Assembly (NCBI GenBank): GCA_021801235.1
Contig: JAJYYG010000045.1
Coordinates: 62,001-126,000 of the forward strand
Origin: Actinomycetes bacterium
GTDB lineage: Bacteria; Actinomycetota; Acidimicrobiia; Acidimicrobiales; RAAP-2
DNA length: 64,000 bases
Reading direction: 5' to 3'
Part shown: piece by piece, positions 1 to 64,000 of the stretch
Position numbering within the stretch: the first letter of the stretch is position 1
Layout of the letters: each line of letters starts with the position of its first letter
Program-made: the position numbers and the translations under genes
The notes under the pieces: model-generated
What the model saw: only the letters and a program-made list of their open reading frames with translations
Told to the model about the DNA's origin: nothing
Databases searched by the model: none

Positions 1-1040
1 TGGGCGTCGTCGTCGTGGTACTGCACCGGGGGGGACTTCATGAAGTACGCGGAGGGTCCGAGGAGGGGACCGCCGATGCCACGGTCCAGCGCCAGCTTGG
101 CGCAGCGGACGGCGTCGATGATCACGCCCGCCGAGTTGGGGGAGTCCCAGACCTCCAGTTTCAGCTCGAGGTTCAACGGGACGTCGCCGAAGTTGCGCCC
201 CTCCATGCGGATATAGGCCCACTTGCGGTCGTTGAGCCAGGGGACGTGGTCGGAGGGCCCGATGTGGACGTCGTCGGCCGAGAGGACGCTGTCCTCGATC
301 TGGCTGGTGACCGCCTGGGTCTTCGATACCTTCTTGGACTCGAGCCGGCTCCGCTCGAGCATGTTCTTGAAGTCCATGTTCCCGCCCACGTTCAACTGGT
401 ACGTGTGGTCGAGCGCGAGCCCCCGGTCCTCGAAGAGCCGGGTGAGGATCCGGTGGACGATCGTCGAGCCGACCTGGCTCTTGATGTCGTCGCCCACGAT
501 CGGCAGGCCCGCGTCGGTGAATCGGCGGGCCCACTCGGGGTCGGAGGCGATGAACACCGGGATGGCGTTGACGAACCCGACCCCGGCCTCGAGGCAGGCT
601 GCCGCGTAGAACCGCTGCGCCTCTTCCGAGCCGACCGGCAGGTAGCTGACGAGGACGTCCGCCTGCGACGCCCGGAGCACCGCCGCCACGTCGACCGGCT
701 CCGCCGGCGACTCCTCGACCGTCTCGCGGTAGTACTTGCCGAACCCGTCGAGCGTGGGTCCGCGTTGGACGGTGACGCCGAGCTCCCCGACGGCGGCGAA
801 CCGGATGGTGTTGTTCTGCCCGGCGAAGATGGCCTTGCCCAGGTCGGTCCCGACCTTGGCGGCGTCGGCGTCGAAGGCGGCCACGAACTCGAGATCGCGC
901 ACGTGGTAGCCACCGAGCTCGACGTGCATGAGACCGGGGACGGTGTCCGACGGGTCCGCGTCTCGGTAGTACTCGACCCCCTGGATGAGGGAGCTGGCAC
1001 AGTTGCCGACCCCGGCGATAGCCACTCGGATGGTGTTCAT
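1..1040 (-). CDS. ino1: myo-inositol-1-phosphate synthase, 3' end cut by window edge
   Basis: Converts glucose 6-phosphate to inositol 1-phosphate with NAD, the first step towards phosphatidylinositol, mycothiol-type thiols and glycosylated lipids in actinobacteria; cytosolic. Reading the minus strand from the ATG at 1040 gives 346 residues with no stop before the window ends. The NAD-binding glycine loop GVGNCASS is at residues 10-17, GDDIKSQ at 183-189 and NVGGNMDF at 217-224, all typical of the actinobacterial Ino1 family (about 360 residues), so only a short C-terminus is missing. The start codon overlaps the stop of the upstream PadR gene (ATGA), so the two are translationally coupled and probably co-transcribed. 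Recognition is by family motifs and by the adjacent PadR gene, as in mycobacteria. Confidence 0.95.
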
Positions 1041-1744
1041 GGAACGGTTCCCTTCACGGTGTGGTCCTCCCCGTCGCGGCGGCGAGGACGGGTGTCGTCC
1101 GGTCGGACGACCGGGCCTGTCTGCTGTTGCTGTTGCTGCTCGAGCCGCTCGGACTCGATGAGCCGGTCGAGCCACGAGATGTCGTGCTCGGTGGTCTCCG
1201 TGCTGTGCTCGACCAGCGAGCGGGTGTAGCTGTCGAAGGCGGAGCCCGCCTCCACTCGAGCCCGGTCGGCGGCGAGCCGTCCGGCGAGCTGGGCCCGGCG
1301 CCGTTCGAGCAGCCCGAGTCGCGCCGGAGGGGCGAGATGACGGGCGAACGCCAGACGCAACCCGAAGCTGCGGGCGTCATCGGTGCCGGCCGGCTCGTCC
1401 GAGGCGAGCAGCTCCTCGAACTGCTTCCGGCCGAGATCGGTGATCCGGTAGACCTTGCGCGCCCGCTTCGTCCCCCGGGGCGTGCCGTCCCGGCGGGACC
1501 GGAACGCGGCCAGCTCACCGCCCAGGGAGCCGGTCGCCGGGACCGGCTCCGCGGACCGCCTCCCTGGCCCGGGCAGCTCGGAGCTGACGACGGCGCCTGC
1601 CGCCTCCAACCGGGCGAGCGCCGGGTAGAGCGAACCGAAGGAGATGTTGGCGAACAGGCCCAGGTCGTCACGGAGGCGCTTGCGGATCTCGTAACCGTGG
1701 AACTCGCGCTCCTGGAGGAGGCCGAGGATGGCCAGGTCGAGCAT
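1037..1744 (-). CDS. PadR-family transcriptional regulator
   Basis: A DNA-binding repressor of 235 residues. The winged-helix N-terminus starts [20 protein letters not shown], the usual opening of PadR proteins; the wing strand ([16 protein letters not shown]) follows near residue 100 after an arginine/glycine-rich insertion of roughly 40 residues. The C-terminal half is predicted helical, as in the PadR dimerisation domain, and ends with a run of six glutamines and a charged tail. I chose the ATG at 1744 because it begins exactly at the conserved fold; a GTG or ATG further upstream would add only proline/glycine-rich sequence. It overlaps ino1 by 4 bp. A paired GATATATC motif 72 bp upstream is a likely autoregulatory operator. 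The ligand is unknown. Confidence 0.9.
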
Positions 1745-1816
1745 CTCAGGAAGGCCCGGGCCCGGGCCGGCGCGAGGCAACCGTCAGCCTGTGTGTGAAC
1801 GTGTCCACGCAAGGAT

Positions 1817-1837
1817 GATATATCAACTCGATATATC
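1817..1837. promoter_or_regulatory. Candidate PadR operator: paired GATATATC boxes
   Basis: Two copies of the self-palindromic octamer GATATATC at 1817-1824 and 1830-1837, separated by AACTC, form a 21-bp near-palindrome in an AT-rich pocket of otherwise GC-rich DNA. It lies between the divergent PadR-ino1 operon and the DUF5318 gene. PadR proteins usually bind AT-rich inverted repeats upstream of their own gene. The assignment to this PadR protein is inference. Confidence 0.6.
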
Positions 1838-1966
1838 GACGCAACACTCATGGCCGCCCGCCCCGGTGGGTGATCGCGGAATCCGGGCCCGGCGGGAGGT
1901 CTCCCACCCGACCGGAGAACGGGTCCGGGAGGCGACCGACGTGGCGGAGGGGTTACCCTGACTGGC

Positions 1967-2422
1967 GTGAGCTTCCGCCCAGGAGCGCTCGAGGGTGCCC
2001 GGACATCCCCGACCGGAGGACGAGTCGAGTACCGCCTCGCCCGCAACGCCGTCGTCAGCGAGTTCCGCAAGGGCCGTCTCTCCAAGCTCGATGTGTGCGA
2101 TGCCCACTCGGAACTGATGCGGGCCGCGGAGCACCTCGGCTCGCCCGAGAGGGAGCCCTGCCCCATCTGCGAGGAGGAGGGGGGCCTGGTGACCGTGACG
2201 TTCGTCTTCGGGGCGCGCCTGCCCTCGGGCGGTCGGTGCGTCACCTCCCAGGCCGAGCTCGACCGCTACCGGCGCCGCAAGGATCCGGTGGTCTGCTACG
2301 TGATCGAGGTGTGCGCCCGCTGCCGGTGGAACCACCTGTTGCGGATGTACCCGTCGGGAGCCGGGGTCGAAGGGGCGGGCCGTCCGGCGACGGGCCGGAG
2401 GGCCGTGGCGCGCAAGGCGTGA
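1967..2422 (+). CDS. DUF5318 family protein, probable zinc-binding
   Basis: A 151-residue conserved actinobacterial protein of unknown function. Two cysteine pairs, CPIC at 65-68 and CARC at 116-119, look like a four-cysteine zinc site. The segment around residue 20, VEYRLARNAVVSEFRKGRLS, is the usual start of DUF5318 proteins; the first 18 residues here are an extension from the GTG at 1967, and no nearer start codon fits. In Mycobacterium the DUF5318 gene also sits between the ino1/PadR pair and the rpsF cluster, so the position supports the family call. It is transcribed away from PadR and towards panB. Confidence 0.75.
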   Translation: MSFRPGALEGARTSPTGGRVEYRLARNAVVSEFRKGRLSKLDVCDAHSELMRAAEHLGSPEREPCPICEEEGGLVTVTFVFGARLPSGGRCVTSQAELDRYRRRKDPVVCYVIEVCARCRWNHLLRMYPSGAGVEGAGRPATGRRAVARKA

Positions 2423-2544
2423 GGCGGCCGGCCCGCCGGACGACCCCGGGCTAGCCTGAGCCCCACCGTGGTCCCCGGGGTACCGGAGGATCCTTCCCGC
2501 CGGCAGCCCCCGGGCGCCGGACGGACGAACAGTGAGGAGCGCCC

Positions 2545-3360
2545 GTGCCCGATGTGCAACCCCTGCCGCCGACGGTCCCCGCGGTGCGGAGCCGGAAACG
2601 GCGGCTCGGAGCCGTCCCCCTGGTCATGGTGACCGCCTACGACGCCCCCGGCGCCCGGATCGCCGACGCTGCCGGCGTGGACCTGGTGCTGGTGGGCGAC
2701 TCGGTGGCGAACAACGTGCTCGGGTACGAGGACACCCTGCAGGTCACCGTGGCCGACATGGTCCATCACACGGCTGCCGTCGCCCGCGCCCACCCCAGGC
2801 CCCTGATCGTGGGCGACCTTCCCTGGCTCAGTTACCACGTCGACGTCGCGGACTCCGTGCGCAACGCGGCCTCCCTGATCCGGGCCGGTGCGGCCGCGGT
2901 CAAGCTCGAGGGCGGCCGCTCCCGGGCCGCGGTCATCGAGGCGCTGGTGTCGGCCGAGATCCCGGTGATGGGACACCTCGGCCTCACGCCCCAGTCGGTC
3001 CATGCGATGGGCGGGTACCGGGTGCAGGGCAGGGGCGCCGACGCCGGCGAGGCCCTGAAAGCGGACGCCCGGGCCGTCGCGGCCGCCGGGTGCTTCGCGG
3101 TCGTCCTCGAGGGGATCCCCCGGCAGCTGGCCAAGGAGGTCACCGACGAGCTCGACATCCCGACGATCGGGATCGGGGCCGGACCGGACTGTGACGGGCA
3201 GGTGCTGGTGCTGCACGACCTGCTCGGCGTCAACCCGTCGGTGCCCAAGTTCGTCCGCCGGTACGCCGAGCTGGCCGAGCTGGCCACCGCGGCGGTCGCC
3301 GCCTATGCATCCGACGTGCGGTCCGGGGAGTTCCCCAGCGATGCCGAGGCCTACCACTGA
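2545..3360 (+). CDS. panB: 3-methyl-2-oxobutanoate hydroxymethyltransferase
   Basis: Transfers a hydroxymethyl group from 5,10-methylene-tetrahydrofolate to 3-methyl-2-oxobutanoate to make ketopantoate, the first committed step of pantothenate (coenzyme A) synthesis. The 271 residues cover the full TIM-barrel family length. Visible are MVTAYDAPGA near residue 28, the metal and substrate loop VGDSVANNVLG at 50-60, KLEGG near 120, the HLGLTPQSV motif near 144 and GIGAGPDCDGQ near 210. The GTG start at 2545 follows a GAGGAG Shine-Dalgarno sequence. No panC or panD is nearby, so it stands alone between the DUF5318 gene and rpsF. Confidence 0.96.
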   Translation: MPDVQPLPPTVPAVRSRKRRLGAVPLVMVTAYDAPGARIADAAGVDLVLVGDSVANNVLGYEDTLQVTVADMVHHTAAVARAHPRPLIVGDLPWLSYHVDVADSVRNAASLIRAGAAAVKLEGGRSRAAVIEALVSAEIPVMGHLGLTPQSVHAMGGYRVQGRGADAGEALKADARAVAAAGCFAVVLEGIPRQLAKEVTDELDIPTIGIGAGPDCDGQVLVLHDLLGVNPSVPKFVRRYAELAELATAAVAAYASDVRSGEFPSDAEAYH

Positions 3361-3418
3361 CCCGGCTAGTGTGGTTGGGTCGATCCGGGCCGGACACGTT
3401 CCCGCCCGGTGCCGACCT

Positions 3419-3455
3419 GCCCCGCGCCGCGGGGCTCGGGTGGAGTGTCACCCGA
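3419..3455 (+). promoter_or_regulatory. Two tandem RNA hairpins in the rpsF leader
   Basis: The first hairpin is GCCCCGC-GCC-GCGGGGC at 3419-3435 (7-bp perfect stem). The second is TCGGGTG-GAGTGT-CACCCGA at 3436-3455 (7-bp perfect stem, 6-nt loop). They abut and end just before the strong Shine-Dalgarno of rpsF (AGGGAGGT at 3461-3468). The first could terminate panB but lacks a T tract. The second could be an autoregulatory site for the S6:S18 complex, known in other bacteria in rpsF leaders; that role is inference. Confidence 0.5.
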
Positions 3456-3477
3456 TCCAGAGGGAGGTGAGCCGCCG

Positions 3478-3813
3478 ATGCGGCCCTACGAGACAATGGT
3501 GATCTTCGACGCCGGTGCCGACGAGGCCTCGGTCAACGGGGTCCTCGACCGGGCCCTCGGGGCCCTCAAGGCAAAAGGCGGGGTGCCCGGCCGGGTGGAG
3601 CGCTGGGGCCGGCGGACCTTCGCCTACGAGGTCCAGCACAAGCGGGAGGGCTACTACGTGATCATCGAGATCACCTCCGAGCCGCCCGCCGTCGCCGACA
3701 TGGAGCGGGTGTTCGTCCTCGCCGATGAAGTGCTGCGCCACAAGGTGATGCGGCTCCCGGACAAGGTGGCCGGCCGCCGGATCGAGGCCGCCGCCGCGGC
3801 CAAGGAGGGTTGA
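3478..3813 (+). CDS. rpsF: 30S ribosomal protein S6
   Basis: Component of the small ribosomal subunit platform, where it forms a heterodimer with S18. The 111 residues begin [11 protein letters not shown] and show the S6 ferredoxin-like core, with [21 protein letters not shown] in the middle and [11 protein letters not shown] near the end. The ATG at 3478 is preceded at good spacing by AGGGAGGT. It opens the conserved rpsF-ssb-rpsR-rplI cluster; ssb starts 2 bp after its stop. Confidence 0.97.
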
Positions 3814-3815
3814 CC

Positions 3816-4289
3816 ATGCCGCCCGGCAACTCCGTGACCCTCGTCGGGAACATCACCCGGGATCCCGAGCTCCGGTTCACCAACACCGGTCAGGCCACCG
3901 CCAGCTTCGGCTTGGCGGTGAACCGGCGGTGGCAGAACCGTCAGACCCAGGAGTGGGAGGAGGCCACCTCCTTCTTCGACGTGGTCTGTTGGCGCGAGAT
4001 GGCCGAGAACGCGGCCGAGAGCCTCACCCGCGGCGCGCGGGTGATCGTGACGGGCCGTCTCGACCAGCGCAGCTGGGAGACCCCCGAGGGGGACAAGCGG
4101 TCGAAGGTGGAGATCGTCGCCGAGGAGATCGGCCCGAGCATCCGGTGGGCGACCGCGCAGGTGACGAAGAACGAGCGGCGCACGCCCGGCGAGGGCGGCG
4201 GGAGCACGGGCGGCGGCGCCCCGCAGGTGGCGTCGAGCCGTCCGGCGGCCGAGCCGGCCGGCTACGGATACAGCGAGGAGCCTTTCTAG
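3816..4289 (+). CDS. ssb: single-stranded DNA-binding protein
   Basis: Coats single-stranded DNA during replication, repair and recombination, and recruits partner enzymes through its C-terminal tip. Of 157 residues, about 1-108 form the OB fold (starting [18 protein letters not shown]). A glycine-rich linker of about 40 residues follows, then the acidic tip SEEPF, a variant of the usual DDIPF. The ATG at 3816 has AAGGAGG seven bases upstream, better than the TTG at 3810 that overlaps the rpsF stop. Its TAG stop shares one base with the rpsR GTG start. Confidence 0.96.
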
Positions 4290-4798
4290 TGGGACGGAAC
4301 AACGATCGAGGGAACAGCGGTTCCGGCAACAGCCGCCGGGTCCCGAAGGACACCGGCCGCCGGGTGAAGAAGAAGCCCTGCGCGCTGTGCAAGGACCGGA
4401 TCGAGTGGGTGGACTACAAGGACCTGGGTCTGCTCCGCAAGTACATGAGCGACCGGGGGAAGATCCGCGCCCGGCGGGTCTCGGGCAACTGCGCCCAGCA
4501 TCAGCGGGATGTGGCCATGGCCATCAAGACGGCTCGCGAGCTGGTGCTGCTGCCCTACACCCAGCGGACGACCACCGAGCGCCCGGGCGGCCGCGGCGGC
4601 CGCGGCAGGGAAGGCGGCTTCGGCGGTGGATCGTCCGGCTCCGGCCGCGGGAGACCGCGCCCGGACGGGGACGAGGGCGGCGGCCTCGCCGCCTCGTCGG
4701 GCTCCATGCCCGTCGAGACGGTGGTCGCCGAGACGGTGGCGGTCGTGGACGGTGTGGTCGTCGCCGAAGAGGTCGTCGTGGCCGAGGGCGAGGCCTGA
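4289..4798 (+). CDS. rpsR: 30S ribosomal protein S18 with a long C-terminal extension
   Basis: Small-subunit protein that pairs with S6. The S18 core occupies about residues 1-97 of 169 and includes the zinc-type pattern CALC (31-34) with C68 and H71, the form that keeps its zinc ligands. S18 is normally 75-90 residues. Here about 72 extra residues follow: a glycine/arginine-rich stretch (98-125), then an acidic valine/glutamate-rich stretch ending VVVAEGEA. The GTG start at 4289 overlaps the ssb stop by one base, and rplI starts one base after its stop, so the frame is constrained on both sides. The extension could be a genuine lineage trait or an unusually late stop codon. Confidence 0.93.
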
Positions 4799-4799
4799 G

Positions 4800-5261
4800 A
4801 TGCCCGGAGTGAAGGTGCTGCTGCGCAGCGACGTCGAGGGGGTCGGCAAGCGGGGGGACATCATCGACGTGTCGGGCGGGTTCGCCCGCAACCACCTGTT
4901 GCCCGCCGGGAAGGCGATCCTGGCCTCCCCGGGGCTCGAGTCGCAGGCAGCGTCCATGCGGCGGTCCCGGGACCTCCGGGACGCGCGTGACCGCGAGTCG
5001 TCGGAGACGGTGGCCCGGACACTGGTGGGCAACGTCGTCGCCATGCCTGTGCGCGCCGGCTCGGGGGGGAAGCTGTTCGGTTCGGTGTCGGCTGCGGACA
5101 TCGTCCGGGCGGTGGAGGCGCAGACCGGCGCGGTGGTCGACCGGAAGGACCTCGTGTTGGACGAGCCGATCAAGGTCGTCGGGGTCCACAACGTCCGCGT
5201 CGAGTTGGTCGGCGGCGTCATCTTCGAGCTGACCGTCGACGTCATGGCCGAGGAGGCCTGA
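4800..5261 (+). CDS. rplI: 50S ribosomal protein L9
   Basis: Binds 23S rRNA at the base of the L1 stalk and influences reading-frame maintenance. The 153 residues match the family length: an N-terminal RNA-binding domain MPGVKVLLRSDVEGVGKRGD followed by SGGFARNHLLP, a long connecting helix around residues 40-75, and a C-terminal domain with GKLFGSVSAADI. The ATG at 4800 follows the rpsR stop by one base. Last gene of the ribosomal operon; a 380-bp gap follows before dnaB. Confidence 0.97.
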   Translation: MPGVKVLLRSDVEGVGKRGDIIDVSGGFARNHLLPAGKAILASPGLESQAASMRRSRDLRDARDRESSETVARTLVGNVVAMPVRAGSGGKLFGSVSAADIVRAVEAQTGAVVDRKDLVLDEPIKVVGVHNVRVELVGGVIFELTVDVMAEEA

Positions 5262-5641
5262 GCCCGGGGAGCACGCCGGGCGCATCCCTGCGGGGGCGCG
5301 TCCGGCGGGGTCCGGCGGGGTCCGGCGGGGTCCGCCCCGGATCCGGACGGCCGGTCGGGTCCGCCCCCTCGGTGGCCCGGCGTGGCACCCTGGGCGGCGT
5401 GACAGCTCGGTCGGCGTGGTCGCGACGTCCCGGCCGCGGTGCGGACCCGGGTTTCCGGGGAGTCCCGTGCCGGGGGTCACACCCGGGGGTCACGATGGTG
5501 AAGATGCAAGGTCGTCCACACCCGGTCCGACTTGTCCACGGGCCTTCCACACCTCGGGTCGGCCGTGTCCCCAGTCAGGGGTGCCATTTCCCCAACAAGA
5601 GACTCTGTCGCTCCACAGGGCGATCCGGGCAAGGTTGACGG
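5262..5641. other. Gene-free spacer before dnaB: decamer repeat and DnaA-box-like sites
   Basis: The spacer has no convincing gene. At 5301-5330 there are three exact tandem copies of TCCGGCGGGG. At 5476-5495 CCGGGGGTCAC occurs twice, close together. From 5512 to 5617 four sequences resemble the actinobacterial DnaA box TTGTCCACA: TCGTCCACA (5512-5520), TTGTCCACG (5532-5540), CCTTCCACA (5543-5551) and CGCTCCACA (5609-5617). The first two differ at one base. A promoter for dnaB must lie here, but I cannot place it. Confidence 0.5.
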
Positions 5642-7039
5642 GTGGTCCAGGCCTTCGACGAAACCCGCCCGAGACATCTCGCGGCCGCCCCCGGCGGGGC
5701 GGTCGGACAGAGGATGCCGGCCGGGCGCATCCCTCCCCACAACCTCGACGCGGAGGAGTCGCTCCTCGGCGCGATGCTCCTCTCCCGCGACGCCATCGCC
5801 ACGGCCATGGAGACCTGCAAGGCGGAGGACTTCTACAAGCTCTCCCACGGGCACATCTTCACCGCCATCACCTCTCTCTACGGCCAGGGCGAGCCCGCCG
5901 ACTGGGTGACGGTCACCGAGGAGCTCCGCCGCCGCGACCTCCTGGACCAGATCGGCGATCCCTCGGTGTTCGTCTCGTTGCAGGCGAACACCCCGTCGCC
6001 CGGCAACGCGGAGTACTACGCGAGGATCATCGAGGAGCATGCCCTGCTCCGCCGCCTGGTGGGGGTGGCCGGTGAGATCACCGAGCTGGGGTACAGCCTC
6101 CCCGAGAACGTGTCGGACGTGCTGGACAAGGCGGAGAGCCTGGTGTTCGACGTGGCGCAGCGCCGGGTCGCAGACACGATGACCCCGCTCAAAGAGCTGC
6201 TCGGCCTCGGCCTCGACCACCTCGAGCATCTCTACAGCCGCGGTGAGGACATCACCGGTCTCGCCACCGGGTACGCCGAGCTCGACGAGCTGCTTGCGGG
6301 GCTGCAACCCTCCAATCTGGTCGTGGTCGGGGCCAGGCCGGCCATGGGGAAGACCAGCTTCGCCCTGGGGATGGTGGCCAACGCCGGCGTGCGGCTGCAC
6401 AAGCCGGTGCTGCTGTTCTCACTCGAGATGAGCCACCTCGAGCTGACCCAGCGGCTGCTGTCCTCGGAGGCGCGGGTCGACGCCACCCGGATGCGGACGG
6501 GCAAGCTCCACGAGGCCGACTGGGAGAAGATCGGCCGGGCCATCAGCCGGATGAACGAGGCGCCCATCTTCATCGACGACAATCCGAACCTCACCGTGAT
6601 GGACATCCGGGCCCGGGCCCGGCGGCTGAAGAGCAGGGAAGGGCTCAGCCTGGTCGTCGTCGACTACCTCCAGCTGATGACCGGTCGGCACGGGGCGGAG
6701 AACCGTCAGGTCGAGGTGTCGGAGATCAGCCGCGGCCTGAAGATCCTCGCCCGCGAGCTCGAGGTTCCGGTGGTGGCGCTGTCCCAGCTCTCCCGTGGGC
6801 TCGAGATGCGGCAAGACAAGCGACCGATGCTCGCCGACCTGCGCGAGTCGGGCTCCATCGAGCAGGATGCCGACGTCGTCCTGTTCCTCTACCGCGACGA
6901 GGTCTACAACCCCGATGCGGCGGAGACGGCCGGGATGGCGGAGGTGATCCTGGCCAAGCACCGCAACGGTCCCACCGGAGTCGCCCGCCTGGCCTTCCTC
7001 GGCCAGTACGCGCGCTTCGACAACATGGCCCGCATGTGA
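5642..7039 (+). CDS. dnaB: replicative DNA helicase
   Basis: Hexameric 5'-3' helicase that unwinds DNA at the replication fork. The 465 residues show the N-terminal primase-interaction domain (about 30-135, beginning PPHNLDAEESLLGAML) and the RecA-like motor. The Walker A motif GARPAMGKTS is at 230-239, LFSLEMS near 260, and Walker B VVVDYLQLM near 338-346; RESGSIEQDADVVLFLYR lies near 400. No intein interrupts it, unlike several mycobacterial dnaB genes. The GTG at 5642 is the start with the longest plausible N-terminus; a later ATG at residue 25 also precedes the conserved region. Confidence 0.97.
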   Translation: MVQAFDETRPRHLAAAPGGAVGQRMPAGRIPPHNLDAEESLLGAMLLSRDAIATAMETCKAEDFYKLSHGHIFTAITSLYGQGEPADWVTVTEELRRRDLLDQIGDPSVFVSLQANTPSPGNAEYYARIIEEHALLRRLVGVAGEITELGYSLPENVSDVLDKAESLVFDVAQRRVADTMTPLKELLGLGLDHLEHLYSRGEDITGLATGYAELDELLAGLQPSNLVVVGARPAMGKTSFALGMVANAGVRLHKPVLLFSLEMSHLELTQRLLSSEARVDATRMRTGKLHEADWEKIGRAISRMNEAPIFIDDNPNLTVMDIRARARRLKSREGLSLVVVDYLQLMTGRHGAENRQVEVSEISRGLKILARELEVPVVALSQLSRGLEMRQDKRPMLADLRESGSIEQDADVVLFLYRDEVYNPDAAETAGMAEVILAKHRNGPTGVARLAFLGQYARFDNMARM

Positions 7040-7055
7040 CCGTGGAGACCCGCCG

Positions 7056-7523
7056 GTGATGTCCGGAGCGGGTCCGGGCCTCGTGGACGCGGTCGGCGCG
7101 GGCATGGGCGCGGGCATCGCGGTCCTGGTCGTGCTCTACCTCGCGGTGATCGTCGGTTCGCTGGTGATGCTCATCGTGGCCCTGGTCGACATCGTCCGGC
7201 GCCCCGAGTGGCAGTGGAAGCTCGCCGGCCAGGAGAAGGTCCTGTGGCTGTTGCTGGTCATCCTGGTCAACCTGTTCGCCATCCCGTCGTTGATCTACTG
7301 GTTCCGGATCCGGCCGAAGCTGATCGCGGTGGAGCGGGCCGCGGCGGACGGGCGCTACGGGCCCGGGCACCTCACCTACGGGGGATGGGAGCCCGGGCCG
7401 CCGCCCGCGGCGCCCTACGCCGTCCCGCCGGGATGGTTTCTCGACCCCGCGGGGAACGGGCGGCTCCGGTGGTGGGACGGGCTGCGCTGGACGGAGCACA
7501 CCTCGGGGCCCGTACCCCGCTGA
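7056..7523 (+). CDS. Two-helix membrane protein with C-terminal DUF2510 domain
   Basis: A 155-residue protein. Two strongly hydrophobic segments (about residues 18-48 and 62-86) and the motif RPEWQW/LVNLFAIPSLIYW between and after them resemble the phospholipase D nuclease N-terminal (PLDc_N) membrane module. The C-terminus PPGWFLDPAGNGRLRWWDGLRWTEHT is a classic DUF2510 domain, common in actinobacterial membrane proteins. No catalytic nuclease motif is present. It follows dnaB by 16 bp and may share its transcript. Function unknown. Confidence 0.75.
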   Translation: MMSGAGPGLVDAVGAGMGAGIAVLVVLYLAVIVGSLVMLIVALVDIVRRPEWQWKLAGQEKVLWLLLVILVNLFAIPSLIYWFRIRPKLIAVERAAADGRYGPGHLTYGGWEPGPPPAAPYAVPPGWFLDPAGNGRLRWWDGLRWTEHTSGPVPR

Positions 7524-7559
7524 GCCCTTCCGTCACCGGGCCCCGTCGGCCAGGGACGC

Positions 7560-8027
7560 TCAGGCGCCCGGCGCCGGGCAGTGGGGGGCGCGGGCGATGG
7601 CGGTGAGGATCGACTCGATGGCGGTGTCCTGGGCCTCGAGGTGCGCCTGGATCTGCAGTGCCTCGTGGAGGACGGCGTCGGCGTCGTTGTAGGTCGCCTC
7701 GGCGCGCTTGTCCGAGGCCGCGCTCTGGATGTTCTGGCCGACGATGATGATCGAGAGCAGCACCAGTTGGAGAAACGTCTGGGCGATCCACGAGATGATG
7801 GCGGCGGTCCCCGCCTTCAGCGCGTCGGGGAGGCTGATGAGAGCGATGACGGCGAAGATGTAGGCGCACCACATGGTGCCGACACCGTCGGTGATCTTGA
7901 CAGCCAACCACGAGTTGGCGCGGGTCAGCGTCCCGTCCCGGGGGAGCTGGTCGCGGACCTTGGGCGGTCCCTCGGCCTTCCGTTCGGAGATGCGGGGGTG
8001 GGGAACGTGGGTGAACAGGGTGGACAT
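7560..8027 (-). CDS. Conserved small membrane protein, DUF1003-like topology
   Basis: A 155-residue protein with an N-terminal soluble part, two hydrophobic helices (about 55-75 and 85-105) and a C-terminal amphipathic helix rich in Ala, Glu and Gln. The core, WIAQTFLQLVLLSIIIVGQN, followed by a charged segment with SDKRAEATYNDADAVLHEALQIQ, recalls a widespread family of uncharacterised bacterial membrane proteins with DUF1003-like layout; exact family membership is uncertain. The start was taken at the ATG at 8027 (MSTLFTHVPHP), since further upstream sequence is low-complexity and runs into a tandem repeat. Confidence 0.65.
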   Translation of the reverse strand: MSTLFTHVPHPRISERKAEGPPKVRDQLPRDGTLTRANSWLAVKITDGVGTMWCAYIFAVIALISLPDALKAGTAAIISWIAQTFLQLVLLSIIIVGQNIQSAASDKRAEATYNDADAVLHEALQIQAHLEAQDTAIESILTAIARAPHCPAPGA

Positions 8028-8116
8028 GGGGGCGATCATCTCACCAGCGGCGTCCGGGTGCCCGGATGTGCGGATCTCCGCGTCCACCACCACCGACGTC
8101 GACGACCGCGCCCACG

Positions 8117-8164
8117 CGCGCCCACGACCGGCCGCGCCCACGACCGGCCGCGCCCACGACCGGC
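8117..8164. repeat. Three tandem copies of a 16-bp unit
   Basis: CGCGCCCACGACCGGC is repeated exactly at 8117-8132, 8133-8148 and 8149-8164, ending 12 bp before the methyltransferase start. It lies in the divergent promoter region shared with the small membrane protein gene. No function is evident; it could be slippage or a regulator-binding array. Confidence 0.85.
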
Positions 8165-8176
8165 CATACTGGTGGC

Positions 8177-9010
8177 ATGCCCGACGTTCCCTACACCCAC
8201 GGCCACCACGACAGCGTGCTGCGCTCGCACCGCTGGCGGACCGCCGCCAACTCCGCCGCCTATCTGTTGCCCCACCTCGAACCGGGGCAGTCGCTTCTCG
8301 ACGTGGGGTGCGGTCCCGGAACGATCACCATCGACCTGGCCGAGCGTCTGGCACCCGGACGGGTGGTCGGCGTCGACTCGTCCGACGCGGTGGTCGTCGA
8401 GGCGCGCGCCGCCGCCGACCTGGCACGCGCCGCGGCCGGCCGACCCGGGCTCCTCGACCACCTCACCTTCGAGGTGGGGGACCTGTTCGCTCTCGGCTTC
8501 GAGGACGGCACCTTCGACGTGGTCCACGCCCATCAGGTGCTCCAGCACGTGGGCGACCCGGTGGCCGCGTTGGTGGAGATGGGCCGGGTCTGCCGGCCCG
8601 GGGGGATCGTGGCGGCCCGGGACGCGGACTACCCGGCCATGACCTTCTTCCCGCCGGATCCGGAGCTCGAGCGGGCGCGGCTCGCGTACCAGGCCGCCAC
8701 CGTGGCCAACGGTGCCGACTGCGCGGCCGGCCGGAAGCTCCTGCAGTGGGCGCATCGCGCCGGCTTCGCCACCGTCACGCCCGGCGCCTCGGTCTGGTGC
8801 TTCGCCACGCCGGAGGAGCGGGCGTGGTGGGGTGGCCTGTGGGCGGAGCGGTTCACCCGGTCGGACCTCGCCCGCCAGTTGCTCGCCCAGGGCATCGCCT
8901 CGGACGGGGACCTCGCCAGCTTCGCCGCCGCCTGGCACCGGTGGGCGGCCGACGAGGACGGCTGGTTCGCGGTGCTCCACGGCGAGGTGCTCTGCACCGT
9001 GGCCGGTTGA
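8177..9010 (+). CDS. Class I SAM-dependent methyltransferase
   Basis: A 277-residue methyltransferase. The SAM-binding motif I LLDVGCGPGTITIDLAERL is near residue 37, followed by an acidic residue in GVDSSDAVV (motif II), then FEDGTFDVVHAHQVLQHVGDP (motif IV/V) and the post-motif CRPGGIVAARD. The C-terminal half (FFPPDPELERARLAY onward) probably forms the substrate pocket. The acceptor is unknown; the fold resembles UbiE/small-molecule methyltransferases. The ATG at 8177 sits just after a 16-bp repeat array. It converges on the hydrolase gene, with only 3 bp between the stops. Confidence 0.88.
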   Translation: MPDVPYTHGHHDSVLRSHRWRTAANSAAYLLPHLEPGQSLLDVGCGPGTITIDLAERLAPGRVVGVDSSDAVVVEARAAADLARAAAGRPGLLDHLTFEVGDLFALGFEDGTFDVVHAHQVLQHVGDPVAALVEMGRVCRPGGIVAARDADYPAMTFFPPDPELERARLAYQAATVANGADCAAGRKLLQWAHRAGFATVTPGASVWCFATPEERAWWGGLWAERFTRSDLARQLLAQGIASDGDLASFAAAWHRWAADEDGWFAVLHGEVLCTVAG

Positions 9011-9013
9011 CCG

Positions 9014-9901
9014 TCAGCCCCGGGACTCGAGGGCGGCGGTGACCGCTCCGAGGAACCGCCCGGGTGCCTCGACCATGGGGAAGTGCCCGACCCCGTGGAG
9101 GAGGGTGACCGTGGCATCGGGACGCTCCTGCCGGAGCCGGTCGGTCATCGCCACCAGCGCGATCGGGTCGTCCGCCCCCCAGACGACGCCGAGCGGGGAC
9201 GGGTGGCGCTCGATGGCGCCGGTGAACCGACCCTCGCGCCGGCGCCGCTCCTCGAGGTAGCGGATGGTCCGGGGGAGCAGCGTCTGGCCGCCGTTCCTCA
9301 CCACCAGCTCGACCTGCCCGGCGACCTCTTCGGGGTCCACGGCGGCGTCGGGGCTGAAGGTGGCCACCAGCCCTCGGGCCAGCTGGTCCGGGTCCGGGGG
9401 GGAGCCGTCGGGAAGCCGCCGGTCGGGCAGGGAGGCCAGGAGCTGCTGACCGGCGCTGAGCTGCGCCATCGCCAGGTAGATGCTGCCGTTGGTGAGGACC
9501 CGGCGGGCGATCTCGACCGGCCACCGTCCCTCGGTCTGGCGGGCGAGCAGCTCGCCGCCGACCGTGTCCCCGTAGTCGTGGGTGAGCAGCGCCAGCCGGT
9601 CGAGGTCGAGGGCCTCGGTCAGGGCCACCGCCACGTCGGCCTGCAGATCGACCGTGTGGGCGATGTCCGGCTTGTCCGAGAAGCCGTAGCCGACCAGGTC
9701 GAACAGCACCACCCTCCGGTCGGCGGCCAGCCCGTCGGCGACGAGGTGGAAGTCGAACGACGAGGTGGGGAAGCCGTGGAGCACCAGCAACGGCTCGCGG
9801 CCCGACTCCGACCCGGCGGCGAGGTCGACCACGAAGACCTGGTAACCGCCCAGGTCCATCATCGTGCCCCGCCGCTCCCAGGCATCGGTGGCGAAGGTCA
9901 T
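9014..9901 (-). CDS. Alpha/beta hydrolase of haloalkane dehalogenase/epoxide hydrolase type
   Basis: A 295-residue enzyme. The oxyanion motif HGFPTSSF starts at residue 42. The nucleophile elbow reads LLTHDYGDTVGG, placing an aspartate (D109) where serine hydrolases have Ser; this is the arrangement of haloalkane dehalogenases and epoxide hydrolases. LVGYGFSDKP near 69 is typical of the same group, and HGVGHFPMVEAPGRF near the end supplies the histidine. Its start overlaps the stop of the upstream dienelactone hydrolase-like gene (ATGA), so both are probably made together. The substrate is not predictable. Confidence 0.88.
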   Translation of the reverse strand: MTFATDAWERRGTMMDLGGYQVFVVDLAAGSESGREPLLVLHGFPTSSFDFHLVADGLAADRRVVLFDLVGYGFSDKPDIAHTVDLQADVAVALTEALDLDRLALLTHDYGDTVGGELLARQTEGRWPVEIARRVLTNGSIYLAMAQLSAGQQLLASLPDRRLPDGSPPDPDQLARGLVATFSPDAAVDPEEVAGQVELVVRNGGQTLLPRTIRYLEERRRREGRFTGAIERHPSPLGVVWGADDPIALVAMTDRLRQERPDATVTLLHGVGHFPMVEAPGRFLGAVTAALESRG

Positions 9902-10686
9902 CCGAGGAGGCGGTCGCGGAAGAACCCGAGGACCTGGTCGAGCGCGGCCCGGGTCGGGGTGCCCTCCCGGTCGTCGAGATCGGCGGTGAGCACCGAGTGG
10001 GCGTTCTTCTTGTGCCCGTAGGGATTGCCGGGTGACGAGTCGATCTCCACGCCGATGAACCGGTCGCCGAGCAGCTCGCGCAGATGCGCGAACCGTTCGG
10101 GCGGGCTCGCCTTGTCGCCGGTGAACCGGAGGCCCAGCACGCAGACGCCGGCGTCGGCCCGCGCCGCCACCGCCGCCGTCTCCGCGGCCGAGAGACCGAG
10201 GTCCCGCCGGTTGGCCGCGCTCACCGGCAGTGGCAGCGAGGGCTGGCTCAGCACCGGGGCCACCACCACCTCGTCGAGCATCATGGCGAGCGCGAAGCCG
10301 CCGGTGAAGCACATCCCCACCGCGCCCACCCCGGGGCCGCCGCAGCGGGCGTGCTCCTCGCGGGCGAGGGCACGGAGCCAGGCGGTGACCGGGCTGGACC
10401 GCCCCCGGGCCAGCACGGTGAACTCCCGCGAGATGCAGGCCCGTGCCATCGAGGCGGCGACGTAGCCACCGGAGAAGGGCCGGCCGTCCTCCCCGAAGAG
10501 GTGGGGCACCACCGCCGTGCACCCGACGGCGGCGACCTTGCGGGCGAAGTCGGCCACCTGGGGCGTGATGCCCGGCATCTCACTGATGACGATGACCGCC
10601 GGGCCGTTCCCCATCCGGTAGACAACCTTGGCGTTCCCCTCGAAGGCGAACCGGGTCGTATCGAACCCGTCGAGCGCAGCGACCAT
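9898..10686 (-). CDS. Dienelactone hydrolase family protein
   Basis: A 262-residue alpha/beta hydrolase. The nucleophile motif GMCFTGGFALAM places a cysteine at residue 126, the hallmark of dienelactone hydrolases (GxCxGG). VIVISEMPGITP near 32 and VPHLFGEDGRPF near 60 fit the fold. The family cleaves dienelactones from aromatic breakdown and related esters, but distant members have other substrates. It is the first gene of a two-gene minus-strand operon, coupled by a 4-bp overlap to the second hydrolase. Confidence 0.88.
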   Translation of the reverse strand: MVAALDGFDTTRFAFEGNAKVVYRMGNGPAVIVISEMPGITPQVADFARKVAAVGCTAVVPHLFGEDGRPFSGGYVAASMARACISREFTVLARGRSSPVTAWLRALAREEHARCGGPGVGAVGMCFTGGFALAMMLDEVVVAPVLSQPSLPLPVSAANRRDLGLSAAETAAVAARADAGVCVLGLRFTGDKASPPERFAHLRELLGDRFIGVEIDSSPGNPYGHKKNAHSVLTADLDDREGTPTRAALDQVLGFFRDRLLG

Positions 10687-10695
10687 GGCCAGACG

Positions 10696-11517
10696 CTAGC
10701 GGTCGGCGCCGGGCGGGGGCTTGTCGGAGCAGGGCCCGACCGAGATCGCGGCCAGGACCGGCCGGTGGTCGGATCCCGAGGACGGGCCGACGCTCGAGGA
10801 CACGACGGAGACCGGCCGGGTCACCAGGACGTGGTCGAGCTGGCTGTGTGGCCGGTTCGACGGCCAGCTCCGCCCGCGGACCGCCCGGCGCCATCCGGGC
10901 AACAGCGTGCACACCGCCGGGCCCCAGAGGTTCATGTCCCCCGCCAGCACCGCCGCCCGGTCCGGGGTCGGGAGCACGGCCCGGAGCCGCCGGTACTGGA
11001 CGGGGGACCGTTGGAGAAGGTGCGACATGTGGGTCCCGAAGACCGTCACCGGCCGGCCGGCAACGGTCACGGTCACCTGGAGAACGGCACGCCGGGCGGG
11101 GTCCTTCGGGAGTCGGCCCAGATCGGTGCAGCCCGGCCGGGTGGCGGGGACGCGGGTGAGGAGGGCCAGTCCCCACGTACCGGAGGTCGCCGGACGCTCC
11201 GGGCCGCTCCGCACCCGTCCCGGTCGGGACCCGTCCAGCCGGAGGGTGTCGTGGTGGTGGCGGACCGGTGGGCCCCAGCGGTCGGTGGCGTCGGGATCGG
11301 CGGCGGCCAGCCTGCCGTGGGCCAGACCCACCTCGAGACGGTCGTAGCCGAGCTGCCCGGCCACCAGCGCGGCCAGGCCGGGGGCACCGCCGTCGGGGGT
11401 CCAGGTCTCCTGAAGCACGAGCACGTCCGCGTCGAGCGCCGCACACCCGGCGACCACGTCGAACGGCCGGCCCCACCCGTCGACACCGCAGTGGACGTTG
11501 AAGCTCGCCAGGCTCAC
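10696..11517 (-). CDS. Endonuclease/exonuclease/phosphatase family protein
   Basis: A 273-residue member of the EEP superfamily of metal-dependent phosphoesterases (DNA repair nucleases, sphingomyelinases, inositol phosphatases). It shows the N-terminal LASFNVHCGVDGW with the metal-contact Asn, VLVLQETW with the catalytic Glu, VFGTHMSHL, LAGDMNLWG with Asp/Asn, and the C-terminal SGSDHRPVLA with the catalytic Asp-His. No signal peptide is evident. The GTG start at 11517 was chosen because it sits right before the first strand; no good Shine-Dalgarno is visible. The gene lies 32 bp downstream of the CoA transferase gene. Substrate unknown. Confidence 0.85.
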   Translation of the reverse strand: MSLASFNVHCGVDGWGRPFDVVAGCAALDADVLVLQETWTPDGGAPGLAALVAGQLGYDRLEVGLAHGRLAAADPDATDRWGPPVRHHHDTLRLDGSRPGRVRSGPERPATSGTWGLALLTRVPATRPGCTDLGRLPKDPARRAVLQVTVTVAGRPVTVFGTHMSHLLQRSPVQYRRLRAVLPTPDRAAVLAGDMNLWGPAVCTLLPGWRRAVRGRSWPSNRPHSQLDHVLVTRPVSVVSSSVGPSSGSDHRPVLAAISVGPCSDKPPPGADR

Positions 11518-11549
11518 CCGGTCCGGTCCCCGCCCGGGCGCCACCGTCC

Positions 11550-12851
11550 TCAGTGCCGGCCCAGGGTGGCCGCCGCGGCCTGGAGCTCCCCGCGGAACTC
11601 GGGAGCGGCGATCGCCGCCAGCGCGTAGGCGCGCTCGCGCACGGTGAGACCCGCCAGGTCGGCCGCGCCGTGCTCGGTGACGACCACCCCGACGTGGTGG
11701 CGGGGGGTGGACACCACCGAGCCGGCCGGCAGCTCGGCGACGATGCGGGACCGCAGGTCCCCGTTGACGTTGGCCGTCGATCGCAGGCAGATCAGGGAGT
11801 GGTCCTCGACCCGGAGCTCGGCCCCGGCCACGAAGTCCTCGTGGCCGCCGACCCCCGAGATCTGCTTCCCGTCGATGCTGTCGGCCACCACCTGGCCGTA
11901 GAGGTCGACGCTGAGGGCCCCGTTCACCGAGATGAACTTGCGGTTGCGGGCGATCACGGTGGGGTCGTTCACCGTCTCGACCGGCACGAAGGCGACCCGT
12001 TCGTTGCCGTCCAACCATGAGTAGAGTGCGGCGGAGCCGAGCGCGAACGTGGTCACCGACACGCCGTCGAAGATGCCCTTGGCGTCGTTGGTGACCTTGC
12101 CGGACTCGTGGAGCTCCATCAGGCCGTCGGTGAACATCTCGCTATGGACGCCGTAGCCGCCGCCCGGCCCGGTGGCGAGCTCGTGGGCGACGATGTCGGG
12201 CACCGCGCCGATGCCGATCTGCAGGGTGGCCCCGTCCTCGATGAAACCGCAGGCGATGTCGGCGATGGCGTGGTCGACCTCGTCGGGGGGTGGGTCGGCC
12301 AGGGTGTACGGCTTGCCGTCGGCCTGCACCAGGACGTCGACCAGGTCGAGCGGGAGCGTGTTGGTGTACTCGGGGGGGAGCGAGCAGGTGCGGGGGAGGT
12401 TGGGGTTGACCTCGACGACCAGCAGTCGCTCGGGGTCCCGTCCGGCCAGCAGCAGCTCGTTGTAGGTGGCGCCCAGGTGCAGCGACAGGTTGACCGTGCC
12501 GTCCTCCGGCGGGGCGGCCTGGACGGTCATGATCCGGGGGGCGTAGCGGCGGAGGATGGGGGCGAACTGGCGGAACCCGCCGGGGACCAGCTCGACGTTG
12601 TAGCCCTGCCCCAGCAGGATCCGCTCGGCCGGGCCGAAGAAGCCGGAGCGGTAGGAGACGTGGGGGTTGGTCAGCACCATGTAGTAGCCGAGGAGGAGCG
12701 CCCCGCCCAGGGTGAGGTCCTCCCAGTCGTCCCGACCACCCAGGGCGGTGAGGAACGCGTCCGGGTTGGCCGGGCCGAGGCCGAATCCGATGGTGTCGCG
12801 CGTCCGCACCAGGGCGGCCGCCTCGTCGGGCGTGCAGATCAAGGGTGCCAT
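11550..12851 (-). CDS. Acetyl-CoA hydrolase/transferase family (4-hydroxybutyrate CoA-transferase-like)
   Basis: A 433-residue class I CoA transferase. The catalytic glutamate is probably E238 in YGVHSEMFTDG, and the CoA-binding glycine signature GGHEDFVAGA lies further on. The N-terminal half includes GLGPANPDAF and NLSLHLGATYNELLLAG. Members move CoA between acetyl-CoA and hydroxy or short-chain acids. It is divergent from the F420-type oxidoreductase gene, with 83 bp between the starts. The exact acid substrate cannot be told from sequence. Confidence 0.88.
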   Translation of the reverse strand: MAPLICTPDEAAALVRTRDTIGFGLGPANPDAFLTALGGRDDWEDLTLGGALLLGYYMVLTNPHVSYRSGFFGPAERILLGQGYNVELVPGGFRQFAPILRRYAPRIMTVQAAPPEDGTVNLSLHLGATYNELLLAGRDPERLLVVEVNPNLPRTCSLPPEYTNTLPLDLVDVLVQADGKPYTLADPPPDEVDHAIADIACGFIEDGATLQIGIGAVPDIVAHELATGPGGGYGVHSEMFTDGLMELHESGKVTNDAKGIFDGVSVTTFALGSAALYSWLDGNERVAFVPVETVNDPTVIARNRKFISVNGALSVDLYGQVVADSIDGKQISGVGGHEDFVAGAELRVEDHSLICLRSTANVNGDLRSRIVAELPAGSVVSTPRHHVGVVVTEHGAADLAGLTVRERAYALAAIAAPEFRGELQAAAATLGRH

Positions 12852-12934
12852 GGCAGTCAGTGTGCCACCCGCCGGGGCTCCCCGTAGAGTTGGGACGAGG
12901 GAGCGTCCACCGACGCCGACGACCGGAAGGGCTC

Positions 12935-14011
12935 ATGAAGATCGACACCATGCTCTCGGGGCTGGGCGGCGCCGCGGAGCAGGCCCGCCGGCTCGAGGCG
13001 CTCGGGGTCGACGGTGCCTTCACCTTCGAGGGGCCGCACGACGTCTTCCTGCCACTGGCGGTGGCCGCGGTCGCCACGACCCATCTCGGCCTGACCACCA
13101 ACGTGGCGGTCGCCTTCCCCCGCAACCCGGTGCAGCTGGCCCACCAGGCCTACGACCTCCAGGTCCTGTCCGGGGGGCGCTTCACCCTGGGGCTCGGGAG
13201 CCAGATCCGTGCCCAGGTCGAGCAGCGCTACGGGGTTCCGTTCGACCGGCCCATCGCCCGGATGCGCGACCTGATCGGCGCCCTGCGGGCCGTCTTCGCC
13301 GCCTGGGAGACCGGCGCCCCGCTCGACTACCGGGGCGAGTTCACGTCCCACACCCTCATGCCGCCGATGTTCAACCCTGGTCCCAACCCCTTCGGGCCGC
13401 CGCCGATCGCCCTCGGCGGCCTGGGGCCCCAGATGGTGCGGTTGGCCGCCGAGGTGGCGGACGGGCTGCTGGTCATGCCGTTCAACACCGCCCGGCACTT
13501 CGCCGAGCGGACCCTCCCCGCCGTCGACGAAGGCCTGGCCCGCGGGCGTCGTTTCGCGGGCGACCTCACCATCACCGGCGAGGTGATCGTCTGCTGCGGG
13601 CGCACGGACGCGGAGCTCGAGCGGGCGCGGGAGGCCGGTCGCCGGTTGCTCGCCTTCTACGCGTCGACGCCGTCCTACCGTCCCGTACTCGAGGTGGAGG
13701 GGTGGGGCGACCTGCAGCCGGAGCTCCGGGCGCTCTCGAAGGCGGGTCGGTGGGGGGAGATGCCCGGCCTCGTCGACGACACCGTCCTGTCCACCGTCGC
13801 CGCGGTGGGGACGCCGCCGGAGGTGGCTGCCGACGTGGGTGCCCGGTTCGGGGGGCGGACCGACCGGATCGCGTTCTACCCGCCCTCTCCACTGGGGGAG
13901 GAGACCCTGGGCGAGCTGGTCGCGGCACTCCGGCCCACCGCCCCCGCCGGGTCCGCGTCGCGCGGTCCCCGTCCCACCGACCGCCGTTCGACCGAGGAGG
14001 CACCGCGATGA
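12935..14011 (+). CDS. Luciferase-like (LLM) oxidoreductase, probably coenzyme F420-dependent
   Basis: A 358-residue TIM-barrel oxidoreductase. MKIDTMLSGLGGAAEQARRLEALGVDGAFT at the start, LTTNVAVAFPRNP around residue 55, LSGGRFTLGLGSQIRAQVEQRYG around 85-107, and the later AVGTPPEVAADV match F420-dependent LLM enzymes of actinobacteria. These use reduced F420 to process hydrophobic or xenobiotic substrates. The ATG at 12935 follows GGAAGG. The stop overlaps the next gene start (ATGA), tying it to an alpha/beta hydrolase. F420 use is inferred from family, since no F420 biosynthesis gene is in view. Confidence 0.85.
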   Translation: MKIDTMLSGLGGAAEQARRLEALGVDGAFTFEGPHDVFLPLAVAAVATTHLGLTTNVAVAFPRNPVQLAHQAYDLQVLSGGRFTLGLGSQIRAQVEQRYGVPFDRPIARMRDLIGALRAVFAAWETGAPLDYRGEFTSHTLMPPMFNPGPNPFGPPPIALGGLGPQMVRLAAEVADGLLVMPFNTARHFAERTLPAVDEGLARGRRFAGDLTITGEVIVCCGRTDAELERAREAGRRLLAFYASTPSYRPVLEVEGWGDLQPELRALSKAGRWGEMPGLVDDTVLSTVAAVGTPPEVAADVGARFGGRTDRIAFYPPSPLGEETLGELVAALRPTAPAGSASRGPRPTDRRSTEEAPR

Positions 14012-14928
14012 CCACCGGCTCCCGCCGTGACTACGACGAGTTCTCGATGTTCGAGGAGAACGCGGCCGAGGCCGGCCTGCCGTGGTCGGGGCCGCCGACC
14101 GTGCGGCGGGAGCCGGTGGAGGTGGCCCCCGGGCGCAGGCTCAGCGCGCTGGTGTGGGGGAGTGCCGCTCCCGAGCTCGTGCTGCTTCACGGCGGGGGGC
14201 AGAACGCGCACACCTGGGACACGGTGTCCCTCGCCCTCGGGCGCCCTCTGGTGGCGATCGACCTGCCCGGGCACGGGCACTCCGATTGGCCCGGGGACGA
14301 CCGGGTGCTCGACCCGGCCTCGATGGCGGACGACGTGGCCGTGGCGGTCGAGGCCCTCGCCCCGTCGGCGGCCGCGGTCGTCGGGATGTCGCTCGGCGGG
14401 ATCACCGCCATCGCCCTCGCCACGCGGCACCCGGCCCTGGTGCGCCGGCTGGTGCTGGTGGACATCACGCCCGGGGTGGACCGGGAGAAGAGCTCGGACA
14501 TCGCCGCGTTCCTGTCGGGGCCGGAGACGTTCGCGTCCTTCGACGAGATTCTCGAGCGCACCATCCGGTTCAACCCGACCCGGTCGGAGTCCTCGCTGCG
14601 CCGGGGGGTGCTCCACAACGCGGTGGAGCGTCCCGACGGGACGTGGACCTGGCGGCACCAGCTCGGCCGGCCGGCCGGTGGCGGGGGCTTGCACGTCGTG
14701 CCGACCGGGTTCGGATCGCTGTGGGACGACCTCGGGCGGGTCGGCGTCCCCACCCTGCTCGTCCGGGGGGAACGCTCGCCGGTGGTCGACGACGCGGACG
14801 AGTCGGAGTTCCGTCGCCGCCGTCCCGCCGATCCGGTGGTGCTGGTGGACGGAGCCGGCCACAGCATCCAGGGGGACCGGCCGCTGGAGCTGGCCCGGAT
14901 CATCGAGGAGTTCGTGCCCGGTCCCTGA
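14008..14928 (+). CDS. Alpha/beta hydrolase (serine type)
   Basis: A 306-residue hydrolase. The oxyanion motif LLHGGGQNAHTWD begins near residue 59, IDLPGHGHSDWP near 84, the nucleophile elbow VVGMSLGGITA puts Ser at 128, and GAGHSIQGDRP near the C-terminus carries the catalytic His. The N-terminus (about 40 residues, DEFSMFEENAAEAG) is extra to the core fold. Translationally coupled to the LLM oxidoreductase by a 4-bp overlap, which suggests that the two act on one pathway, the oxidoreductase product being a possible ester or lactone substrate. Confidence 0.87.
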   Translation: MTTGSRRDYDEFSMFEENAAEAGLPWSGPPTVRREPVEVAPGRRLSALVWGSAAPELVLLHGGGQNAHTWDTVSLALGRPLVAIDLPGHGHSDWPGDDRVLDPASMADDVAVAVEALAPSAAAVVGMSLGGITAIALATRHPALVRRLVLVDITPGVDREKSSDIAAFLSGPETFASFDEILERTIRFNPTRSESSLRRGVLHNAVERPDGTWTWRHQLGRPAGGGGLHVVPTGFGSLWDDLGRVGVPTLLVRGERSPVVDDADESEFRRRRPADPVVLVDGAGHSIQGDRPLELARIIEEFVPGP

Positions 14929-14940
14929 CCGGGCGCCGGC

Positions 14941-16848
14941 TCACTCGACGAGCACCTCGACACCCACGTCGGCGCGGGTCCGGCCCTCCTGCGGCCCGCC
15001 GGCCGGCGAGGGGCCGGACCCAGACCCGTCGACCGGCGTGCCCGCCCCGGTGGCGTCTCCCACGTCCGCGCCACCCCGTTCGGTGTAGACGTACTTCCCC
15101 CCGCGGAGCCACGACATCCCGGCGGCGAGCAGGCAGGCGATGACCGCGAAGGCGAAGGCGTCGTGCAGGCCGCTGCGGAAGGGCGCCGAGATGATCGAGG
15201 GGAAGAACGCCCGCCCGAGGAGCACGTGCTGGTTGGCCAGCGGGAGCTGGGCGAGCACCGAGCTGCTCACCAGGTGCTGGACCGGGCTGTAGCCGAGGAA
15301 GGCGGCGAAGAGGGTGGACACCGGCGGGAGGGAGGCGGCGTGCCGGGCCGCCGCCGACGGCACCCCCTGGGCGACCAGTCCCTCGTAGAGCGAATGGGGG
15401 AGGGTGGTGGACAGCCCGATGATCATCAGGGTGAAGAAGATGCCGATGGACAGCACCTGGCCCGAATTCTGGAAGGTCGAGTTCATCCCCGATCCGACCC
15501 CCCGGTGCTGGGTGGGCAGGCTGTTCATCACGCCGGCCCGGTTCGGGGCGGCGAACGCGCCCATGGCCAGGCCGTTGAGGAGCAGCAGCCCGGCGAAGAC
15601 CGGGTAGGAGAAGTCCACGGGCAGCACGTCGAGGAGGGCGAAGGACAGGGCGGCGACGAGCATGCCGCCGGTGGCGAACGGGCGGGAGCCGAAGCGGTCG
15701 GAGAGGATCCCCGACAGCGGCCCGGCGATCAGGAAGCCGGCGGTGAGCGGGAGCAGGTAGATGCCGGCCCACAGTGGGGTCCGGGCGAAGTCGTACCCGT
15801 GGAGGGGCAGCCAGATGCCCTGGAGCCAGATGATCAGCATGAACATCAGGCCGCCGCGTCCGATGGCGGCGAGGAGGCTCGACAGGCTCCCGGCGGTGAA
15901 CGCCCGGATCCGGAAGAGCTGGAGCCGGAACATCGGGTCGGGCGACCGGACCTCGATCAGGCAGAACACCACCAGCAGCGCCACGCCGAGCGACAGGGCC
16001 CCCAGGACGGTCGGGCTCAGCCAGCCCATGGTGCGGCCCCCGTAGGGCTGGATGCCGTAGGTGATCCCCACCATGATCGAGATGAGGCCCAGCGCGAACG
16101 TGATGTTTCCCGGCCAGTCGATGTGGGTGTCGCGCCGGCGGGGAACCTCCCGGAGCTTCTTGTAGGCCCACACCGTGCCGAAGAGCCCGATCGGGACGGA
16201 CACGAGGAAGATCAGCCGCCACTGGATCGGCCCGAGGAGCCCGCCGAGGACGAGCCCGATGAACGAGCCGCTGATCCCTGCGACCTGGTTGATGCCGAGC
16301 GCCATGCCCCGCTGGTGCTCCGGGAAGGCGTCGGTCAGGATCGCCGAGGAGTTGGCGATGAGGAACGACGCCCCGACCCCCTGGAAGATGCGCATCACCA
16401 CCAGGTAGATGGCCGCTCCGGTGCCCGACATCCAGGTGATGCTGAGGAAGAGCGAGAAGAGGGTGTAGATGGCGAAGCCGAGGTTGTACATCTTCACCCG
16501 GCCGAACATGTCGCCGAGTCGCCCGAGGCTCACCACCAGCACGCTGGTGACCACCATGAAGCTGAGGATCATCCAGAGGAGGTAGAAGCTGTTGCCCGGG
16601 AGGAGCGGGTTGATGCCGATCCCCCGGAAGATGTCCGGGAGCGCGATCAACATGATGGAGATGTCGATGGTCGCCATGAGCATCCCGAGCGTCGTGTTGG
16701 ACAGGACGATCCACTTGTAGCGCTCGGACCGCACCGCCGCCGACGGTCCTCCGGACCCGCCGCCCGCTCCCGTGGCGATCCCCCGGGGGACGTCCGACCC
16801 GGTGCCGCCCGCCCCCGTCGCGGCTACCCGTGCGTTCCCGTGCGTCAT
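14941..16848 (-). CDS. MFS transporter, DHA2 (14-helix drug:H+ antiporter) family
   Basis: A 635-residue inner-membrane exporter. The motif GRLGDMFGRVKMYN (motif A) and RIFQGVGASFLIANSSAILTDAFP (motif C region) are present. About 14 hydrophobic helices can be counted, with a long C-terminal cytosolic tail (about 60 residues, glycine/aspartate-rich). An insertion near residues 455-525, before the last helix pair, makes it longer than usual DHA2 proteins. The ATG at 16848 (MTHGNARV) was chosen over an upstream one because the N-terminus is already long and unstructured. An inverted repeat CGTTA/TAACG lies 100 bp upstream. It converges on the hydrolase gene with 12 bp between stops. Substrate unknown. 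Confidence 0.88.
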   Translation of the reverse strand: MTHGNARVAATGAGGTGSDVPRGIATGAGGGSGGPSAAVRSERYKWIVLSNTTLGMLMATIDISIMLIALPDIFRGIGINPLLPGNSFYLLWMILSFMVVTSVLVVSLGRLGDMFGRVKMYNLGFAIYTLFSLFLSITWMSGTGAAIYLVVMRIFQGVGASFLIANSSAILTDAFPEHQRGMALGINQVAGISGSFIGLVLGGLLGPIQWRLIFLVSVPIGLFGTVWAYKKLREVPRRRDTHIDWPGNITFALGLISIMVGITYGIQPYGGRTMGWLSPTVLGALSLGVALLVVFCLIEVRSPDPMFRLQLFRIRAFTAGSLSSLLAAIGRGGLMFMLIIWLQGIWLPLHGYDFARTPLWAGIYLLPLTAGFLIAGPLSGILSDRFGSRPFATGGMLVAALSFALLDVLPVDFSYPVFAGLLLLNGLAMGAFAAPNRAGVMNSLPTQHRGVGSGMNSTFQNSGQVLSIGIFFTLMIIGLSTTLPHSLYEGLVAQGVPSAAARHAASLPPVSTLFAAFLGYSPVQHLVSSSVLAQLPLANQHVLLGRAFFPSIISAPFRSGLHDAFAFAVIACLLAAGMSWLRGGKYVYTERGGADVGDATGAGTPVDGSGSGPSPAGGPQEGRTRADVGVEVLVE

Positions 16849-16947
16849 GTGTCCCAACCTCCGAGCCTGCGTCCGACCGACGGCCTCCGGTGTCCGGGTC
16901 CCCCGGAGACCTCGCCTCCGGTGGCTACCCGCGTCCACAGTATCATT

Positions 16948-16964
16948 CGTTACCGCAACTAACG
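16948..16964. promoter_or_regulatory. Inverted repeat upstream of the MFS exporter gene
   Basis: CGTTA at 16948-16952 and TAACG at 16960-16964 form an inverted repeat with a 7-bp centre, inside an unusually AT-rich stretch (16941-16969, flanked by TATCATT and ATATTC). Position and form suit an operator for a TetR- or MarR-type repressor of the exporter, though no such gene is adjacent. The rest of the 16849-17112 spacer shows only GC-rich sequence. Confidence 0.45.
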
Positions 16965-17112
16965 ATATTCGGGCACAAAGGATCCCGTCCGGGCGACCGG
17001 ACGCCCGTCCCGAGCGTGGTGTCGGCGGCCGCCCCGGTCATCGCGGCCGCCCCGGCACCTCTGTCCGCCCCGGTCATCGCGACCACCGGGTGAGGCATCC
17101 CTCACCGGAAAC

Positions 17113-17145
17113 GTTCGTCAAGAGTTTCACCGACGTTCACCTCGG
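17113..17145 (+). promoter_or_regulatory. PHO-box-like direct repeats before pstB
   Basis: Three consecutive 11-bp units can be read: GTTCGTCAAGA (17113-17123), GTTTCACCGAC (17124-17134) and GTTCACCTCGG (17135-17145). Streptomyces PhoP binds 11-bp direct repeat units whose conserved part is GTTCACC. The array ends 54 bp before the pstB start, a sensible place for an activator site. Actual binding is inferred. Confidence 0.75.
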
Positions 17146-17199
17146 GGACACGTGGCAATGACCATCCGTTCACGATGCCCGCGTACCGTTCGCAGGGTG

Positions 17200-18048
17200 A
17201 TGACAGACGCAGTGGGCACGCACACCGGGACGGAGACCGCACTCCGGCAGGCCGAGGCCGGGCCGGCGGCCGGGCCCCCGCGCGAGGTGGCGTTCACCCC
17301 GGCCTTCTCGTGCCGGGGCGTGGGCGTCGGGTTCGGCGCCAAGACCGTGCTGGAAGGCGTCGACCTCGACATCGCCCCCGGAACCGTCACCGCCCTGGTG
17401 GGCCCGACCGGTTGCGGCAAGACGACCTTCCTGCGCACGCTGAACCGGCTGAACGACCGCGTCCCGGGGTTCCGGCGGAGCGGGACGATCTCCCTGGTGG
17501 GTGAGGACCTCTACGACCGTCACATGGACCCCCTGGTGGTCCGGCGGCGGGTCGGCATGCTCTTCCAGCGGCCGAACCCGTTCCCCCTCTCGATCCACGA
17601 GAACGTGATCGCGGGGGTGAAGGCCCACCGCCTGGCCCCGCGCTCGGAGCTCCGGTCCATCACCGAACGCTCCCTGCGCGAGGTCGGCCTCTGGGAGGCG
17701 GTCGCGGACCGGCTCGGCTCGTCGCCGTTCCGGCTCTCCGGCGGCCAGCAGCAGCTCCTGTGCCTCGCCCGGGCCCTCGCCGTCCGTCCCGACGTGCTCC
17801 TGCTCGACGAGCCGACCTCCTCGCTGGACCCCGTCTCGACCGAGGCGGTCGAGGACCTGCTGAGGTCGCTGGTCCCGGGCCTCACCATCGTCATCGTGAC
17901 CCACAACCTGGCCCAGGCGCGCCGGCTGGCCGACCGCACCGTGTTCTTCCACGGGGGCCGGATGGTGGAGACCGGGGAGACGGCGGAGCTGTTCGAGAAC
18001 CCCCAACAGGAGGAGACGCGCAACTACGTCTCGGGGAGATTCGGCTGA
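17200..18048 (+). CDS. pstB: Phosphate ABC transporter ATP-binding protein
   Basis: Powers high-affinity phosphate import. The 282 residues show Walker A GPTGCGKTT at 68-76, the PstB-type FLRTLNRLNDRVPGFRRSG, the Q-loop QRPNPFPLSIHENV, the signature LSGGQQQLLCLARAL and Walker B VLLLDEPTSSLDP. The N-terminal 40 residues are extra and low complexity. The ATG at 17200 was preferred; a GTG at 17197 and an ATG at 17158 are alternatives. Here pstB comes first, before pstS, pstC and pstA, unlike the usual pstSCAB order. PHO-like boxes lie just upstream. Confidence 0.93.
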   Translation: MTDAVGTHTGTETALRQAEAGPAAGPPREVAFTPAFSCRGVGVGFGAKTVLEGVDLDIAPGTVTALVGPTGCGKTTFLRTLNRLNDRVPGFRRSGTISLVGEDLYDRHMDPLVVRRRVGMLFQRPNPFPLSIHENVIAGVKAHRLAPRSELRSITERSLREVGLWEAVADRLGSSPFRLSGGQQQLLCLARALAVRPDVLLLDEPTSSLDPVSTEAVEDLLRSLVPGLTIVIVTHNLAQARRLADRTVFFHGGRMVETGETAELFENPQQEETRNYVSGRFG

Positions 18049-18183
18049 GCCGAGTCGACCGGCCCCGGCACGGGGCCCACCTGTTGACCATGTCCCCGCG
18101 TTGACCGGGCGCGACGCCCCGTTCCCCCGCGTCGGCCCCCGCGATGTTTGCCCAGTAGCCAACCGAAAGGAGCACCGTCCACC

Positions 18184-19386
18184 ATGGACGTCATCAAGCA
18201 CACGGACGAAGTCCGAACCCCGCAGCCGAGCGGTCCCACCCGAGTCTCCCGACGCCTCCGCCCGGTGGCCTTCGGGGCGCTGGCCCTGACCGGGGCGGTA
18301 GCGCTGGCGGCCTGCTCCTCGAGCACCACCGCCGCCACCACGACGACCACCAAGCCGGCCGCCCCGGCGGTGCCCAAGATCATCGCCCCGCCGAGCAGCA
18401 CGGTGGCCCTCACCGAGACGGGGTCCACCCTGCTGTACCCGCTGTTCAACTTCTGGGCCCCCGCGTACAGCAAGCTCTACCCGAACATCTCGATCACCAC
18501 CGCCGGCACCGGCTCCGGCACCGGCATCGCCCAGGCGGCCGCCGGGGCGGTCGACATCGGCGCATCGGACGCCTACCTGTCGTCGGCGCAGGTGGCGCAG
18601 AACCCGGGACTGCTGAACATCCCCCTGGCCATCTCGGCCCAGATGATCAACTACAACCTGCCCGGGCTCAGCGGCACCCTCAAGCTCAGCCCGTCGGTCA
18701 TCGCCCAGATGTACACCGGCAAGATCACCACGTGGAACAACGCCGCCGTCGCCGCCATCAACCCGGGGATCACGCTGCCGTCGACCCCGGTGATTCCGCT
18801 GCACCGCAGCGACGGGAGCGGTGACACGTTCATCTTCAGCCAGTACATGGCCAAGGGCGATCCGAGCGTCTGGGGGGCCAACAACTTCGGCACCTCCATC
18901 GCCTTCCCCGCCATCCCGACCGCGGTCGGTGCCAACGGCAACGGCGGCATGGTGAGCGAGTGCGCGAAGACGGTCGGGTGCATCGCCTACATCGGCATCA
19001 GCTTCAAGGCCCAGACCCAGTCGGCCAACCTCGGCGAGGCGATGATCGAGAACGGGACCGGCAACTACCTGCTGCCCACCAACGCCACCATCGACGCGGA
19101 GTCGGCCAGCTTCGCCAACGCGACGCCCCCCAACGGGGCGATCTCGATGGTCTACAGCACCACCGCGGCGCAGGGGTACCCGATCATCAACTACGAGTAC
19201 GGCATCATCAACTCGAAGCAGTCGTCGAGCACCACCGCCCGGGCCATCCAGGCGTTCGTGTCGTGGGCGATCAGCCCGACCGGCGGCAATGCCGACAGCT
19301 TCCTCTCCCAGGTCGGCTTCCGGCCGCTTCCGGCCGCCGTGGTGGCCCAGTCCCAGGCACAGCTGCAGACGATCAGCGCCAGCTGA
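18184..19386 (+). CDS. pstS: Phosphate-binding lipoprotein of the Pst transporter
   Basis: Captures phosphate outside the membrane and delivers it to PstC/PstA. The 400 residues start with a basic n-region and a hydrophobic segment ending in the lipobox LAAC, so Cys44 is the lipid-anchored residue. A Ser/Thr-rich linker follows. Phosphate-contact motifs [30 protein letters not shown] and HRSDGSGDT are present. The ATG at 18184 follows AAAGGAG at slightly long spacing (10-12 bp). The pstB-pstS gap is 135 bp, which could hold an extra promoter, as pstS is often made in excess. Confidence 0.95.
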
Positions 19387-19396
19387 TCGGAGAGCG

Positions 19397-20497
19397 ATGA
19401 CCGTCCCCGTCGCGTCCCCCGGCCGTCCGGTGCCACCCGCACCGGACGGCCGGGGGCCGTCAGGCCCCCGCTGGGACGCCGCACCCGGCGTCATCCGCCC
19501 GCGGCACGATACCGAAGGGATGGTCCGGTGGGGGACCCGCCTGGCCGCGCTGCTCCCCGGGGCCGCCCTGGTCGGCCTCGCGGTGGCCCTCCTCATCGAG
19601 GCCCTGCCCGCCATCCGGGGCAACGGCTTCGGGTTCTTCACCCGGACGACCTGGGACCCGGGCAACTTCTACAACCCGCCGGTGGTGGTGAACGGGGTCG
19701 CCCGTCCGGACGGCGCCAGCTACGGAGCGTTCCCCCTCATCGTGGGGACCCTCGCCTCCTCCACCATCGCCATGGTGATCGCCGTACCGGTGGCCTTCGG
19801 CACCGCCATGATCGTGGTCCACAAGCTCCCCCGGCGGCTGTCCAACACCGTCGGCATGCTGCTCGAAATGCTGGCCGGCATCCCGAGCGTGGTGTTCGGG
19901 CTCTGGGCGGCCCTCACCCTCGGCCCCTTTCTGGCCCACCACGTAAGCCCGTTCATCTCCCGCACCATGCCCGACGTCCCGGTGCTCCGGTTCTTCAAGG
20001 GGCCGGTCGGCTCGGGCGAGGGCCTGCTCACCTCGGGGCTCGTCCTGGCGGTGATGGTCGTCCCGATCATCGCCTCCACCACCCGTGACCTGCTCCGCCA
20101 GGTGCCGCGGGGGACCCAGGAGGGCGCGGTGGCCCTGGGGATGACCGACCTCGAGGTGGTGCGGAGCGTCTCGATCCCCTGGGTGCGGACGGGGGTGATC
20201 GGGGCCTGCGTACTCGGTCTGGGGCGCGCCCTGGGCGAGACGATGGCGGTGGCGATGGCCAGCGGCACCGTGCTCGGCACCGTCCCCCGCAACGTCTACT
20301 CGACCTTCGGCTCGATGGCGGGGGTCATCGTGAGCCAGCTCGACTCGGCGCTGACCGACGCCACCGGCTTCGCCGTCGAGACGCTCGCCTATCTCGGCCT
20401 GGTGCTGCTGGCCATGAGCCTGCTCGCCAACATCGGCGCCCGCCTGCTGGTGCGCCGGGCGTCGACCACCGCCCTCCCGGTCGGACGGGGGATCTGA
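19397..20497 (+). CDS. pstC: Phosphate ABC transporter permease PstC
   Basis: One of the two channel subunits of the phosphate importer. The 366 residues begin with about 45 cytosolic residues, then six hydrophobic helices and the periplasmic loop [11 protein letters not shown] typical of PstC. The coupling-helix motif [17 protein letters not shown] lies near 245 and [16 protein letters not shown] follows near 275. The start at the ATG 19397 is 10 bp after the pstS stop, with GGAGAG at close spacing. pstA follows directly, one base after its stop. Confidence 0.94.
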
Positions 20498-20498
20498 C

Positions 20499-21446
20499 AT
20501 GGCCACCGTTCCCGTCGGCACCGCCCTGCCGACCGCCTCGCCGCACCCGGATCGGGCGCTCGACACCAGACCCTCCGTCCGGCGAAGACGGTGGTCCCGG
20601 CGCCGGGCAGCCAACGCCGTCTACTGGGGTGCCTGCGCCGCCGCCCTGGCCGGCGTGGCGGCGCCCGTCGTCTGGGTGCTGGCCGGCGTGGTCAACAGCG
20701 GCCTCCGCGACTGGCACTGGAGCGTGCTCACCACCCAGACGGTGGGGACCGGCGGGGGCCTGCTCAACGCCATCGCCGGCACGTTGGTGATCGTGGTCGG
20801 TGTGGCGGTCATCGTCGGCATCGTCGGCATCGCCGGCGGCATCTACCTGGCGGAGTTCTGTCCGGAGGGTCGGGGCGGGCTCCTGCGGGGCGGGTCGGAG
20901 ATCCTCTCCGGCGCACCGTCGATCGTCCTCGGCTACGTCGGCTACGTCACCCTGGTGGTGCGGTTCCACTGGGGGTTCTCGCTGGCCGCCGCCCTGGCGG
21001 TGCTGTCGGTGATGGTGGTGCCCTACGTGGTGAAGGCGACCGAGGTGTCCCTGCGCTCGGTCCCCACCGCCTACCGGGACGGGTCCGAGGCCCTCGGGAT
21101 GCCGAGCGGCTACGCGCTCCGCCGGGTAGTGCTCCGGCCGGCGCTGCCGGGCATCGTGACCGGGCTGATCGTGGCCATGGCCATCGCCGTCGGGGAGACG
21201 GCCCCGCTCCTCTACACCGCGGGTTGGTCGAACAACCTTCCGACCGCCCACCTGTTCCACGCGCCCATCGCCTACCTGACCTACCCGGTGTGGACCTTCT
21301 ACAACCAGCCCTACGCCTCGGCCCACCGGCTGGCGGCCGTGGCCGCACTCCTCCTGGTGGTCCTGGCGCTGCTGATGATCGTCGTCAGTCGGATCATCGT
21401 GGCGGTCACCCAGCGCCACAGCGAGACGTCCTCGGCGCCCCACTGA
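20499..21446 (+). CDS. pstA: Phosphate ABC transporter permease PstA
   Basis: Second channel subunit of the phosphate importer. The 315 residues have an arginine-rich N-terminus (RPSVRRRRWSRRRAAN), then six helices. GIYLAEFCPEG near 115, the coupling motif DGSEALGMPSGYALRRVVLRPALPGI near 195 and MAIAVGETAPLLYTAG near 228 are family hallmarks. The start codon follows the pstC stop by one base. No phoU gene is present; the next gene is a response regulator on the opposite strand. Confidence 0.94.
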   Translation: MATVPVGTALPTASPHPDRALDTRPSVRRRRWSRRRAANAVYWGACAAALAGVAAPVVWVLAGVVNSGLRDWHWSVLTTQTVGTGGGLLNAIAGTLVIVVGVAVIVGIVGIAGGIYLAEFCPEGRGGLLRGGSEILSGAPSIVLGYVGYVTLVVRFHWGFSLAAALAVLSVMVVPYVVKATEVSLRSVPTAYRDGSEALGMPSGYALRRVVLRPALPGIVTGLIVAMAIAVGETAPLLYTAGWSNNLPTAHLFHAPIAYLTYPVWTFYNQPYASAHRLAAVAALLLVVLALLMIVVSRIIVAVTQRHSETSSAPH

Positions 21447-21489
21447 CCGTCCGGGATCCGGGAGGACTGCCGGGCTGGACCGTCGGGGG

Positions 21490-22308
21490 TCAGGCCGGCC
21501 CGGGCGGTCCGTCCGGATCGATCCGGAAGCCGACGCCCCGGACCGTCACGATGTGCCTCGGGTGCGACGGGTCGATCTCGAGCTTGGCCCGTAGCCGGTG
21601 GACGTGGGTGTCGAGCGTCCGGGTGTCGGCCAGGTCCTGGTGGGGCCAGAGCCGGTCGATCAGCTCGTCGCGCGTGCGGACCTGGCCCGCCGGGGTGAGC
21701 AACGTGGCGAGCAGGTCGAACTCCCGGCGGGAGAGGTGGACCGGGTCAGTGGCGACGGTCACCTCCCGGCGCGCGAAGTCGACCGTCACCCGCCCGAACA
21801 CCGCCCGCGCCGGCCCGTCCGTCCCCGGGTCGTCCGGCGGGGCCTCGATGGCATGGTCGCCGGTGGCAGGACCGGCCGACGACTCCGCTCCGGCCGGCGA
21901 CGGTGCGGCATCCGGCCCGACCGCGGAGGGGGACACCCGCCGCAGGACGGCCTGGATGCGGGCGACGAGCTCGCGGAGGTGGAACGGCTTGGTGACGTAG
22001 TCGGCGGCGCCCAACTCGAGCCCGAGCACCACGTCGAGCTCGGTGTCGACCGCGCTGACCATGAGGATGGGCACCGGAGCGATGCGCCGCATCCGGCGGC
22101 AGACCTCGGTGCCGTGCATGCCCGGCAGGAGTACGTCGAGCAGCACCACGTCCGGTGGGTCCTCGGTGAACAGCCGGAGCCCCTCGATCCCGTCGGCGGC
22201 CACCTGCACGGCGAAGCCCTCGCCACGGAGCCCCGAGGAGATCGCCTCGCGGTAGGACTCCTCGTCCTCCACCACGAGCACTCTCCTCCTGTGGTCCGGC
22301 GCGGGCAT
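21490..22308 (-). CDS. OmpR/PhoP-type response regulator (orphan, beside pst)
   Basis: A 272-residue regulator. The receiver domain (about 8-125) has the acidic pair in VVEDEES, the phosphoacceptor D58 in VLLDVLLPG and K107 in VTKPF. A linker of about 50 residues precedes the winged-helix DNA-binding domain (about 170-265) with LSRREFDLLATLL and RTLDTHVHRLRAKLE. No histidine kinase is adjacent. Its place next to the pst genes and the PHO-like repeats before both suggest that it is the phosphate-starvation regulator, fed by a kinase elsewhere such as the SenX3-like one at 42.7-43.9 kb. That is inference. The ATG at 22308 (MPAPDHRRR) was chosen as the start nearest the fold. Confidence 0.88.
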   Translation of the reverse strand: MPAPDHRRRVLVVEDEESYREAISSGLRGEGFAVQVAADGIEGLRLFTEDPPDVVLLDVLLPGMHGTEVCRRMRRIAPVPILMVSAVDTELDVVLGLELGAADYVTKPFHLRELVARIQAVLRRVSPSAVGPDAAPSPAGAESSAGPATGDHAIEAPPDDPGTDGPARAVFGRVTVDFARREVTVATDPVHLSRREFDLLATLLTPAGQVRTRDELIDRLWPHQDLADTRTLDTHVHRLRAKLEIDPSHPRHIVTVRGVGFRIDPDGPPGPA

Positions 22309-22378
22309 GGGCGTGGTGCGCTCCCTTCCCGCGGGATGGTACGGAAGGCAGGTGAACGACGACCGACCGACCGGCGTC

Positions 22379-22411
22379 CGCACGGTGATCGTTGCGTGAA
22401 CGTTGCGTGAC
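22379..22411 (-). promoter_or_regulatory. 11-bp direct repeats upstream of the response regulator gene
   Basis: Read on the minus strand: GTCACGCAACG (22411-22401), TTCACGCAACG (22400-22390), ATCACCGTGCG (22389-22379). The TCAC core recurs every 11 bp, the same period and core as the PHO-like array before pstB. The array ends about 70 bp before the start codon. Autoregulation is the simplest reading. Confidence 0.6.
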
Positions 22412-22504
22412 GGGCGGCGGCACTCCGGGAGGGCGGCGCTGTCGCCGCGGGTGACCGGTCCCCGGCGGGCGGCGAGTCGCCGTCCCGGGGAAGGGCCGCC
22501 TGCC

Positions 22505-22873
22505 TCAGACGAGCGCGCCGAGGGCCAGCCCGGCGAAGGCGGCGCCCAGTCCGGCCGCCACGCTGGCCGTCACGTTGGCCACGGCTGCGACCGGACTGTC
22601 CCCTCTCGCGAGCCGGAAGGTGTCGAAGGTGAACGTGGAGAAGGTCGTGTAGGCACCGATCAGCCCGGTGCCAAACACGGTGACCCAGGCCTCCGCCAGG
22701 CCGTGGTGGAGGGCGGCCCCGGTGAGGAAGCCGAGGACCAGCGCGCCGCTCACGTTGATGACCAGGGTGCCCAGGGGGAAGTCGGAGCCGATCCGGGTCT
22801 GGACGAACCGGTCACCCAGGTAGCGGAGGACCGACCCGATCGCCCCGGCGACCACCAGGCCGGCGACAGTCAC
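22505..22873 (-). CDS. crcB: Fluoride channel subunit CrcB (second copy)
   Basis: Small fluoride channel of the Fluc family that lets fluoride leave the cell. The 122 residues form four hydrophobic helices with GSVLRYLGDRF near 15, GTLVINVSGALVLGF near 36 and GLIGAYTTFSTFTFDTF near 72, where the conserved Asn and Phe-box residues sit. The GTG start overlaps the stop of the DUF190 gene (GTGA). In bacteria with two crcB genes the products often form a heterodimer; that would fit here. Confidence 0.92.
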   Translation of the reverse strand: MTVAGLVVAGAIGSVLRYLGDRFVQTRIGSDFPLGTLVINVSGALVLGFLTGAALHHGLAEAWVTVFGTGLIGAYTTFSTFTFDTFRLARGDSPVAAVANVTASVAAGLGAAFAGLALGALV

Positions 22874-23226
22874 CGCCTGCTCCCGTCGCCGCCGCGGCTG
22901 CGGTGGGCGACGACGGTGACCGGCTCCCGGACGACCAGCCCGTCGAACTCGAGGTCGTCGAGGTGGGGGAGGAACCGGTCGATGACGGCCGAGGTGTCGA
23001 TCATCTCGACGACCACGGGCAGGTCCTCGCTGAGGCTCAGGAGACGGGCCGTGTGCACCTGTCCGTGCAGCCCGTACCCCTCGAACCCGCGCCAGACCGA
23101 GGCGCCGGACACCCCGACCGAGTGCGCCCGGCGCACGATCTCCGCGTAGAGCGCTTCGTGGTGGTGCCGGTCGGACTCCCCCAGGTAGATGGTGAGCCGC
23201 TCTGCCGGTCCCGTGGGGATGGTCAT
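22870..23226 (-). CDS. DUF190 family protein in the fluoride operon
   Basis: A 118-residue soluble protein with a GlnB/PII-like ferredoxin fold expected for DUF190 (pattern AERLTIYLGESDRHHHEALYAEIVRRA, then GASVWRGFEGYGLHG). DUF190 genes are frequently found beside crcB, but the molecular role is not established; a regulatory contact with the channel is a guess. It is sandwiched between two crcB genes with 4-bp overlaps at both ends, so all three are coupled in translation. Confidence 0.88.
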   Translation of the reverse strand: MTIPTGPAERLTIYLGESDRHHHEALYAEIVRRAHSVGVSGASVWRGFEGYGLHGQVHTARLLSLSEDLPVVVEMIDTSAVIDRFLPHLDDLEFDGLVVREPVTVVAHRSRGGDGSRR

Positions 23227-23747
23227 GGCGCCGTCCTTTCGTCGGTCGGCCCGGTCGCACCGGGCGGTGATGGGGGTGTGTCGAGGCGGACGTCGAGGGC
23301 ACCGGTCGAGTCGGGGTCCGGGATGGGACCCGCGCCCGGATGGGGCCGGGCCGCCGCCGTGTGGGGTCGGGCCGCGACCACGCCGAGTCCGGCGGCGACG
23401 ACGCCGGCCAGCAACGACGCCGTCAGATAACCGACCGCCCAACCGGTGTGACCGGTCTGGAACCGACGCGCCACCTCGACCATCAGGGTGGAGAAGGTGG
23501 TGAAGCCCCCGCAGAAGCCGATGGCGGCGAACGGGCGGACGTAGCGGGTGGGCGGCCACCGCTCGGTGACCAGGGTGATGACGATCCCGAGGAGGAACGA
23601 CCCGCTGAGGTTGACGAGGAACGTGGGCCACGAGATCCCCGAGGGGGATGCCACCACCACCCTCGCCACCCCGTAGCGGGCGAGGGTGCCGAGGGCGCCC
23701 CCGACGGCGATGGCCGCGATCCTCGTTGCCGGCTCGCGGTCACCCAC
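23223..23747 (-). CDS. crcB: Fluoride channel subunit CrcB (first copy)
   Basis: Fluc-family fluoride channel subunit, 174 residues from the GTG at 23747. The four-helix core has GGALGTLARYGVARV near 15, TFLVNLSGSFLLGIVITL near 40 and AIGFCGGFTTFSTLMVEVARRF near 72. About 50 extra residues at the C-terminus are proline- and alanine-rich, unlike the compact second copy. It is the first gene behind the fluoride riboswitch. The start is uncertain: the best Shine-Dalgarno (GGGAGG at 23796-23791) serves a short leader ORF whose stop overlaps the crcB start. An in-frame CTG at 23780 is another option. Confidence 0.88.
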   Translation of the reverse strand: MGDREPATRIAAIAVGGALGTLARYGVARVVVASPSGISWPTFLVNLSGSFLLGIVITLVTERWPPTRYVRPFAAIGFCGGFTTFSTLMVEVARRFQTGHTGWAVGYLTASLLAGVVAAGLGVVAARPHTAAARPHPGAGPIPDPDSTGALDVRLDTPPSPPGATGPTDERTAP

Positions 23748-23784
23748 GACGCCCGCTCCGACTGCCGATGACGCTGTCAGGCAC
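23740..23784 (-). CDS. Possible 14-residue leader peptide before crcB
   Basis: A GTG at 23784 stands six bases after GGGAGG, ideal spacing. It opens 14 codons (MPDSVIGSRSGRRG) and stops with TGA at 23742-23740, eight bases inside crcB. Ribosomes finishing here could restart at the crcB GTG at 23747. The peptide has no recognisable function. The other explanation is that crcB really starts at the CTG at 23780, or that one base is wrong in the sequence. Confidence 0.4.
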   Translation of the reverse strand: MPDSVIGSRSGRRG

Positions 23785-23810
23785 GGCTGTCCTCCCGGTG
23801 CTGCGGTGAT

Positions 23811-23860
23811 CCGGTAGGAGCCATCAGCCGGTTCCGGCGGTTGTGGCGAGCTCCATCGCC
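23811..23860 (-). promoter_or_regulatory. Fluoride riboswitch (crcB RNA motif)
   Basis: On the minus strand the sequence opens GGCGATGGAGCTCGCC, then ACAA, CCGCCGGAACCGG, CTGATGGCTCCTACCGG. The order GGCGAUG, a pseudoknot partner, CGCC, an adenosine-containing linker, a second stem, then CUGAUG and a CUCCUAC strand is that of the crystallised fluoride riboswitch. The pseudoknot would be GGAG (23854-23851) with CTCC (23820-23817). It lies 27 bases before the Shine-Dalgarno of the crcB operon, so fluoride binding would switch the operon on. Match is by memory of the motif, not by a covariance search. Confidence 0.93.
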
Positions 23861-23980
23861 GGGGCGATCGTAACGCGGTCCCCCGCCGGACGTCGTCTCG
23901 GGGGCGCCGCCCTCGCACGCGGGCACCGGGGACCGCCTCCGGGGCGGCGGTGCCCGGTGCCCGGGGTGCCCGCGGCCCGG

Positions 23981-24730
23981 CTACGGCTTGAAGCGGTAGC
24001 CGATCCCGCGCACCGTCAGGACGTGGCGGGGATGGGCGGGGTCGCGCTCGATCTTCTTGCGGAGGCGCTTGATGTGGGTGTCGAGGGTCCGGCTGTCCCC
24101 GCCCCTGCGCTCGCTCCAGAGCTGGTCCATGCACTGGACCCGAGTGACGACCTTGCCCGCCTCGGACACCAGCAGCGCGAGGAGGTCGAACTCCTTGCGG
24201 GACAGCACCACCGGGGCACCGTCCAGTGCCACCTCGCGTACGGCGGTGTCGATGAGCACCGGCCCGGCGGTGAGCACTCCGGGATCGGGCGACGCCGGGT
24301 TCGTCGGCGCCCCCCGCTGGTCGACCCGCCGGAGCACGGCCCGGACCCGCGCCGCGAGCTCGCGCCGCCGGTACGGCTTGGTCACGTGGTCGGCGGCCCC
24401 GGCCTCGAGGGACGCCACGGCGTCGAGCTCGTCGTCCCGGTCGCCCACCATGATCACCGGCGTGTCGGAGACGGCGGTGATCCGGTGGAAGGCCACCAGC
24501 CCCGCACCGCGTGCCGGGTGCGCGTCCAGGAGGATCAGGGCCGGGCGCACCGTGGCGATGAGGGCCACCGCGGTGTCGGGGTCCGCGGTGGTGACCACGT
24601 CGAACCCGTCCGTGGCGAGGCAGGCGGCCAACGACTCGCGTGCGGGACGGTCGCCGTCGACGACGAGCACCGTCGGATGGGCCGCGGTGGGGAGTTGCGG
24701 AGGTTCGGCTTCGCGGAGTGCCAGGGTCAT
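23981..24730 (-). CDS. OmpR-type response regulator with a degenerate receiver
   Basis: A 249-residue regulator. The receiver (about 18-130) begins VLVVDGDRPARE, so one of the usual two adjacent acidic residues is Gly. The phosphoacceptor D69 is in LILLDAHP and K118 in VTKPY, but the switch Thr/Ser is replaced by Gly (G96 in VIMVGDRDD). The DNA-binding domain has LSRKEFDLLALLV and RTLDTHIKRLRKKIE and ends YRFKP. It may work without normal phosphorylation. No kinase is adjacent. The ATG at 24730 sits in a hairpin loop next to three 33-bp repeats; the frame stays open upstream to 25075, but that part is low complexity and repetitive. Confidence 0.8.
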   Translation of the reverse strand: MTLALREAEPPQLPTAAHPTVLVVDGDRPARESLAACLATDGFDVVTTADPDTAVALIATVRPALILLDAHPARGAGLVAFHRITAVSDTPVIMVGDRDDELDAVASLEAGAADHVTKPYRRRELAARVRAVLRRVDQRGAPTNPASPDPGVLTAGPVLIDTAVREVALDGAPVVLSRKEFDLLALLVSEAGKVVTRVQCMDQLWSERRGGDSRTLDTHIKRLRKKIERDPAHPRHVLTVRGIGYRFKP

Positions 24731-24838
24731 CGTCGACCTCTGGCACTCCGGGGCGGGAGGCACCCCGCCGCCCTGGCACTCCGGGGCGGGAGGCACCCCG
24801 CCGCCCTGGCACTCCGGGGCGGGAGGCACCCCGCCGCC
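24715..24838 (-). repeat. Three 33-bp tandem repeats able to fold over a start codon
   Basis: An exact 33-bp unit starting CTGGCACTCCGGGGCGGG on the plus strand is repeated at 24740-24772, 24773-24805 and 24806-24838. In the mRNA (minus strand) each unit contains GGCGGGGTGCCTCCCGCC, a 6-bp hairpin, and ends GGAGTGCCAG. The start of the response regulator coding region contains the exact complement CTGGCACTCC (minus strand of 24724-24715). So any of the three copies can pair with the coding region; pairing with the nearest one leaves AGGTCGACGATGACC in the loop. The remaining spacer to 25279 has no gene. Confidence 0.8.
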
Positions 24839-25279
24839 CTGGCGCCGCGGTGCCGGGGGGGACGGGGTGCCTGCCTGCAGGGCGTCGCCGGGTACGGCGT
24901 CACCGGTGGTGCGCCTGCCGTGAGAGGCAGGATCGGCTCCACGCCGTGATGGACCGTCCTCGACACCACGGACACGCACCGGATCGGGGGAGGGAACTCG
25001 GGCGTGCCGTCGATGTCGGGAGCGGATTCCATCGCTTCCGACGATACGGAGGGCGTCTGAACGAGATGCCATCACCGGGTGACCAACAGGTGAATGCTGG
25101 GCAATTTCCCAGTGTCACCGACGGTGGCCCTCGGGGCGTGCCCCACCGGCGGGGAGTCGCCCGCCGTTCCGGCGGCGGGGAGCGGGGAATGGGACCGGTC
25201 CGTGCCGTGTTGCGACAACGGCGATCGCCGGTGCGGAGGCCGGCGGCGGACCGCAGCGTCGACAACCGGAGGACGGACC
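24839..25279. other. Gene-free divergent spacer before the MFS exporter
   Basis: No credible gene. It holds a nested inverted repeat at 25078-25119: outer arms GGTGAC/GTCACC, inner arms CTGGG/CCCAG around CAATTT. This could be an operator or a hairpin near the divergent promoters of the response regulator and the MFS exporter. The rest is GC-rich sequence with no recognised signal. Confidence 0.4.
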
Positions 25280-26728
25280 GTGCCCCGCAGGCAGATCGAT
25301 CAGAAGGTGGCGGTGAGCGTGGTGTTCGTCGCCGCCATGTTCATGACCATCATGGACATCACCATCGTGAACGTCGCCGTGCCGAGCATCGGGCGCCAGT
25401 TCCACGAGAGCACCGCCGCGCTCGACTCGATCGCCATCGGGTTCCTCGTGAGCCTGGCCGTGTTCATCCCGGCGGCCGGCTGGCTCGGCGACCGCTTCGG
25501 GATGAAGCGGATCCTGCTCATCGCCCTCTTCATCTTCACCACGTTCTCGGCGCTCTGCGGCCTGGCCGGCTCGCTCTCCCAGCTGGTGCTCTTCCGGGTC
25601 GCCCAGGGAGTCGGCGGCGGCATGCTCACACCGGTGGGCATGGCCATGCTGTTCCGCGCCTTCCCCCCGGCGGAGCGGGTCCGTGCCTCGAGCATCCTCA
25701 CCGTGCCCACCGCGGTCGCCCCCGCCGTCGGACCGGTCCTCGGGGGCCTGCTCGTCACCGACCTCTCGTGGCGCTGGGTCTTCTTCGTCAACGTGCCGTT
25801 CGGGGTGCTCGCCATCGCCTTCGGCATGCTGTTCCTCGACGAGCAGCGGGTGCCGGTGTCCGGCCGCTTCGATCTCCCCGGGTTCGTGTTGTCGGGAGCG
25901 GGCTTCGCCCTGGTCATGTACGGGGTGAGTGACGCACCCACCCAGGGCTGGGGGTCGCCGGTCATCCTTGGCTCCATCGCGCTGGGATCCATGCTGCTGG
26001 CGGCGATGGTGGCCGTCGAGCTCCGGTCGCGCACCCCGCTGCTGAACCTACGGCTGTTCGCCAACCGCCTGTTCCGCACCACCAGCCTGGTACTGGTGCT
26101 GGCCGTCGCCGCCTTCCTCGGGATCCTCTTCGTGGTCCCGCTCTTCTTCCAGCTCGCGCTCGGCCTGTCCGCACTCCAGTCGGGGTTGAACACGTTCCCG
26201 GAGGCCATCGGCATCATGGTGGGCGCCCAGGCCGCCAGCCGTCTCCTGTATCCGCGCCTCGGGCCCCGGCGCCTCATCTCGGCCGGGTTGGTGGGGGTGG
26301 CGGTGTCGATGGCGTTGATGACCCGGATCGGCTTCGGGACCGATCTGTGGTGGATGCGACTGCTGATGTTCACCATGGGGCTCTCGATGGCCCAGGTGTT
26401 CATCCCCACCCAGGCCGCGTCGTTCGCCACCATCTCCCACGCCGACACCGGGCAGGCGTCGTCGCTGTTCAACAGCCAGCGCCAGCTCGGCAGCGCACTC
26501 GGGGTGGCCATCCTCACCACCGTCCTGGCCCTGGTGGGCACCGAGCGGATGGTCGCCGGCCATCCGGTCCCCGACCTGGCCGCCTACCACCTGGCGTTCG
26601 CGGTGGCAGCGGCCTTGGCGCTGGTCGGCTCGGCCGTCGCCCTCACCATCCGGGACGCCGACGCCGCCGCCACCATGGTGCGCCGTGACCGCGCCGACGC
26701 CGGGTCGGCGCTGGCCGCCGCGGGCTGA
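25280..26728 (+). CDS. MFS transporter, DHA2 family
   Basis: A 482-residue inner-membrane drug-type exporter. It shows [24 protein letters not shown] in the first helix (motif D1 of DHA2 proteins), [13 protein letters not shown] (motif A), [23 protein letters not shown] (motif B) and [15 protein letters not shown] (motif C). About 14 helices are countable. The GTG at 25280 (VPRRQIDQK) follows GGAGG at suitable spacing; earlier in-frame starts would add an unlikely Cys/Gly-rich leader. Divergent from the degenerate response regulator, a possible controller. Substrate unknown. Confidence 0.88.
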
Positions 26729-26877
26729 GCTCGGGCGGGCGCCGGCCGGAGCCCACCGCACTACGGTGCGTGCAGGGGTCGGGTCCGCCGTTGCACGGCG
26801 CCCGTGCCCGACGACGGACCGGGGTGCCGAGACGGTGTGCCCGGGCCCATCGACGACCGGAAGGGACGGAGGCGAAG

Positions 26878-28536
<1,659 letters not shown>

Positions 28537-28590
28537 CCTGCCGGGTGGTCGGGAGCGGGGATCCTCGCCGGGGACGGGAGGCGGGAGGGG

Positions 28591-28617
28591 CTAGCACTCT
28601 CAGGGGGAGAGTGCTAA
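28591..28617 (+). promoter_or_regulatory. CIRCE operator (HrcA binding site)
   Basis: CTAGCACTC (28591-28599), nine bases, GAGTGCTAA (28609-28617). This differs from the consensus TTAGCACTC-N9-GAGTGCTAA at one base only. It is 82 bp before the hsp20 start and is the known operator of the HrcA heat-shock repressor. Confidence 0.92.
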
Positions 28618-28699
28618 TATTGCCTTGGGCACCTGGTGCCGCAGGGAGCGCTCGGTGCCGTTGTGTGCAGACCCTGTGACCAGCAAGGAGGTACCCGAG

Positions 28700-29137
28700 A
28701 TGGCACTCGTCCGTTCCGATCCGTTCCGAGACGTCGATCGGCTCTTCCAGCAGGTGGCCGGCGGTCTCTCCGCCGGGGCCCGGGCGCTGGCCATGCCGAT
28801 GGACGCCCACCGCCAGGGGGACTCGTTCCTCATCCAGCTCGACCTCCCCGGCGTGGCCGCCGACACCATCGACCTGACCGTCGAGGACAACGTGCTCACG
28901 GTGAAGGCGGAGCGCCCCGCCCCGCCCCGGACCGAGGAGATGGAGACCATCGTCTCCGAGCGCCCGTTCGGCACGTTCACCCGCCAGGTGCTCCTCGGCA
29001 ACAACCTCGACACCGAGCACATCGAGGCGCACTACCGGTCCGGCGTGCTCTCGTTGATGATCCCGGTGGCGGCGCACGCCAAGCCCCGGCGCATCCCGGT
29101 GAACGAGCAGGCCGACCATCAGGTGCTCTCGGCCTGA
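28700..29137 (+). CDS. Small heat-shock protein, Hsp20 family
   Basis: ATP-independent holdase chaperone that binds unfolding proteins. The 145 residues begin MALVRSDPFRDVDRLFQQV, a typical N-terminal arm. The alpha-crystallin domain runs from about residue 33 to 128, with FLIQLDLPGVAADTIDLTVEDNVLTVKAER and ending SGVLSLMIPV, the conserved GVL motif. The ATG at 28700 follows AAGGAGG. A near-perfect CIRCE element upstream indicates repression by HrcA. Confidence 0.94.
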   Translation: MALVRSDPFRDVDRLFQQVAGGLSAGARALAMPMDAHRQGDSFLIQLDLPGVAADTIDLTVEDNVLTVKAERPAPPRTEEMETIVSERPFGTFTRQVLLGNNLDTEHIEAHYRSGVLSLMIPVAAHAKPRRIPVNEQADHQVLSA

Positions 29138-29290
29138 GTCGCTCCCGGCCTGAGATGCGTCGCTCCCGGTCCGGAGCAGGCCGACGGCCCGGGACGCCGG
29201 ACGGCCCAGGGCGGGGTGTTCCCCCGGGTCGGTCGACATGGTCGGCCCCGGGGGAGCCGGCGCCCCGGGGGACGGGCCCCCCGGGCCGGG
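29138..29290. terminator. GC-rich hairpins between convergent hsp20 and desaturase genes
   Basis: The 153-bp convergent spacer is dominated by runs such as GGCCCCGGGGGAG, GCGCCCCGGGGGAC and GGGCCCCCCGGGCC (29247-29289) that can fold into strong stems, but without a T tract. A bidirectional termination role is plausible only. Confidence 0.35.
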
Positions 29291-30226
29291 TCAGGCGGCG
29301 CTGAGCGCCCGCCACAGGGCGCGGTAGCTGGGGTAGGTGATCCCCGGGGTGACGTAGCCGGCGCGCACCAGCTCGTCGTGGTAGCGGGGCAGGTTGCGGA
29401 ACGGGATCCCCATGTCCACGTGGTGGGCCAGGTGCCATCCCGTGTTGTACGGGACGATCCAGAACCGGGCGAGGAGCGACTGACGCACGTTGTGGGTGGT
29501 GACCCGCCGGTCGCTTCCCGCTTCGAGCCCGCCGTGCTCCGCGATGGCCCGCAGCCGGTTGAGGACGCGCCACTGGGTCATCCACGGGGCGAGCCACAGG
29601 GCGGGATAGATCCACCACCGGCCGGTCGCCGCCCACGACACCGCCCACATCAGCACCTGCACCCCGATGATCGACCGGGCCGTCCGGCCGAAGACCGGGT
29701 GCCGGACCGCCTTGACCAGGGGGACCAGGTTCTTCCACCCGGAGATGCCCACCGCGTCCCGTACCAACCGGCGGGCCAGGGTCCGGCGGTCGCAACGGTA
29801 GCCGCCGTAGTAGGCGAGATCGGGCTCCTCCGGTCCGAACTCCTGGCGGTGGTGGGCGAAGTGACCCTTCCGGTAGAGCCCGATGGGGACGAGGGCCGGG
29901 TAGGCGATCAGCCAGGTGCCGACCCAGTCGTTGACCCGCTTGTCGGTGAAGAGCAGCTTGTGCGCGGCCTCGTGCATGAGGATGGCGAACCGGGCGTGCA
30001 CCGGCCCCATCAGCACGAACACCGCCACGTAGACGAAGATGTTGCCGGTCCATGCCGCCGCGCCCACCATCGCCGCCACCGCGGCCCAGAGCCCGACGAC
30101 GGAGAGGGCGTTGCGACGGTCGTCGATCCGGCGGAGCTCCCCGCGGAGCCCGGGGACGCACTTGCCGCTCTGGAGCAGGCGGTCGGTGGGCAGGACGTCC
30201 GGCCGCACCCGGGCATCGGGCACCAT
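29291..30226 (-). CDS. Membrane fatty acid desaturase family protein
   Basis: Di-iron membrane enzyme that introduces double bonds or hydroxyls into acyl chains. The 311 residues contain the three histidine boxes: HEAAH at 85-89, HFAHH at 122-126 and HLAHH in the later part (NTGWHLAHHVDMGIPFRNLP). Four hydrophobic segments lie between. The ATG at 30226 is preferred; a GTG at 30238, four codons earlier, is an alternative. It is divergent from a PaaX-like regulator with only 27-39 bp between the starts, so the promoters overlap and control by that regulator is likely. The acyl substrate is unknown. Confidence 0.88.
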   Translation of the reverse strand: MVPDARVRPDVLPTDRLLQSGKCVPGLRGELRRIDDRRNALSVVGLWAAVAAMVGAAAWTGNIFVYVAVFVLMGPVHARFAILMHEAAHKLLFTDKRVNDWVGTWLIAYPALVPIGLYRKGHFAHHRQEFGPEEPDLAYYGGYRCDRRTLARRLVRDAVGISGWKNLVPLVKAVRHPVFGRTARSIIGVQVLMWAVSWAATGRWWIYPALWLAPWMTQWRVLNRLRAIAEHGGLEAGSDRRVTTHNVRQSLLARFWIVPYNTGWHLAHHVDMGIPFRNLPRYHDELVRAGYVTPGITYPSYRALWRALSAA

Positions 30227-30265
30227 GGTTGCGCTCACTTCACAGACATTACAGGATATCGACAC

Positions 30266-31018
30266 GTGATAGCAAACAGTAAGAGACCGCTGACGGCCCG
30301 CTCGGTCCTGGCCAGCACCCTCTTGGGGGTGGACCCACCGGAGCTGCCGGTCGCCTACCTGGTCCACGTGGCGGGGCTGTTCGGCATCGGGGAGAACCGG
30401 GCCCGGGTGGCGCTCAGCCGCATGGTCGCCTCCGGCGAGGTGACCACCGACGGCTCGGGCTCCTACCGCCTGGTCGGCCGCCTGCTCGACCGCCAGGATC
30501 GCCAGCGCGTGAGCCGCGCCGGCCGGTCGGCGGTCTGGACCGGCAGCTGGCACCTGGCGGTGGTGGTGGCGACCGGTTCCACCGCGGCGGAGCGTGCCGC
30601 CCGCCGGACGGCACTCGCCTTCGCCCGCCTGGCGGAGCTGCGGGAGGGGGTCTGGACCCGACCCGACAACCTCGAGGTCCGGCTCGACGACCCGGCGTGC
30701 GCCGGGGTGCACACCTTCGTCGCCACCCCGGCAGGGGACCCGTCCGAACTGGCCCGGCGGCTGTGGGACCTCGACGGCTGGGCGGCCGGTGCGGCGGTGC
30801 TCATGGACGCCATGCGCGACCTGCCGCCGAGGACCCCGGAGGACCTGGCCGACGGGTTCGTCCTGTCGGCGGCCGTCCTCCGCCACCTGCAGGCGGATCC
30901 CCTGCTCCCCGGGCGTCTGCTGGCACCCTCCTGGCCGGGTGCGGAGCTCCGCACCCGCTACGACGCATGGGACGTCCGCTACCGCGACCTGCTCGCCCGC
31001 TGGTCGCACGGGGGGTGA
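30266..31018 (+). CDS. PaaX-like transcriptional regulator
   Basis: A 250-residue regulator of the PaaX type (winged-helix N-terminus and long C-terminal domain). It reads LTARSVLASTLLGVDPPELPVAYLVHVAGLFGIGENRARVALSRMVASGEV, the characteristic PaaX HTH with the NRARVALSRM recognition helix. VWTGSWHLAVVV near 90 and the C-terminal LLPGRLLAPSWPGAELRTRYDAW are typical. PaaX proteins repress phenylacetate degradation in some bacteria, but no paa gene is here; the divergent desaturase is the likely target. The GTG start at 30266 lies in AT-rich DNA; a short TATC/GATA inverted repeat surrounds it. Confidence 0.87.
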   Translation: MIANSKRPLTARSVLASTLLGVDPPELPVAYLVHVAGLFGIGENRARVALSRMVASGEVTTDGSGSYRLVGRLLDRQDRQRVSRAGRSAVWTGSWHLAVVVATGSTAAERAARRTALAFARLAELREGVWTRPDNLEVRLDDPACAGVHTFVATPAGDPSELARRLWDLDGWAAGAAVLMDAMRDLPPRTPEDLADGFVLSAAVLRHLQADPLLPGRLLAPSWPGAELRTRYDAWDVRYRDLLARWSHGG

Positions 31019-31113
31019 CCCGTCCCCGGTGACGGGTCACCGGGGACGGTAGCCTGGGACCTCGGCAAGGGAGACCGGTCCGGCCGCCCGCCGTCCGACC
31101 GGGGGGAGCCGTC

Positions 31114-31962
31114 GTGGGGGAAGCACCGCTGCCTCTGGAGGGCAAGGTCGCCGTCGTCACCGGAGGGGCGCGTGGCCAGGGCAGGAGCCACGCGGTGGCG
31201 CTGGCCCGCCTGGGGGCCGACATCGCCGTCGGGGACATCTGCGCGGACATCGGCTCGGTGCCGTACCCCCTCGCCGACGCCGACGACCTGGCGGAGACGG
31301 CAGCGCTGGTCGAGGCGGCCGGCCGCCGCTGCGCGGCGGAGATCGTCGATGTGCGCGACCTCGATGCGGTGATCGGGCTGGTCGACCGGGCCGCCACCAG
31401 CTTCGGGTCGGTCGACATCATGGTGGCCAACGCCGGGATCTCCGCTGTCGGATCGGTCTGCGAACTGGACGCCGGCTCGTGGGCCGACGTCATCGACATC
31501 AACCTCACCGGCGTGTTCAACGCCATCCGGGCCGCAGCCCCGGTCATGCGCGCCCAACGCTCGGGCCGGATCGTCGGGATCTCCTCGATGATGGGACGCT
31601 CGGCGCAACCGGGTGTCCCTGCATACACGGCCTCCAAGTGGGGGGTCATCGGGCTCTGCAAGTCGGCGGCCCTCGAGCTGGCCGGGGTGGGGGTGACCGT
31701 CAACGTGGTGGCGCCCGGCAACGTGTCGACGCCGATGATCCACAACGACGCCTTCTACCGGACCGTGCGACCCGATCTCCCCAGCCCGACCGCGGACGAT
31801 CTGGCACCGGTGCTGGCCCGGCTCCACTCCCAGCCGGTCCCCTGGCTCGAGGCGTCGGAGATCACCGCGGCGGTGGTGTACCTCGTCTCGGAGGGTGCCC
31901 GCCACGTCACCGGCACCGTGCTCAACGTGGACGCGGGCGCCTCCGCCCGCTTCAGCGCCTGA
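31114..31962 (+). CDS. Short-chain dehydrogenase, mycofactocin-associated type
   Basis: A 282-residue NAD(P)-dependent oxidoreductase. The cofactor loop GGARGQG is at 18-24, NAGIS near 110, and the catalytic Tyr-Lys in YTASKWG near 171-175. The segment DICADIGSVPYPLADADDLAETAALVEAAGRRC, inserted after the second beta strand, is characteristic of SDRs whose NAD is thought to be recycled by mycofactocin. No mycofactocin biosynthesis genes are in view. It uses a GTG start and stands alone. Substrate probably an alcohol; identity unknown. Confidence 0.85.
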   Translation: MGEAPLPLEGKVAVVTGGARGQGRSHAVALARLGADIAVGDICADIGSVPYPLADADDLAETAALVEAAGRRCAAEIVDVRDLDAVIGLVDRAATSFGSVDIMVANAGISAVGSVCELDAGSWADVIDINLTGVFNAIRAAAPVMRAQRSGRIVGISSMMGRSAQPGVPAYTASKWGVIGLCKSAALELAGVGVTVNVVAPGNVSTPMIHNDAFYRTVRPDLPSPTADDLAPVLARLHSQPVPWLEASEITAAVVYLVSEGARHVTGTVLNVDAGASARFSA

Positions 31963-32046
31963 GTCGGGCGGAGGCGCCCGCGCCGGGCGGAGCGGCCTGG
32001 ACCGGCCAGGGTCGTCCCGGACCCCGGCGTCAGCCGGTCAACGGCG

Positions 32047-33201
32047 TCAGCTGCCGCGCGACCGGGGGGCGATCTCGTAGCGCCCCCGCCCCAGACGTTT
32101 CGCCCGGTACATGGCCTCGTCGGCGCGCGACAGGACGGCCTCCGGGTCGTCTCCGGGAACCGCCAGGGCGACCCCGACGCTCGCTGATGCGGCGAACCTG
32201 ATGCCGCCCACGACCACCTGGACGGAGAGCGTCGAGACGATGCGGGCGGCAACCGTCGACGCTTCGACCTCGCCGCCGGCGAGGTCACGGCAGAGCACGA
32301 CGAACTCGTCCCCGCCGAACCGGCTCGCGGTGTCGCCGGGCCGGAGGGCATGGCGGAGCCGGTCGGCCACGACGGAGAGGAATGCATCCCCGATCTGGTG
32401 ACCGGCCCGGTCGTTGACCGCCTTGAACCGGTCGACGTCCACGAAGAGGACACCGAGGACGGATCCCGGACGGCCCGATGCGGGGGCGAGGGCGTCGCGC
32501 AGCTCCTCGAGGAGGAGCGCCCGGTTGGCGAGCCCGGTGAGGGGATCGTGGTGGGCCAGATGGGCCAGGTGGTCCTGCTCGTCGGCCAGCTGGGACCGGA
32601 GCTGGGCGTAGGCCGCATCGAACTGCTTGGCCATCCCGACCATGGCGCTGTCCGCTCCCGCCCGTACCACCTCGAGTGCCGCGTCAGTCACCGCCCTCGG
32701 GCTCTCGAGCCGGATCGCCTCCTCGTGGACCGCGTCCGTGGTGGCGTCCCGCCAGAAGAGGTAGAGCCGGGTGAGGCCGGACAGAGAGAGCCGGTCCTCC
32801 ACCGGCGCTCGTCCGCTGCGTGACATCGCCCCGGCCTGCTCCTGGGTGGGAGACTGCCGGGTGATCAGGTAGCGGGCCACCGCATTGGTCGCCAGCTCGG
32901 TGGTCTCGCGGATCTCCTCCCGGAGCGCGAGATCGTGCTCGGTGCCCCCGAAGCCGTGGCGGCGTTCCCAGCGATCGACGATGGACACGGCGACGCCGGC
33001 AGACCGGCGACCGAGCGCACGACCGAGCTCGGCGAGATCGTGGTCCAGGGCACCGGCAGCCCCGCTCCGGTCGTTGACGGTCTGGGCGGACGGACCGCCC
33101 GGAACGATCGCGGCCGGACCGCCGGGCCTGGGGCCGGCCGCCCCCGGGAACTCGCCAGGGGTGCCGTCGGGCATCCCGTCGTCGATCCCGGGTGTCGTCA
33201 C
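32047..33201 (-). CDS. Diguanylate cyclase (GGDEF domain)
   Basis: Makes the second messenger cyclic di-GMP from two GTP. The 384 residues have a proline/glycine-rich N-terminus, a helical middle domain (about 50-195, no named family recognised) and a C-terminal GGDEF domain starting HHDPLTGLANRALLLEEL. The active site is intact (SRFGGDEFVVL). An inhibitory I-site RxxD (RPGD) stands five residues before it, so product feedback is expected. No transmembrane helix is seen, so it is cytosolic. It converges on the SDR gene. Confidence 0.92.
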   Translation of the reverse strand: MTTPGIDDGMPDGTPGEFPGAAGPRPGGPAAIVPGGPSAQTVNDRSGAAGALDHDLAELGRALGRRSAGVAVSIVDRWERRHGFGGTEHDLALREEIRETTELATNAVARYLITRQSPTQEQAGAMSRSGRAPVEDRLSLSGLTRLYLFWRDATTDAVHEEAIRLESPRAVTDAALEVVRAGADSAMVGMAKQFDAAYAQLRSQLADEQDHLAHLAHHDPLTGLANRALLLEELRDALAPASGRPGSVLGVLFVDVDRFKAVNDRAGHQIGDAFLSVVADRLRHALRPGDTASRFGGDEFVVLCRDLAGGEVEASTVAARIVSTLSVQVVVGGIRFAASASVGVALAVPGDDPEAVLSRADEAMYRAKRLGRGRYEIAPRSRGS

Positions 33202-33304
33202 GGGACGACGCTACCCAGTCGACGTCGCGGATGCTCGCCACAACGCCGGGTCGACGGGGCCCGCCGACCGTCGGGTCGGTGGCGGGGATGCGCCATCGTG
33301 TCGG

Positions 33305-34651
33305 TCAGGCCTTCGCCCTCCCGCGGCGGGCAAGCGCGTCGGCGGTCACCGCCGCCAGCAGCACCAGGGCGGTGAGCATGTACTGGTAGTCGGCGGCCAG
33401 GCCGATCAGGCCCATGCCGTTGTAGATGGTGGCGATCACCAGCCCGCCGAGGAGGGCGTGGACCATCCGGCCCCGGCCCCCGAACAGGCTGGTTCCCCCG
33501 ATGACCGCGGCGGCCACCGCGTAGAGGACCAGGGTGCCCCCGTCGATGTTGTTCGAGATCGAGCCGAGCCGGGAGGTGTAGAGGATCCCCGCCGCTCCGG
33601 CCGTGAGACCGGTGAGGGTGAACGCCCAGAGACGGTTCCAACCGAGGCTGACTCCGGCGCGCCGGGTGGCCTCGGGGTTCCCCCCGATGGCGTAGACGTA
33701 GCGGCCGAACCGGGTCCGGCCGAGCACGAACGTCCACGCCGCCAGGAAGCCGAGGATGATCAGCACGACGTAGGGGAGGCCTCGGAGGTTGCCGATCACG
33801 CTCCGGTTGACGTTGGTGATCAGCACCAGCCCGACACCGGCCACGGCGACCAGCACGACCTTGGCGACGCTCACCGCCATCGGCGGGGCGACCAGCCCGC
33901 TGACCCGCCGGTGGCGGTCGCGCAGGATGGTGACCGCCCCGAAGGCCGCCACCCCGGCGACCATCACCACCCAGCTGGCGACCGGGCTGAGGTTTCCGTT
34001 GGACAGGTCGAGGAGGACGCTGTTGGAGAGACGGATGGTGCCGCCGGTGCCGTGCCCGTTGACCAGGTACAGCAGGACGCCCTCCCAGCCGAGGAGCCCG
34101 GCCAGGGTCACGATGAACGACGGGAGGCCCAGCAGGATCACCAGGGCTCCCTGGAGCGCGCCGATGGCGGCGGTCACCGCCAGGGCGATGAGGATGGCGG
34201 CCCACCAGGGGAAGTTGTCCGGCGGCGCCGCGAGGATGGCGGTGACCACCCCGCCGATCCCGGCGACGTAGCCGATGGAGAGGTCGATCTCGCCGAGGAG
34301 GAGGACCCAGATCTCGGCCATGCCCAGCAGCACGAACACGGCGCCCTGGACGAGAAGGTTGGTGAGGTTCCCCGCGGTGAGGAAGTAGTGGCTCTTGACC
34401 TGGAAGATGATCCCGAGGATGAGGAGCCCGCCCACCACCGGCAGGAGGCCGCTCTCGCCGCTCCGGATGCGCTTCACCCACGCCCGGAGATACTCCCCGA
34501 CGGAGTTGGAGAGCTCGGGCGCCTGGGCGGCCAGGTCGAGGGACACCGCCCCGGGTGCGACGGCGGACCGCCGGTGGGTCGCCCCGGCGGCCGGGGAGGG
34601 CTCGGGCCCGTCCGTCGGGGTGGCGGGCGGCGGGGTCTGCTGGGTGGTCAT
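33305..34651 (-). CDS. xylH: Sugar ABC transporter permease, xylose type
   Basis: Channel subunit of a sugar importer. The 448 residues have a 60-residue proline/alanine-rich cytosolic N-terminus, then about ten hydrophobic helices with GEIDLSIGYVAGIGGVVTAIL, LPSFIVTLAGLLGWEGVLLYL, RTRFGRYVYAIGGNPEATRRAGV (the permease EAA-like loop of the ribose/xylose class) and AAAVIGGTSLFGGRGRMV. It is the third gene of xylF-G-H, 4 bp after the ATPase. One permease serves as a homodimer in this family. Confidence 0.9.
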   Translation of the reverse strand: MTTQQTPPPATPTDGPEPSPAAGATHRRSAVAPGAVSLDLAAQAPELSNSVGEYLRAWVKRIRSGESGLLPVVGGLLILGIIFQVKSHYFLTAGNLTNLLVQGAVFVLLGMAEIWVLLLGEIDLSIGYVAGIGGVVTAILAAPPDNFPWWAAILIALAVTAAIGALQGALVILLGLPSFIVTLAGLLGWEGVLLYLVNGHGTGGTIRLSNSVLLDLSNGNLSPVASWVVMVAGVAAFGAVTILRDRHRRVSGLVAPPMAVSVAKVVLVAVAGVGLVLITNVNRSVIGNLRGLPYVVLIILGFLAAWTFVLGRTRFGRYVYAIGGNPEATRRAGVSLGWNRLWAFTLTGLTAGAAGILYTSRLGSISNNIDGGTLVLYAVAAAVIGGTSLFGGRGRMVHALLGGLVIATIYNGMGLIGLAADYQYMLTALVLLAAVTADALARRGRAKA

Positions 34652-34655
34652 GCGT

Positions 34656-35489
34656 TCAGTCCTTCGACTCGGCGGTGCCGTTGCCGGTTCCGTTGCCGTC
34701 CGACCGGGTGGACGACCCCCCGGTGGTGATCAACTCGACGGTGCGCTGGGTGTCGTAGTCGGCGATCGGGCCGCTGCTGACCAGCCGGCCGAGGTACAGG
34801 ACGGCGATGCGGTCGGCCACCTCGAAGACGTCGGTGAGGTTGTGGGAGATGACCAGCACGGCGATCCCCCGCTCACCCAGCCGGTGGATGAGATCGAGCA
34901 CCTGCGCCGTCTGGGAGACCCCGAGGGCCGCGGTGGGTTCGTCCATGATGACCAGCTTGGCGTCGCGCATCACCGCCCGGGCGACCGCCACCGACTGGCG
35001 TTGGCCGCCCGAGAGGGACCCCACGGGTTGGCGGACCGACTGGACGGTGGTCACCGACAGGTCGGCCAGGGTCTGCTTGGCCGTCTTCTCCATCGTGGCC
35101 TCGTCGAGCAGGCGGCGGGTGAGGAGCTCGTGGCCGAGGAACATGTTCTGGACGATGTCCAGGTTGTCGCACAGCGCGAGGTCCTGGTAGACGGTGGCGA
35201 TGCCGAGGTCGTCGGCGTCGCGGGGGGTATGGACCTCGACCGGGCGTCCCTCCCACGAGATGACACCGTCGCTCGGCGCCCAGATGCCGGAGACCGTCTT
35301 GATCAGGGTGGACTTGCCCGCCCCGTTGTCGCCGACCAGGGCGGTGATCTGACCGGCGGGGACGTCGAGGTCGACCCCGTTGAGCGCCTGGACGGCTCCG
35401 AAGGTCTTGGTGATCCCGCGCAGGCCGAGCAGCGGACCACCAGCACCCCCGGCCAGGCCGGGGGTGCTGGTGTCCGTGGCGATGCTCAC
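34656..35489 (-). CDS. xylG: Sugar ABC transporter ATP-binding protein, xylose type
   Basis: ATPase of the sugar importer, 277 residues with a single nucleotide-binding domain. Most ribose/xylose ATPases have two fused domains, so this is the short form. Walker A GDNGAGKST lies near 53-61, the Q-loop TVYQDLALCDNLDIVQNMFLG near 100, signature SLSGGQRQSVAVARAVM, Walker B LVIMDEPTAALG, and the switch His in VISHNL. It sits 40 bp after the binding protein gene and 4 bp before the permease gene. Confidence 0.9.
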   Translation of the reverse strand: MSIATDTSTPGLAGGAGGPLLGLRGITKTFGAVQALNGVDLDVPAGQITALVGDNGAGKSTLIKTVSGIWAPSDGVISWEGRPVEVHTPRDADDLGIATVYQDLALCDNLDIVQNMFLGHELLTRRLLDEATMEKTAKQTLADLSVTTVQSVRQPVGSLSGGQRQSVAVARAVMRDAKLVIMDEPTAALGVSQTAQVLDLIHRLGERGIAVLVISHNLTDVFEVADRIAVLYLGRLVSSGPIADYDTQRTVELITTGGSSTRSDGNGTGNGTAESKD

Positions 35490-35529
35490 GCGGGCCGATC
35501 GGAGATCGGGGCGTTCCGTCGCATCCGGG

Positions 35530-36744
35530 TCAGTGGATGCCGTAGGTGCGGCAGTTGGCGGCGTAGCTCCCCGTGCACAGCTGGGCGGCGCTGATGAAGT
35601 TGTCCGCGATCACCGTCGACTGCACCGTCTGGGGCGTCACCCACTCGGGGGTGAGGAGCACCGAGGGGACGGAGACCTTGGCCACCGTGTCCATGGTGGA
35701 ACCGTTGACCAGGCTGCTCGGAGCCGGCTTGCCAGCCCGCAGGTACAGGGCCAGAGCGGCCGCGGCCTGTGCCTCCTCGTAGATCGGCTTGTAGACCGTT
35801 CCGCACTGGTAGCCCGAGATGATGTTCTGGATCCCCACCAGGGTGGCGTCCTGGCCGGTGACCGGGAACTTCTGCGGCGGGATGTTCAGCGTCTTCAGGT
35901 AGGTGATGATCGGGGCGGCGTTCTCGTCATTGGGGGTGAGGACCGCGTTGACCCCGGGATGGGCGGTGTAGGCCTGCTGGAACTCGGTCTCCGCGGTGGG
36001 CGGATCCCAGGTCCCGGCGGGTGCGGCCGCCTTCACCCAGGCACCGGAGGCGAACAGCGGGTTGATCACCGCGTCGTAGCCCTGGGCGAACAGGGTGGCG
36101 TTGTTGTCGGTCGGTGCGCCCACCATCACGATGACGTTGGGCTTGGAGACCTTCCAGTTGGCCACGCACGACACGAGGCCCTGGCCGATCAGCGTCCCGA
36201 CCTTCACGTTGTTGAAGCTCACGTAGTACTGGCGGCTCCCACCCAGCGTGAGGCGGTCGTAGTCGATGACCGGCACGCCGTGGGCCTTGGCGTAGGTCTC
36301 GATGGAGGTGCCGACCCCGGAGTCGAGCGGGTCGACCACCAGCACGCTCGCCCCGTTGGTGATGGCGGACTGGGCGTCGGTCAGCTGGGTGGTGTCGCTG
36401 CCCTGGGCGTTCTGGATCGTGTACTCCGACGGGCTCAGCCCGGCGGTGTTGAACGCCTTGGCCAGGTAGGGGGCGTCGAACTCGGTGTACCGGGCCGAGC
36501 TGACCGTGTCCGGGAGGATGACCGCGATCTTGCCCTTGCCTTCGGCCGCCAGGCTCTTCAGCTTCGTCATGGCGGTGAAGGTGTTGGTGAACGAGGTTGC
36601 GGAGACGGCCGGTGTGGCCGAGCTGGATCCGGAACCGGAGGTGGTGGTGGTCGAGGACGAGCTGCTCGATCCGCAGGCTGCTGCGAGCAGTCCGCCGGCG
36701 AGCAGCATGGTCGCCAGACCTCGTTTGCCAGTGAGCTTGAACAC
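35530..36744 (-). CDS. xylF: Sugar-binding lipoprotein of the ABC importer, xylose type
   Basis: Extracellular solute-binding protein, 404 residues. A signal peptide ends in the lipobox LAAAC (Cys24), followed by a Ser/Thr-rich linker. The periplasmic-binding fold has IAVILPDTVSSARYTEFDAPYL near 74, LVVDPLDSG, VIDYDRLTLGG and VTGQDATLVGIQNIISGYQ, all as in XylF-type proteins. Xylose is the nearest family assignment, but another pentose or polyol is possible. No xylose catabolic gene is adjacent. Direct repeats like PHO boxes occur upstream. Confidence 0.9.
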   Translation of the reverse strand: MFKLTGKRGLATMLLAGGLLAAACGSSSSSSTTTTSGSGSSSATPAVSATSFTNTFTAMTKLKSLAAEGKGKIAVILPDTVSSARYTEFDAPYLAKAFNTAGLSPSEYTIQNAQGSDTTQLTDAQSAITNGASVLVVDPLDSGVGTSIETYAKAHGVPVIDYDRLTLGGSRQYYVSFNNVKVGTLIGQGLVSCVANWKVSKPNVIVMVGAPTDNNATLFAQGYDAVINPLFASGAWVKAAAPAGTWDPPTAETEFQQAYTAHPGVNAVLTPNDENAAPIITYLKTLNIPPQKFPVTGQDATLVGIQNIISGYQCGTVYKPIYEEAQAAAALALYLRAGKPAPSSLVNGSTMDTVAKVSVPSVLLTPEWVTPQTVQSTVIADNFISAAQLCTGSYAANCRTYGIH

Positions 36745-36816
36745 CCTGTCCCCCTTCGTGTCGCCCCGGCGATGTCCACAGCGGAATCAGGAAACCGGGC
36801 CTGCGGCGACGTTACA

Positions 36817-36849
36817 GCACAATGAACGTGGGGTGAACTGTTTATGACG
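36817..36849 (-). promoter_or_regulatory. PHO-like 11-bp repeats before the sugar importer operon
   Basis: On the minus strand: CGTCATAAACA (36849-36839), GTTCACCCCAC (36838-36828), GTTCATTGTGC (36827-36817). The middle unit has the exact GTTCACC core of Streptomyces PHO boxes and the third differs at its last two core bases. The spacing is 11 bp as in the pst array. The array ends 73 bp before the xylF start in a locally AT-rich stretch. Confidence 0.5.
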
Positions 36850-36898
36850 AGAAAATCTGATAGTGGGCGCCGGAGGACCCCCCGGAGGACCACCCCGT

Positions 36899-38410
36899 TC
36901 AGGTCGCCAGGGGCTCCGAGGCGTTCTCGGCCTCGAGGCGGAGCACCTCTGCAGGGTCGGGGCGGGCGCCGCCCGGACCATCGAGGAAGAAGATGGCGAC
37001 AAGGGTTCCGACGGCGACCGATGCGGTGGCGACCAGGAAGGCGAGGTGGTACCCGCCGGTGAGGGCGGCCGGCGTCGGGCGGCCGGCACCGGCCAGGGCG
37101 CGGGCGCGCTCGGTGGCCAGCGTTCCCAGGATGGCGAGCCCCACCGCCGAGGCCACCTGCATGGAGACGTTGACCACGCCGGAACCCAGGCCGGCATCCT
37201 CCTTGGGCACGTCGTGCATGGCGATCGCCAGCAGGGGCATGAACGAGGTGCCGGCTCCGAGCCCGAGGAGCAGGTAGGCGGGGAACAACTCGGTGGGATA
37301 GGAGGCGTGGGGCCCCGCCCGGGTGAGCAGGGCCAGCCCGAAGGTGGCGGCCACCATGCCGGGGACCAGCACCCGCTTGTTGCCGAAGCGACCGGTGAGG
37401 CGGGCGGTGATGCCGGTGGAGAGGATCCCCATCACCAGCGACAGCGGGAGGAAGGCGAGCCCGGTTGCGATCGGGCTGTAGCCGAGGACGTTCTCGAGGT
37501 AGAGGGCGCCGAGGAAGAACGTGGCGAACATGCCGGTGTTGAGGAAGCCGCGGACCACGCTGGACCGGACCAGGGTGGGGATCCGGAGGATGCGCAGGGG
37601 CATGATCGGGTTGGCGAGGCGCGACTCGAGCACGGCGAAGGCCGCCAGGAGCGCGACAGCCAGGCCGCCGAACAGGGCGGTGCCCGAGGACACCCACCCG
37701 GAGCGGGTGGCGGAGACGATGGCGTAGATACCGGCCATCAGGGCGGCGGTCACCAGCACCGAACCGGCCACGTCGACCCCGCCCTTGACCCCGAGGCCCA
37801 CGTTCTCGGAGATCAGCCGCCAGCCCAGGACGAAGGTGGCGATGCCGATGGGGACGTTGATGAAGAAGATCCAGTGCCAGTCGACCGCCTGGGTGAGGAT
37901 GCCTCCGACCAGCAGCCCGATGGAACCGCCGCCGACGGCGACGAAGATGTAGGCGCTCATCGCCTTGGCCCGCTCGTTGGCCCGGGGGAACTCGGTGACG
38001 ATGATGGCGATGATCACCGACGACGACAGGGCTCCCCCCAGGCCCTGGACGAAGCGGCCCGCCACCAGGACGCCCTGGCTGCGGGCGAGCCCGCACACGG
38101 CCGAGGCGGTGGTGAACACGACGATGCCGACGAGGAACACGCGCTTGCGGCCGACCAGGTCGCCCAGGCGCCCGGCCAGGAGGAGGAAGCTCCCGAACGT
38201 GATCAGGTAGGCGTCGACCACCCACGTGAGGTTGGCCTGGGAGAAGTGGAGGTCGTGCTGGATGGCGGGGAGCGCCACGTTCACGATCGACGAGTCCAGG
38301 GCGTTCATGAACATCCCGAGGCAGACGACGATGAGCGCCATCCACCGGAGCCGGTCCCCGACGCCGGCCGGCGGGCCGACCGCGTTCGGGGGCGGGGCGG
38401 TGGCGGTCAC
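36899..38410 (-). CDS. MFS transporter, DHA2 family
   Basis: A 503-residue 14-helix exporter. It shows MFMNALDSSIVNVALPAIQHDLH (first helix motif), LAGRLGDLVGRKRVFLVG (motif A), GRFVQGLGGALSSSVIIAIIVTEFP (motif B) and a C-terminal acidic tail. The gene lies between the xyl operon and a drug-type ABC exporter. The 237-bp stretch upstream (38411-38647) has no gene; it includes the sequence ACCGACCGTTCC on the plus strand, a possible regulator half-site. Substrate unknown. Confidence 0.87.
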   Translation of the reverse strand: MTATAPPPNAVGPPAGVGDRLRWMALIVVCLGMFMNALDSSIVNVALPAIQHDLHFSQANLTWVVDAYLITFGSFLLLAGRLGDLVGRKRVFLVGIVVFTTASAVCGLARSQGVLVAGRFVQGLGGALSSSVIIAIIVTEFPRANERAKAMSAYIFVAVGGGSIGLLVGGILTQAVDWHWIFFINVPIGIATFVLGWRLISENVGLGVKGGVDVAGSVLVTAALMAGIYAIVSATRSGWVSSGTALFGGLAVALLAAFAVLESRLANPIMPLRILRIPTLVRSSVVRGFLNTGMFATFFLGALYLENVLGYSPIATGLAFLPLSLVMGILSTGITARLTGRFGNKRVLVPGMVAATFGLALLTRAGPHASYPTELFPAYLLLGLGAGTSFMPLLAIAMHDVPKEDAGLGSGVVNVSMQVASAVGLAILGTLATERARALAGAGRPTPAALTGGYHLAFLVATASVAVGTLVAIFFLDGPGGARPDPAEVLRLEAENASEPLAT

Positions 38411-38647
38411 GGTCGGTGGGTCTCCTCGATGGGGCGGGCTGGGTTCGGGCCATGCCGGGCCGGGGCGGATCGGGCTGGATCGGGGCGTCCCGGTGGCGGT
38501 GTCGACCGGCGGGGACGCGCTGCGAGACTACCGACCGTTCCTTGAGGTCCGTGCGCTGGAGGCCGACGGTCGCACCGGGTCTGCCCTGCGGTCCGGTCGT
38601 AGGTTCGCCCGGGGCCGGTTCCCCGGGCAACGTCTGAGCCGCTGCGG

Positions 38648-39382
38648 TCACTCCCAGCGGAAGAAGCGGGCTGCAGCCGCCGGGGCGGCCACCGCCCAGA
38701 TCGCGAGTGTCGTCCAGTCCCGTGTCGACACGGCCACGCCGAGGCCGAGGGAGGCGTGGAGCGCGTCGGCCAGCGCCGATGCCGGGAGCACGCGGGCGAC
38801 GGCGGCGAGCCAGCCGGGGAGCTTGGCCAGGGGGATCAACATCCCGCCGAGCAACAGGAGCACCACGAAGAGCGTGTTGACCGCAGCCAGGTTGACGAGC
38901 GGTTTGAGGGAACCGGCCAGCAGCAGGCCGATGCCTCCGAAGGCGACGGTCCCGAGCACCATGGCGGCGACGGCGGCGCCCACCAGCGCGCCGGCCCCCC
39001 GTCCGGGGCTCCAGCCGAGGGCGAGCCCGGCCAGCACCAGCACCACGGCCTGCAGCAGCTCGACGCCGATCACCGACAAGATCTTCGCCGCCAGCAGGCG
39101 CGGCCGGCCGAGCGGCGTGGCTCCGAGGCGCTTGAGCACGCCGTACCCGCGCTCGAAGCCGGCACCGATGCCGAGCGCCGTCATGGCGGTGGACATCACG
39201 GCCAGGGCCAGGATCCCCGGTACCAGGAAGTCGACCGGATGGGCGGTCCCGGTGGGCAGCACGTGAACGGCGGAGAAGAACAGGAGGAACAGTACGGGGA
39301 TCCCGAGGGTCAACAGGAGGGTCTCCCCGTTGGAGAGGATCATGGTGAGCTCGGCGCGCAGCTGCGCCGTCAGCGGGCGCAT
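38648..39382 (-). CDS. ABC-2 type exporter permease
   Basis: Membrane subunit of an ABC exporter, 244 residues with six hydrophobic helices. The soluble N-terminus MRPLTAQLRAELTMILSNGETLLLTLGIPVLF and the ABC-2 motif ERGYGVLKRLGATPLGRPRLLAAK (coupling helix, near 100) identify the family. GGMLIPLAKLPGWLAAVARVLPASALADAL near 200 matches the conserved late segment. The start overlaps the ATPase stop (TGATG). Such pairs export drugs, antibiotics or lipids; substrate unknown. Confidence 0.88.
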   Translation of the reverse strand: MRPLTAQLRAELTMILSNGETLLLTLGIPVLFLLFFSAVHVLPTGTAHPVDFLVPGILALAVMSTAMTALGIGAGFERGYGVLKRLGATPLGRPRLLAAKILSVIGVELLQAVVLVLAGLALGWSPGRGAGALVGAAVAAMVLGTVAFGGIGLLLAGSLKPLVNLAAVNTLFVVLLLLGGMLIPLAKLPGWLAAVARVLPASALADALHASLGLGVAVSTRDWTTLAIWAVAAPAAAARFFRWE

Positions 39383-40404
39383 CAGGTCCGCGACCTGCGC
39401 TCGGGTTCCCCGTCCCCGCCGCCCGGACGCACCGCCGGAGGCTCCCTGTCGGGGGCACCCCCGTCCCCTCCGGAGCCGGTGATGGCCAGGTACGCCTCCT
39501 CCAGCGACCGACCGGTGCGCAGATCGCCCACGGCCAGCCCCCGACCGGCCAGCCACCCGGCGAGGGCGGCCACCACCGCCGGGCTCGCGCTCCCCGCCGG
39601 AGGACGGAGCCGGTAGCTGCCCGGGGACTCCTCGGTCACCACCGTCCCGCCCCCGACGGCGGAGGCCAGCGAGGCGGTGTCGATGCCCGGGTCGGTCGAG
39701 AACCGGACGGAGCCACCGTCGGGGTCGGCGGCGAGGGCGGCGGGGCTCCCCTCGGCCAGCTTGCGACCGTGGTCGACGATGACCACCTGGTCGGCCAGGC
39801 GCTCGGCTTCGGACAGCTCATGCGTCGTGAGGATCACGCAGGTGCCGCGGTCGCGCAGGTCGGCCACGATCCGTCGCACGACGAGGCGTCCCTCCGGATC
39901 GACACCGGCCGTGGGCTCGTCGAGGAAGACGACCGAGGGCCGGCCGACCAGGGCCAGTGCCAGGGAGAGACGCTGCTGCTCCCCGCCGGAGAGGCGCCGC
40001 CAGGGGGTGCGCCGGACCGCCCCCAGCCCCACCAGCTCGACCAGGTGCTCGGGGTCGTCGGGGTCGTCGTAGTAGCCGGCGAACAGCCGGAGGACCCGGG
40101 ACGGACCGAGCATCGGGTACACCCCCCCGCGCTGGAGCATCACGCCGATCCGGGGCACCAGCGCCCGGTGGTCGGCGATCGGGTCGAGGCCGAGCACGCG
40201 CACCGATCCTCCCGATGCCCTCCGGTAGCCCTCGAGCGTCTCGACGGTGCTCGTCTTGCCGGCCCCGTTGGGTCCGAGCAGGGCCAGCACCTGGCCGGCC
40301 CCGGCCCGGAACGACAGCCCGTCCACGGCCACCGTCGCTCCGTAGCGGACCACCAGACCGTCGCACTCGACGCCGGTCGACAGGCGGTCGGTCGCGGGAG
40401 GCAC
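39382..40404 (-). CDS. ABC exporter ATP-binding protein (DrrA-like)
   Basis: ATPase for the ABC-2 permease encoded just downstream. The 340 residues contain Walker A LGPNGAGKTST near 45, Q-loop VMLQRGGVYPMLGPSRVLRLFAGYY, signature RLSGGEQQRLSLALAL, Walker B VVFLDEPTAGVDP and the His switch LTTHELSEAERLADQ. A C-terminal domain of about 110 residues (from DGGSVRFSTDPG) ends SLEEAYLAITG as in DrrA-type proteins. A GTG start at 40404 was chosen because the sequence before it is out of family. Divergent from serS with 27 bp between starts. Confidence 0.9.
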   Translation of the reverse strand: MPPATDRLSTGVECDGLVVRYGATVAVDGLSFRAGAGQVLALLGPNGAGKTSTVETLEGYRRASGGSVRVLGLDPIADHRALVPRIGVMLQRGGVYPMLGPSRVLRLFAGYYDDPDDPEHLVELVGLGAVRRTPWRRLSGGEQQRLSLALALVGRPSVVFLDEPTAGVDPEGRLVVRRIVADLRDRGTCVILTTHELSEAERLADQVVIVDHGRKLAEGSPAALAADPDGGSVRFSTDPGIDTASLASAVGGGTVVTEESPGSYRLRPPAGSASPAVVAALAGWLAGRGLAVGDLRTGRSLEEAYLAITGSGGDGGAPDREPPAVRPGGGDGEPERRSRT

Positions 40405-40431
40405 GGGAAGCCACGCTACCGTGAAGCGGTC

Positions 40432-41754
40432 ATGATCGATATCCGGCTGGTCCGCGAGGAACCCGACGCAGTCAAGGCGGCGCTGGGCCGGCGCGCGGTC
40501 GACCCGGCCGACGTCGACCGCCTGGTGGAGCTCGACGCCGCGGCCCGGAGCCTGGTGGGCCGGCGGGACGACGTCCGCGCCGAGGTGAAGGCGCTCTCGC
40601 GACGGGTCGGCGAGGCCCGCCGCTCCGGAGACACCACCACGGCCGACGAGCTGGCCGCCCGCAGCCGGTCGCTGGGCGAGGAGGAGCGGGCTCTCGGGGA
40701 GGACGCCGACCGCGCGCAGGACGCGGTCCGCCAGGCGCTGCTCTACCTGCCCAACCTGCCGGCGGAGGACGCCCCCGACGGTGCCGGCCCCGAGGACAAC
40801 GTGGTGGTCCGGCAGTGGCCCGACGAGGCTCCCACCTATGCCGAGTGGCAGCGGGTGGCGCACTGGGACATCGGGACCGAGCTCGGGCTGCTGGACATGG
40901 AACGGGGGGCGAAGATCTCCGGTTCGATGTTCCCGCTGTTCCGCGGCTACGGCGCCCGCCTGCTCCGGGCGCTCACCTCGTACGCGCTCGACCGGCACGC
41001 CGACGCGTTCGAGGAGATCCGCCCGCCGACGCTGGTCAAGACCGAGACCATGGTCACCACCGGTCAGCTGCCCAAGTTCGCCGACGACGCCTACCATCTC
41101 GAGCGGGACGACCTGTGGGCCATCCCGACCGCCGAAGCCCCGCTCACCTCGATGATGCGGGGCGAGATCGTCGACGAGGACCGGCTCCCCCTCTGCCTGA
41201 CCGCCGCCACCGCCTGCTTCCGCCGGGAGGCGGGCGCCGCCGGGCGCGACACCCGCGGACTGCTCCGGGTCCACGAGTTCGACAAGGTGGAGCTGTTCGC
41301 CGTGGCCACGCCCGAGCAGGCGTCGGAGCTGCTCGAGTCGATGGTGGCCCGGGTGGAGACCATGCTCCGCCAGCTCGGCCTCCGGTACCGGGTGCTCGAC
41401 CTGTGCGCCGGCGACCTCGGCATCTCGTCGGCCCGCACCTTCGACCTCGAGGTCTACGCGCCGGGGGTCGACCTGTGGCTCGAGGTCTCGTCGGTCAGCT
41501 GGTTCCGGGACTACCAGGCCCGGCGGGGCAACATCCGCATCCGTCCGGCGGGGGGTGGCGCCCCGATCTTCGCGCACACCCTCAACGGATCGGCGTTGGC
41601 ATGGGCCCGGATCTGGGCGGCGCTGGTGGAGACCGGGCGCAGGGCCGACGGCTCGGTCGAGCTCCCCGAGGTGCTCCACCCGTACCTTCGGGGCGAGGGG
41701 GTCATCCCCGCTCCGGGTGCGTCGGGTCAGGCTCCCGCCGCATCGAAGCGGTAG
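40432..41754 (+). CDS. serS: Seryl-tRNA synthetase
   Basis: Charges tRNA-Ser with serine. The 440 residues start MIDIRLVREEPDAVKAAL, followed by the long antiparallel coiled-coil arm (about 28-105). The class II catalytic core includes FRGYGARLLRALTSYALD, IPTAEAPLTSMMRGEI, TACFRREAGAAGRDTRGLLRVHEFDKVELF (motif 2) and HTLNGSALAWARIWAALVE (motif 3). The last 28 bp overlap the end of the convergent response regulator gene, and the C-terminus is extended with an Ala/Pro-rich tail. The ATG at 40432 has weak upstream Shine-Dalgarno sequence. Confidence 0.96.
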   Translation: MIDIRLVREEPDAVKAALGRRAVDPADVDRLVELDAAARSLVGRRDDVRAEVKALSRRVGEARRSGDTTTADELAARSRSLGEEERALGEDADRAQDAVRQALLYLPNLPAEDAPDGAGPEDNVVVRQWPDEAPTYAEWQRVAHWDIGTELGLLDMERGAKISGSMFPLFRGYGARLLRALTSYALDRHADAFEEIRPPTLVKTETMVTTGQLPKFADDAYHLERDDLWAIPTAEAPLTSMMRGEIVDEDRLPLCLTAATACFRREAGAAGRDTRGLLRVHEFDKVELFAVATPEQASELLESMVARVETMLRQLGLRYRVLDLCAGDLGISSARTFDLEVYAPGVDLWLEVSSVSWFRDYQARRGNIRIRPAGGGAPIFAHTLNGSALAWARIWAALVETGRRADGSVELPEVLHPYLRGEGVIPAPGASGQAPAASKR

Positions 41755-42674
41755 CCGACGCCCCGCACGGTGGTGATCAGCTGCGGTGCGGAAGGCTCCA
41801 CCTCGATGTGGGTGCGGAGCCGCTTGATGTGCACGTCGAGCGTCTTGGTGTCGCCGAAGTAGTCGGACCCCCAGATCCGGTCGATGAGGACGTCCCGGGT
41901 GAGGACCCGGCCGGCGTTCTCCATGAGGAGGGAGAGCAGTTCGAACTCCTTGCGCCGGAGATGGACGTCGGCGCCGCGCACGAAGACGAGGTGCCGGTCG
42001 AGGTCGACCTGCACGCCGCCGGCGTCGAGGATCCCCCGCTCGGCGGTCCGGGTGTGGGTCCTCTCGCCGGTCCGTCCCGCATCCCCACCCGGGGCTCCCG
42101 CCTCCGCCCCGGTGCCCTGAAGGCCTGCCGACGGCGCCGGCGGAGGGGTCCGCCGGAGCACGGCCCGCATGCGGGCGACCAGCTCCCGCAGCCGGTACGG
42201 CTTGGCCACGTAGTCGTCGGCGCCGACCTCGAGGCCGACCACGGTGTCGATCTCGGTCCCCTTGGCGGTCACCATGATGATGGGCACCGACGAGCGCGCC
42301 CGGATCGTGCGGCACACGTCGATCCCCGACAGCTTGGGCAGCATGAGGTCGAGCAGGATGAGGTCGGGGTCGACCTCGTCGAAGAGGCGGAGCGCCTCGC
42401 TCCCGTCCCGGGCGACGGTGACGGCGAACCCCTCCCGGGACAGGCCGATCACCAGCGCGTCGATGAAGGACTCCTCGTCCTCGGCCAGGAGCACCCGGGT
42501 CCGGGACGGATCCGGGGCCGTGCCGTCCGCCGGGGCCGTGCCGTCCGCCGGGGCCGGCGGCGGATCGGTGCGGTCGACCGACGTGGCGGGGCCCGGGGCC
42601 CCGGCGCGGGCTGCGGGGACCGGGGCTGCGGGGACCGGGGCTGCGGGTTCGGGGTGTGCAGGGGTCGGGTTCAT
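41727..42674 (-). CDS. regX3: OmpR-type response regulator, RegX3-like
   Basis: DNA-binding partner of the kinase encoded 25 bp upstream. The 315 residues begin with a 58-residue proline/alanine-rich leader encoded by short tandem repeats, then the receiver VLLAEDEES, phosphoacceptor D109 in LILLDLMLP, T in IIMVTAKGTE, K158 in VAKPY. After a linker the winged helix has LRRKEFELLSLLMENAGRVLTRDVLIDRIWGSDYFGDTKTLDVHIKRLRTHIE, a close match to RegX3. In mycobacteria SenX3-RegX3 controls phosphate-starvation genes; that role here is inference. The real start may be inside the low-complexity leader. Confidence 0.88.
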   Translation of the reverse strand: MNPTPAHPEPAAPVPAAPVPAARAGAPGPATSVDRTDPPPAPADGTAPADGTAPDPSRTRVLLAEDEESFIDALVIGLSREGFAVTVARDGSEALRLFDEVDPDLILLDLMLPKLSGIDVCRTIRARSSVPIIMVTAKGTEIDTVVGLEVGADDYVAKPYRLRELVARMRAVLRRTPPPAPSAGLQGTGAEAGAPGGDAGRTGERTHTRTAERGILDAGGVQVDLDRHLVFVRGADVHLRRKEFELLSLLMENAGRVLTRDVLIDRIWGSDYFGDTKTLDVHIKRLRTHIEVEPSAPQLITTVRGVGYRFDAAGA

Positions 42675-42699
42675 CGGTCGCTGGCCGGGGCCCCCGGCA

Positions 42700-43938
42700 T
42701 CAGGAGGAGTACTCGGGGGGGTTGGGAAGGATCAGGGTGAAGGTGGAGCCCTCACCCTCCCGGGAGTCGACCTCGACCCTACCCTGGTGGTTGTTGGCGA
42801 CGTGGCGCACGATGGACAGTCCGAGCCCGGTGCCGCCCGTCTCGCGGCTCCGGCCGTGGTCGACCCGGTAGAACCGTTCGAAGATGCGGTCGAGGTCGCG
42901 GGTCGGGATGCCGACCCCGGTGTCCGCCACCGAGAGCCGGACGCCGTCGTCGGTCTGCACCCCGCTGACCCGGACGACCGCGTCCTCGTAGGAGAAGGTC
43001 ACTGCGTTCTCGAGGAGGCTGTGGATGGCCGAAACCAGCTGGCGCCGGTCGCCCACCACGTGGATGGGGGGATCCGGCTCGAGGAGCTCGATGGTGATCC
43101 GGCGCTGCTCCGCGGCAGCCCGGACCCGCTCGACCGCCTCCGCCATGACCAGGTTGACGTAGATCGGCTCGCGGGGCGGGGTCTCCTCCGACTCGATACG
43201 GCTCAGGTCGAGCAGGTCGTCGATGATCCGGCTGACCCGGAAGGCCTCGGAGTGGATGCGCGACGCGAGCCGCTGGGCCACTGCGGGGTCGGGCTCGACG
43301 GTCAGGGTCTCGGCGAGCAGGCCGAGCGCCCCCATCGGCGTCTTGAGCTCGTGGCTCACGTTCGCCACGAAGTCGCGCCGGATCTCCTCGAGGCGCCGGC
43401 GCTCGGAGACGTCGTCGATGACGGCGATGACGCCCAGCGGACGCCGGCCGTCGTCGATCAGGCGGGTGCGGACGGTGATGGTCTGGCGAGGCGGGCCGTA
43501 GAGGTCGAGCGTGCGCTCGGCGGAGCCCTCGTGCCAGGCGTTCTCGAGGAGGCCGGTGACCGTCTGGGCGGCGAGGGCGTCACCGTGCCGGTTGTTCATC
43601 AGGGCATCGGCCCGGTCGTTCCGGAACGCGACCGCGCCGTTCTCGTCGCAGACGATGACGCCCTGAGGCAGGGTGTCGAGGGCTCGCCGGAGCCGGATGG
43701 CGTCGGAGCTCGCCTCGGTGACCGCCTCGGCGGCCTCGCCGGTGACCTTCTCGAGGTGACTGAGGACGGACTCGAGCCCTCCCTCCTCGGGGGGGTCGAC
43801 GCCGAGCCGGTTGGAGAGCGCGGTCAGGCGCTGGTGGAGGCTCCGGCGGCTCGACCGCCGGCCCAGCCGGTAGGCGATGAGCACGGCGACCACCGCCACG
43901 ACGGCGACGGCGACGATGCCGATCTCGTAGGACTTCAC
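42700..43938 (-). CDS. senX3: Sensor histidine kinase, SenX3-like
   Basis: Membrane sensor kinase, 412 residues. One hydrophobic helix (about 5-24) is followed by a short basic stretch, a PAS domain (about 82-176, LDTLPQGVIVCDENGAVAFRND), the HisKA domain with phospho-His196 in VANVSHELKTPMGAL, and the HATPase domain (about 290-405, N-box LVSAIHSLLENAVTF, G-boxes DTGVGIP and GGTGLGLSIV). The arrangement of one helix, PAS and kinase matches SenX3. The GTG at 43938 was chosen because it begins just before the helix. Operon with regX3. Confidence 0.88.
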   Translation of the reverse strand: MKSYEIGIVAVAVVAVVAVLIAYRLGRRSSRRSLHQRLTALSNRLGVDPPEEGGLESVLSHLEKVTGEAAEAVTEASSDAIRLRRALDTLPQGVIVCDENGAVAFRNDRADALMNNRHGDALAAQTVTGLLENAWHEGSAERTLDLYGPPRQTITVRTRLIDDGRRPLGVIAVIDDVSERRRLEEIRRDFVANVSHELKTPMGALGLLAETLTVEPDPAVAQRLASRIHSEAFRVSRIIDDLLDLSRIESEETPPREPIYVNLVMAEAVERVRAAAEQRRITIELLEPDPPIHVVGDRRQLVSAIHSLLENAVTFSYEDAVVRVSGVQTDDGVRLSVADTGVGIPTRDLDRIFERFYRVDHGRSRETGGTGLGLSIVRHVANNHQGRVEVDSREGEGSTFTLILPNPPEYSS

Positions 43939-43988
43939 CGCCCCAGCATGACACCCCCGTCCCGGGCGCCGGGACCGCACCCAGGCAG

Positions 43989-44055
43989 CGGTAACAAACG
44001 CCGGAAATAACAGAAATTTATTGAAACAACACAAAACACTTTCTAAGGTAGTGAC
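43989..44055 (+). promoter_or_regulatory. AT-rich promoter region of the type IV secretion-like operon
   Basis: A 67-bp stretch with GTAACAAACG, AAATAACAG, AAATTTATTG and AACAACACAAAACAC is far richer in A and T than anything around it. It ends directly before the first gene of the secretion-like operon and is the obvious place for its promoter. The same spacer also serves the divergent kinase gene. No operator is recognised. Confidence 0.55.
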
Positions 44056-44430
44056 ATGCACCTTCCTCCCTCCCACCCGACGCCTCTCCACCCGACGCCC
44101 GGGGTGCTCCTCCGGGGCGCTCCCCTCCGCATGCCCGTGCCGTCCTTCCGCCTGACCGGCGTGGCGATGCATCCGAACGCGAACGCGCTCCCCGGTGGCC
44201 AGCTCCTCCAGAACCTCATGAACGGCATCGGTGGTTGGGCGCTCGCCCTGTCGCTGGTCGGGCTGGTGATCGGTGCCGCGGCCTGGGCGCTCGGCTCGCA
44301 CGGGCAGAACTACCAGCAGACGTTCGTCGGTCGCCGGGCCGTGCTGATCTCCGCGCTGGCCGCCCTGCTCATCGGGGCCGGACCGGCCATCGTCAACTTC
44401 TTCTTCGCCGCGGGCCAGGGGATCCACTGA
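44056..44430 (+). CDS. VirB2/TrbC-like small membrane protein, possible pilin
   Basis: A 124-residue protein. An N-terminal Pro/His-rich leader (about 1-40) is followed by two hydrophobic helices (about 58-77 and 93-117) separated by a short polar loop GSHGQNYQQTFVGRRA. This two-helix layout, first position in the operon and next to VirB6- and VirB4-like genes, fits a VirB2/TrbC-type pilin. There is no sequence-level proof. The ATG at 44056 was used; the ATG at 44167 (MHPNANALPGGQ) would give a more typical 87-residue product. Confidence 0.65.
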   Translation: MHLPPSHPTPLHPTPGVLLRGAPLRMPVPSFRLTGVAMHPNANALPGGQLLQNLMNGIGGWALALSLVGLVIGAAAWALGSHGQNYQQTFVGRRAVLISALAALLIGAGPAIVNFFFAAGQGIH

Positions 44431-44431
44431 C

Positions 44432-45919
44432 ATGCTGACGGCCATCGCCGTGACCGCGGTTCCCGCCGCGTCGTGCCCGCCGGTCGTGGGGGCGCTGAGC
44501 CAGGCCGGTCTGGCCCCGGCGTGCTCCGCCGCCTCGGCGGTGTCGGGAGCCGTCGGGTCGGTGGCGGGCCAGGTCGTCGGCCTCGGCGTGGGATCCGTGC
44601 TCGACGGGATCGCCGGGTGGGTCTCCTCCGGCGCCGTCTGGCTCCTCGGTCAGATCGGCACTGTCCTCGCCGCCACCACGTCCGTGCAGCTCGGAGCGTC
44701 GTGGTTCACCACCCACTACCGGGTGATGGCCGCCCTGGCGGGGGCCGTCGTGGTCCCGCTGCTCCTTTTGGGGGCGATCCAGGCGATCGCCCGCCAGAGT
44801 GCCTCCCTCCTCCTGAGGTCGGTGCTCGTCAACGTCCCCCTGGCCCTGGTGCTCACCGCGGTGGCGGTCAAGCTGGTCCAGCTGGGCCTGGCCCTGACCG
44901 ATGCGATGAGCGCCTCGGTGGCGGGAGGGGCAGGGACCGACACCGGCCATGTGTTCGGAGCCGTCGTCAGGGCCCTGTCGCCCGCTGCCACCGGCGGCCA
45001 ACCGGCGGTGCCCAGCTTCATCCTGCTCATGGGCGGGCTGGCCGTGGTCTTCGGGGCGTTTCTGCTCTGGGTCGAGCTGTTGGTCCGGGCGGCCGCCGTC
45101 TATGTGGCCGTGCTGTTCCTCCCGCTCGCCCTGGCCAGCCTGGCCTGGCCGGCCATCTCCCACTGGTGTCGCCGGTTGGTCGACACCCTGGTGGCGCTCG
45201 TCCTGGGGAAGTTCGTGATCGTCGCCGTCTTGAGCCTGGCGGCCGGGGCCCTGGCGAGCGGCACCGGGTCGGTCCCCGCCGGGGCGTCGGGCGCCGGAGC
45301 GTCGGCCGGCTTCACCGGGGTGCTGGCGGGTGCCGCCCTGCTGCTGCTGGCGGCCGCCTCGCCCTGGGCGCTGTTCCGGTTGCTCCCGTTCCTGGAGGCC
45401 GGGGCAGTCGGGCACCTGGAGGGCCAGGGTCGGCGCACCGCCCTCACCGTCGCCGGTCCCGTCCGAACCCTGGGCCAGACCGCCCTGCGGCTGGCCGGCG
45501 GTGGCGGTGGTGCCGGTGCCGGCGGCAGGGAGATCGCCGGTGCGCTGGCCGCGGCCCGGGGAGGTTCCGGCTCCGCCACCCCTGGTGGCCGCGATGGTGG
45601 TGGAGGCGGAGGTGGAGGGCCGGAAGGGAGCGGCGGTGGAGGGGTCCCCGGGGGCCCCGGTGCCGGTCCGTCGTCCTGGGCGACGACCGGTGTCGGCAGC
45701 GCCGCCGCCCCCGGCTCGGGGGTCCCGATGCGCGAGCCGCACCGCGCCGCCAGCGAGGCCATGCGCGCCGCCCTCGCCGCCGTGCCACCGGCCGGTCGCG
45801 GTGGGGAGGCACCGGCCGGTCCGACCCGGCCGTCCTCCGGGACCGACGGCACCTCCGGACCGGGCGCGGCCGGACCCGAGGACACCGGACCGCGCGTCCC
45901 CGGTGCCGGCCGTGGCTGA
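44432..45919 (+). CDS. VirB6/TrbL-like polytopic membrane protein
   Basis: A 495-residue protein. A probable signal or first helix is followed by about six to seven hydrophobic helices up to residue 330 (e.g. VVVPLLLLGAIQAIARQSASLLLRSV, FGAFLLWVELLVRAAAVYVAVLFLPLALASLAW). The last 150 residues are extremely Gly/Ser/Pro-rich and disordered. VirB6/TrbL proteins form the inner-membrane channel of type IV secretion systems. The LLWVELLVRAAAVYVAVLFLPLALA segment is typical of actinobacterial TrbL-like proteins. It starts one base after the pilin-like gene and overlaps the next gene by 8 bp. Confidence 0.8.
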   Translation: MLTAIAVTAVPAASCPPVVGALSQAGLAPACSAASAVSGAVGSVAGQVVGLGVGSVLDGIAGWVSSGAVWLLGQIGTVLAATTSVQLGASWFTTHYRVMAALAGAVVVPLLLLGAIQAIARQSASLLLRSVLVNVPLALVLTAVAVKLVQLGLALTDAMSASVAGGAGTDTGHVFGAVVRALSPAATGGQPAVPSFILLMGGLAVVFGAFLLWVELLVRAAAVYVAVLFLPLALASLAWPAISHWCRRLVDTLVALVLGKFVIVAVLSLAAGALASGTGSVPAGASGAGASAGFTGVLAGAALLLLAAASPWALFRLLPFLEAGAVGHLEGQGRRTALTVAGPVRTLGQTALRLAGGGGGAGAGGREIAGALAAARGGSGSATPGGRDGGGGGGGGPEGSGGGGVPGGPGAGPSSWATTGVGSAAAPGSGVPMREPHRAASEAMRAALAAVPPAGRGGEAPAGPTRPSSGTDGTSGPGAAGPEDTGPRVPGAGRG

Positions 45920-47564
45920 GGACCCCGGACCGGCAGCCGGGCGGGTGCGCTACCGGTTCGGGCCGCTCGAGCAGCGGGGCCTGATCGCCGGATGGCGGGG
46001 CGGTCAGATCGCCGTGGTGGCCGCGAGCCTGATCCTCGGGGTCTTCGCCCTCCGGTCGACCCCGTCAGTCGGAGGAGCGGCCGGGGCGTTCACCTGTGCG
46101 GCGCTCGGCGTCGCCGTGGCGTGGTGGCCGGTCGGCGGGCGTACCGGAGAGCAGTGGCTGCCGCTGGTGTTCCGGTGGGCGGTGGCGGCCGCGGCGGGAG
46201 GCCGGCTCCAACTGGCCGACGGGCCGCGCTCCGGCCACCTGGTCCGGTCGACGCGGGTGGACGGGGACCCGGGGGAACCGGACGCACCGCGGAGATTGGT
46301 CATCGAGGCCGCCCGGGGGCGTCGGCCCCGGCCCGGCTCGGGACCTCCTGGCGCCTTCGCCGGTCTGCAGATCGGCGCGGTCCCGACCGGCCCGGCTCCC
46401 GGGGATCCCTCCGCCGGCGTGGTGCTGGACCAGCGCGCCCGCACCGTCACCGCGGTGCTGGCCGTGCGCGGCCACAGCTTCGCACTGGCGAGCCCCTCCG
46501 ACCAGGACGGCCGGATCGCCGGCTGGGCCCGCGTGCTGTCGTCGATGGCGCGGGAGGGGACCGACGTCCACCGCGTCCAGTGGATCGAGTCGTGCCTCCC
46601 CGACGACGGCGCCGGCGTCCGGACCCACCTGCGGGACCGTGCCGTCCTCGCTCCCGGAGACCGTGCCGTCCGGTCCTACCAGGCCCTCCTCGACCATTCG
46701 ACGCCGGTGACCAGGCGGCACCAGGTGCTGATCGGGGTGTCCGTCCACCGGGGTCGTGCCGCGCGGGCGATCCGGGCCTCGGGGGGCGGCGAAGCGGGAG
46801 CCGGGGCCGTCGTCCTCCGGGAGGCGGTGGCCCTCCAGCGCCAGTTGGGCGAGGCGGATCTCACCGTGGAGGGGATCCTCGGGCCGGCGGCGCTGGCGTC
46901 GGTCATGCGCGAGGCCACCACCCCGTGCGCGGCCCTCGGGCCCCCGGTGCCCGGGCACGGCCCGGGGCCGGTTGCGGCGGAGCCGCACCCGAGGGGCCAC
47001 CCGCCGTCCGTGGGCCTGCCCGGTCCAGGCGCGTGGGCGGGGGAGGGAACGCTCCATCCCTGGCCGATGGCGGTGGACCCGAGCTGGGAGCTGGTGCGGA
47101 CCGACGCCACCTGGCACGTCACCTACTGGATCGCGGAGTGGCCCCGGGTCGACGTCACCCCCGACTTCCTCGGGCCGCTCCTCTTCTCACCGGTACGGCG
47201 CTCGCTGACCCTGGTGATGGAACCGGTGAGCCCCAGCCGGGCGGCCCGCCAGGTCGCCCAGGCCCGGACGGCGGACATCGCGGACGGTGAGCTACGTCGC
47301 CGGGGGGGATTCCTGGTGACCGCCCGCCAGACGCGCGAACGGGAGGAGGTGGAGCACCGGGACGTGGAGCTCGCCGACGGTCACGCCCAGTACCGGTTCT
47401 CGGGCTACGTCACCGTGACGGCGGACAGCGCCGCCGAGCTCGCCGAGGCCTGCGCCTCGGTCGAGCAGGCGGCGGGGCAGGCCCGCCTCGAGCTACGGCG
47501 GCTCTACGGCGAGCAGGACGTGGCGTTGACGTGCACCTTACCGCTGGGCCGGGGGCTGGCGTGA
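45912..47564 (+). CDS. SCO6880-family type IV secretion protein
   Basis: A 550-residue protein. Near the N-terminus VRYRFGPLEQRGLIAGWRGGQIAVVAASLILGVFAL matches the start of SCO6880-family proteins; two hydrophobic helices (about 35-52 and 55-75) resemble VirB3/PrgI. The rest lacks Walker motifs and resembles the N-terminal, non-ATPase part of VirB4 (inferred from the family). Thus VirB4 function seems split between this protein and the next one. The GTG start overlaps the previous stop by 8 bp. A 12-codon ORF with GTGA at its start and ATGA at its end bridges to the VirB4-like gene. Confidence 0.83.
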   Translation: MAEDPGPAAGRVRYRFGPLEQRGLIAGWRGGQIAVVAASLILGVFALRSTPSVGGAAGAFTCAALGVAVAWWPVGGRTGEQWLPLVFRWAVAAAAGGRLQLADGPRSGHLVRSTRVDGDPGEPDAPRRLVIEAARGRRPRPGSGPPGAFAGLQIGAVPTGPAPGDPSAGVVLDQRARTVTAVLAVRGHSFALASPSDQDGRIAGWARVLSSMAREGTDVHRVQWIESCLPDDGAGVRTHLRDRAVLAPGDRAVRSYQALLDHSTPVTRRHQVLIGVSVHRGRAARAIRASGGGEAGAGAVVLREAVALQRQLGEADLTVEGILGPAALASVMREATTPCAALGPPVPGHGPGPVAAEPHPRGHPPSVGLPGPGAWAGEGTLHPWPMAVDPSWELVRTDATWHVTYWIAEWPRVDVTPDFLGPLLFSPVRRSLTLVMEPVSPSRAARQVAQARTADIADGELRRRGGFLVTARQTREREEVEHRDVELADGHAQYRFSGYVTVTADSAAELAEACASVEQAAGQARLELRRLYGEQDVALTCTLPLGRGLA

Positions 47565-47595
47565 GCCGGCGGCGACCGGAAGTCCGCGGCCGGCG

Positions 47596-49008
47596 ATGAG
47601 GGGCCCGGGACCGAGGGTGGCGGCCCATGTCGCCACCACCCGCCACCTCGGGGGCGCCTACCCGCTCGCCACGGAGGCGGGGCTCGGACACGTGGGCGTG
47701 CTGATCGGCCGGGACCTCCTCGGAGGCTCGTTCGTGTACGACCCGTTCGCGCTCTACCAGCAGGGCATCGTGACGAACCCCAACATGGTGGTCTTCGGCC
47801 AGATCGGCCGTGGGAAGAGCTCGTTCGTCAAGTCGTACCTCTGGCGCCAGGCCGTGTTCGGGCGGCAGGCATGGGTGGTCGACCCGAAGGGCGAGTACGG
47901 GCCGCTGGCCGAGGCATGGGGTGTCGAGCCGGTTGCCCTCCGACCGGGCGGTTCGGTCCGCCTCAACCCGTTGGACACCGGTTCGCCCGCGGCGGGGTGC
48001 CCGGTCGGTGGGGACGGACTGCCGGTGGGTGCCGGGGGGTCGGCGGACCCGACCGACCCGGTGCGCCGGAGCCGGATCGAGCTCACCTCCTCGTTGGCGG
48101 TCGCCTGCCTGGGTCGCGAGCTCGTGCCTCGGGAGCGTGCGGCGATCGACGCTGCGCTGGCCGAGGCCGACCGACGATCCCGGGCCGAGGGCCAACCGGC
48201 CCCCACCTTGCCCCAGGTGGTCGAGTCCCTGCTCGATCCGACCCCGTCGGCCGCCGCCGAGCTGCGTACCGGCAAGCGGGTGCTGATGGAGGACGGTCGG
48301 GACGTGGCCCTCGAGCTCCGCCGTCTCGTGCACGGCGACCTCGCCGGCATGTTCGACGGACAGACGACGCCCGGGTTGCGCCTCGACGCCCCCCTGGTCG
48401 TCCTCGATCTCGCCGCCGTCTACAACTCGCCCGCACTCGGCGTGCTGATGGCCTGCGCGGCCGCGTGGCTCCAGGGGGCGGTCCGGGCGGAGCACCGGCA
48501 CCAGGTGGTCGTGGTGGTCGACGAGGCCTGGGCGATCCTGAGCAATTTGGGAGTGGCACGCTGGCTGCAGGCGTCGTGGAAGCTGTCCCGTGCCCTCGGC
48601 ATCGCCAACATGGCCGTGCTCCACCGATTGTCCGACCTGGGGGCGGTGGGTGCGGGCGACTCGGAACAGGTCGGGCTGGCCCAAGGGCTCCTGGCCGATT
48701 CGGAGACGCGGGTCGTCTACGCCCAGTCGCCGGGCGAGGTGGCACGCGCCGGGGAGCTCCTGGGCCTCACCAGCACCGAGGCGGACCTGGTGACCCAGCT
48801 CCGGCGCGGTGTGGCGCTGTGGAAGGTGGGTCGCCGGTCCTTCCTGGTCGAGCACCAGCTGTCACCCCACGAGCGTGGCCTGGTCGACACCGACGCCGCC
48901 ATGGGGGCAGCGCCGCCGCCCGGACCCGACGACCCGGAGGCGCACGGCGGCGGGCACGACCCGGAGGCGCACGGCGGCGGGCACGACGGTCGGGCAGGGG
49001 CCGGGTGA
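47596..49008 (+). CDS. VirB4-like conjugation/secretion ATPase
   Basis: A 470-residue ATPase domain protein. It shows LGGSFVYDPFALYQQGIVTNPNMVVFGQIGRGKSS with Walker A GQIGRGKS at 68-75, AWVVDPKGEYGPLAEAWG just after, Walker B VVVVVDEAWAIL near 300 and RVVYAQSPGEV near 375, all as in VirB4/TraC-type energisers. The C-terminus carries a 9-residue direct repeat DPEAHGGGH twice (48931-48984). The ATG at 47596 overlaps the stop of a tiny ORF. Its stop overlaps the VirD4-like start (GTGA). Confidence 0.87.
   Translation: MRGPGPRVAAHVATTRHLGGAYPLATEAGLGHVGVLIGRDLLGGSFVYDPFALYQQGIVTNPNMVVFGQIGRGKSSFVKSYLWRQAVFGRQAWVVDPKGEYGPLAEAWGVEPVALRPGGSVRLNPLDTGSPAAGCPVGGDGLPVGAGGSADPTDPVRRSRIELTSSLAVACLGRELVPRERAAIDAALAEADRRSRAEGQPAPTLPQVVESLLDPTPSAAAELRTGKRVLMEDGRDVALELRRLVHGDLAGMFDGQTTPGLRLDAPLVVLDLAAVYNSPALGVLMACAAAWLQGAVRAEHRHQVVVVVDEAWAILSNLGVARWLQASWKLSRALGIANMAVLHRLSDLGAVGAGDSEQVGLAQGLLADSETRVVYAQSPGEVARAGELLGLTSTEADLVTQLRRGVALWKVGRRSFLVEHQLSPHERGLVDTDAAMGAAPPPGPDDPEAHGGGHDPEAHGGGHDGRAGAG
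48931..48984 (+). repeat. 27-bp tandem duplication at the end of the VirB4-like gene
   Basis: Two exact copies (48931-48957 and 48958-48984) encode the histidine-containing motif DPEAHGGGH twice. A recent in-frame duplication in a disordered tail. Confidence 0.9.
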
Positions 49009-50696
49009 ACGCGCTCGCCGCCTCCGGGGTCGCCGTGAGCCTGGTGGCGCTGGTGGCCTCCGGGGCCGTCGGCAACCGGGGCGCCGCCCCGGGCTCCCAT
49101 CTCCGCGGTCTCCGTCAACGGGGGCCCTCCGGCTCCGGCCACCGACTTCTGCCCACCCGGTCACCCCGGGGTCCGGCTCGGTCAGCCCGAGGCTCCGCCC
49201 GCCCCGCCCGGCCGGCGGCGCCCGGCTGGTCCCGGGTCGCCACGCCCGGCCGATGGTCCCGGGCGGGGGGTCCACGGCACGCGTCCGCCCACTGGGCCCG
49301 ACCGTCCGACCTCCGCCCACTTGCCGTCGGACGCGGTGGTGCAGGAGGGGATGGAGGCCCGCCGCCCGGCCGGCTCGTCCTCGGGTGGGCCGGGCCGCGG
49401 CTGGTGGCGGCGGAGCGGGCCCAGTCGGTGATCGTGTTCGGGCCCACCCAGTCCCGCAAGACGACCGGGTTCGCGGTGCCGGCCATCCTCGGCTGGAGCG
49501 GTCCGGTGCTGGCGACCAGCGTCAAGACGGACCTGATCGGGGACACCGTCGCCCACCGGCGCACGTGCGGCCGGGTGTGGTGCTTCGACCCTTCGGGCGT
49601 GACCGGCCTGCCGTCGGCGGCGTGGTCGCCGCTGCCCGGCTCACGGACCTGGCCCGGTGCCCGCCGGGCGGCCTCGGCGCTCACCGACGTGGCGAAGGGG
49701 TCGGTGGGCGGGATGGCCGACGGGGACTTCTGGTACGCCGCGGCCACGAAGATGCTCGCCCCGCTGCTGTTCGCCGCGTCGACCGGGTCCCGGTCGATGG
49801 CCGACGTCATCCGCTGGGTCGACACCCAGGCGGACTCCGAGGTGCTCGACCTGCTGGAGAGGGCCGGTGTGCCGGAGGCGGTGGACGCGGCCCGTTCGAT
49901 GCTCGGGAAGGAGGACCGCCAGCGAAGCTCGATCCTCACCACGTTGGAGACCCTTCTCGAACCGTTCGCCGACAGCCGCACCGGGGGATGGGACCCCATC
50001 GTCCCCGGTGCCGGCGGAGAACGGGACGGCGGGCCGAACGGTGCGCCGGGAACCCCGGACGCCATCGACCCGGCGGGCCTCCTGGCGGGGGACAACACCT
50101 TGTTCCTTTGCGCGCCCGCCCACGACCAGCGGCGCCTCAGCCCGCTGTTCACCGCGGTGGTGCGCCAGGTGGTCGAGCACGTCTACGACCGCGTGACCCG
50201 GACCGGCCGTCCACTCGATCCCCCGCTGCTGGTCGTCCTCGACGAGGCGGCCAACATCGCCCCCCTCTCGGACCTCGACGCACTGGCCTCCACCGCGGCC
50301 GGGCACGGAATCCAGTTGGTCACCGTCTGGCACGACCTGGCCCAGATCACCGCCCGGTTCGGCCCTCGGGCGGCGACCGTCGTCAACAACCACCGGGCGA
50401 AGGTCTTCCTCTCGGGGATCTCCGACCCGTCGACGCTGGACCATGCCAGCGCGCTGATCGGCGACGAGGAGCTGTTGCTGCCGGCGTTCACCTCCGGGGG
50501 CGCGGGCATGCGGTCCACCACCCGGACGCCGACCACCCGGCGGCTGGTCCCGCCCGATGCGGTCCGGCGGGTGCCGCCGGGTGAGGGGATCCTCGTCTAC
50601 GGCGGGCTTCCCCCCGCGTGGCTCCGCCTGCGGACCTGGTACGACGACCCGGTGCTCGCGGCTCGGGCCCGGGCTCCGGGCGGGCCGGGCGACTAG
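49005..50696 (+). CDS. VirD4/TraG-like coupling ATPase
   Basis: A 563-residue protein. One short hydrophobic helix (about 4-22) is followed by a long Arg/Pro/Gly-rich region (about 25-125), then the ATPase domain with Walker A FGPTQSRKTTG near 145-155 (the GPTxSxKT form of coupling proteins), Walker B LLVVLDEAANIAPL near 405, and GIQLVTVWHDLAQITARFG near 435. Coupling proteins bring substrates to the secretion channel. The GTG start overlaps the VirB4-like stop. No relaxase or mobilisation gene follows; the next gene is an unrelated oxidoreductase on the other strand. Confidence 0.87.
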   Translation: MNALAASGVAVSLVALVASGAVGNRGAAPGSHLRGLRQRGPSGSGHRLLPTRSPRGPARSARGSARPARPAAPGWSRVATPGRWSRAGGPRHASAHWARPSDLRPLAVGRGGAGGDGGPPPGRLVLGWAGPRLVAAERAQSVIVFGPTQSRKTTGFAVPAILGWSGPVLATSVKTDLIGDTVAHRRTCGRVWCFDPSGVTGLPSAAWSPLPGSRTWPGARRAASALTDVAKGSVGGMADGDFWYAAATKMLAPLLFAASTGSRSMADVIRWVDTQADSEVLDLLERAGVPEAVDAARSMLGKEDRQRSSILTTLETLLEPFADSRTGGWDPIVPGAGGERDGGPNGAPGTPDAIDPAGLLAGDNTLFLCAPAHDQRRLSPLFTAVVRQVVEHVYDRVTRTGRPLDPPLLVVLDEAANIAPLSDLDALASTAAGHGIQLVTVWHDLAQITARFGPRAATVVNNHRAKVFLSGISDPSTLDHASALIGDEELLLPAFTSGGAGMRSTTRTPTTRRLVPPDAVRRVPPGEGILVYGGLPPAWLRLRTWYDDPVLAARARAPGGPGD

Positions 50697-50711
50697 GGAG
50701 CGCGGCAGTGC

Positions 50712-51680
50712 TCAGGGCACGAGGAGCACGCGGCCGAAGGCTCGGCGGTCCTCGATGTAGGCGTGGGCATCCGCCGCTTCGGCCAGGGGGAACCGCCGGT
50801 CGACCACCACGGTGAGGTTGCCGGCCGCCACCTGGGTGATGATGTCCGCCACCATCGCGTGGGCACGGTCGCCCGTCGCCAGCTCCGCCCCGAGGTAGTA
50901 GCCGGTGAGGGTGGCGTTGCCGGGGCGCAGCATCCCGACGTCCAGCGAGGTCGCCCCGTCGCGTCCGGCGTCCCCGATCGATACGCACCGGCCCCGGTAG
51001 GCGAGGCACGCCACCGCCGCGTTCAGTCCCGCTCCCCCGACCGACTCGAGCACCAGGTCGACCCCGCGCCCCGCGGTCAGGCGGCGGACTTCGGAGATCA
51101 GGTCGGAGCGCGCGTAGTTGATCCCTTCGTCGAGGCCGAGTCCCCGGAGGCGTTCGAGCTTGGTGTCGCTGGATGCGGTCGCCAGCACGCGTGCCCCCGC
51201 CCGGTGCGCCATCTGGACGGCGGCGATGCCGACCCCGCTCGCCCCGGCCTGGACGAGCACCGTCTCGCCCGCTCGGAGGCGGCCGAACTCGAACAGGCAG
51301 TCGTGCGCGGTACCGAAGGCGACCGGGATGCAGGCGGCCACGTCCGTGGGCAGCTCCTCGGGGATCGGCCAACAGAACGAGCGGGACGCGGCACGGCGCT
51401 CGGCATGCGAGCCGTCCATGCCGACGGTGACGACCCGGTCGCCGACGGCGAGCTCCCCGGCCCCCGGCCCCACGCCGATCACCGTGCCGGCGCACTGGTA
51501 GCCGACGACATGGGGGACGGTGCGGAGCTGCCCTCCCGCCCGGCTCAGGGTGTCGCCCCCTTCGATGCTGATCGCCTCGACGTCGATCAGCACGCCGTCG
51601 TCGGGGACCCCGGGATCGTCCACCTCCTCGTAGCGGAACACCCCCGGCCCGCCGGTTTCGTAGTAGACCGCTGCCCTCAT
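50712..51680 (-). CDS. Zinc-less quinone oxidoreductase-type dehydrogenase
   Basis: A 322-residue NADPH-dependent medium-chain reductase. The N-terminal catalytic domain begins MRAAVYYETGGPGVFRYEEV; the Rossmann motif VLVQAGASGVGIAAVQMAHRAGARVLAT is near 143, and the second half carries TAGRGVDLVLESVGG. No zinc-binding cysteine pattern is present, so it belongs to the quinone oxidoreductase (crotonase-like reductase) group. It is the last gene of the kinase-regulator-symporter operon and overlaps the symporter stop (ATGA). Role in monocarboxylate use is unclear. Confidence 0.87.
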   Translation of the reverse strand: MRAAVYYETGGPGVFRYEEVDDPGVPDDGVLIDVEAISIEGGDTLSRAGGQLRTVPHVVGYQCAGTVIGVGPGAGELAVGDRVVTVGMDGSHAERRAASRSFCWPIPEELPTDVAACIPVAFGTAHDCLFEFGRLRAGETVLVQAGASGVGIAAVQMAHRAGARVLATASSDTKLERLRGLGLDEGINYARSDLISEVRRLTAGRGVDLVLESVGGAGLNAAVACLAYRGRCVSIGDAGRDGATSLDVGMLRPGNATLTGYYLGAELATGDRAHAMVADIITQVAAGNLTVVVDRRFPLAEAADAHAYIEDRRAFGRVLLVP

Positions 51681-53545
51681 CGACTCCCCTCCTTCTGTGT
51701 CCCCGTCAGCTCTGGCGCACCGCTGCAGGTCCCCCGCTCAGGCCTCTTGCCGGCCCTCGGAGCTCCGGCGGGACGGAGCTGCTCTTCCCGGTCGTCTGGG
51801 CCCCGGCGGTGGATGATCCGGTCTCCCCCGTCCCGTCCCCCTCGTCGCAGGTGCTCGGGGAGGTGCAAGGTGACGAGCAGATCGGTCAAGTTGGCCGGCA
51901 CCTCTTCCGGGGTGACGAGCGATCCGACCACCATGGCGGCGAAGGCGACGGGGACCGTCCAGATGGCGGGCTCCCCCAGTAGCAGGGCCGGCCACCCGCG
52001 GGCGCCGAATCCGGCGAGCGACGCCACCACGGCAAGGGACGACGCCCCCCCGCCGAGCGCCAGGCCCCACATGGCGCCCACCCGGGTGAGGCGGGGCCAC
52101 CAGATCCCGAGCAGCAGGAGCGGGCAGAACGAGGAGGCGGCCACGGCGAACGCCCAGCCCACCAGGATGTTGATGGGGACCGACTCCACCAGCAGGCCGG
52201 CGGTCGTCACCAGCGCGCCGAACAGAAGGGCCGAACCCTGGAACGCCCGGACTCCCCGGCCCATGATGTCGTGAGAGAGCGCCCCGGCCATGGCGATGAG
52301 CAGACCCGAGGACGTCGACAGGAAGGCGGCGAACGCACCGGCGGCCACCAGGGCGGCCAACAGTTCGCCGCCGAGGCCCGCCACCATGATCCGCGGGAGT
52401 GCGAGGACCACTGAATCTGTCTGTCCGGTCAGGTAGAGGGAGGGCGCCTCCATCCGGCCGAGCACGGCGAACACTGCGGGGAACAGGTAGAACGTCGAGA
52501 CGAGCAGCAGCACGATCGCCGTGGTCCGCCGGGCCGCCTGACCGTCGCGGTTGGTGTAGAAGCGGACCAGGATGTGGGGGAGGCCCACGGCCCCGAGGAC
52601 GGTCGCCAGGAGCACCCCGTAGGTGGCGGCCAGACGATGGCCGGGGAACCCGTCCAGGTGGAGCAGGGGCGACGACCACGAGCCCCCGACGCCGGTGGCG
52701 GCCGACACCCCCGGCGCCGGAGAGCCGGCCGGGAACCGGAGCGAAGCCCCGGCGCCGACGGTGTGGCCCCCCCGATGGAGTACCAGCACGCCCCGCGTCC
52801 GCCGTCCGTCGACGGTGCCGGAGGCGGTCACGGTGACGGCGCGGGTGACGTCGATGCGTGTGGCGTCGGGGAACCGGACGAGGGTGGCGTGGGCGAACGT
52901 GGTCGGTGCCGGGAGCTCCACCGAGGCGAGTGGCGGGTGGGTCACCACCATGACGAGGACGATCGCCGGCACGGCGATCGCCGTCAGCTTGACCCAGTAG
53001 AGGAAGGCCTGGACGACGGTGATCCCTTTCATCCCCCCGCTGGCGATCCCGGTGGTGACCACGACGCCGAGGACGACCACGCCGACCCAGTAGGGGCCAC
53101 CCAGCGTGGCCTGCAGGGTGATGCCCGCCCCGTTGAACTGGGGGATCAGGTAGAAACCGCAGATGACCAGCACCATGACGGTCGCCCACCGGCGCAGGCG
53201 GGGTGACGCCAGGCGGCCCTCGGCGAAGTCGGGGATGGTGTAGGCACCGAAGCGGCGCAGGGGAGCAGCCACGGTGGCCAACAGCACCAGGTAGCCGGCG
53301 GCGTAGCCCACCGCGTACCAGAGGGCTCCCAGACCTTCCAGCATGGCCAGGCCGGCGATGCCGAGGAAGGATGCCGCCGACAGGTACTCGCCGGAGATCG
53401 CCGACGCGTTCAGCAGGGGGGGCACCTGCCGGGCCGCCACCATGAAGTCGGCCGGGGTCCGGGCGATCCGCATGCCCCGCATGCCGATGAATGCGGTCGC
53501 CACGGTCACCAGCACCACGGCGCCCACGGACAGCGGGGCGGCCAT
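51677..53545 (-). CDS. Sodium/solute symporter (SSS family), probable monocarboxylate/acetate transporter
   Basis: A 622-residue symporter with about 13 helices. Hallmarks are SAISGEYLSAASFLGIAGLAM near 50, the sodium-site segment AFAAFLSTSSGLLIAMAGALSHDI near 390, and YAVGYAAGYLVLLATVAAPLRRFGAYTIPDFAEGRL near 80. These resemble ActP/MctP-type acetate and pyruvate carriers. An insertion of about 100 residues near 225-325, rich in Gly, Thr and Pro, lies outside the membrane. The ATG at 53545 follows the small membrane protein gene by one base, and the stop overlaps the reductase gene by 4 bp. Pairing with acetyl-CoA synthetase nearby supports acetate as substrate. Confidence 0.87.
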   Translation of the reverse strand: MAAPLSVGAVVLVTVATAFIGMRGMRIARTPADFMVAARQVPPLLNASAISGEYLSAASFLGIAGLAMLEGLGALWYAVGYAAGYLVLLATVAAPLRRFGAYTIPDFAEGRLASPRLRRWATVMVLVICGFYLIPQFNGAGITLQATLGGPYWVGVVVLGVVVTTGIASGGMKGITVVQAFLYWVKLTAIAVPAIVLVMVVTHPPLASVELPAPTTFAHATLVRFPDATRIDVTRAVTVTASGTVDGRRTRGVLVLHRGGHTVGAGASLRFPAGSPAPGVSAATGVGGSWSSPLLHLDGFPGHRLAATYGVLLATVLGAVGLPHILVRFYTNRDGQAARRTTAIVLLLVSTFYLFPAVFAVLGRMEAPSLYLTGQTDSVVLALPRIMVAGLGGELLAALVAAGAFAAFLSTSSGLLIAMAGALSHDIMGRGVRAFQGSALLFGALVTTAGLLVESVPINILVGWAFAVAASSFCPLLLLGIWWPRLTRVGAMWGLALGGGASSLAVVASLAGFGARGWPALLLGEPAIWTVPVAFAAMVVGSLVTPEEVPANLTDLLVTLHLPEHLRRGGRDGGDRIIHRRGPDDREEQLRPAGAPRAGKRPERGTCSGAPELTGTQKEGSR

Positions 53546-53546
53546 G

Positions 53547-53966
53547 TCAGCGATCGTCCAGGAGCTCACCGAAGCGGCGCTCCACCCGCTCGGCCCGCCG
53601 CACGTACCAGAAGCCCAGCCCGACGAGGGGCGGGTAGATCCCACCGCCGAGGACCAACAGGGTGACCGGGATCCCTGCCAGTTGGGCCCGGGCCAGCCCG
53701 GGGATCAGCACCGCCAGGAGGGGATAGAGCGCCAGGAGGAGGATGGCGGGTCCCAGCACGCTGACCGTGGCCCCCAACTGTGCCCGCATCAGGGAGCCCA
53801 GCAGGACCCTTCCGTAGTCGTCCTGGCGGAGGACGTCGTCCATGCCCGGTGCGCCCGAACGGTCGGCAGACCGCCGGGCCGGGGCCCGGATCGCCTGACG
53901 GACCGGCACCACTCCCGCGACGGCACCGGTCTCCGCCGGGACGGGCGGGACCGGGCGCGCGCTCAC
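53547..53966 (-). CDS. Small membrane protein preceding the symporter gene (DUF485-like)
   Basis: A 139-residue protein from the GTG at 53966, or 98 residues from an ATG at 53843 (MDDVLRQDDYGRVLL). Two hydrophobic helices (LGPAILLLALYPLLAVLIPGL and LLVLGGGIYPPLVGLGFWYV) and a C-terminal basic tail. Small two-helix proteins of DUF485 type commonly precede SSS acetate carriers; this one fits by place and shape, not by strong sequence. The GTG overlaps the LytTR regulator stop (GTGA). Confidence 0.72.
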   Translation of the reverse strand: MSARPVPPVPAETGAVAGVVPVRQAIRAPARRSADRSGAPGMDDVLRQDDYGRVLLGSLMRAQLGATVSVLGPAILLLALYPLLAVLIPGLARAQLAGIPVTLLVLGGGIYPPLVGLGFWYVRRAERVERRFGELLDDR

Positions 53967-54748
53967 CGTTGCTGCCGCTGGGCTCCGCCCAGCAGCCGGC
54001 GCCGGAGCTCCGCGGCGTGCCGCCGGCTCACGGGCAGCAGCGTGTCGCGGACCTTGACCGACGTGCGGGCGCCCTCGGATCGGACCTCGCACACCTCGGC
54101 CAGGTCGACGAGATAGCCACGGTGGACCCGGACGAAACCGTGGGGGAGCCACTGCTCCTCCAGGGCGACCATGGGGATGCGCACGAGGTGGCTTGATCCG
54201 TCCCTGGTGTGGAGGCGCACGTAGTCGCCGGAGGCCTCGGCCCACACCACCTCGTCGCGCCGGACCAGCCGTGTCGTGCCTGCGGTCTCGACGGCGATCA
54301 CGTCGAGGTGCCCGCCGCCATCGGCGTCTGCTGCCGGTACCTGGGATGCGGGGACCGTCCGGGTGAGGAGGGTGGCCAGCCGATCGGCGGTGACCGGCTT
54401 CAACAGGTAGCCGACCGCTCCCACGCCGAACGCGGCGACCGCGTGCTCCTCGTGGGCGGTGACGAAGGCGATGGCCGGTGGTGCCGCGAACCTGGCCAGG
54501 ATGGTCGCCAGCTCAAGCCCGTCCAGCCCGGGCATGCGCACGTCCAGGAGCACCAGGTCGAATGGTTGGTCTTGGAGGAGGCGGAGCGCCTCGGTGGCGT
54601 TCGAGGCCGATCGCGTCGATCCCACCCGCGGATCATTCCGGAGCAGGTAGACGAGCTCGTCGAGGGAGGGAGCCTCGTCGTCCACCGCCAGGACCGCCAG
54701 TCCGCCCGCCGGGTCCCTCGACCCCGTGACGACGGTTGCCGCCGTCAC
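53963..54748 (-). CDS. LytTR-family response regulator
   Basis: A 261-residue regulator. The receiver (about 18-130) has AVDDEAPSLDELVYLL, phosphoacceptor D69 in LVLLDVRMPGLDGLEL, a Thr in AFVTAHEEH and K in LLKPVT. The C-terminal LytTR DNA-binding domain (about 150-255) shows VWAEASGDYVRLHTRDGSSHLVR, FVRVHRGYLVDLAEV and LLPVSRRHAAELRRRLLG. It overlaps the kinase stop by 4 bp. Three direct repeats matching the LytTR-site consensus at 21-bp period occur in the divergent intergenic region. In E. coli, LytTR pairs such as BtsSR and YpdAB control pyruvate-type transporters, which fits the symporter. Confidence 0.93.
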   Translation of the reverse strand: MTAATVVTGSRDPAGGLAVLAVDDEAPSLDELVYLLRNDPRVGSTRSASNATEALRLLQDQPFDLVLLDVRMPGLDGLELATILARFAAPPAIAFVTAHEEHAVAAFGVGAVGYLLKPVTADRLATLLTRTVPASQVPAADADGGGHLDVIAVETAGTTRLVRRDEVVWAEASGDYVRLHTRDGSSHLVRIPMVALEEQWLPHGFVRVHRGYLVDLAEVCEVRSEGARTSVKVRDTLLPVSRRHAAELRRRLLGGAQRQQR

Positions 54749-55926
54749 GGGACCGCCACCGCTGCCTGGAATTTGGGGATGCGCACCGTGACCTTGGTCC
54801 CCGCGGCGACCCCCGTCTCGACGACCAGGCCGAACTCCTCGCCGAACACCGTGCGCAACCGCTCGTCGACGTTGTGGAGGCCGACCGCATCGCCGTCCTC
54901 CCTCCCGGAGAGGACCCGCCGCACCCGGTCGGGGTCGGCCCCGGCGCCGTCGTCCTCCACCGTGATCACCGCGTCGTTGCCGACATCGTGCGCGGTGATC
55001 GAGAGGTGGCCGGCCCAGTCGTTCGGCTCCAAGCCGTGCCGGACCGCGTTCTCGACGAGGGGTTGGAGGATGAGGGAGGGAACCCGGACCGAGAGCACCT
55101 CGGGGGCGACCCGCAGGGTGACGGCCAGCCGGTCGCCGAACCGGGCACGCTCGAGCTCGAGGTAGGTGTCGACCAGCCGGAGCTCCTCCGCCACGGTCAC
55201 GAACTGATCGCGCCCCCGGAAGCTGTAGCGGGTGAAGTCGGCGAACTGGACGAGCAGTGAGCGGGCCCGGTCGGGATCGGTCCGCACGAACGACTCGATG
55301 GCGGTGATGGCGTTGTAGATGAAGTGCGGGGAGATCTGAGCCCGGAGGAACCGCAGCTCGGCCTGGGCGGCCCGCCGTCGGGACCGGTCGAGCTCGGCCA
55401 GTTCGAGCTGGGTGGCGATGAACTGGGCCACCTCGCTGGCGAGGCGGAGGAGGCCGGCCGCGGCCGAGGGCCCGGCGGCCACCAGCGCACCGACCACCGC
55501 GCCGTCGACGACCAACGGCACCACCACCGCGGCCTGCAGGTCACAGGCGGCGCCTCGGGGACAGGTCAGGTCGGTGGCCGTCAGCACCTGCGGCTCCCCC
55601 GCCCCGACGGCCCTGGCCACCGGAGCCTCGAGCATGCGCTGGTGGTCCTCGTCGACTCCGTCGGCGGCGATGACGCCGGCCAGGTCGGCCAGCAGCACCC
55701 CGGGGGTGCCGAGCAGAGACTGCAGCTGAGCGGTCACCTTCCCCGAGCCGGCGCCGTGGAGCCCGCCCCGCAGGGCCGGCGCCAGCAGGTTCGCTGTGTG
55801 CAAGGTGGCATACCCGGCGCGCTGGGCGGGCGTGCCCAGCCTGCGCTCGCCGCGGACGACGAAACCCAGGACCACACCCAGCAGCACGACCACGCCGGCC
55901 ACGGCAAGCCACAGCAGCTCTGTCAT
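54745..55926 (-). CDS. LytS-type sensor histidine kinase with GAF domain
   Basis: A 393-residue kinase. A single N-terminal helix (about 4-24) anchors it, instead of the five-helix 5TM-Lyt domain. A GAF-like domain (about 60-180) contains TCPRGAACDLQAAVVVPLVVDGAVVGALVAAG, with cysteines at 122 and 128. The His_kinase domain has FLRAQISPHFIYNAITAIESFV with phospho-His201, then HATPase with LQPLVENAVRHGLEP and DDGAGADPD. Signal unknown; the cysteine pair might bind a cofactor. First gene of the operon, divergent from the acetate permease gene. Confidence 0.92.
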   Translation of the reverse strand: MTELLWLAVAGVVVLLGVVLGFVVRGERRLGTPAQRAGYATLHTANLLAPALRGGLHGAGSGKVTAQLQSLLGTPGVLLADLAGVIAADGVDEDHQRMLEAPVARAVGAGEPQVLTATDLTCPRGAACDLQAAVVVPLVVDGAVVGALVAAGPSAAAGLLRLASEVAQFIATQLELAELDRSRRRAAQAELRFLRAQISPHFIYNAITAIESFVRTDPDRARSLLVQFADFTRYSFRGRDQFVTVAEELRLVDTYLELERARFGDRLAVTLRVAPEVLSVRVPSLILQPLVENAVRHGLEPNDWAGHLSITAHDVGNDAVITVEDDGAGADPDRVRRVLSGREDGDAVGLHNVDERLRTVFGEEFGLVVETGVAAGTKVTVRIPKFQAAVAVP

Positions 55927-56121
55927 GATCTCCTAACCACTGACATCGGCCCGGAACGACCAACAGTTCACAGCGGCGACGGCGCCCCCCACGGGCGAGA
56001 TCGACTCCACGGCCAGCATGCCACAGGGGGTGGGACGCCATCGTGACGGACCGTCGACCTGTACGTGCCGCTACGGTCGTGGCGTTCCGGACGGACCGGC
56101 CGCCCGTGCCGGTGCCGGTCG

Positions 56122-56172
56122 CCCGTTCGTCGTGTAGGGCGGACCGTTCGTCGTGGGTGCGCCGCCGTTCGC
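56122..56172. promoter_or_regulatory. Three LytTR-type binding boxes with 21-bp period
   Basis: CCCGTTCGT (56122-56130), ACCGTTCGT (56143-56151) and GCCGTTCGC (56164-56172) are spaced exactly 21 bp start to start. The LytTR consensus is [TA][AC][CA]GTTN[AG][TG] as paired direct repeats with about 12-bp spacers. The middle copy matches completely, the first in eight of nine places and the third in seven. They lie within the 333-bp divergent spacer (55927-56259), 88 bp before the acetate permease start. Nothing else is recognised in the spacer apart from the GGAGG-type ribosome site at 56249. Confidence 0.72.
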
Positions 56173-56259
56173 AGAGTGCTCCGCCGGACCCCTTGCCATC
56201 GGACCGGCCAGACCGCACGATCACAGCAGGAAGGAAGTTCGTCCAGGGGAGGGAACACC

Positions 56260-56871
56260 ATGAGCAACGATGCACCGTCGGTCCGCGACAACCCGCTGCC
56301 GCCCACCCACCGGGTGGCCGACCCGGGACCACTGGGACTGGCGGCGTTCGCCATGACGACGTTCGCGCTGAGCGTCTCGAACGCCGACATCTGGGGCCCG
56401 GCGGTGAGCACCGCCCTCGCCCTCGCCCTCGTGTACGGCGGGGCCATCCAGGTGTTCGCCGGCATGTGGGAGTTCGCCCGCCGGAACACCTTCGGCGCCC
56501 TCGCCTTCACCTCCTACGGGGCGTTCTGGATCTCCTACTACGTGCTGGTGAAGTTCATCCTCCCGGGGGTGGCCAAGGCGGACGTGGCGACGGTGGTCGG
56601 CGTGTTCCTGCTCGGGTGGACCATCTTCACCGCCTACATGTTCGTCTCGACGCTGCGGCTCTCGGTCGCCCTGGTCGTCGTGTTCGGCCTCCTGGTGGTG
56701 ACCTTCGTCCTGCTGACCGTGGGGGCGTTCCAAGGGACCGCGTCGCTGACCAAGGCAGGTGGCTGGTTCGGTGTGGCCACCGCCGCCGGAGCCTGGTACG
56801 CCTCGTTCGCCGGGGTGACCAATGAGACGTTCGGCAAGGCGGTGCTGCCGATCGGATCGCTGAGCCGCTGA
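56260..56871 (+). CDS. GPR1/FUN34/YaaH-family acetate permease
   Basis: A 203-residue inner-membrane protein with six hydrophobic helices. The family motif near the start appears as DPGPLGLAAFAMTTFALSVSNA (NPAPLGL-like), and GAIQVFAGMWEFARRNTFGALAFTSYGAFWISYY is characteristic (the YaaH signature). These proteins move acetate and succinate in symport with protons. The ATG at 56260 follows GGGAGGGA. acs begins 71 bp downstream, so uptake and activation of acetate are linked. Confidence 0.94.
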   Translation: MSNDAPSVRDNPLPPTHRVADPGPLGLAAFAMTTFALSVSNADIWGPAVSTALALALVYGGAIQVFAGMWEFARRNTFGALAFTSYGAFWISYYVLVKFILPGVAKADVATVVGVFLLGWTIFTAYMFVSTLRLSVALVVVFGLLVVTFVLLTVGAFQGTASLTKAGGWFGVATAAGAWYASFAGVTNETFGKAVLPIGSLSR

Positions 56872-56942
56872 CCCTTCGCACCGCTGATCCACTGCACCAC
56901 CGATTCGCACCCGGGGACGACCCAGGGGGAAGGACCACCACC

Positions 56943-58940
<1,998 letters not shown>

Positions 58941-59015
58941 CCCGCCCCGGGGGAGGAGTTCCCCGGAGGGGGCTCGCCCCGGAGGAGGAGTTTCCGCTCG
59001 CGGGGCTCCGGCGGC

Positions 59016-59762
59016 TCAGGCCCCGGCCAGCTCGCGGAGCTCCGGCGGCACGAAGTTGTTCTCCTCGGTCGTCTCGGCCTCGGTGAGCTCGACCAGCCTG
59101 GACACGACCTCGGCGGGATCGCGCTGGCCCTCGGTGACGAAGCGGCGCATCGACTCGAACAGGGGTGTCGCCGGGGCGTTGAGGGAGCCCTCGCCGAACC
59201 ACTCCCACATCGAGTCGGCCATCCGGTCGTTGAAGCCGGTGAGGAAGGGCCCGGGATTGATGAGCGTCACGTCGATCCCCTGGGGGGCGAGCTCCGCCCG
59301 CAGGGCCTTGCCCATCGCCTCGAGCGCGTGCTTGGTCATCGAGTACGGACCGAACGCCGGTCCGGACAGCACGCCGGCGATGGAGGACATGATGATGATC
59401 CGGCCGGACCCCCTGGCGACCATCCGGGGCAGCGCCGCCTGGGTCACCGCCAGGGTGCCGAACACGTTCACCTCGAACAGGCGCCTGACCCGGTCGAGCG
59501 GCACGTCGGCCAGCGGTCCGGTCTGGCCGGCACCTGCGTTGTCGATCAGCACGTCGACGTCCCATCGGGAGGCCTTGTGGACGTCGTCGGTGGTGATATC
59601 GAGCTTCTCCACCGTCAACTGCGGGACCTCGCTCCGCAGCGCGGCAGCCTGCTCCTCGGTCTCGGTGGTGGCGATGACGTCGTGGCCGCGTGCAGCCAGG
59701 GCCACGGCGGCGCCCCGGCCGAACCCGGATCCCGCTCCTGTGATCATGACGGTCTTGGCCAT
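59016..59762 (-). CDS. SDR family oxidoreductase
   Basis: A 248-residue short-chain dehydrogenase. The cofactor loop TGAGSGFGRG is at 8-17, NAGAG near 92, the catalytic Ser in IIMSSIAG and YSMTKHALEAMGK (Tyr-Lys) near 152. TTETEEQAAAL after strand 2 suggests which cofactor phosphate is bound; NADP is not certain. It stands alone, convergent with acs. Substrate unknown. Confidence 0.9.
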   Translation of the reverse strand: MAKTVMITGAGSGFGRGAAVALAARGHDVIATTETEEQAAALRSEVPQLTVEKLDITTDDVHKASRWDVDVLIDNAGAGQTGPLADVPLDRVRRLFEVNVFGTLAVTQAALPRMVARGSGRIIIMSSIAGVLSGPAFGPYSMTKHALEAMGKALRAELAPQGIDVTLINPGPFLTGFNDRMADSMWEWFGEGSLNAPATPLFESMRRFVTEGQRDPAEVVSRLVELTEAETTEENNFVPPELRELAGA

Positions 59763-59825
59763 GCATTCCCCCTTCCCTCTTCGTGCGGCCCACCCTACGA
59801 CGCCCCGGCCTGGTCGTCCCGCCCG

Positions 59826-59868
59826 GACCGGTCGTGTCACTGTGACCGGTCGGTGGCCCGGACCGGTC
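59826..59868. repeat. Three copies of palindrome GACCGGTC in the spacer before csoR
   Basis: GACCGGTC occurs at 59826-59833, 59844-59851 and 59861-59868. Between the first two is the perfect palindrome GTCAC-T-GTGAC (59836-59846). The cluster lies between the divergent SDR and CsoR genes and could be an operator for either. Confidence 0.45.
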
Positions 59869-59913
59869 GTCGCGTCACCGCGGGATGGCGGGGACCGGGG
59901 TGACGCGCGTACA

Positions 59914-59925
59914 CTACCCAGGTAG
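59914..59925. promoter_or_regulatory. Candidate CsoR operator
   Basis: CTACC-CA-GGTAG at 59914-59925 is a short perfect inverted repeat, followed by GGTATATGA. CsoR-family operators are GC-rich inverted repeats with TACC/GGTA-type ends placed near the promoter. It is 95 bp before the csoR start. Assignment rests on position and shape. Confidence 0.55.
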
Positions 59926-60020
59926 GGTATATGACGGCTCGCGGTGCGCAGTGCCTGTGCGGGTCGCCGCCCTGCGGAACAGGTTCCGAACGGCTGGGGG
60001 ACAGGGAGGAGCATGCGGTC

Positions 60021-60308
60021 GTGGCCACACCCGGGTACACCGACGAGAAGGCGGCGGTCCTGAAGCGGTTGCGGAGGATCGAGGGCCAGGCGCGTGGGCT
60101 CCAGCGCATGGTCGAGGAGGACAAGTACTGCATCGACGTCCTCGACCAGATCTCGGCCACGACGCGGGCGTTGCAGGCCGTCGCCCTGAAGCTGCTCGGT
60201 GACCACCTCTCGCACTGCGTGAAGGAGGCGCTGGTGGAAGGTGGTCCGGCCGCCGACACCAAGGTGCGGGAGGCCCAGGCTGCGGTGGAACGGTTGGTCC
60301 GGTCGTGA
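60021..60308 (+). CDS. csoR: CsoR-family metal-sensing repressor
   Basis: A 95-residue all-helical repressor that releases DNA on binding copper(I) or a related signal. The ligand set C37, H62 and C66 has the same spacing as the copper site of Mycobacterium CsoR (C36, H61, C65). LKRLRRIEGQARGLQRMVEEDKYCIDVLDQI and HLSHCVKEAL are typical. The GTG start at 60021 follows GGGAGGAGC. It overlaps a small ORF and is followed by the YHS permease, which is the likely target. Copper versus another metal is not resolved. Confidence 0.92.
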   Translation: MATPGYTDEKAAVLKRLRRIEGQARGLQRMVEEDKYCIDVLDQISATTRALQAVALKLLGDHLSHCVKEALVEGGPAADTKVREAQAAVERLVRS

Positions 60309-60595
60309 CCGGCGCCGATCCAACGTGCAGCCCGGGCGACCCCGGGGACGGCGTGCCGACCTGTCGGACCGGCCCTCTCGACCGCCTCCGGTGGACCGTG
60401 CGCGAGATCGCCGGCCTGTTCGGGTCGTCCACTCCCGACGTCCCTCCGGCGGCGGGAGTCGGTGATCCGGCGCAGTCCACTCACGGCAGTTCGGGGTCGC
60501 ACGGTATGGTCCCCGACGGCGGCGCGGGGTCCGGCAGTTCGGGGTCGTACGGTACGGTCCCCGACGGCGGCGCGGGGTCCGGCAGTGCATCCTGA
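60305..60595 (+). CDS. Possible 96-residue coupled ORF between csoR and permease genes
   Basis: Starts with a GTG overlapping the csoR stop (GTGA) and ends 11 bp inside the permease gene. It encodes two cysteines (TCSP, TCRTG), a short helix-like stretch LDRLRWTVREIAGLFG, and a repeated C-terminus GSSG..VPDGGAGSGSSG made from a 48-bp DNA duplication. No family is recognised. It could be a translated coupling peptide, a metal-linked small protein, or non-coding leader sequence that happens to be open. Confidence 0.35.
   Translation: MTGADPTCSPGDPGDGVPTCRTGPLDRLRWTVREIAGLFGSSTPDVPPAAGVGDPAQSTHGSSGSHGMVPDGGAGSGSSGSYGTVPDGGAGSGSAS
60485..60580 (+). repeat. Two 48-bp tandem repeats before the permease start
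   Basis: Near-identical units at 60485-60532 and 60533-60580 (two base changes seen). Each contains TCGGGG and CCCCGA that can pair as a 6-bp stem around about 14 bases, giving two hairpins right before the permease GTG. Confidence 0.8.
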
Positions 60596-62264
60596 CCTGA
60601 TCGCCGCGTTGACCGTCGGCCGGGCGATCGACGACGTGGGCCGGAGCTTCCGGGAGGGGTTCTTCATGTTCTGGGCGACCCTGTGGGCGCTCGTGTTCGG
60701 CTTCACGCTCTCCGGCGTCGTGCAGGCGTTCGTGTCGAAGGAGCGCATGCAGGCGAAATTGGGGAACCACCGGCCGGCGGCGGTGGGCCGGGCCGCCGGG
60801 TACGGCATGGTCTCGTCGAGCTGTTCCTACGCGGCGTCGGCCATGGCGAAGTCCCTGTTCGCCAAAGGAGCCGACTTCGTGGCGGCGATGGTCTTCATGA
60901 TCGCCTCGACCAACCTGGTCATCGAGCTGGGACTCGTCCTGCTCGTGCTGCTCGGCTGGCAGTTCATGGTGGCGGAGTTCGTCGGCGGCCCGATCATGAT
61001 CGTCCTGGTCGCGCTGCTGGGAGGCATCGTGTTCCGGCGCCCGCTGGTCGAGGCGGCCCGCCGCCGCCTGACCGGCGCCGGGAGCGCGAACCCCTCGGGT
61101 GCGGGCCGTGCCCGGAGCGGGTCGGCCGGGTCGGCTGGGGTGTCGGCCGAGCGCCAGGACGAGCTCGAGCACACGGCATGGTCGGTCAAGCTCCGCTCGG
61201 TGTCCGCCTGGTCGGACGCCGCCAGCTACTCGGTGGCGGACGCGACGATGCTCCGTTCGGAGCTGGTCATCGGGTACACCGTGGCCGGCTTCCTCGCCGT
61301 GCTCGTCCCCGCCCGCGTCTGGGGCGCGCTGTTCGTGCACGGCCACGGGTTCTGGACGAGCCTCGAGAACGCTCTCGTCGGTCCGCTCATCGCCGTCGTC
61401 AGCTGGGTCTGCTCCGTCGGTAACGTCCCTCTTGCCGCCGCACTGTGGACCGGGGGGATCAGCTTCGGCGGGGTTGTCGCCTTCGTCTTCGCCGACCTCA
61501 TCGCCATGCCGCTGATCCTCGTCTACCGAAAGCTCTACGGTCCCCGGCTGACGCTCCGGGTGGTCGGGCTCTTCTATGTCGTCATGGCGTCGGCGGGGCT
61601 GGCGACGGAGGGGATCTTCCGACTGTTCGACGCGGTGCCCACCACTCGGTCGCTGCAGGTGGCCTCCCCGCACTTCGCGTGGAACTACACCACCTTCTTG
61701 AACATCGTCGCCGTCGCGGTGGCGGCCGGGCTCTGGTGGCTCGCCCGCAACCGGACGCGCCTCGGCGGTGGCCACGGGTACGCCATCGACCCCGTCTGCG
61801 GGATGCAGGTCCGCGTCGACGATGCCCCGGCCCAGGCGGCATTCGGGGGAGCCGACTTCTGGTTCTGCTCCGACCGGTGCCGCGAGCGCTTCGAGGCGGA
61901 TCCCGACCGGTACGCGGCGGTTGCCGGCGGATCCGGGCCGTCGCCCGGCCCAGAGCACCACCCCGACCCGGGCCACCCCGACCCGGGCCACCCCGACCCG
62001 GGCCACCCCGGAGGGGAAGGAGACCAGGCGCGGTCCCCGGACCGGACCCCGCCCGGGGAACCGGCCACCGCGGTCGATCCGGTCTGCGGCATGACGGTGG
62101 ATCGCGCCACGGCGGCCGCCCATCGGGTGGTCGACGGGCAGGAGTTCTGGTTCTGCAACCCGGGGTGTGCGGAGGCGTTCGACGCCGATCCGTCCTACCG
62201 TGGAGCCGGGCCGGCGGTCCCGGCCCCGACGGCGAGCGAGCAGGGAGGCCACCCGCATCCATGA
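60585..62264 (+). CDS. Permease (ArsP/DUF318-like) with two C-terminal YHS metal domains
   Basis: A 559-residue protein. An N-terminal permease of about ten helices shows GMVSSSCSYAASAMAKSLFAKGADF near 68, ASTNLVIELG near 105 and WVCSVGNVPLAAALWTGGISFGGVVAFVFADLIAMPLILVYRKLYG near 268, the pattern of Pfam Permease PF03773. Two YHS domains follow: AIDPVCGMQV..FWFCSDRCRERF near 400 and AVDPVCGMTV..FWFCNPGCAEAF near 500. The linker carries three HPDPG repeats, histidine-containing. YHS domains bind metals and occur in copper and other metal transporters. With csoR this looks like a metal export unit; the ion is not known. GTG start at 60585. Confidence 0.87.
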   Translation: MHPDLIAALTVGRAIDDVGRSFREGFFMFWATLWALVFGFTLSGVVQAFVSKERMQAKLGNHRPAAVGRAAGYGMVSSSCSYAASAMAKSLFAKGADFVAAMVFMIASTNLVIELGLVLLVLLGWQFMVAEFVGGPIMIVLVALLGGIVFRRPLVEAARRRLTGAGSANPSGAGRARSGSAGSAGVSAERQDELEHTAWSVKLRSVSAWSDAASYSVADATMLRSELVIGYTVAGFLAVLVPARVWGALFVHGHGFWTSLENALVGPLIAVVSWVCSVGNVPLAAALWTGGISFGGVVAFVFADLIAMPLILVYRKLYGPRLTLRVVGLFYVVMASAGLATEGIFRLFDAVPTTRSLQVASPHFAWNYTTFLNIVAVAVAAGLWWLARNRTRLGGGHGYAIDPVCGMQVRVDDAPAQAAFGGADFWFCSDRCRERFEADPDRYAAVAGGSGPSPGPEHHPDPGHPDPGHPDPGHPGGEGDQARSPDRTPPGEPATAVDPVCGMTVDRATAAAHRVVDGQEFWFCNPGCAEAFDADPSYRGAGPAVPAPTASEQGGHPHP

Positions 62265-62300
62265 CCGTGTACCCCCCGCCTCCATGACCGTGTACCGGAC
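62257..62300 (+). repeat. 23-bp near-duplication at the start of ogt
   Basis: ATCCATGACCGTGTACC near 62258-62273 is repeated as CTCCATGACCGTGTACC near 62281-62296. The first copy has an ATG overlapping the permease stop (ATGA) and runs only eight codons (MTVYPPPP) to a TGA that overlaps the second ATG. The duplication shifts the real start by 23 bp. Confidence 0.8.
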
Positions 62301-62781
62301 CGTCGCAAGCCCGATCGGGGCGCTCACCCTCGCCGGCCGTGACGGCCGTCTCACCAATTTGGCGATGGAGGGTCAGGCCCGTTCCCCTGATCGGGAACGC
62401 TGGGAGCGGGATGCGGATGCCTTCGAGGGCGTCGTCGCCCAACTCGACGCCTACTTCGCCGGCGAGCGGACCGACTTCGACGTCGAGCTCCGGCCCGAAG
62501 GGACCGAGTTCGAGCGGCGGGTGTGGGGAGCCCTGGCCGAGATCCCCTTCGGCGATGTCCGCACCTACGGGGAGGTGGCCGCCGCCGTCGGCCGGCCCCG
62601 GGCGGCGCGGGCGGTGGGCGCGGCCAACGCCCGCAATCCGATCGCGGTGATCATCCCCTGCCATCGGGTGGTCGCCGCCGGTGGCGCCCTGGGCGGCTAC
62701 GGGGGCGGGGTCTCCCGCAAGCGGTGGCTGCTCGACCTGGAGGGCGCCGCCTACCGGTGCACCGGGGCCATGTCGCCGTAG
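62284..62781 (+). CDS. ogt: Methylated-DNA--protein-cysteine methyltransferase
   Basis: Repairs O6-alkylguanine by transferring the alkyl group to its own cysteine, a one-time reaction. The 165 residues contain [39 protein letters not shown] and the acceptor motif IPCHRVV with Cys126, followed by [18 protein letters not shown]. The ATG at 62284 begins the second copy of a short duplication and overlaps a mini-ORF stop. The last 31 bp overlap the convergent aldo/keto reductase gene. Confidence 0.95.
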
Positions 62782-63731
62782 CGGTCCCCGGCTCCCGATC
62801 CCGGGGGGAGGACCTCGTCGATGCGCTCCAGCTCCTCGGCGGTCAGCACGATGTCGTCCGCGGCGGCGTTCTCTTCGAGGTAGCTCCGCCGCTTGGTTCC
62901 GGGGATGGGCACGACGTCGGGACCCTGTGCCAGCACCCAGGCCAGGGCCAGCTGGGACGGCGTCACCCCCTTGGCGGCCGCGATCTCTTCGACCCGCGCC
63001 ACCAGTTGGAGGTTCTTCGTGAAGTTGTCGCCCTGGAAGCGCGGGTTGAACCGCCGGAAGTCGTCCCCGGCCAGGTCCTCGGGGGACCGGATGGCACCGG
63101 ACAGGAACCCGCGACCCAGTGGGGAGTAGGCCACGAAACCGATGCCCAGCTCGCGGACCGTGGCGAGCACGCCGTCCGTCTCGGGGTCCCGGGTCCACAG
63201 GGACCACTCGGTCTGCAGCGCGGTGATCGGGTGGACCGCGTGGGCGCGACGGATCGTGGCCGGCGCGGCCTCGGACAATCCCAGATGCCGCACCTTGCCC
63301 GCCGTCACCAGCTCGGCCATCGCCCCGACCGTCTCCTCGATCGGCGTGGCCGGGTCGACCCGGTGCTGGTAGTAGAGGTCGATGTGGTCGACGCCCAACC
63401 GGCCGAGCGAGGCGTCGCAGGCCGACCGCACGTACTCCGGCCGTCCGTTGACCCCCAGCCGGCTCCCGTCGGCCGCCCGTTGATTGCCGAACTTGGTGGC
63501 GATGACCACCTGGTCGCGCCGGCCGGCCAGGGCCCGGCCGACCAACTCCTCGTTGGTGAACGGGCCGTAGGCATCGGCCGTGTCGAAGAAGGTGATGCCG
63601 AGATCGAGCGCCCGGTGGATGGTGGCGATCGACTCGTCCTCGTCCCGGGGCCCGTAGTACTCGCTCATCCCCATGCACCCGAGCCCCTGTGCCGAGACGA
63701 CGAGGTTGTGTCCGAGTGTCCGTGTCCGCAT
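62751..63731 (-). CDS. Aldo/keto reductase family oxidoreductase
   Basis: A 326-residue NADPH-dependent TIM-barrel reductase. The catalytic Asp50-Tyr55 pair lies in [12 protein letters not shown], Lys80 in VIATKFG and His in [21 protein letters not shown]. The later [10 protein letters not shown], then [16 protein letters not shown] and [18 protein letters not shown] form the cofactor site, typical of the AKR subgroup with YajO/IolS-type enzymes. Substrate unknown. It converges on ogt. Confidence 0.92.
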
Positions 63732-63827
63732 GGGTCCGGTCTACCGCATCCGGGGACCTGCCGGAGCGCAGGCTTCGATGCCCCGCCGGTCGGGCTCCGG
63801 CCACGGTTGCGTTCTGCCAGATCGCGT

Positions 63828-64000
63828 TCAGGGGGTGAGCTCCGTCGGTGCCGGGGGGCTGTTCCCCGGGAGGTCGGCCCCGGGCAGGGAGAGGACCTCG
63901 CCGGAGAGGAGGTAGACGAGCATCACCGCCACGAAAGGGACGGACGGTCCGCTGAAGCGGAAGGGCGGTGATCCGTCGAAGATCAGGTCGAGCACGAAGG
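63828..64000 (-). CDS. C-terminal end of a membrane protein, cut by window edge
   Basis: On the minus strand an open frame from the window edge ends with TGA at 63828-63830. Its last 57 residues include a hydrophobic stretch VPFVAVMLVYLLSGEVLSL and a proline-rich end PGNSPPAPTELTP. No family recognised from this fragment. The 96-bp gap to the aldo/keto reductase gene has no feature. Confidence 0.5.
   Translation of the reverse strand, partial: FVLDLIFDGSPPFRFSGPSVPFVAVMLVYLLSGEVLSLPGADLPGNSPPAPTELTP

Follow-up and report, generated by a model that had tools for sequence, protein, structure and literature searches.

A chromosomal type IV secretion-like module of Acidimicrobiales and its unlinked MobF relaxase locus: a candidate domesticated conjugation system

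Five genes at positions 44056-50696 of the window (the whole stretch of DNA analyzed, 64,000 nt) encode type IV secretion-like proteins that are resident in Acidimicrobiales and co-occur with another chromosomal locus, which encodes a MobF relaxase and a further coupling protein. The machine, its residence and the coupling of the two loci are supported. The best explanation, to which we give a probability of roughly 0.6, is a domesticated conjugation apparatus that exports the cell's own single-stranded DNA, with both substrate and direction inferred. Close to an even bet is a wider reading, in which Acidimicrobiales would routinely export or exchange their own chromosomal DNA, free of any mobile element, by a domesticated conjugation system that is inherited vertically. 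Its relaxase, its pair of coupling proteins and a minimal type IV secretion system (T4SS) would be encoded at two co-regulated loci, one of them beside a DNA-damage regulator.

Results

The five open reading frames are tightly packed on the plus strand, and the starts of the last three were re-set (GTG at 45912, ATG at 47596 and GTG at 49005). The first gene (44056..44430) encodes a VirB2/TrbC-like pilin with a DUF6112 domain (PF19607; E 9.9e-7, above cut-off) and a weak match to the TrbC profile. Its conserved core runs from approximately residue 38 onward, identity across 23 relatives is 51-80%, and the predicted structure is a two-helix hairpin (48-83 and 86-121) of modest confidence (pLDDT 71) that had no match when searched against the PDB. 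The second gene (44432..45919), the place of which is conserved in syntenic loci, encodes a VirB6-like polytopic membrane protein of the SCO6881 family (NF047967; E 1.5e-10, under the family cut-off). The third (45912..47564) encodes a member of the SCO6880 family (NF042935; E 1.6e-78, above cut-off) with N-terminal membrane helices and a VirB4 N-terminal domain. Its AlphaFold2 model (pLDDT 82, pTM 0.80) was compared with the PDB using Foldseek, and all 14 matches at E<0.001 are R388 TrwK/VirB4 chains, among them one at E 1.7e-9; by predicted fold, the protein is the N-terminal half of VirB4. The ATPase half is encoded by the fourth gene (47596..49008; conju_CD1110, NF045971, 8e-16; AAA_10, 7e-6), with Walker A (GQIGRGKS) and Walker B (VVVDEAW) motifs that are invariant among 24 relatives. 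The fifth gene (49005..50696) encodes a VirD4/TraG-like coupling protein (T4SS-DNA_transf, PF02534, 9.3e-28; TraG-D_C, PF12696, 5e-19). The last glycine of its Walker A motif is replaced (GPTQSRKT), and Walker A variants are seen across relatives.

As judged from these profiles, the predicted products are type IV secretion parts: a VirB4-type ATPase, a VirB6-like channel protein, a VirB2-like pilin and a VirD4/TraG-family coupling protein. The preliminary description had named the same five coupled genes; their reading frames are confirmed, and HMM profiles assign their families, with SCO6881 below cut-off. It had also proposed that VirB4 is split in two, which holds: SCO6880 and the next gene cover successive parts of one VirB4 model (positions 310-363 and 413-729 of 752), and the fold agrees. 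Neither a VirB8-like protein nor a cell-wall hydrolase is encoded in the module, and mobile relatives carry both beside theirs. The part that crosses the wall is thus not accounted for by a DNA-export reading.

The location of the module is conserved. It is divergent from a PhoR/PnpS-like histidine kinase (42700..43977, minus strand; NF046044, E 2.5e-84, and TIGR02966, 1.5e-82, each below cut-off), which is followed by an OmpR/PhoB-family response regulator (41727..42674, minus strand; PF00072 and PF00486) and the housekeeping gene serS (40432..41754, plus strand), all syntenic in relatives. The same five genes occupy the same place, divergent from the kinase/regulator pair and serS and free of an integrase or relaxase, in tens of loci from many genera and several families of Acidimicrobiales. 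Resident VirB4 copies form a clade separate from mobile relatives, the closest plasmid-borne VirB4 being only 42% identical. Divergence of the module tracks that of an unlinked housekeeping gene, the module, the relaxase and the second coupling protein are all under purifying selection, and genes for the pilin, VirB4 and VirD4 are retained in strongly reduced genomes. G+C content by codon position equals that of the neighbors and thus gives no sign of recent import. Genes 3' of VirD4 differ between genera and include no constant cargo that could be the substrate. No tRNA gene is present in the 64-kb window and no integrase was seen in syntenic loci. An integrative conjugative element was rejected as an identification because syntenic loci lack an integrase, the place is fixed across the order and the VirB4 clade is separate. 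Fixed synteny, a separate VirB4 clade, distances that track a housekeeping gene and purifying selection support a resident apparatus that is probably inherited vertically and not a mobile element, as first suggested from the window. Features that would speak for mobility, an integrase or attachment sites in relatives or a patchy distribution among strains, did not appear.

The genome (2.79 Mb, 88% complete) encodes a short MobF relaxase at a second chromosomal locus unlinked to the module (NF041492; 201 bits, cut-off 100). The catalytic Tyr, Asp85 and His motif are conserved across 16 relaxases, and in the relaxase of this genome these residues are intact, forming a predicted active site. Of 49 genomes from the family, 46 encode a MobF relaxase, which in most cases is one frame of 390-570 aa without a helicase. 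The order of the locus, a PafB-PafC fusion, the relaxase and a convergent gene for a second TraG-type coupling protein (T4CP2), is syntenic across the family; T4CP2 has PF02534 and PF12696, like the coupling protein of the module, and the neighbor of the relaxase is a DNA-damage regulator of the PafBC type. MOBP (PF03432), MOBQ (PF03389) and Replic_Relax (PF13814) are absent from this genome, leaving MobF as the only relaxase candidate found. Conserved blocks upstream of T4CP2 were examined for an oriT and yielded nothing convincing. Literature searches found no paper connecting PafBC with relaxases and no relevant paper on conjugation in Acidimicrobium.

Consequently, the earlier statement that there is no relaxase is true of the neighborhood only. 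Neither the window nor the syntenic loci have one next to the module, but a search of the genome recovered the MobF relaxase, together with a second coupling protein, at a conserved and unlinked locus. Among the 247 class genomes surveyed, the module occurs in 24 and T4CP2 in the same 24 (16 checked by neighborhood and eight assigned by score and kinship; T4CP2 threshold >320 bits, next best 292, chosen after scores were seen), each of which has a MobF relaxase. Co-occurrence of the module and T4CP2 is significant (Fisher p 7e-34), a value inflated by kinship; the co-occurrence comes largely from one family and six others, which leaves few independent events. At five loci, including that of Acidiferrimicrobium, the gene immediately divergent from that of the pilin encodes a MobF relaxase. 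These adjoining relaxases are of a different branch, nearer mobile relaxases than resident ones.

The two loci also have a putative operator in common. Upstream of the pilin gene is a tandem array of 10-bp TGAAA repeats (44004..44036, plus strand; GGAAATAAC AGAAATTTAT TGAAACAACA CAAAAC), with GAAA at 44004, 44013 and 44023 and CAAAA at 44032, followed by a -10-like TAAGGT at 44044-44049 and the pilin ATG at 44056. Among 57 upstream regions, TGAAA-N5-TGAAA occurs as 18 pairs at 10-bp spacing versus ~0 expected. Across 2.9 Mb of loci, matches to the operator are upstream of the pilin gene in 33 of 38 cases, and the window has a single match. A profile trained only on pilin promoters scores >8 in 8 of 17 relaxase upstream regions versus 3 of 178 control genes (p 8e-8); the operator can thus be recognized in a minority of the relaxase genes, and in none from Acidimicrobium. 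Five of the seven near-matches in the 2.79-Mb genome are at pilin and relaxase promoters. A relaxase at a second site with the same promoter signal suggests that the DNA exported may be that of the cells themselves, and that the machine may not be in the service of a parasite.

Discussion

We propose that the module provides the core, membrane parts and motor, of a resident conjugation apparatus that works with the second locus, which would supply the short MobF relaxase, a PafBC-type regulator and the second coupling protein. A candidate regulator would bind the tandem 10-bp TGAAA repeats and turn on the pilin operon and the relaxase gene. The relaxase would then nick chromosomal DNA at a presumed site, and T4CP2, VirD4 or both may carry the relaxase-DNA complex to a channel of VirB6-like protein, SCO6880/VirB4 and pilin. 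Single-stranded chromosomal DNA would pass to a neighboring cell or be released, possibly for recombinational repair or exchange. The directly supported parts of this scheme are the components, their conservation and co-occurrence, the common operator and the intact catalytic residues. The preliminary description gave the substrate as unknown; DNA is now the leading candidate, because the module co-occurs with the MobF relaxase and T4CP2 and because, in a few lineages, a MobF relaxase adjoins it.

The nearest known systems are the chromosomal operon cmdABCDEF of Streptomyces (SCO4126-4131) and archaeal Ced and Ted. Of the six gene types of cmd, the module has five, arranged alike (pilin-sized protein, SCO6881, SCO6880, VirB4 ATPase and coupling-like genes). 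The cmd operon, present in the Streptomyces genomes sampled, encodes an extra membrane-anchored protein of 265-282 aa that is missing from the Acidimicrobiales module, and its VirB4 is distant, in a separate clade. It has been studied as a differentiation operon with no relaxase partner in the published description, and strains that lack it show disturbed sporulation and chromosome segregation (PMC2782261). The module could likewise be a DNA-independent membrane complex, or secrete proteins, for differentiation, the envelope or chromosome segregation while the relaxase serves something else. Proximity of pst genes to cmd (pstSCAB) and, in only some families, to Acidimicrobiales modules fits such a role, as do retention of pilin, VirB4 and VirD4 in strongly reduced genomes and the adjacent PhoR-like pair, which suggests physiological control. 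We nonetheless consider it unlikely given co-occurrence with the relaxase and T4CP2, the common operator and the intact relaxase active site. To our knowledge, Acidimicrobiales do not sporulate as Streptomyces do, which also counts against a cmd-like role.

Archaeal Ced and Ted are likewise domesticated, chromosomal and of few components (VirB2, VirB6 and VirB4 types), a minimal set that, along with the DNA-damage regulator adjoining the relaxase, which fits repair by exchange, could indicate an uptake apparatus like Ced or Helicobacter pylori ComB, the relaxase acting elsewhere. In sequence, there is a weak match to a CedB profile. Ced imports DNA and is linked to the DNA-damage response, and both Ced and Ted are without a relaxase (PMC9905601). 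The Acidimicrobiales genomes, unlike these, add a MobF relaxase as well as two coupling proteins, components that known systems use for export, and uptake is thus decidedly improbable. Decay of an integrated conjugative element that lost its mobility genes is strongly disfavored and has very little probability. Related T4SS clusters do occur in the same genera, with primase, ArdC, a hydrolase and large helicase-like proteins, but several observations argue against decay: throughout the order the genes keep their place by serS and the kinase/regulator pair, they are under purifying selection, their distances are congruent with those of a housekeeping gene, and the resident VirB4 copies form a clade of their own. 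Actinobacterial conjugative elements and plasmids with SCO6880-type T4SSs, such as Iamia plasmids and S. coelicolor SCO6871-6884, have homologous DUF6112, SCO6881, SCO6880, VirB4 and VirD4 proteins. Mobile-type clusters add a hydrolase, a protein of 200-240 aa, ArdC, primase and large relaxase-helicase proteins, and their plasmid VirB4 proteins are at most 42% identical. The extra proteins of 200-280 aa in mobile, cmd and other-class clusters are mutually homologous and have no match in Pfam or the PDB, so calling them VirB8-like stays a guess.

Conjugation machinery is usually attributed almost wholly to plasmids and integrated elements. If the reading as a domesticated export apparatus is true, this widespread bacterial order would provide a second and independent example of a resident system, here one that has its own relaxase. 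Exchange of chromosomal DNA has precedents in Actinomycetota in mycobacterial distributive conjugal transfer, which uses ESX/type VII secretion genes, and Streptomyces transfer, which uses the FtsK-like TraB; neither is a T4SS with a relaxase (PMC12857230, PMC9905601), and the resident Acidimicrobiales system would use a classical relaxase. An earlier survey found an unexplained surplus of relaxases relative to T4SSs in actinobacteria (PMC3158045), to which a resident two-locus system may be relevant. Cultured relatives include Aciditerrimonas ferrireducens and Acidiferrimicrobium. If true, export of chromosomal DNA by resident machinery could account for gene flow in acidic soils and sediments.

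Composition and Residence of the Module

The module at 44056-50696 comprises five genes, all on the same strand, that encode a pilin-like protein (DUF6112), a membrane protein resembling SCO6881 and VirB6, an SCO6880 protein, a VirB4-type ATPase, and a VirD4/TraG coupling protein. The families could be assigned, and the five genes stand as the preliminary description had drawn them. SCO6880 and the ATPase encoded by the next gene are the two halves of VirB4 and match separate parts of one VirB4 model in profile searches. The predicted structure of SCO6880 (pLDDT 82, pTM 0.80) has TrwK/VirB4 of R388 as its only match among solved structures at E < 0.001; together, the shared model and the predicted fold bear out the earlier suggestion of a split VirB4. 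The pilin is predicted with modest confidence to form two long helices, and comparison of this prediction with the PDB gave no match. The Walker A motif of VirD4 in the window (49425-49450) reads GPTQSRKT, with its last glycine replaced, and this glycine is often substituted in resident modules (R, H, Q, M, Y, L, or F).

The module is a resident apparatus, as had been proposed. The draft assembly of the window's genome measures 2.79 Mb and is 88% complete. SCO6880 is present in 40 of 49 genomes of the family to which this genome belongs, and the named isolates with the module are Aciditerrimonas ferrireducens MV1 and Acidiferrimicrobium sp. IK. Across fetched loci from this and other families of the order, the order of the five genes is constant and the flank consists of a divergent PhoR/PnpS-like kinase and response regulator followed by serS, with a variable downstream flank. 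Exceptions are a subclade in which inserted genes separate the SCO6880 gene from the ATPase gene (loci L046, L179, L187, and L199) and some lineages in which the module is at another location. In a VirB4 tree, resident, relaxase-adjacent, mobile, and Streptomyces cmd copies form separate groups with the minimum possible number of changes, the resident group itself being weakly supported. All five proteins show pairwise distances that correlate with the distances of PafBC, whose gene is unlinked (r 0.69-0.94, p 0.0005), and the closest plasmid VirB4 is only 41.9% identical. In close pairs, dN/dS is 0.08-0.43 for the module, the relaxase, and a second coupling protein (T4CP2), one high VirB4 value involving a contig end.

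The insert at L046 resembles the sugar-ABC-like cluster at 33305-36708 of the window. A small third gene (118 aa) lies between two CrcB-like fluoride channel genes at 22505-23747. At 53547-58940, a LytS/LytTR-like sensor pair adjoins genes for an acetate/solute symporter and an acs-like product; together they may form an acetate-sensing unit.

A MobF Relaxase at a Second Locus

The window's genome lacks PF03432, PF03389, and PF13814 relaxases in profile searches. Of 18 genomes examined, 17 have PF08751 (TrwC/MobF), and within the window's family the count is 46 of 49; most copies are a single short frame (390-570 aa) that lacks a helicase. The system had been described as lacking a relaxase; this does not hold, as the window's genome has a short MobF relaxase at an unlinked, conserved locus (201 bits; NCBIfam MobF cut-off 100). 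The gene is divided between two contigs (L253 and L254); their relaxase ends represent two strain versions that differ slightly from each other (dN 0.035, dS 0.165), which points to population variation in the assembly. The neighborhood is conserved across the family: directly upstream is a PafB-PafC fusion (HTH_PafC, two WYL, WCX), and convergent to the relaxase is T4CP2 (PF02534, PF12696), whose ORF in the window's genome contains a short run of N. The active site is intact, with a near-invariant nicking Tyr and invariant Asp85 and histidine motif among 16 relaxases. T4CP2 retains its Walker motifs, including the last Walker A glycine. Because that glycine is kept in T4CP2 and often replaced in VirD4, the motifs suggest, without proving, that T4CP2 performs ATP-driven coupling.

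The two loci co-occur. The resident module and T4CP2 are in the same 24 of 247 Acidimicrobiia genomes, and all 24 have a MobF relaxase. T4CP2 was called at profile scores above 320 bits (next best 292), a threshold picked after scores were seen; the module was checked by neighborhood in 16 of the 24 and assigned by score and kinship in eight (G030, G041, G172, G193, G197, G230, G275, and G293). The Fisher p value of 7e-34 overstates independence because 16 of the 24 genomes are from one family.

Five loci (L126, L224, L229, L233, and L240) have a MobF relaxase gene immediately next to the pilin gene and in divergent orientation. These relaxases group closer to mobile relaxases than to resident ones; adjacency therefore shows that the module can partner MobF but does not show that the resident relaxase moved. 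Related six-gene clusters in other classes of the phylum (L130-L137 and L139) encode a VirB4 that is closely similar, together with an additional protein of 200-280 aa; L134 also has a MobF relaxase a few genes from the cluster.

A Shared Promoter Signal

Upstream regions of pilin genes (n = 57) contain TGAAA repeats spaced exactly 10 bp apart (18 pairs vs. ∼0 expected), and 33 of 38 operator matches in 2.9 Mb of fetched sequence are upstream of a pilin gene. With a profile trained on pilin upstream regions alone, scores >8 were obtained for the upstream regions of 8 of 17 relaxase genes, compared with 3 of 178 controls (p 8e-8). These eight represent ∼6 lineages because two are strain copies from one genome and two more are from one genus; in several genera, the signal is absent. 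Genome-wide in the window's genome, five of seven near-matches are at the pilin promoter or at the relaxase promoter in its two strain versions.

Predicted Function

Mobile relatives carry a 200-280 aa membrane protein and a wall hydrolase, whereas the module has neither. In way of life, the closest systems are Ced and Ted of archaea, conjugation machines that have been domesticated and have no relaxase; the authors describing them were aware of no further example serving DNA transfer (PMC9905601). In gene content, the module is closest to the Streptomyces cmd operon, which has one gene more. The statement of the Ced/Ted authors has a partial exception in the ComB system of H. pylori, a resident T4SS that takes up DNA. 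In two Acidimicrobiales families, phosphate-transport (pst) genes directly adjoin the module, as at L061 and L064, and pstSCAB is near cmd in three Streptomyces genomes, within ∼15 kb (loci with pst linkage: L061, L064, L184, and L343-L345).

The main alternative, a membrane or differentiation role independent of the relaxase, is less likely. In its favor, deletion of Streptomyces cmd disturbs sporulation and chromosome segregation (PMC2782261); against it, the module is accompanied by T4CP2 and a relaxase. A domesticated, two-locus, conjugation-type DNA exporter is the best-supported explanation, with a probability of roughly 0.6. In such an exporter, a common regulator, with the adjacent OmpR-family regulator as leading candidate and PafBC as the other, would activate both loci. 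The relaxase would nick chromosomal DNA, a coupling protein would pass the complex of relaxase and DNA on to the channel in the membrane, and DNA would exit the cell.
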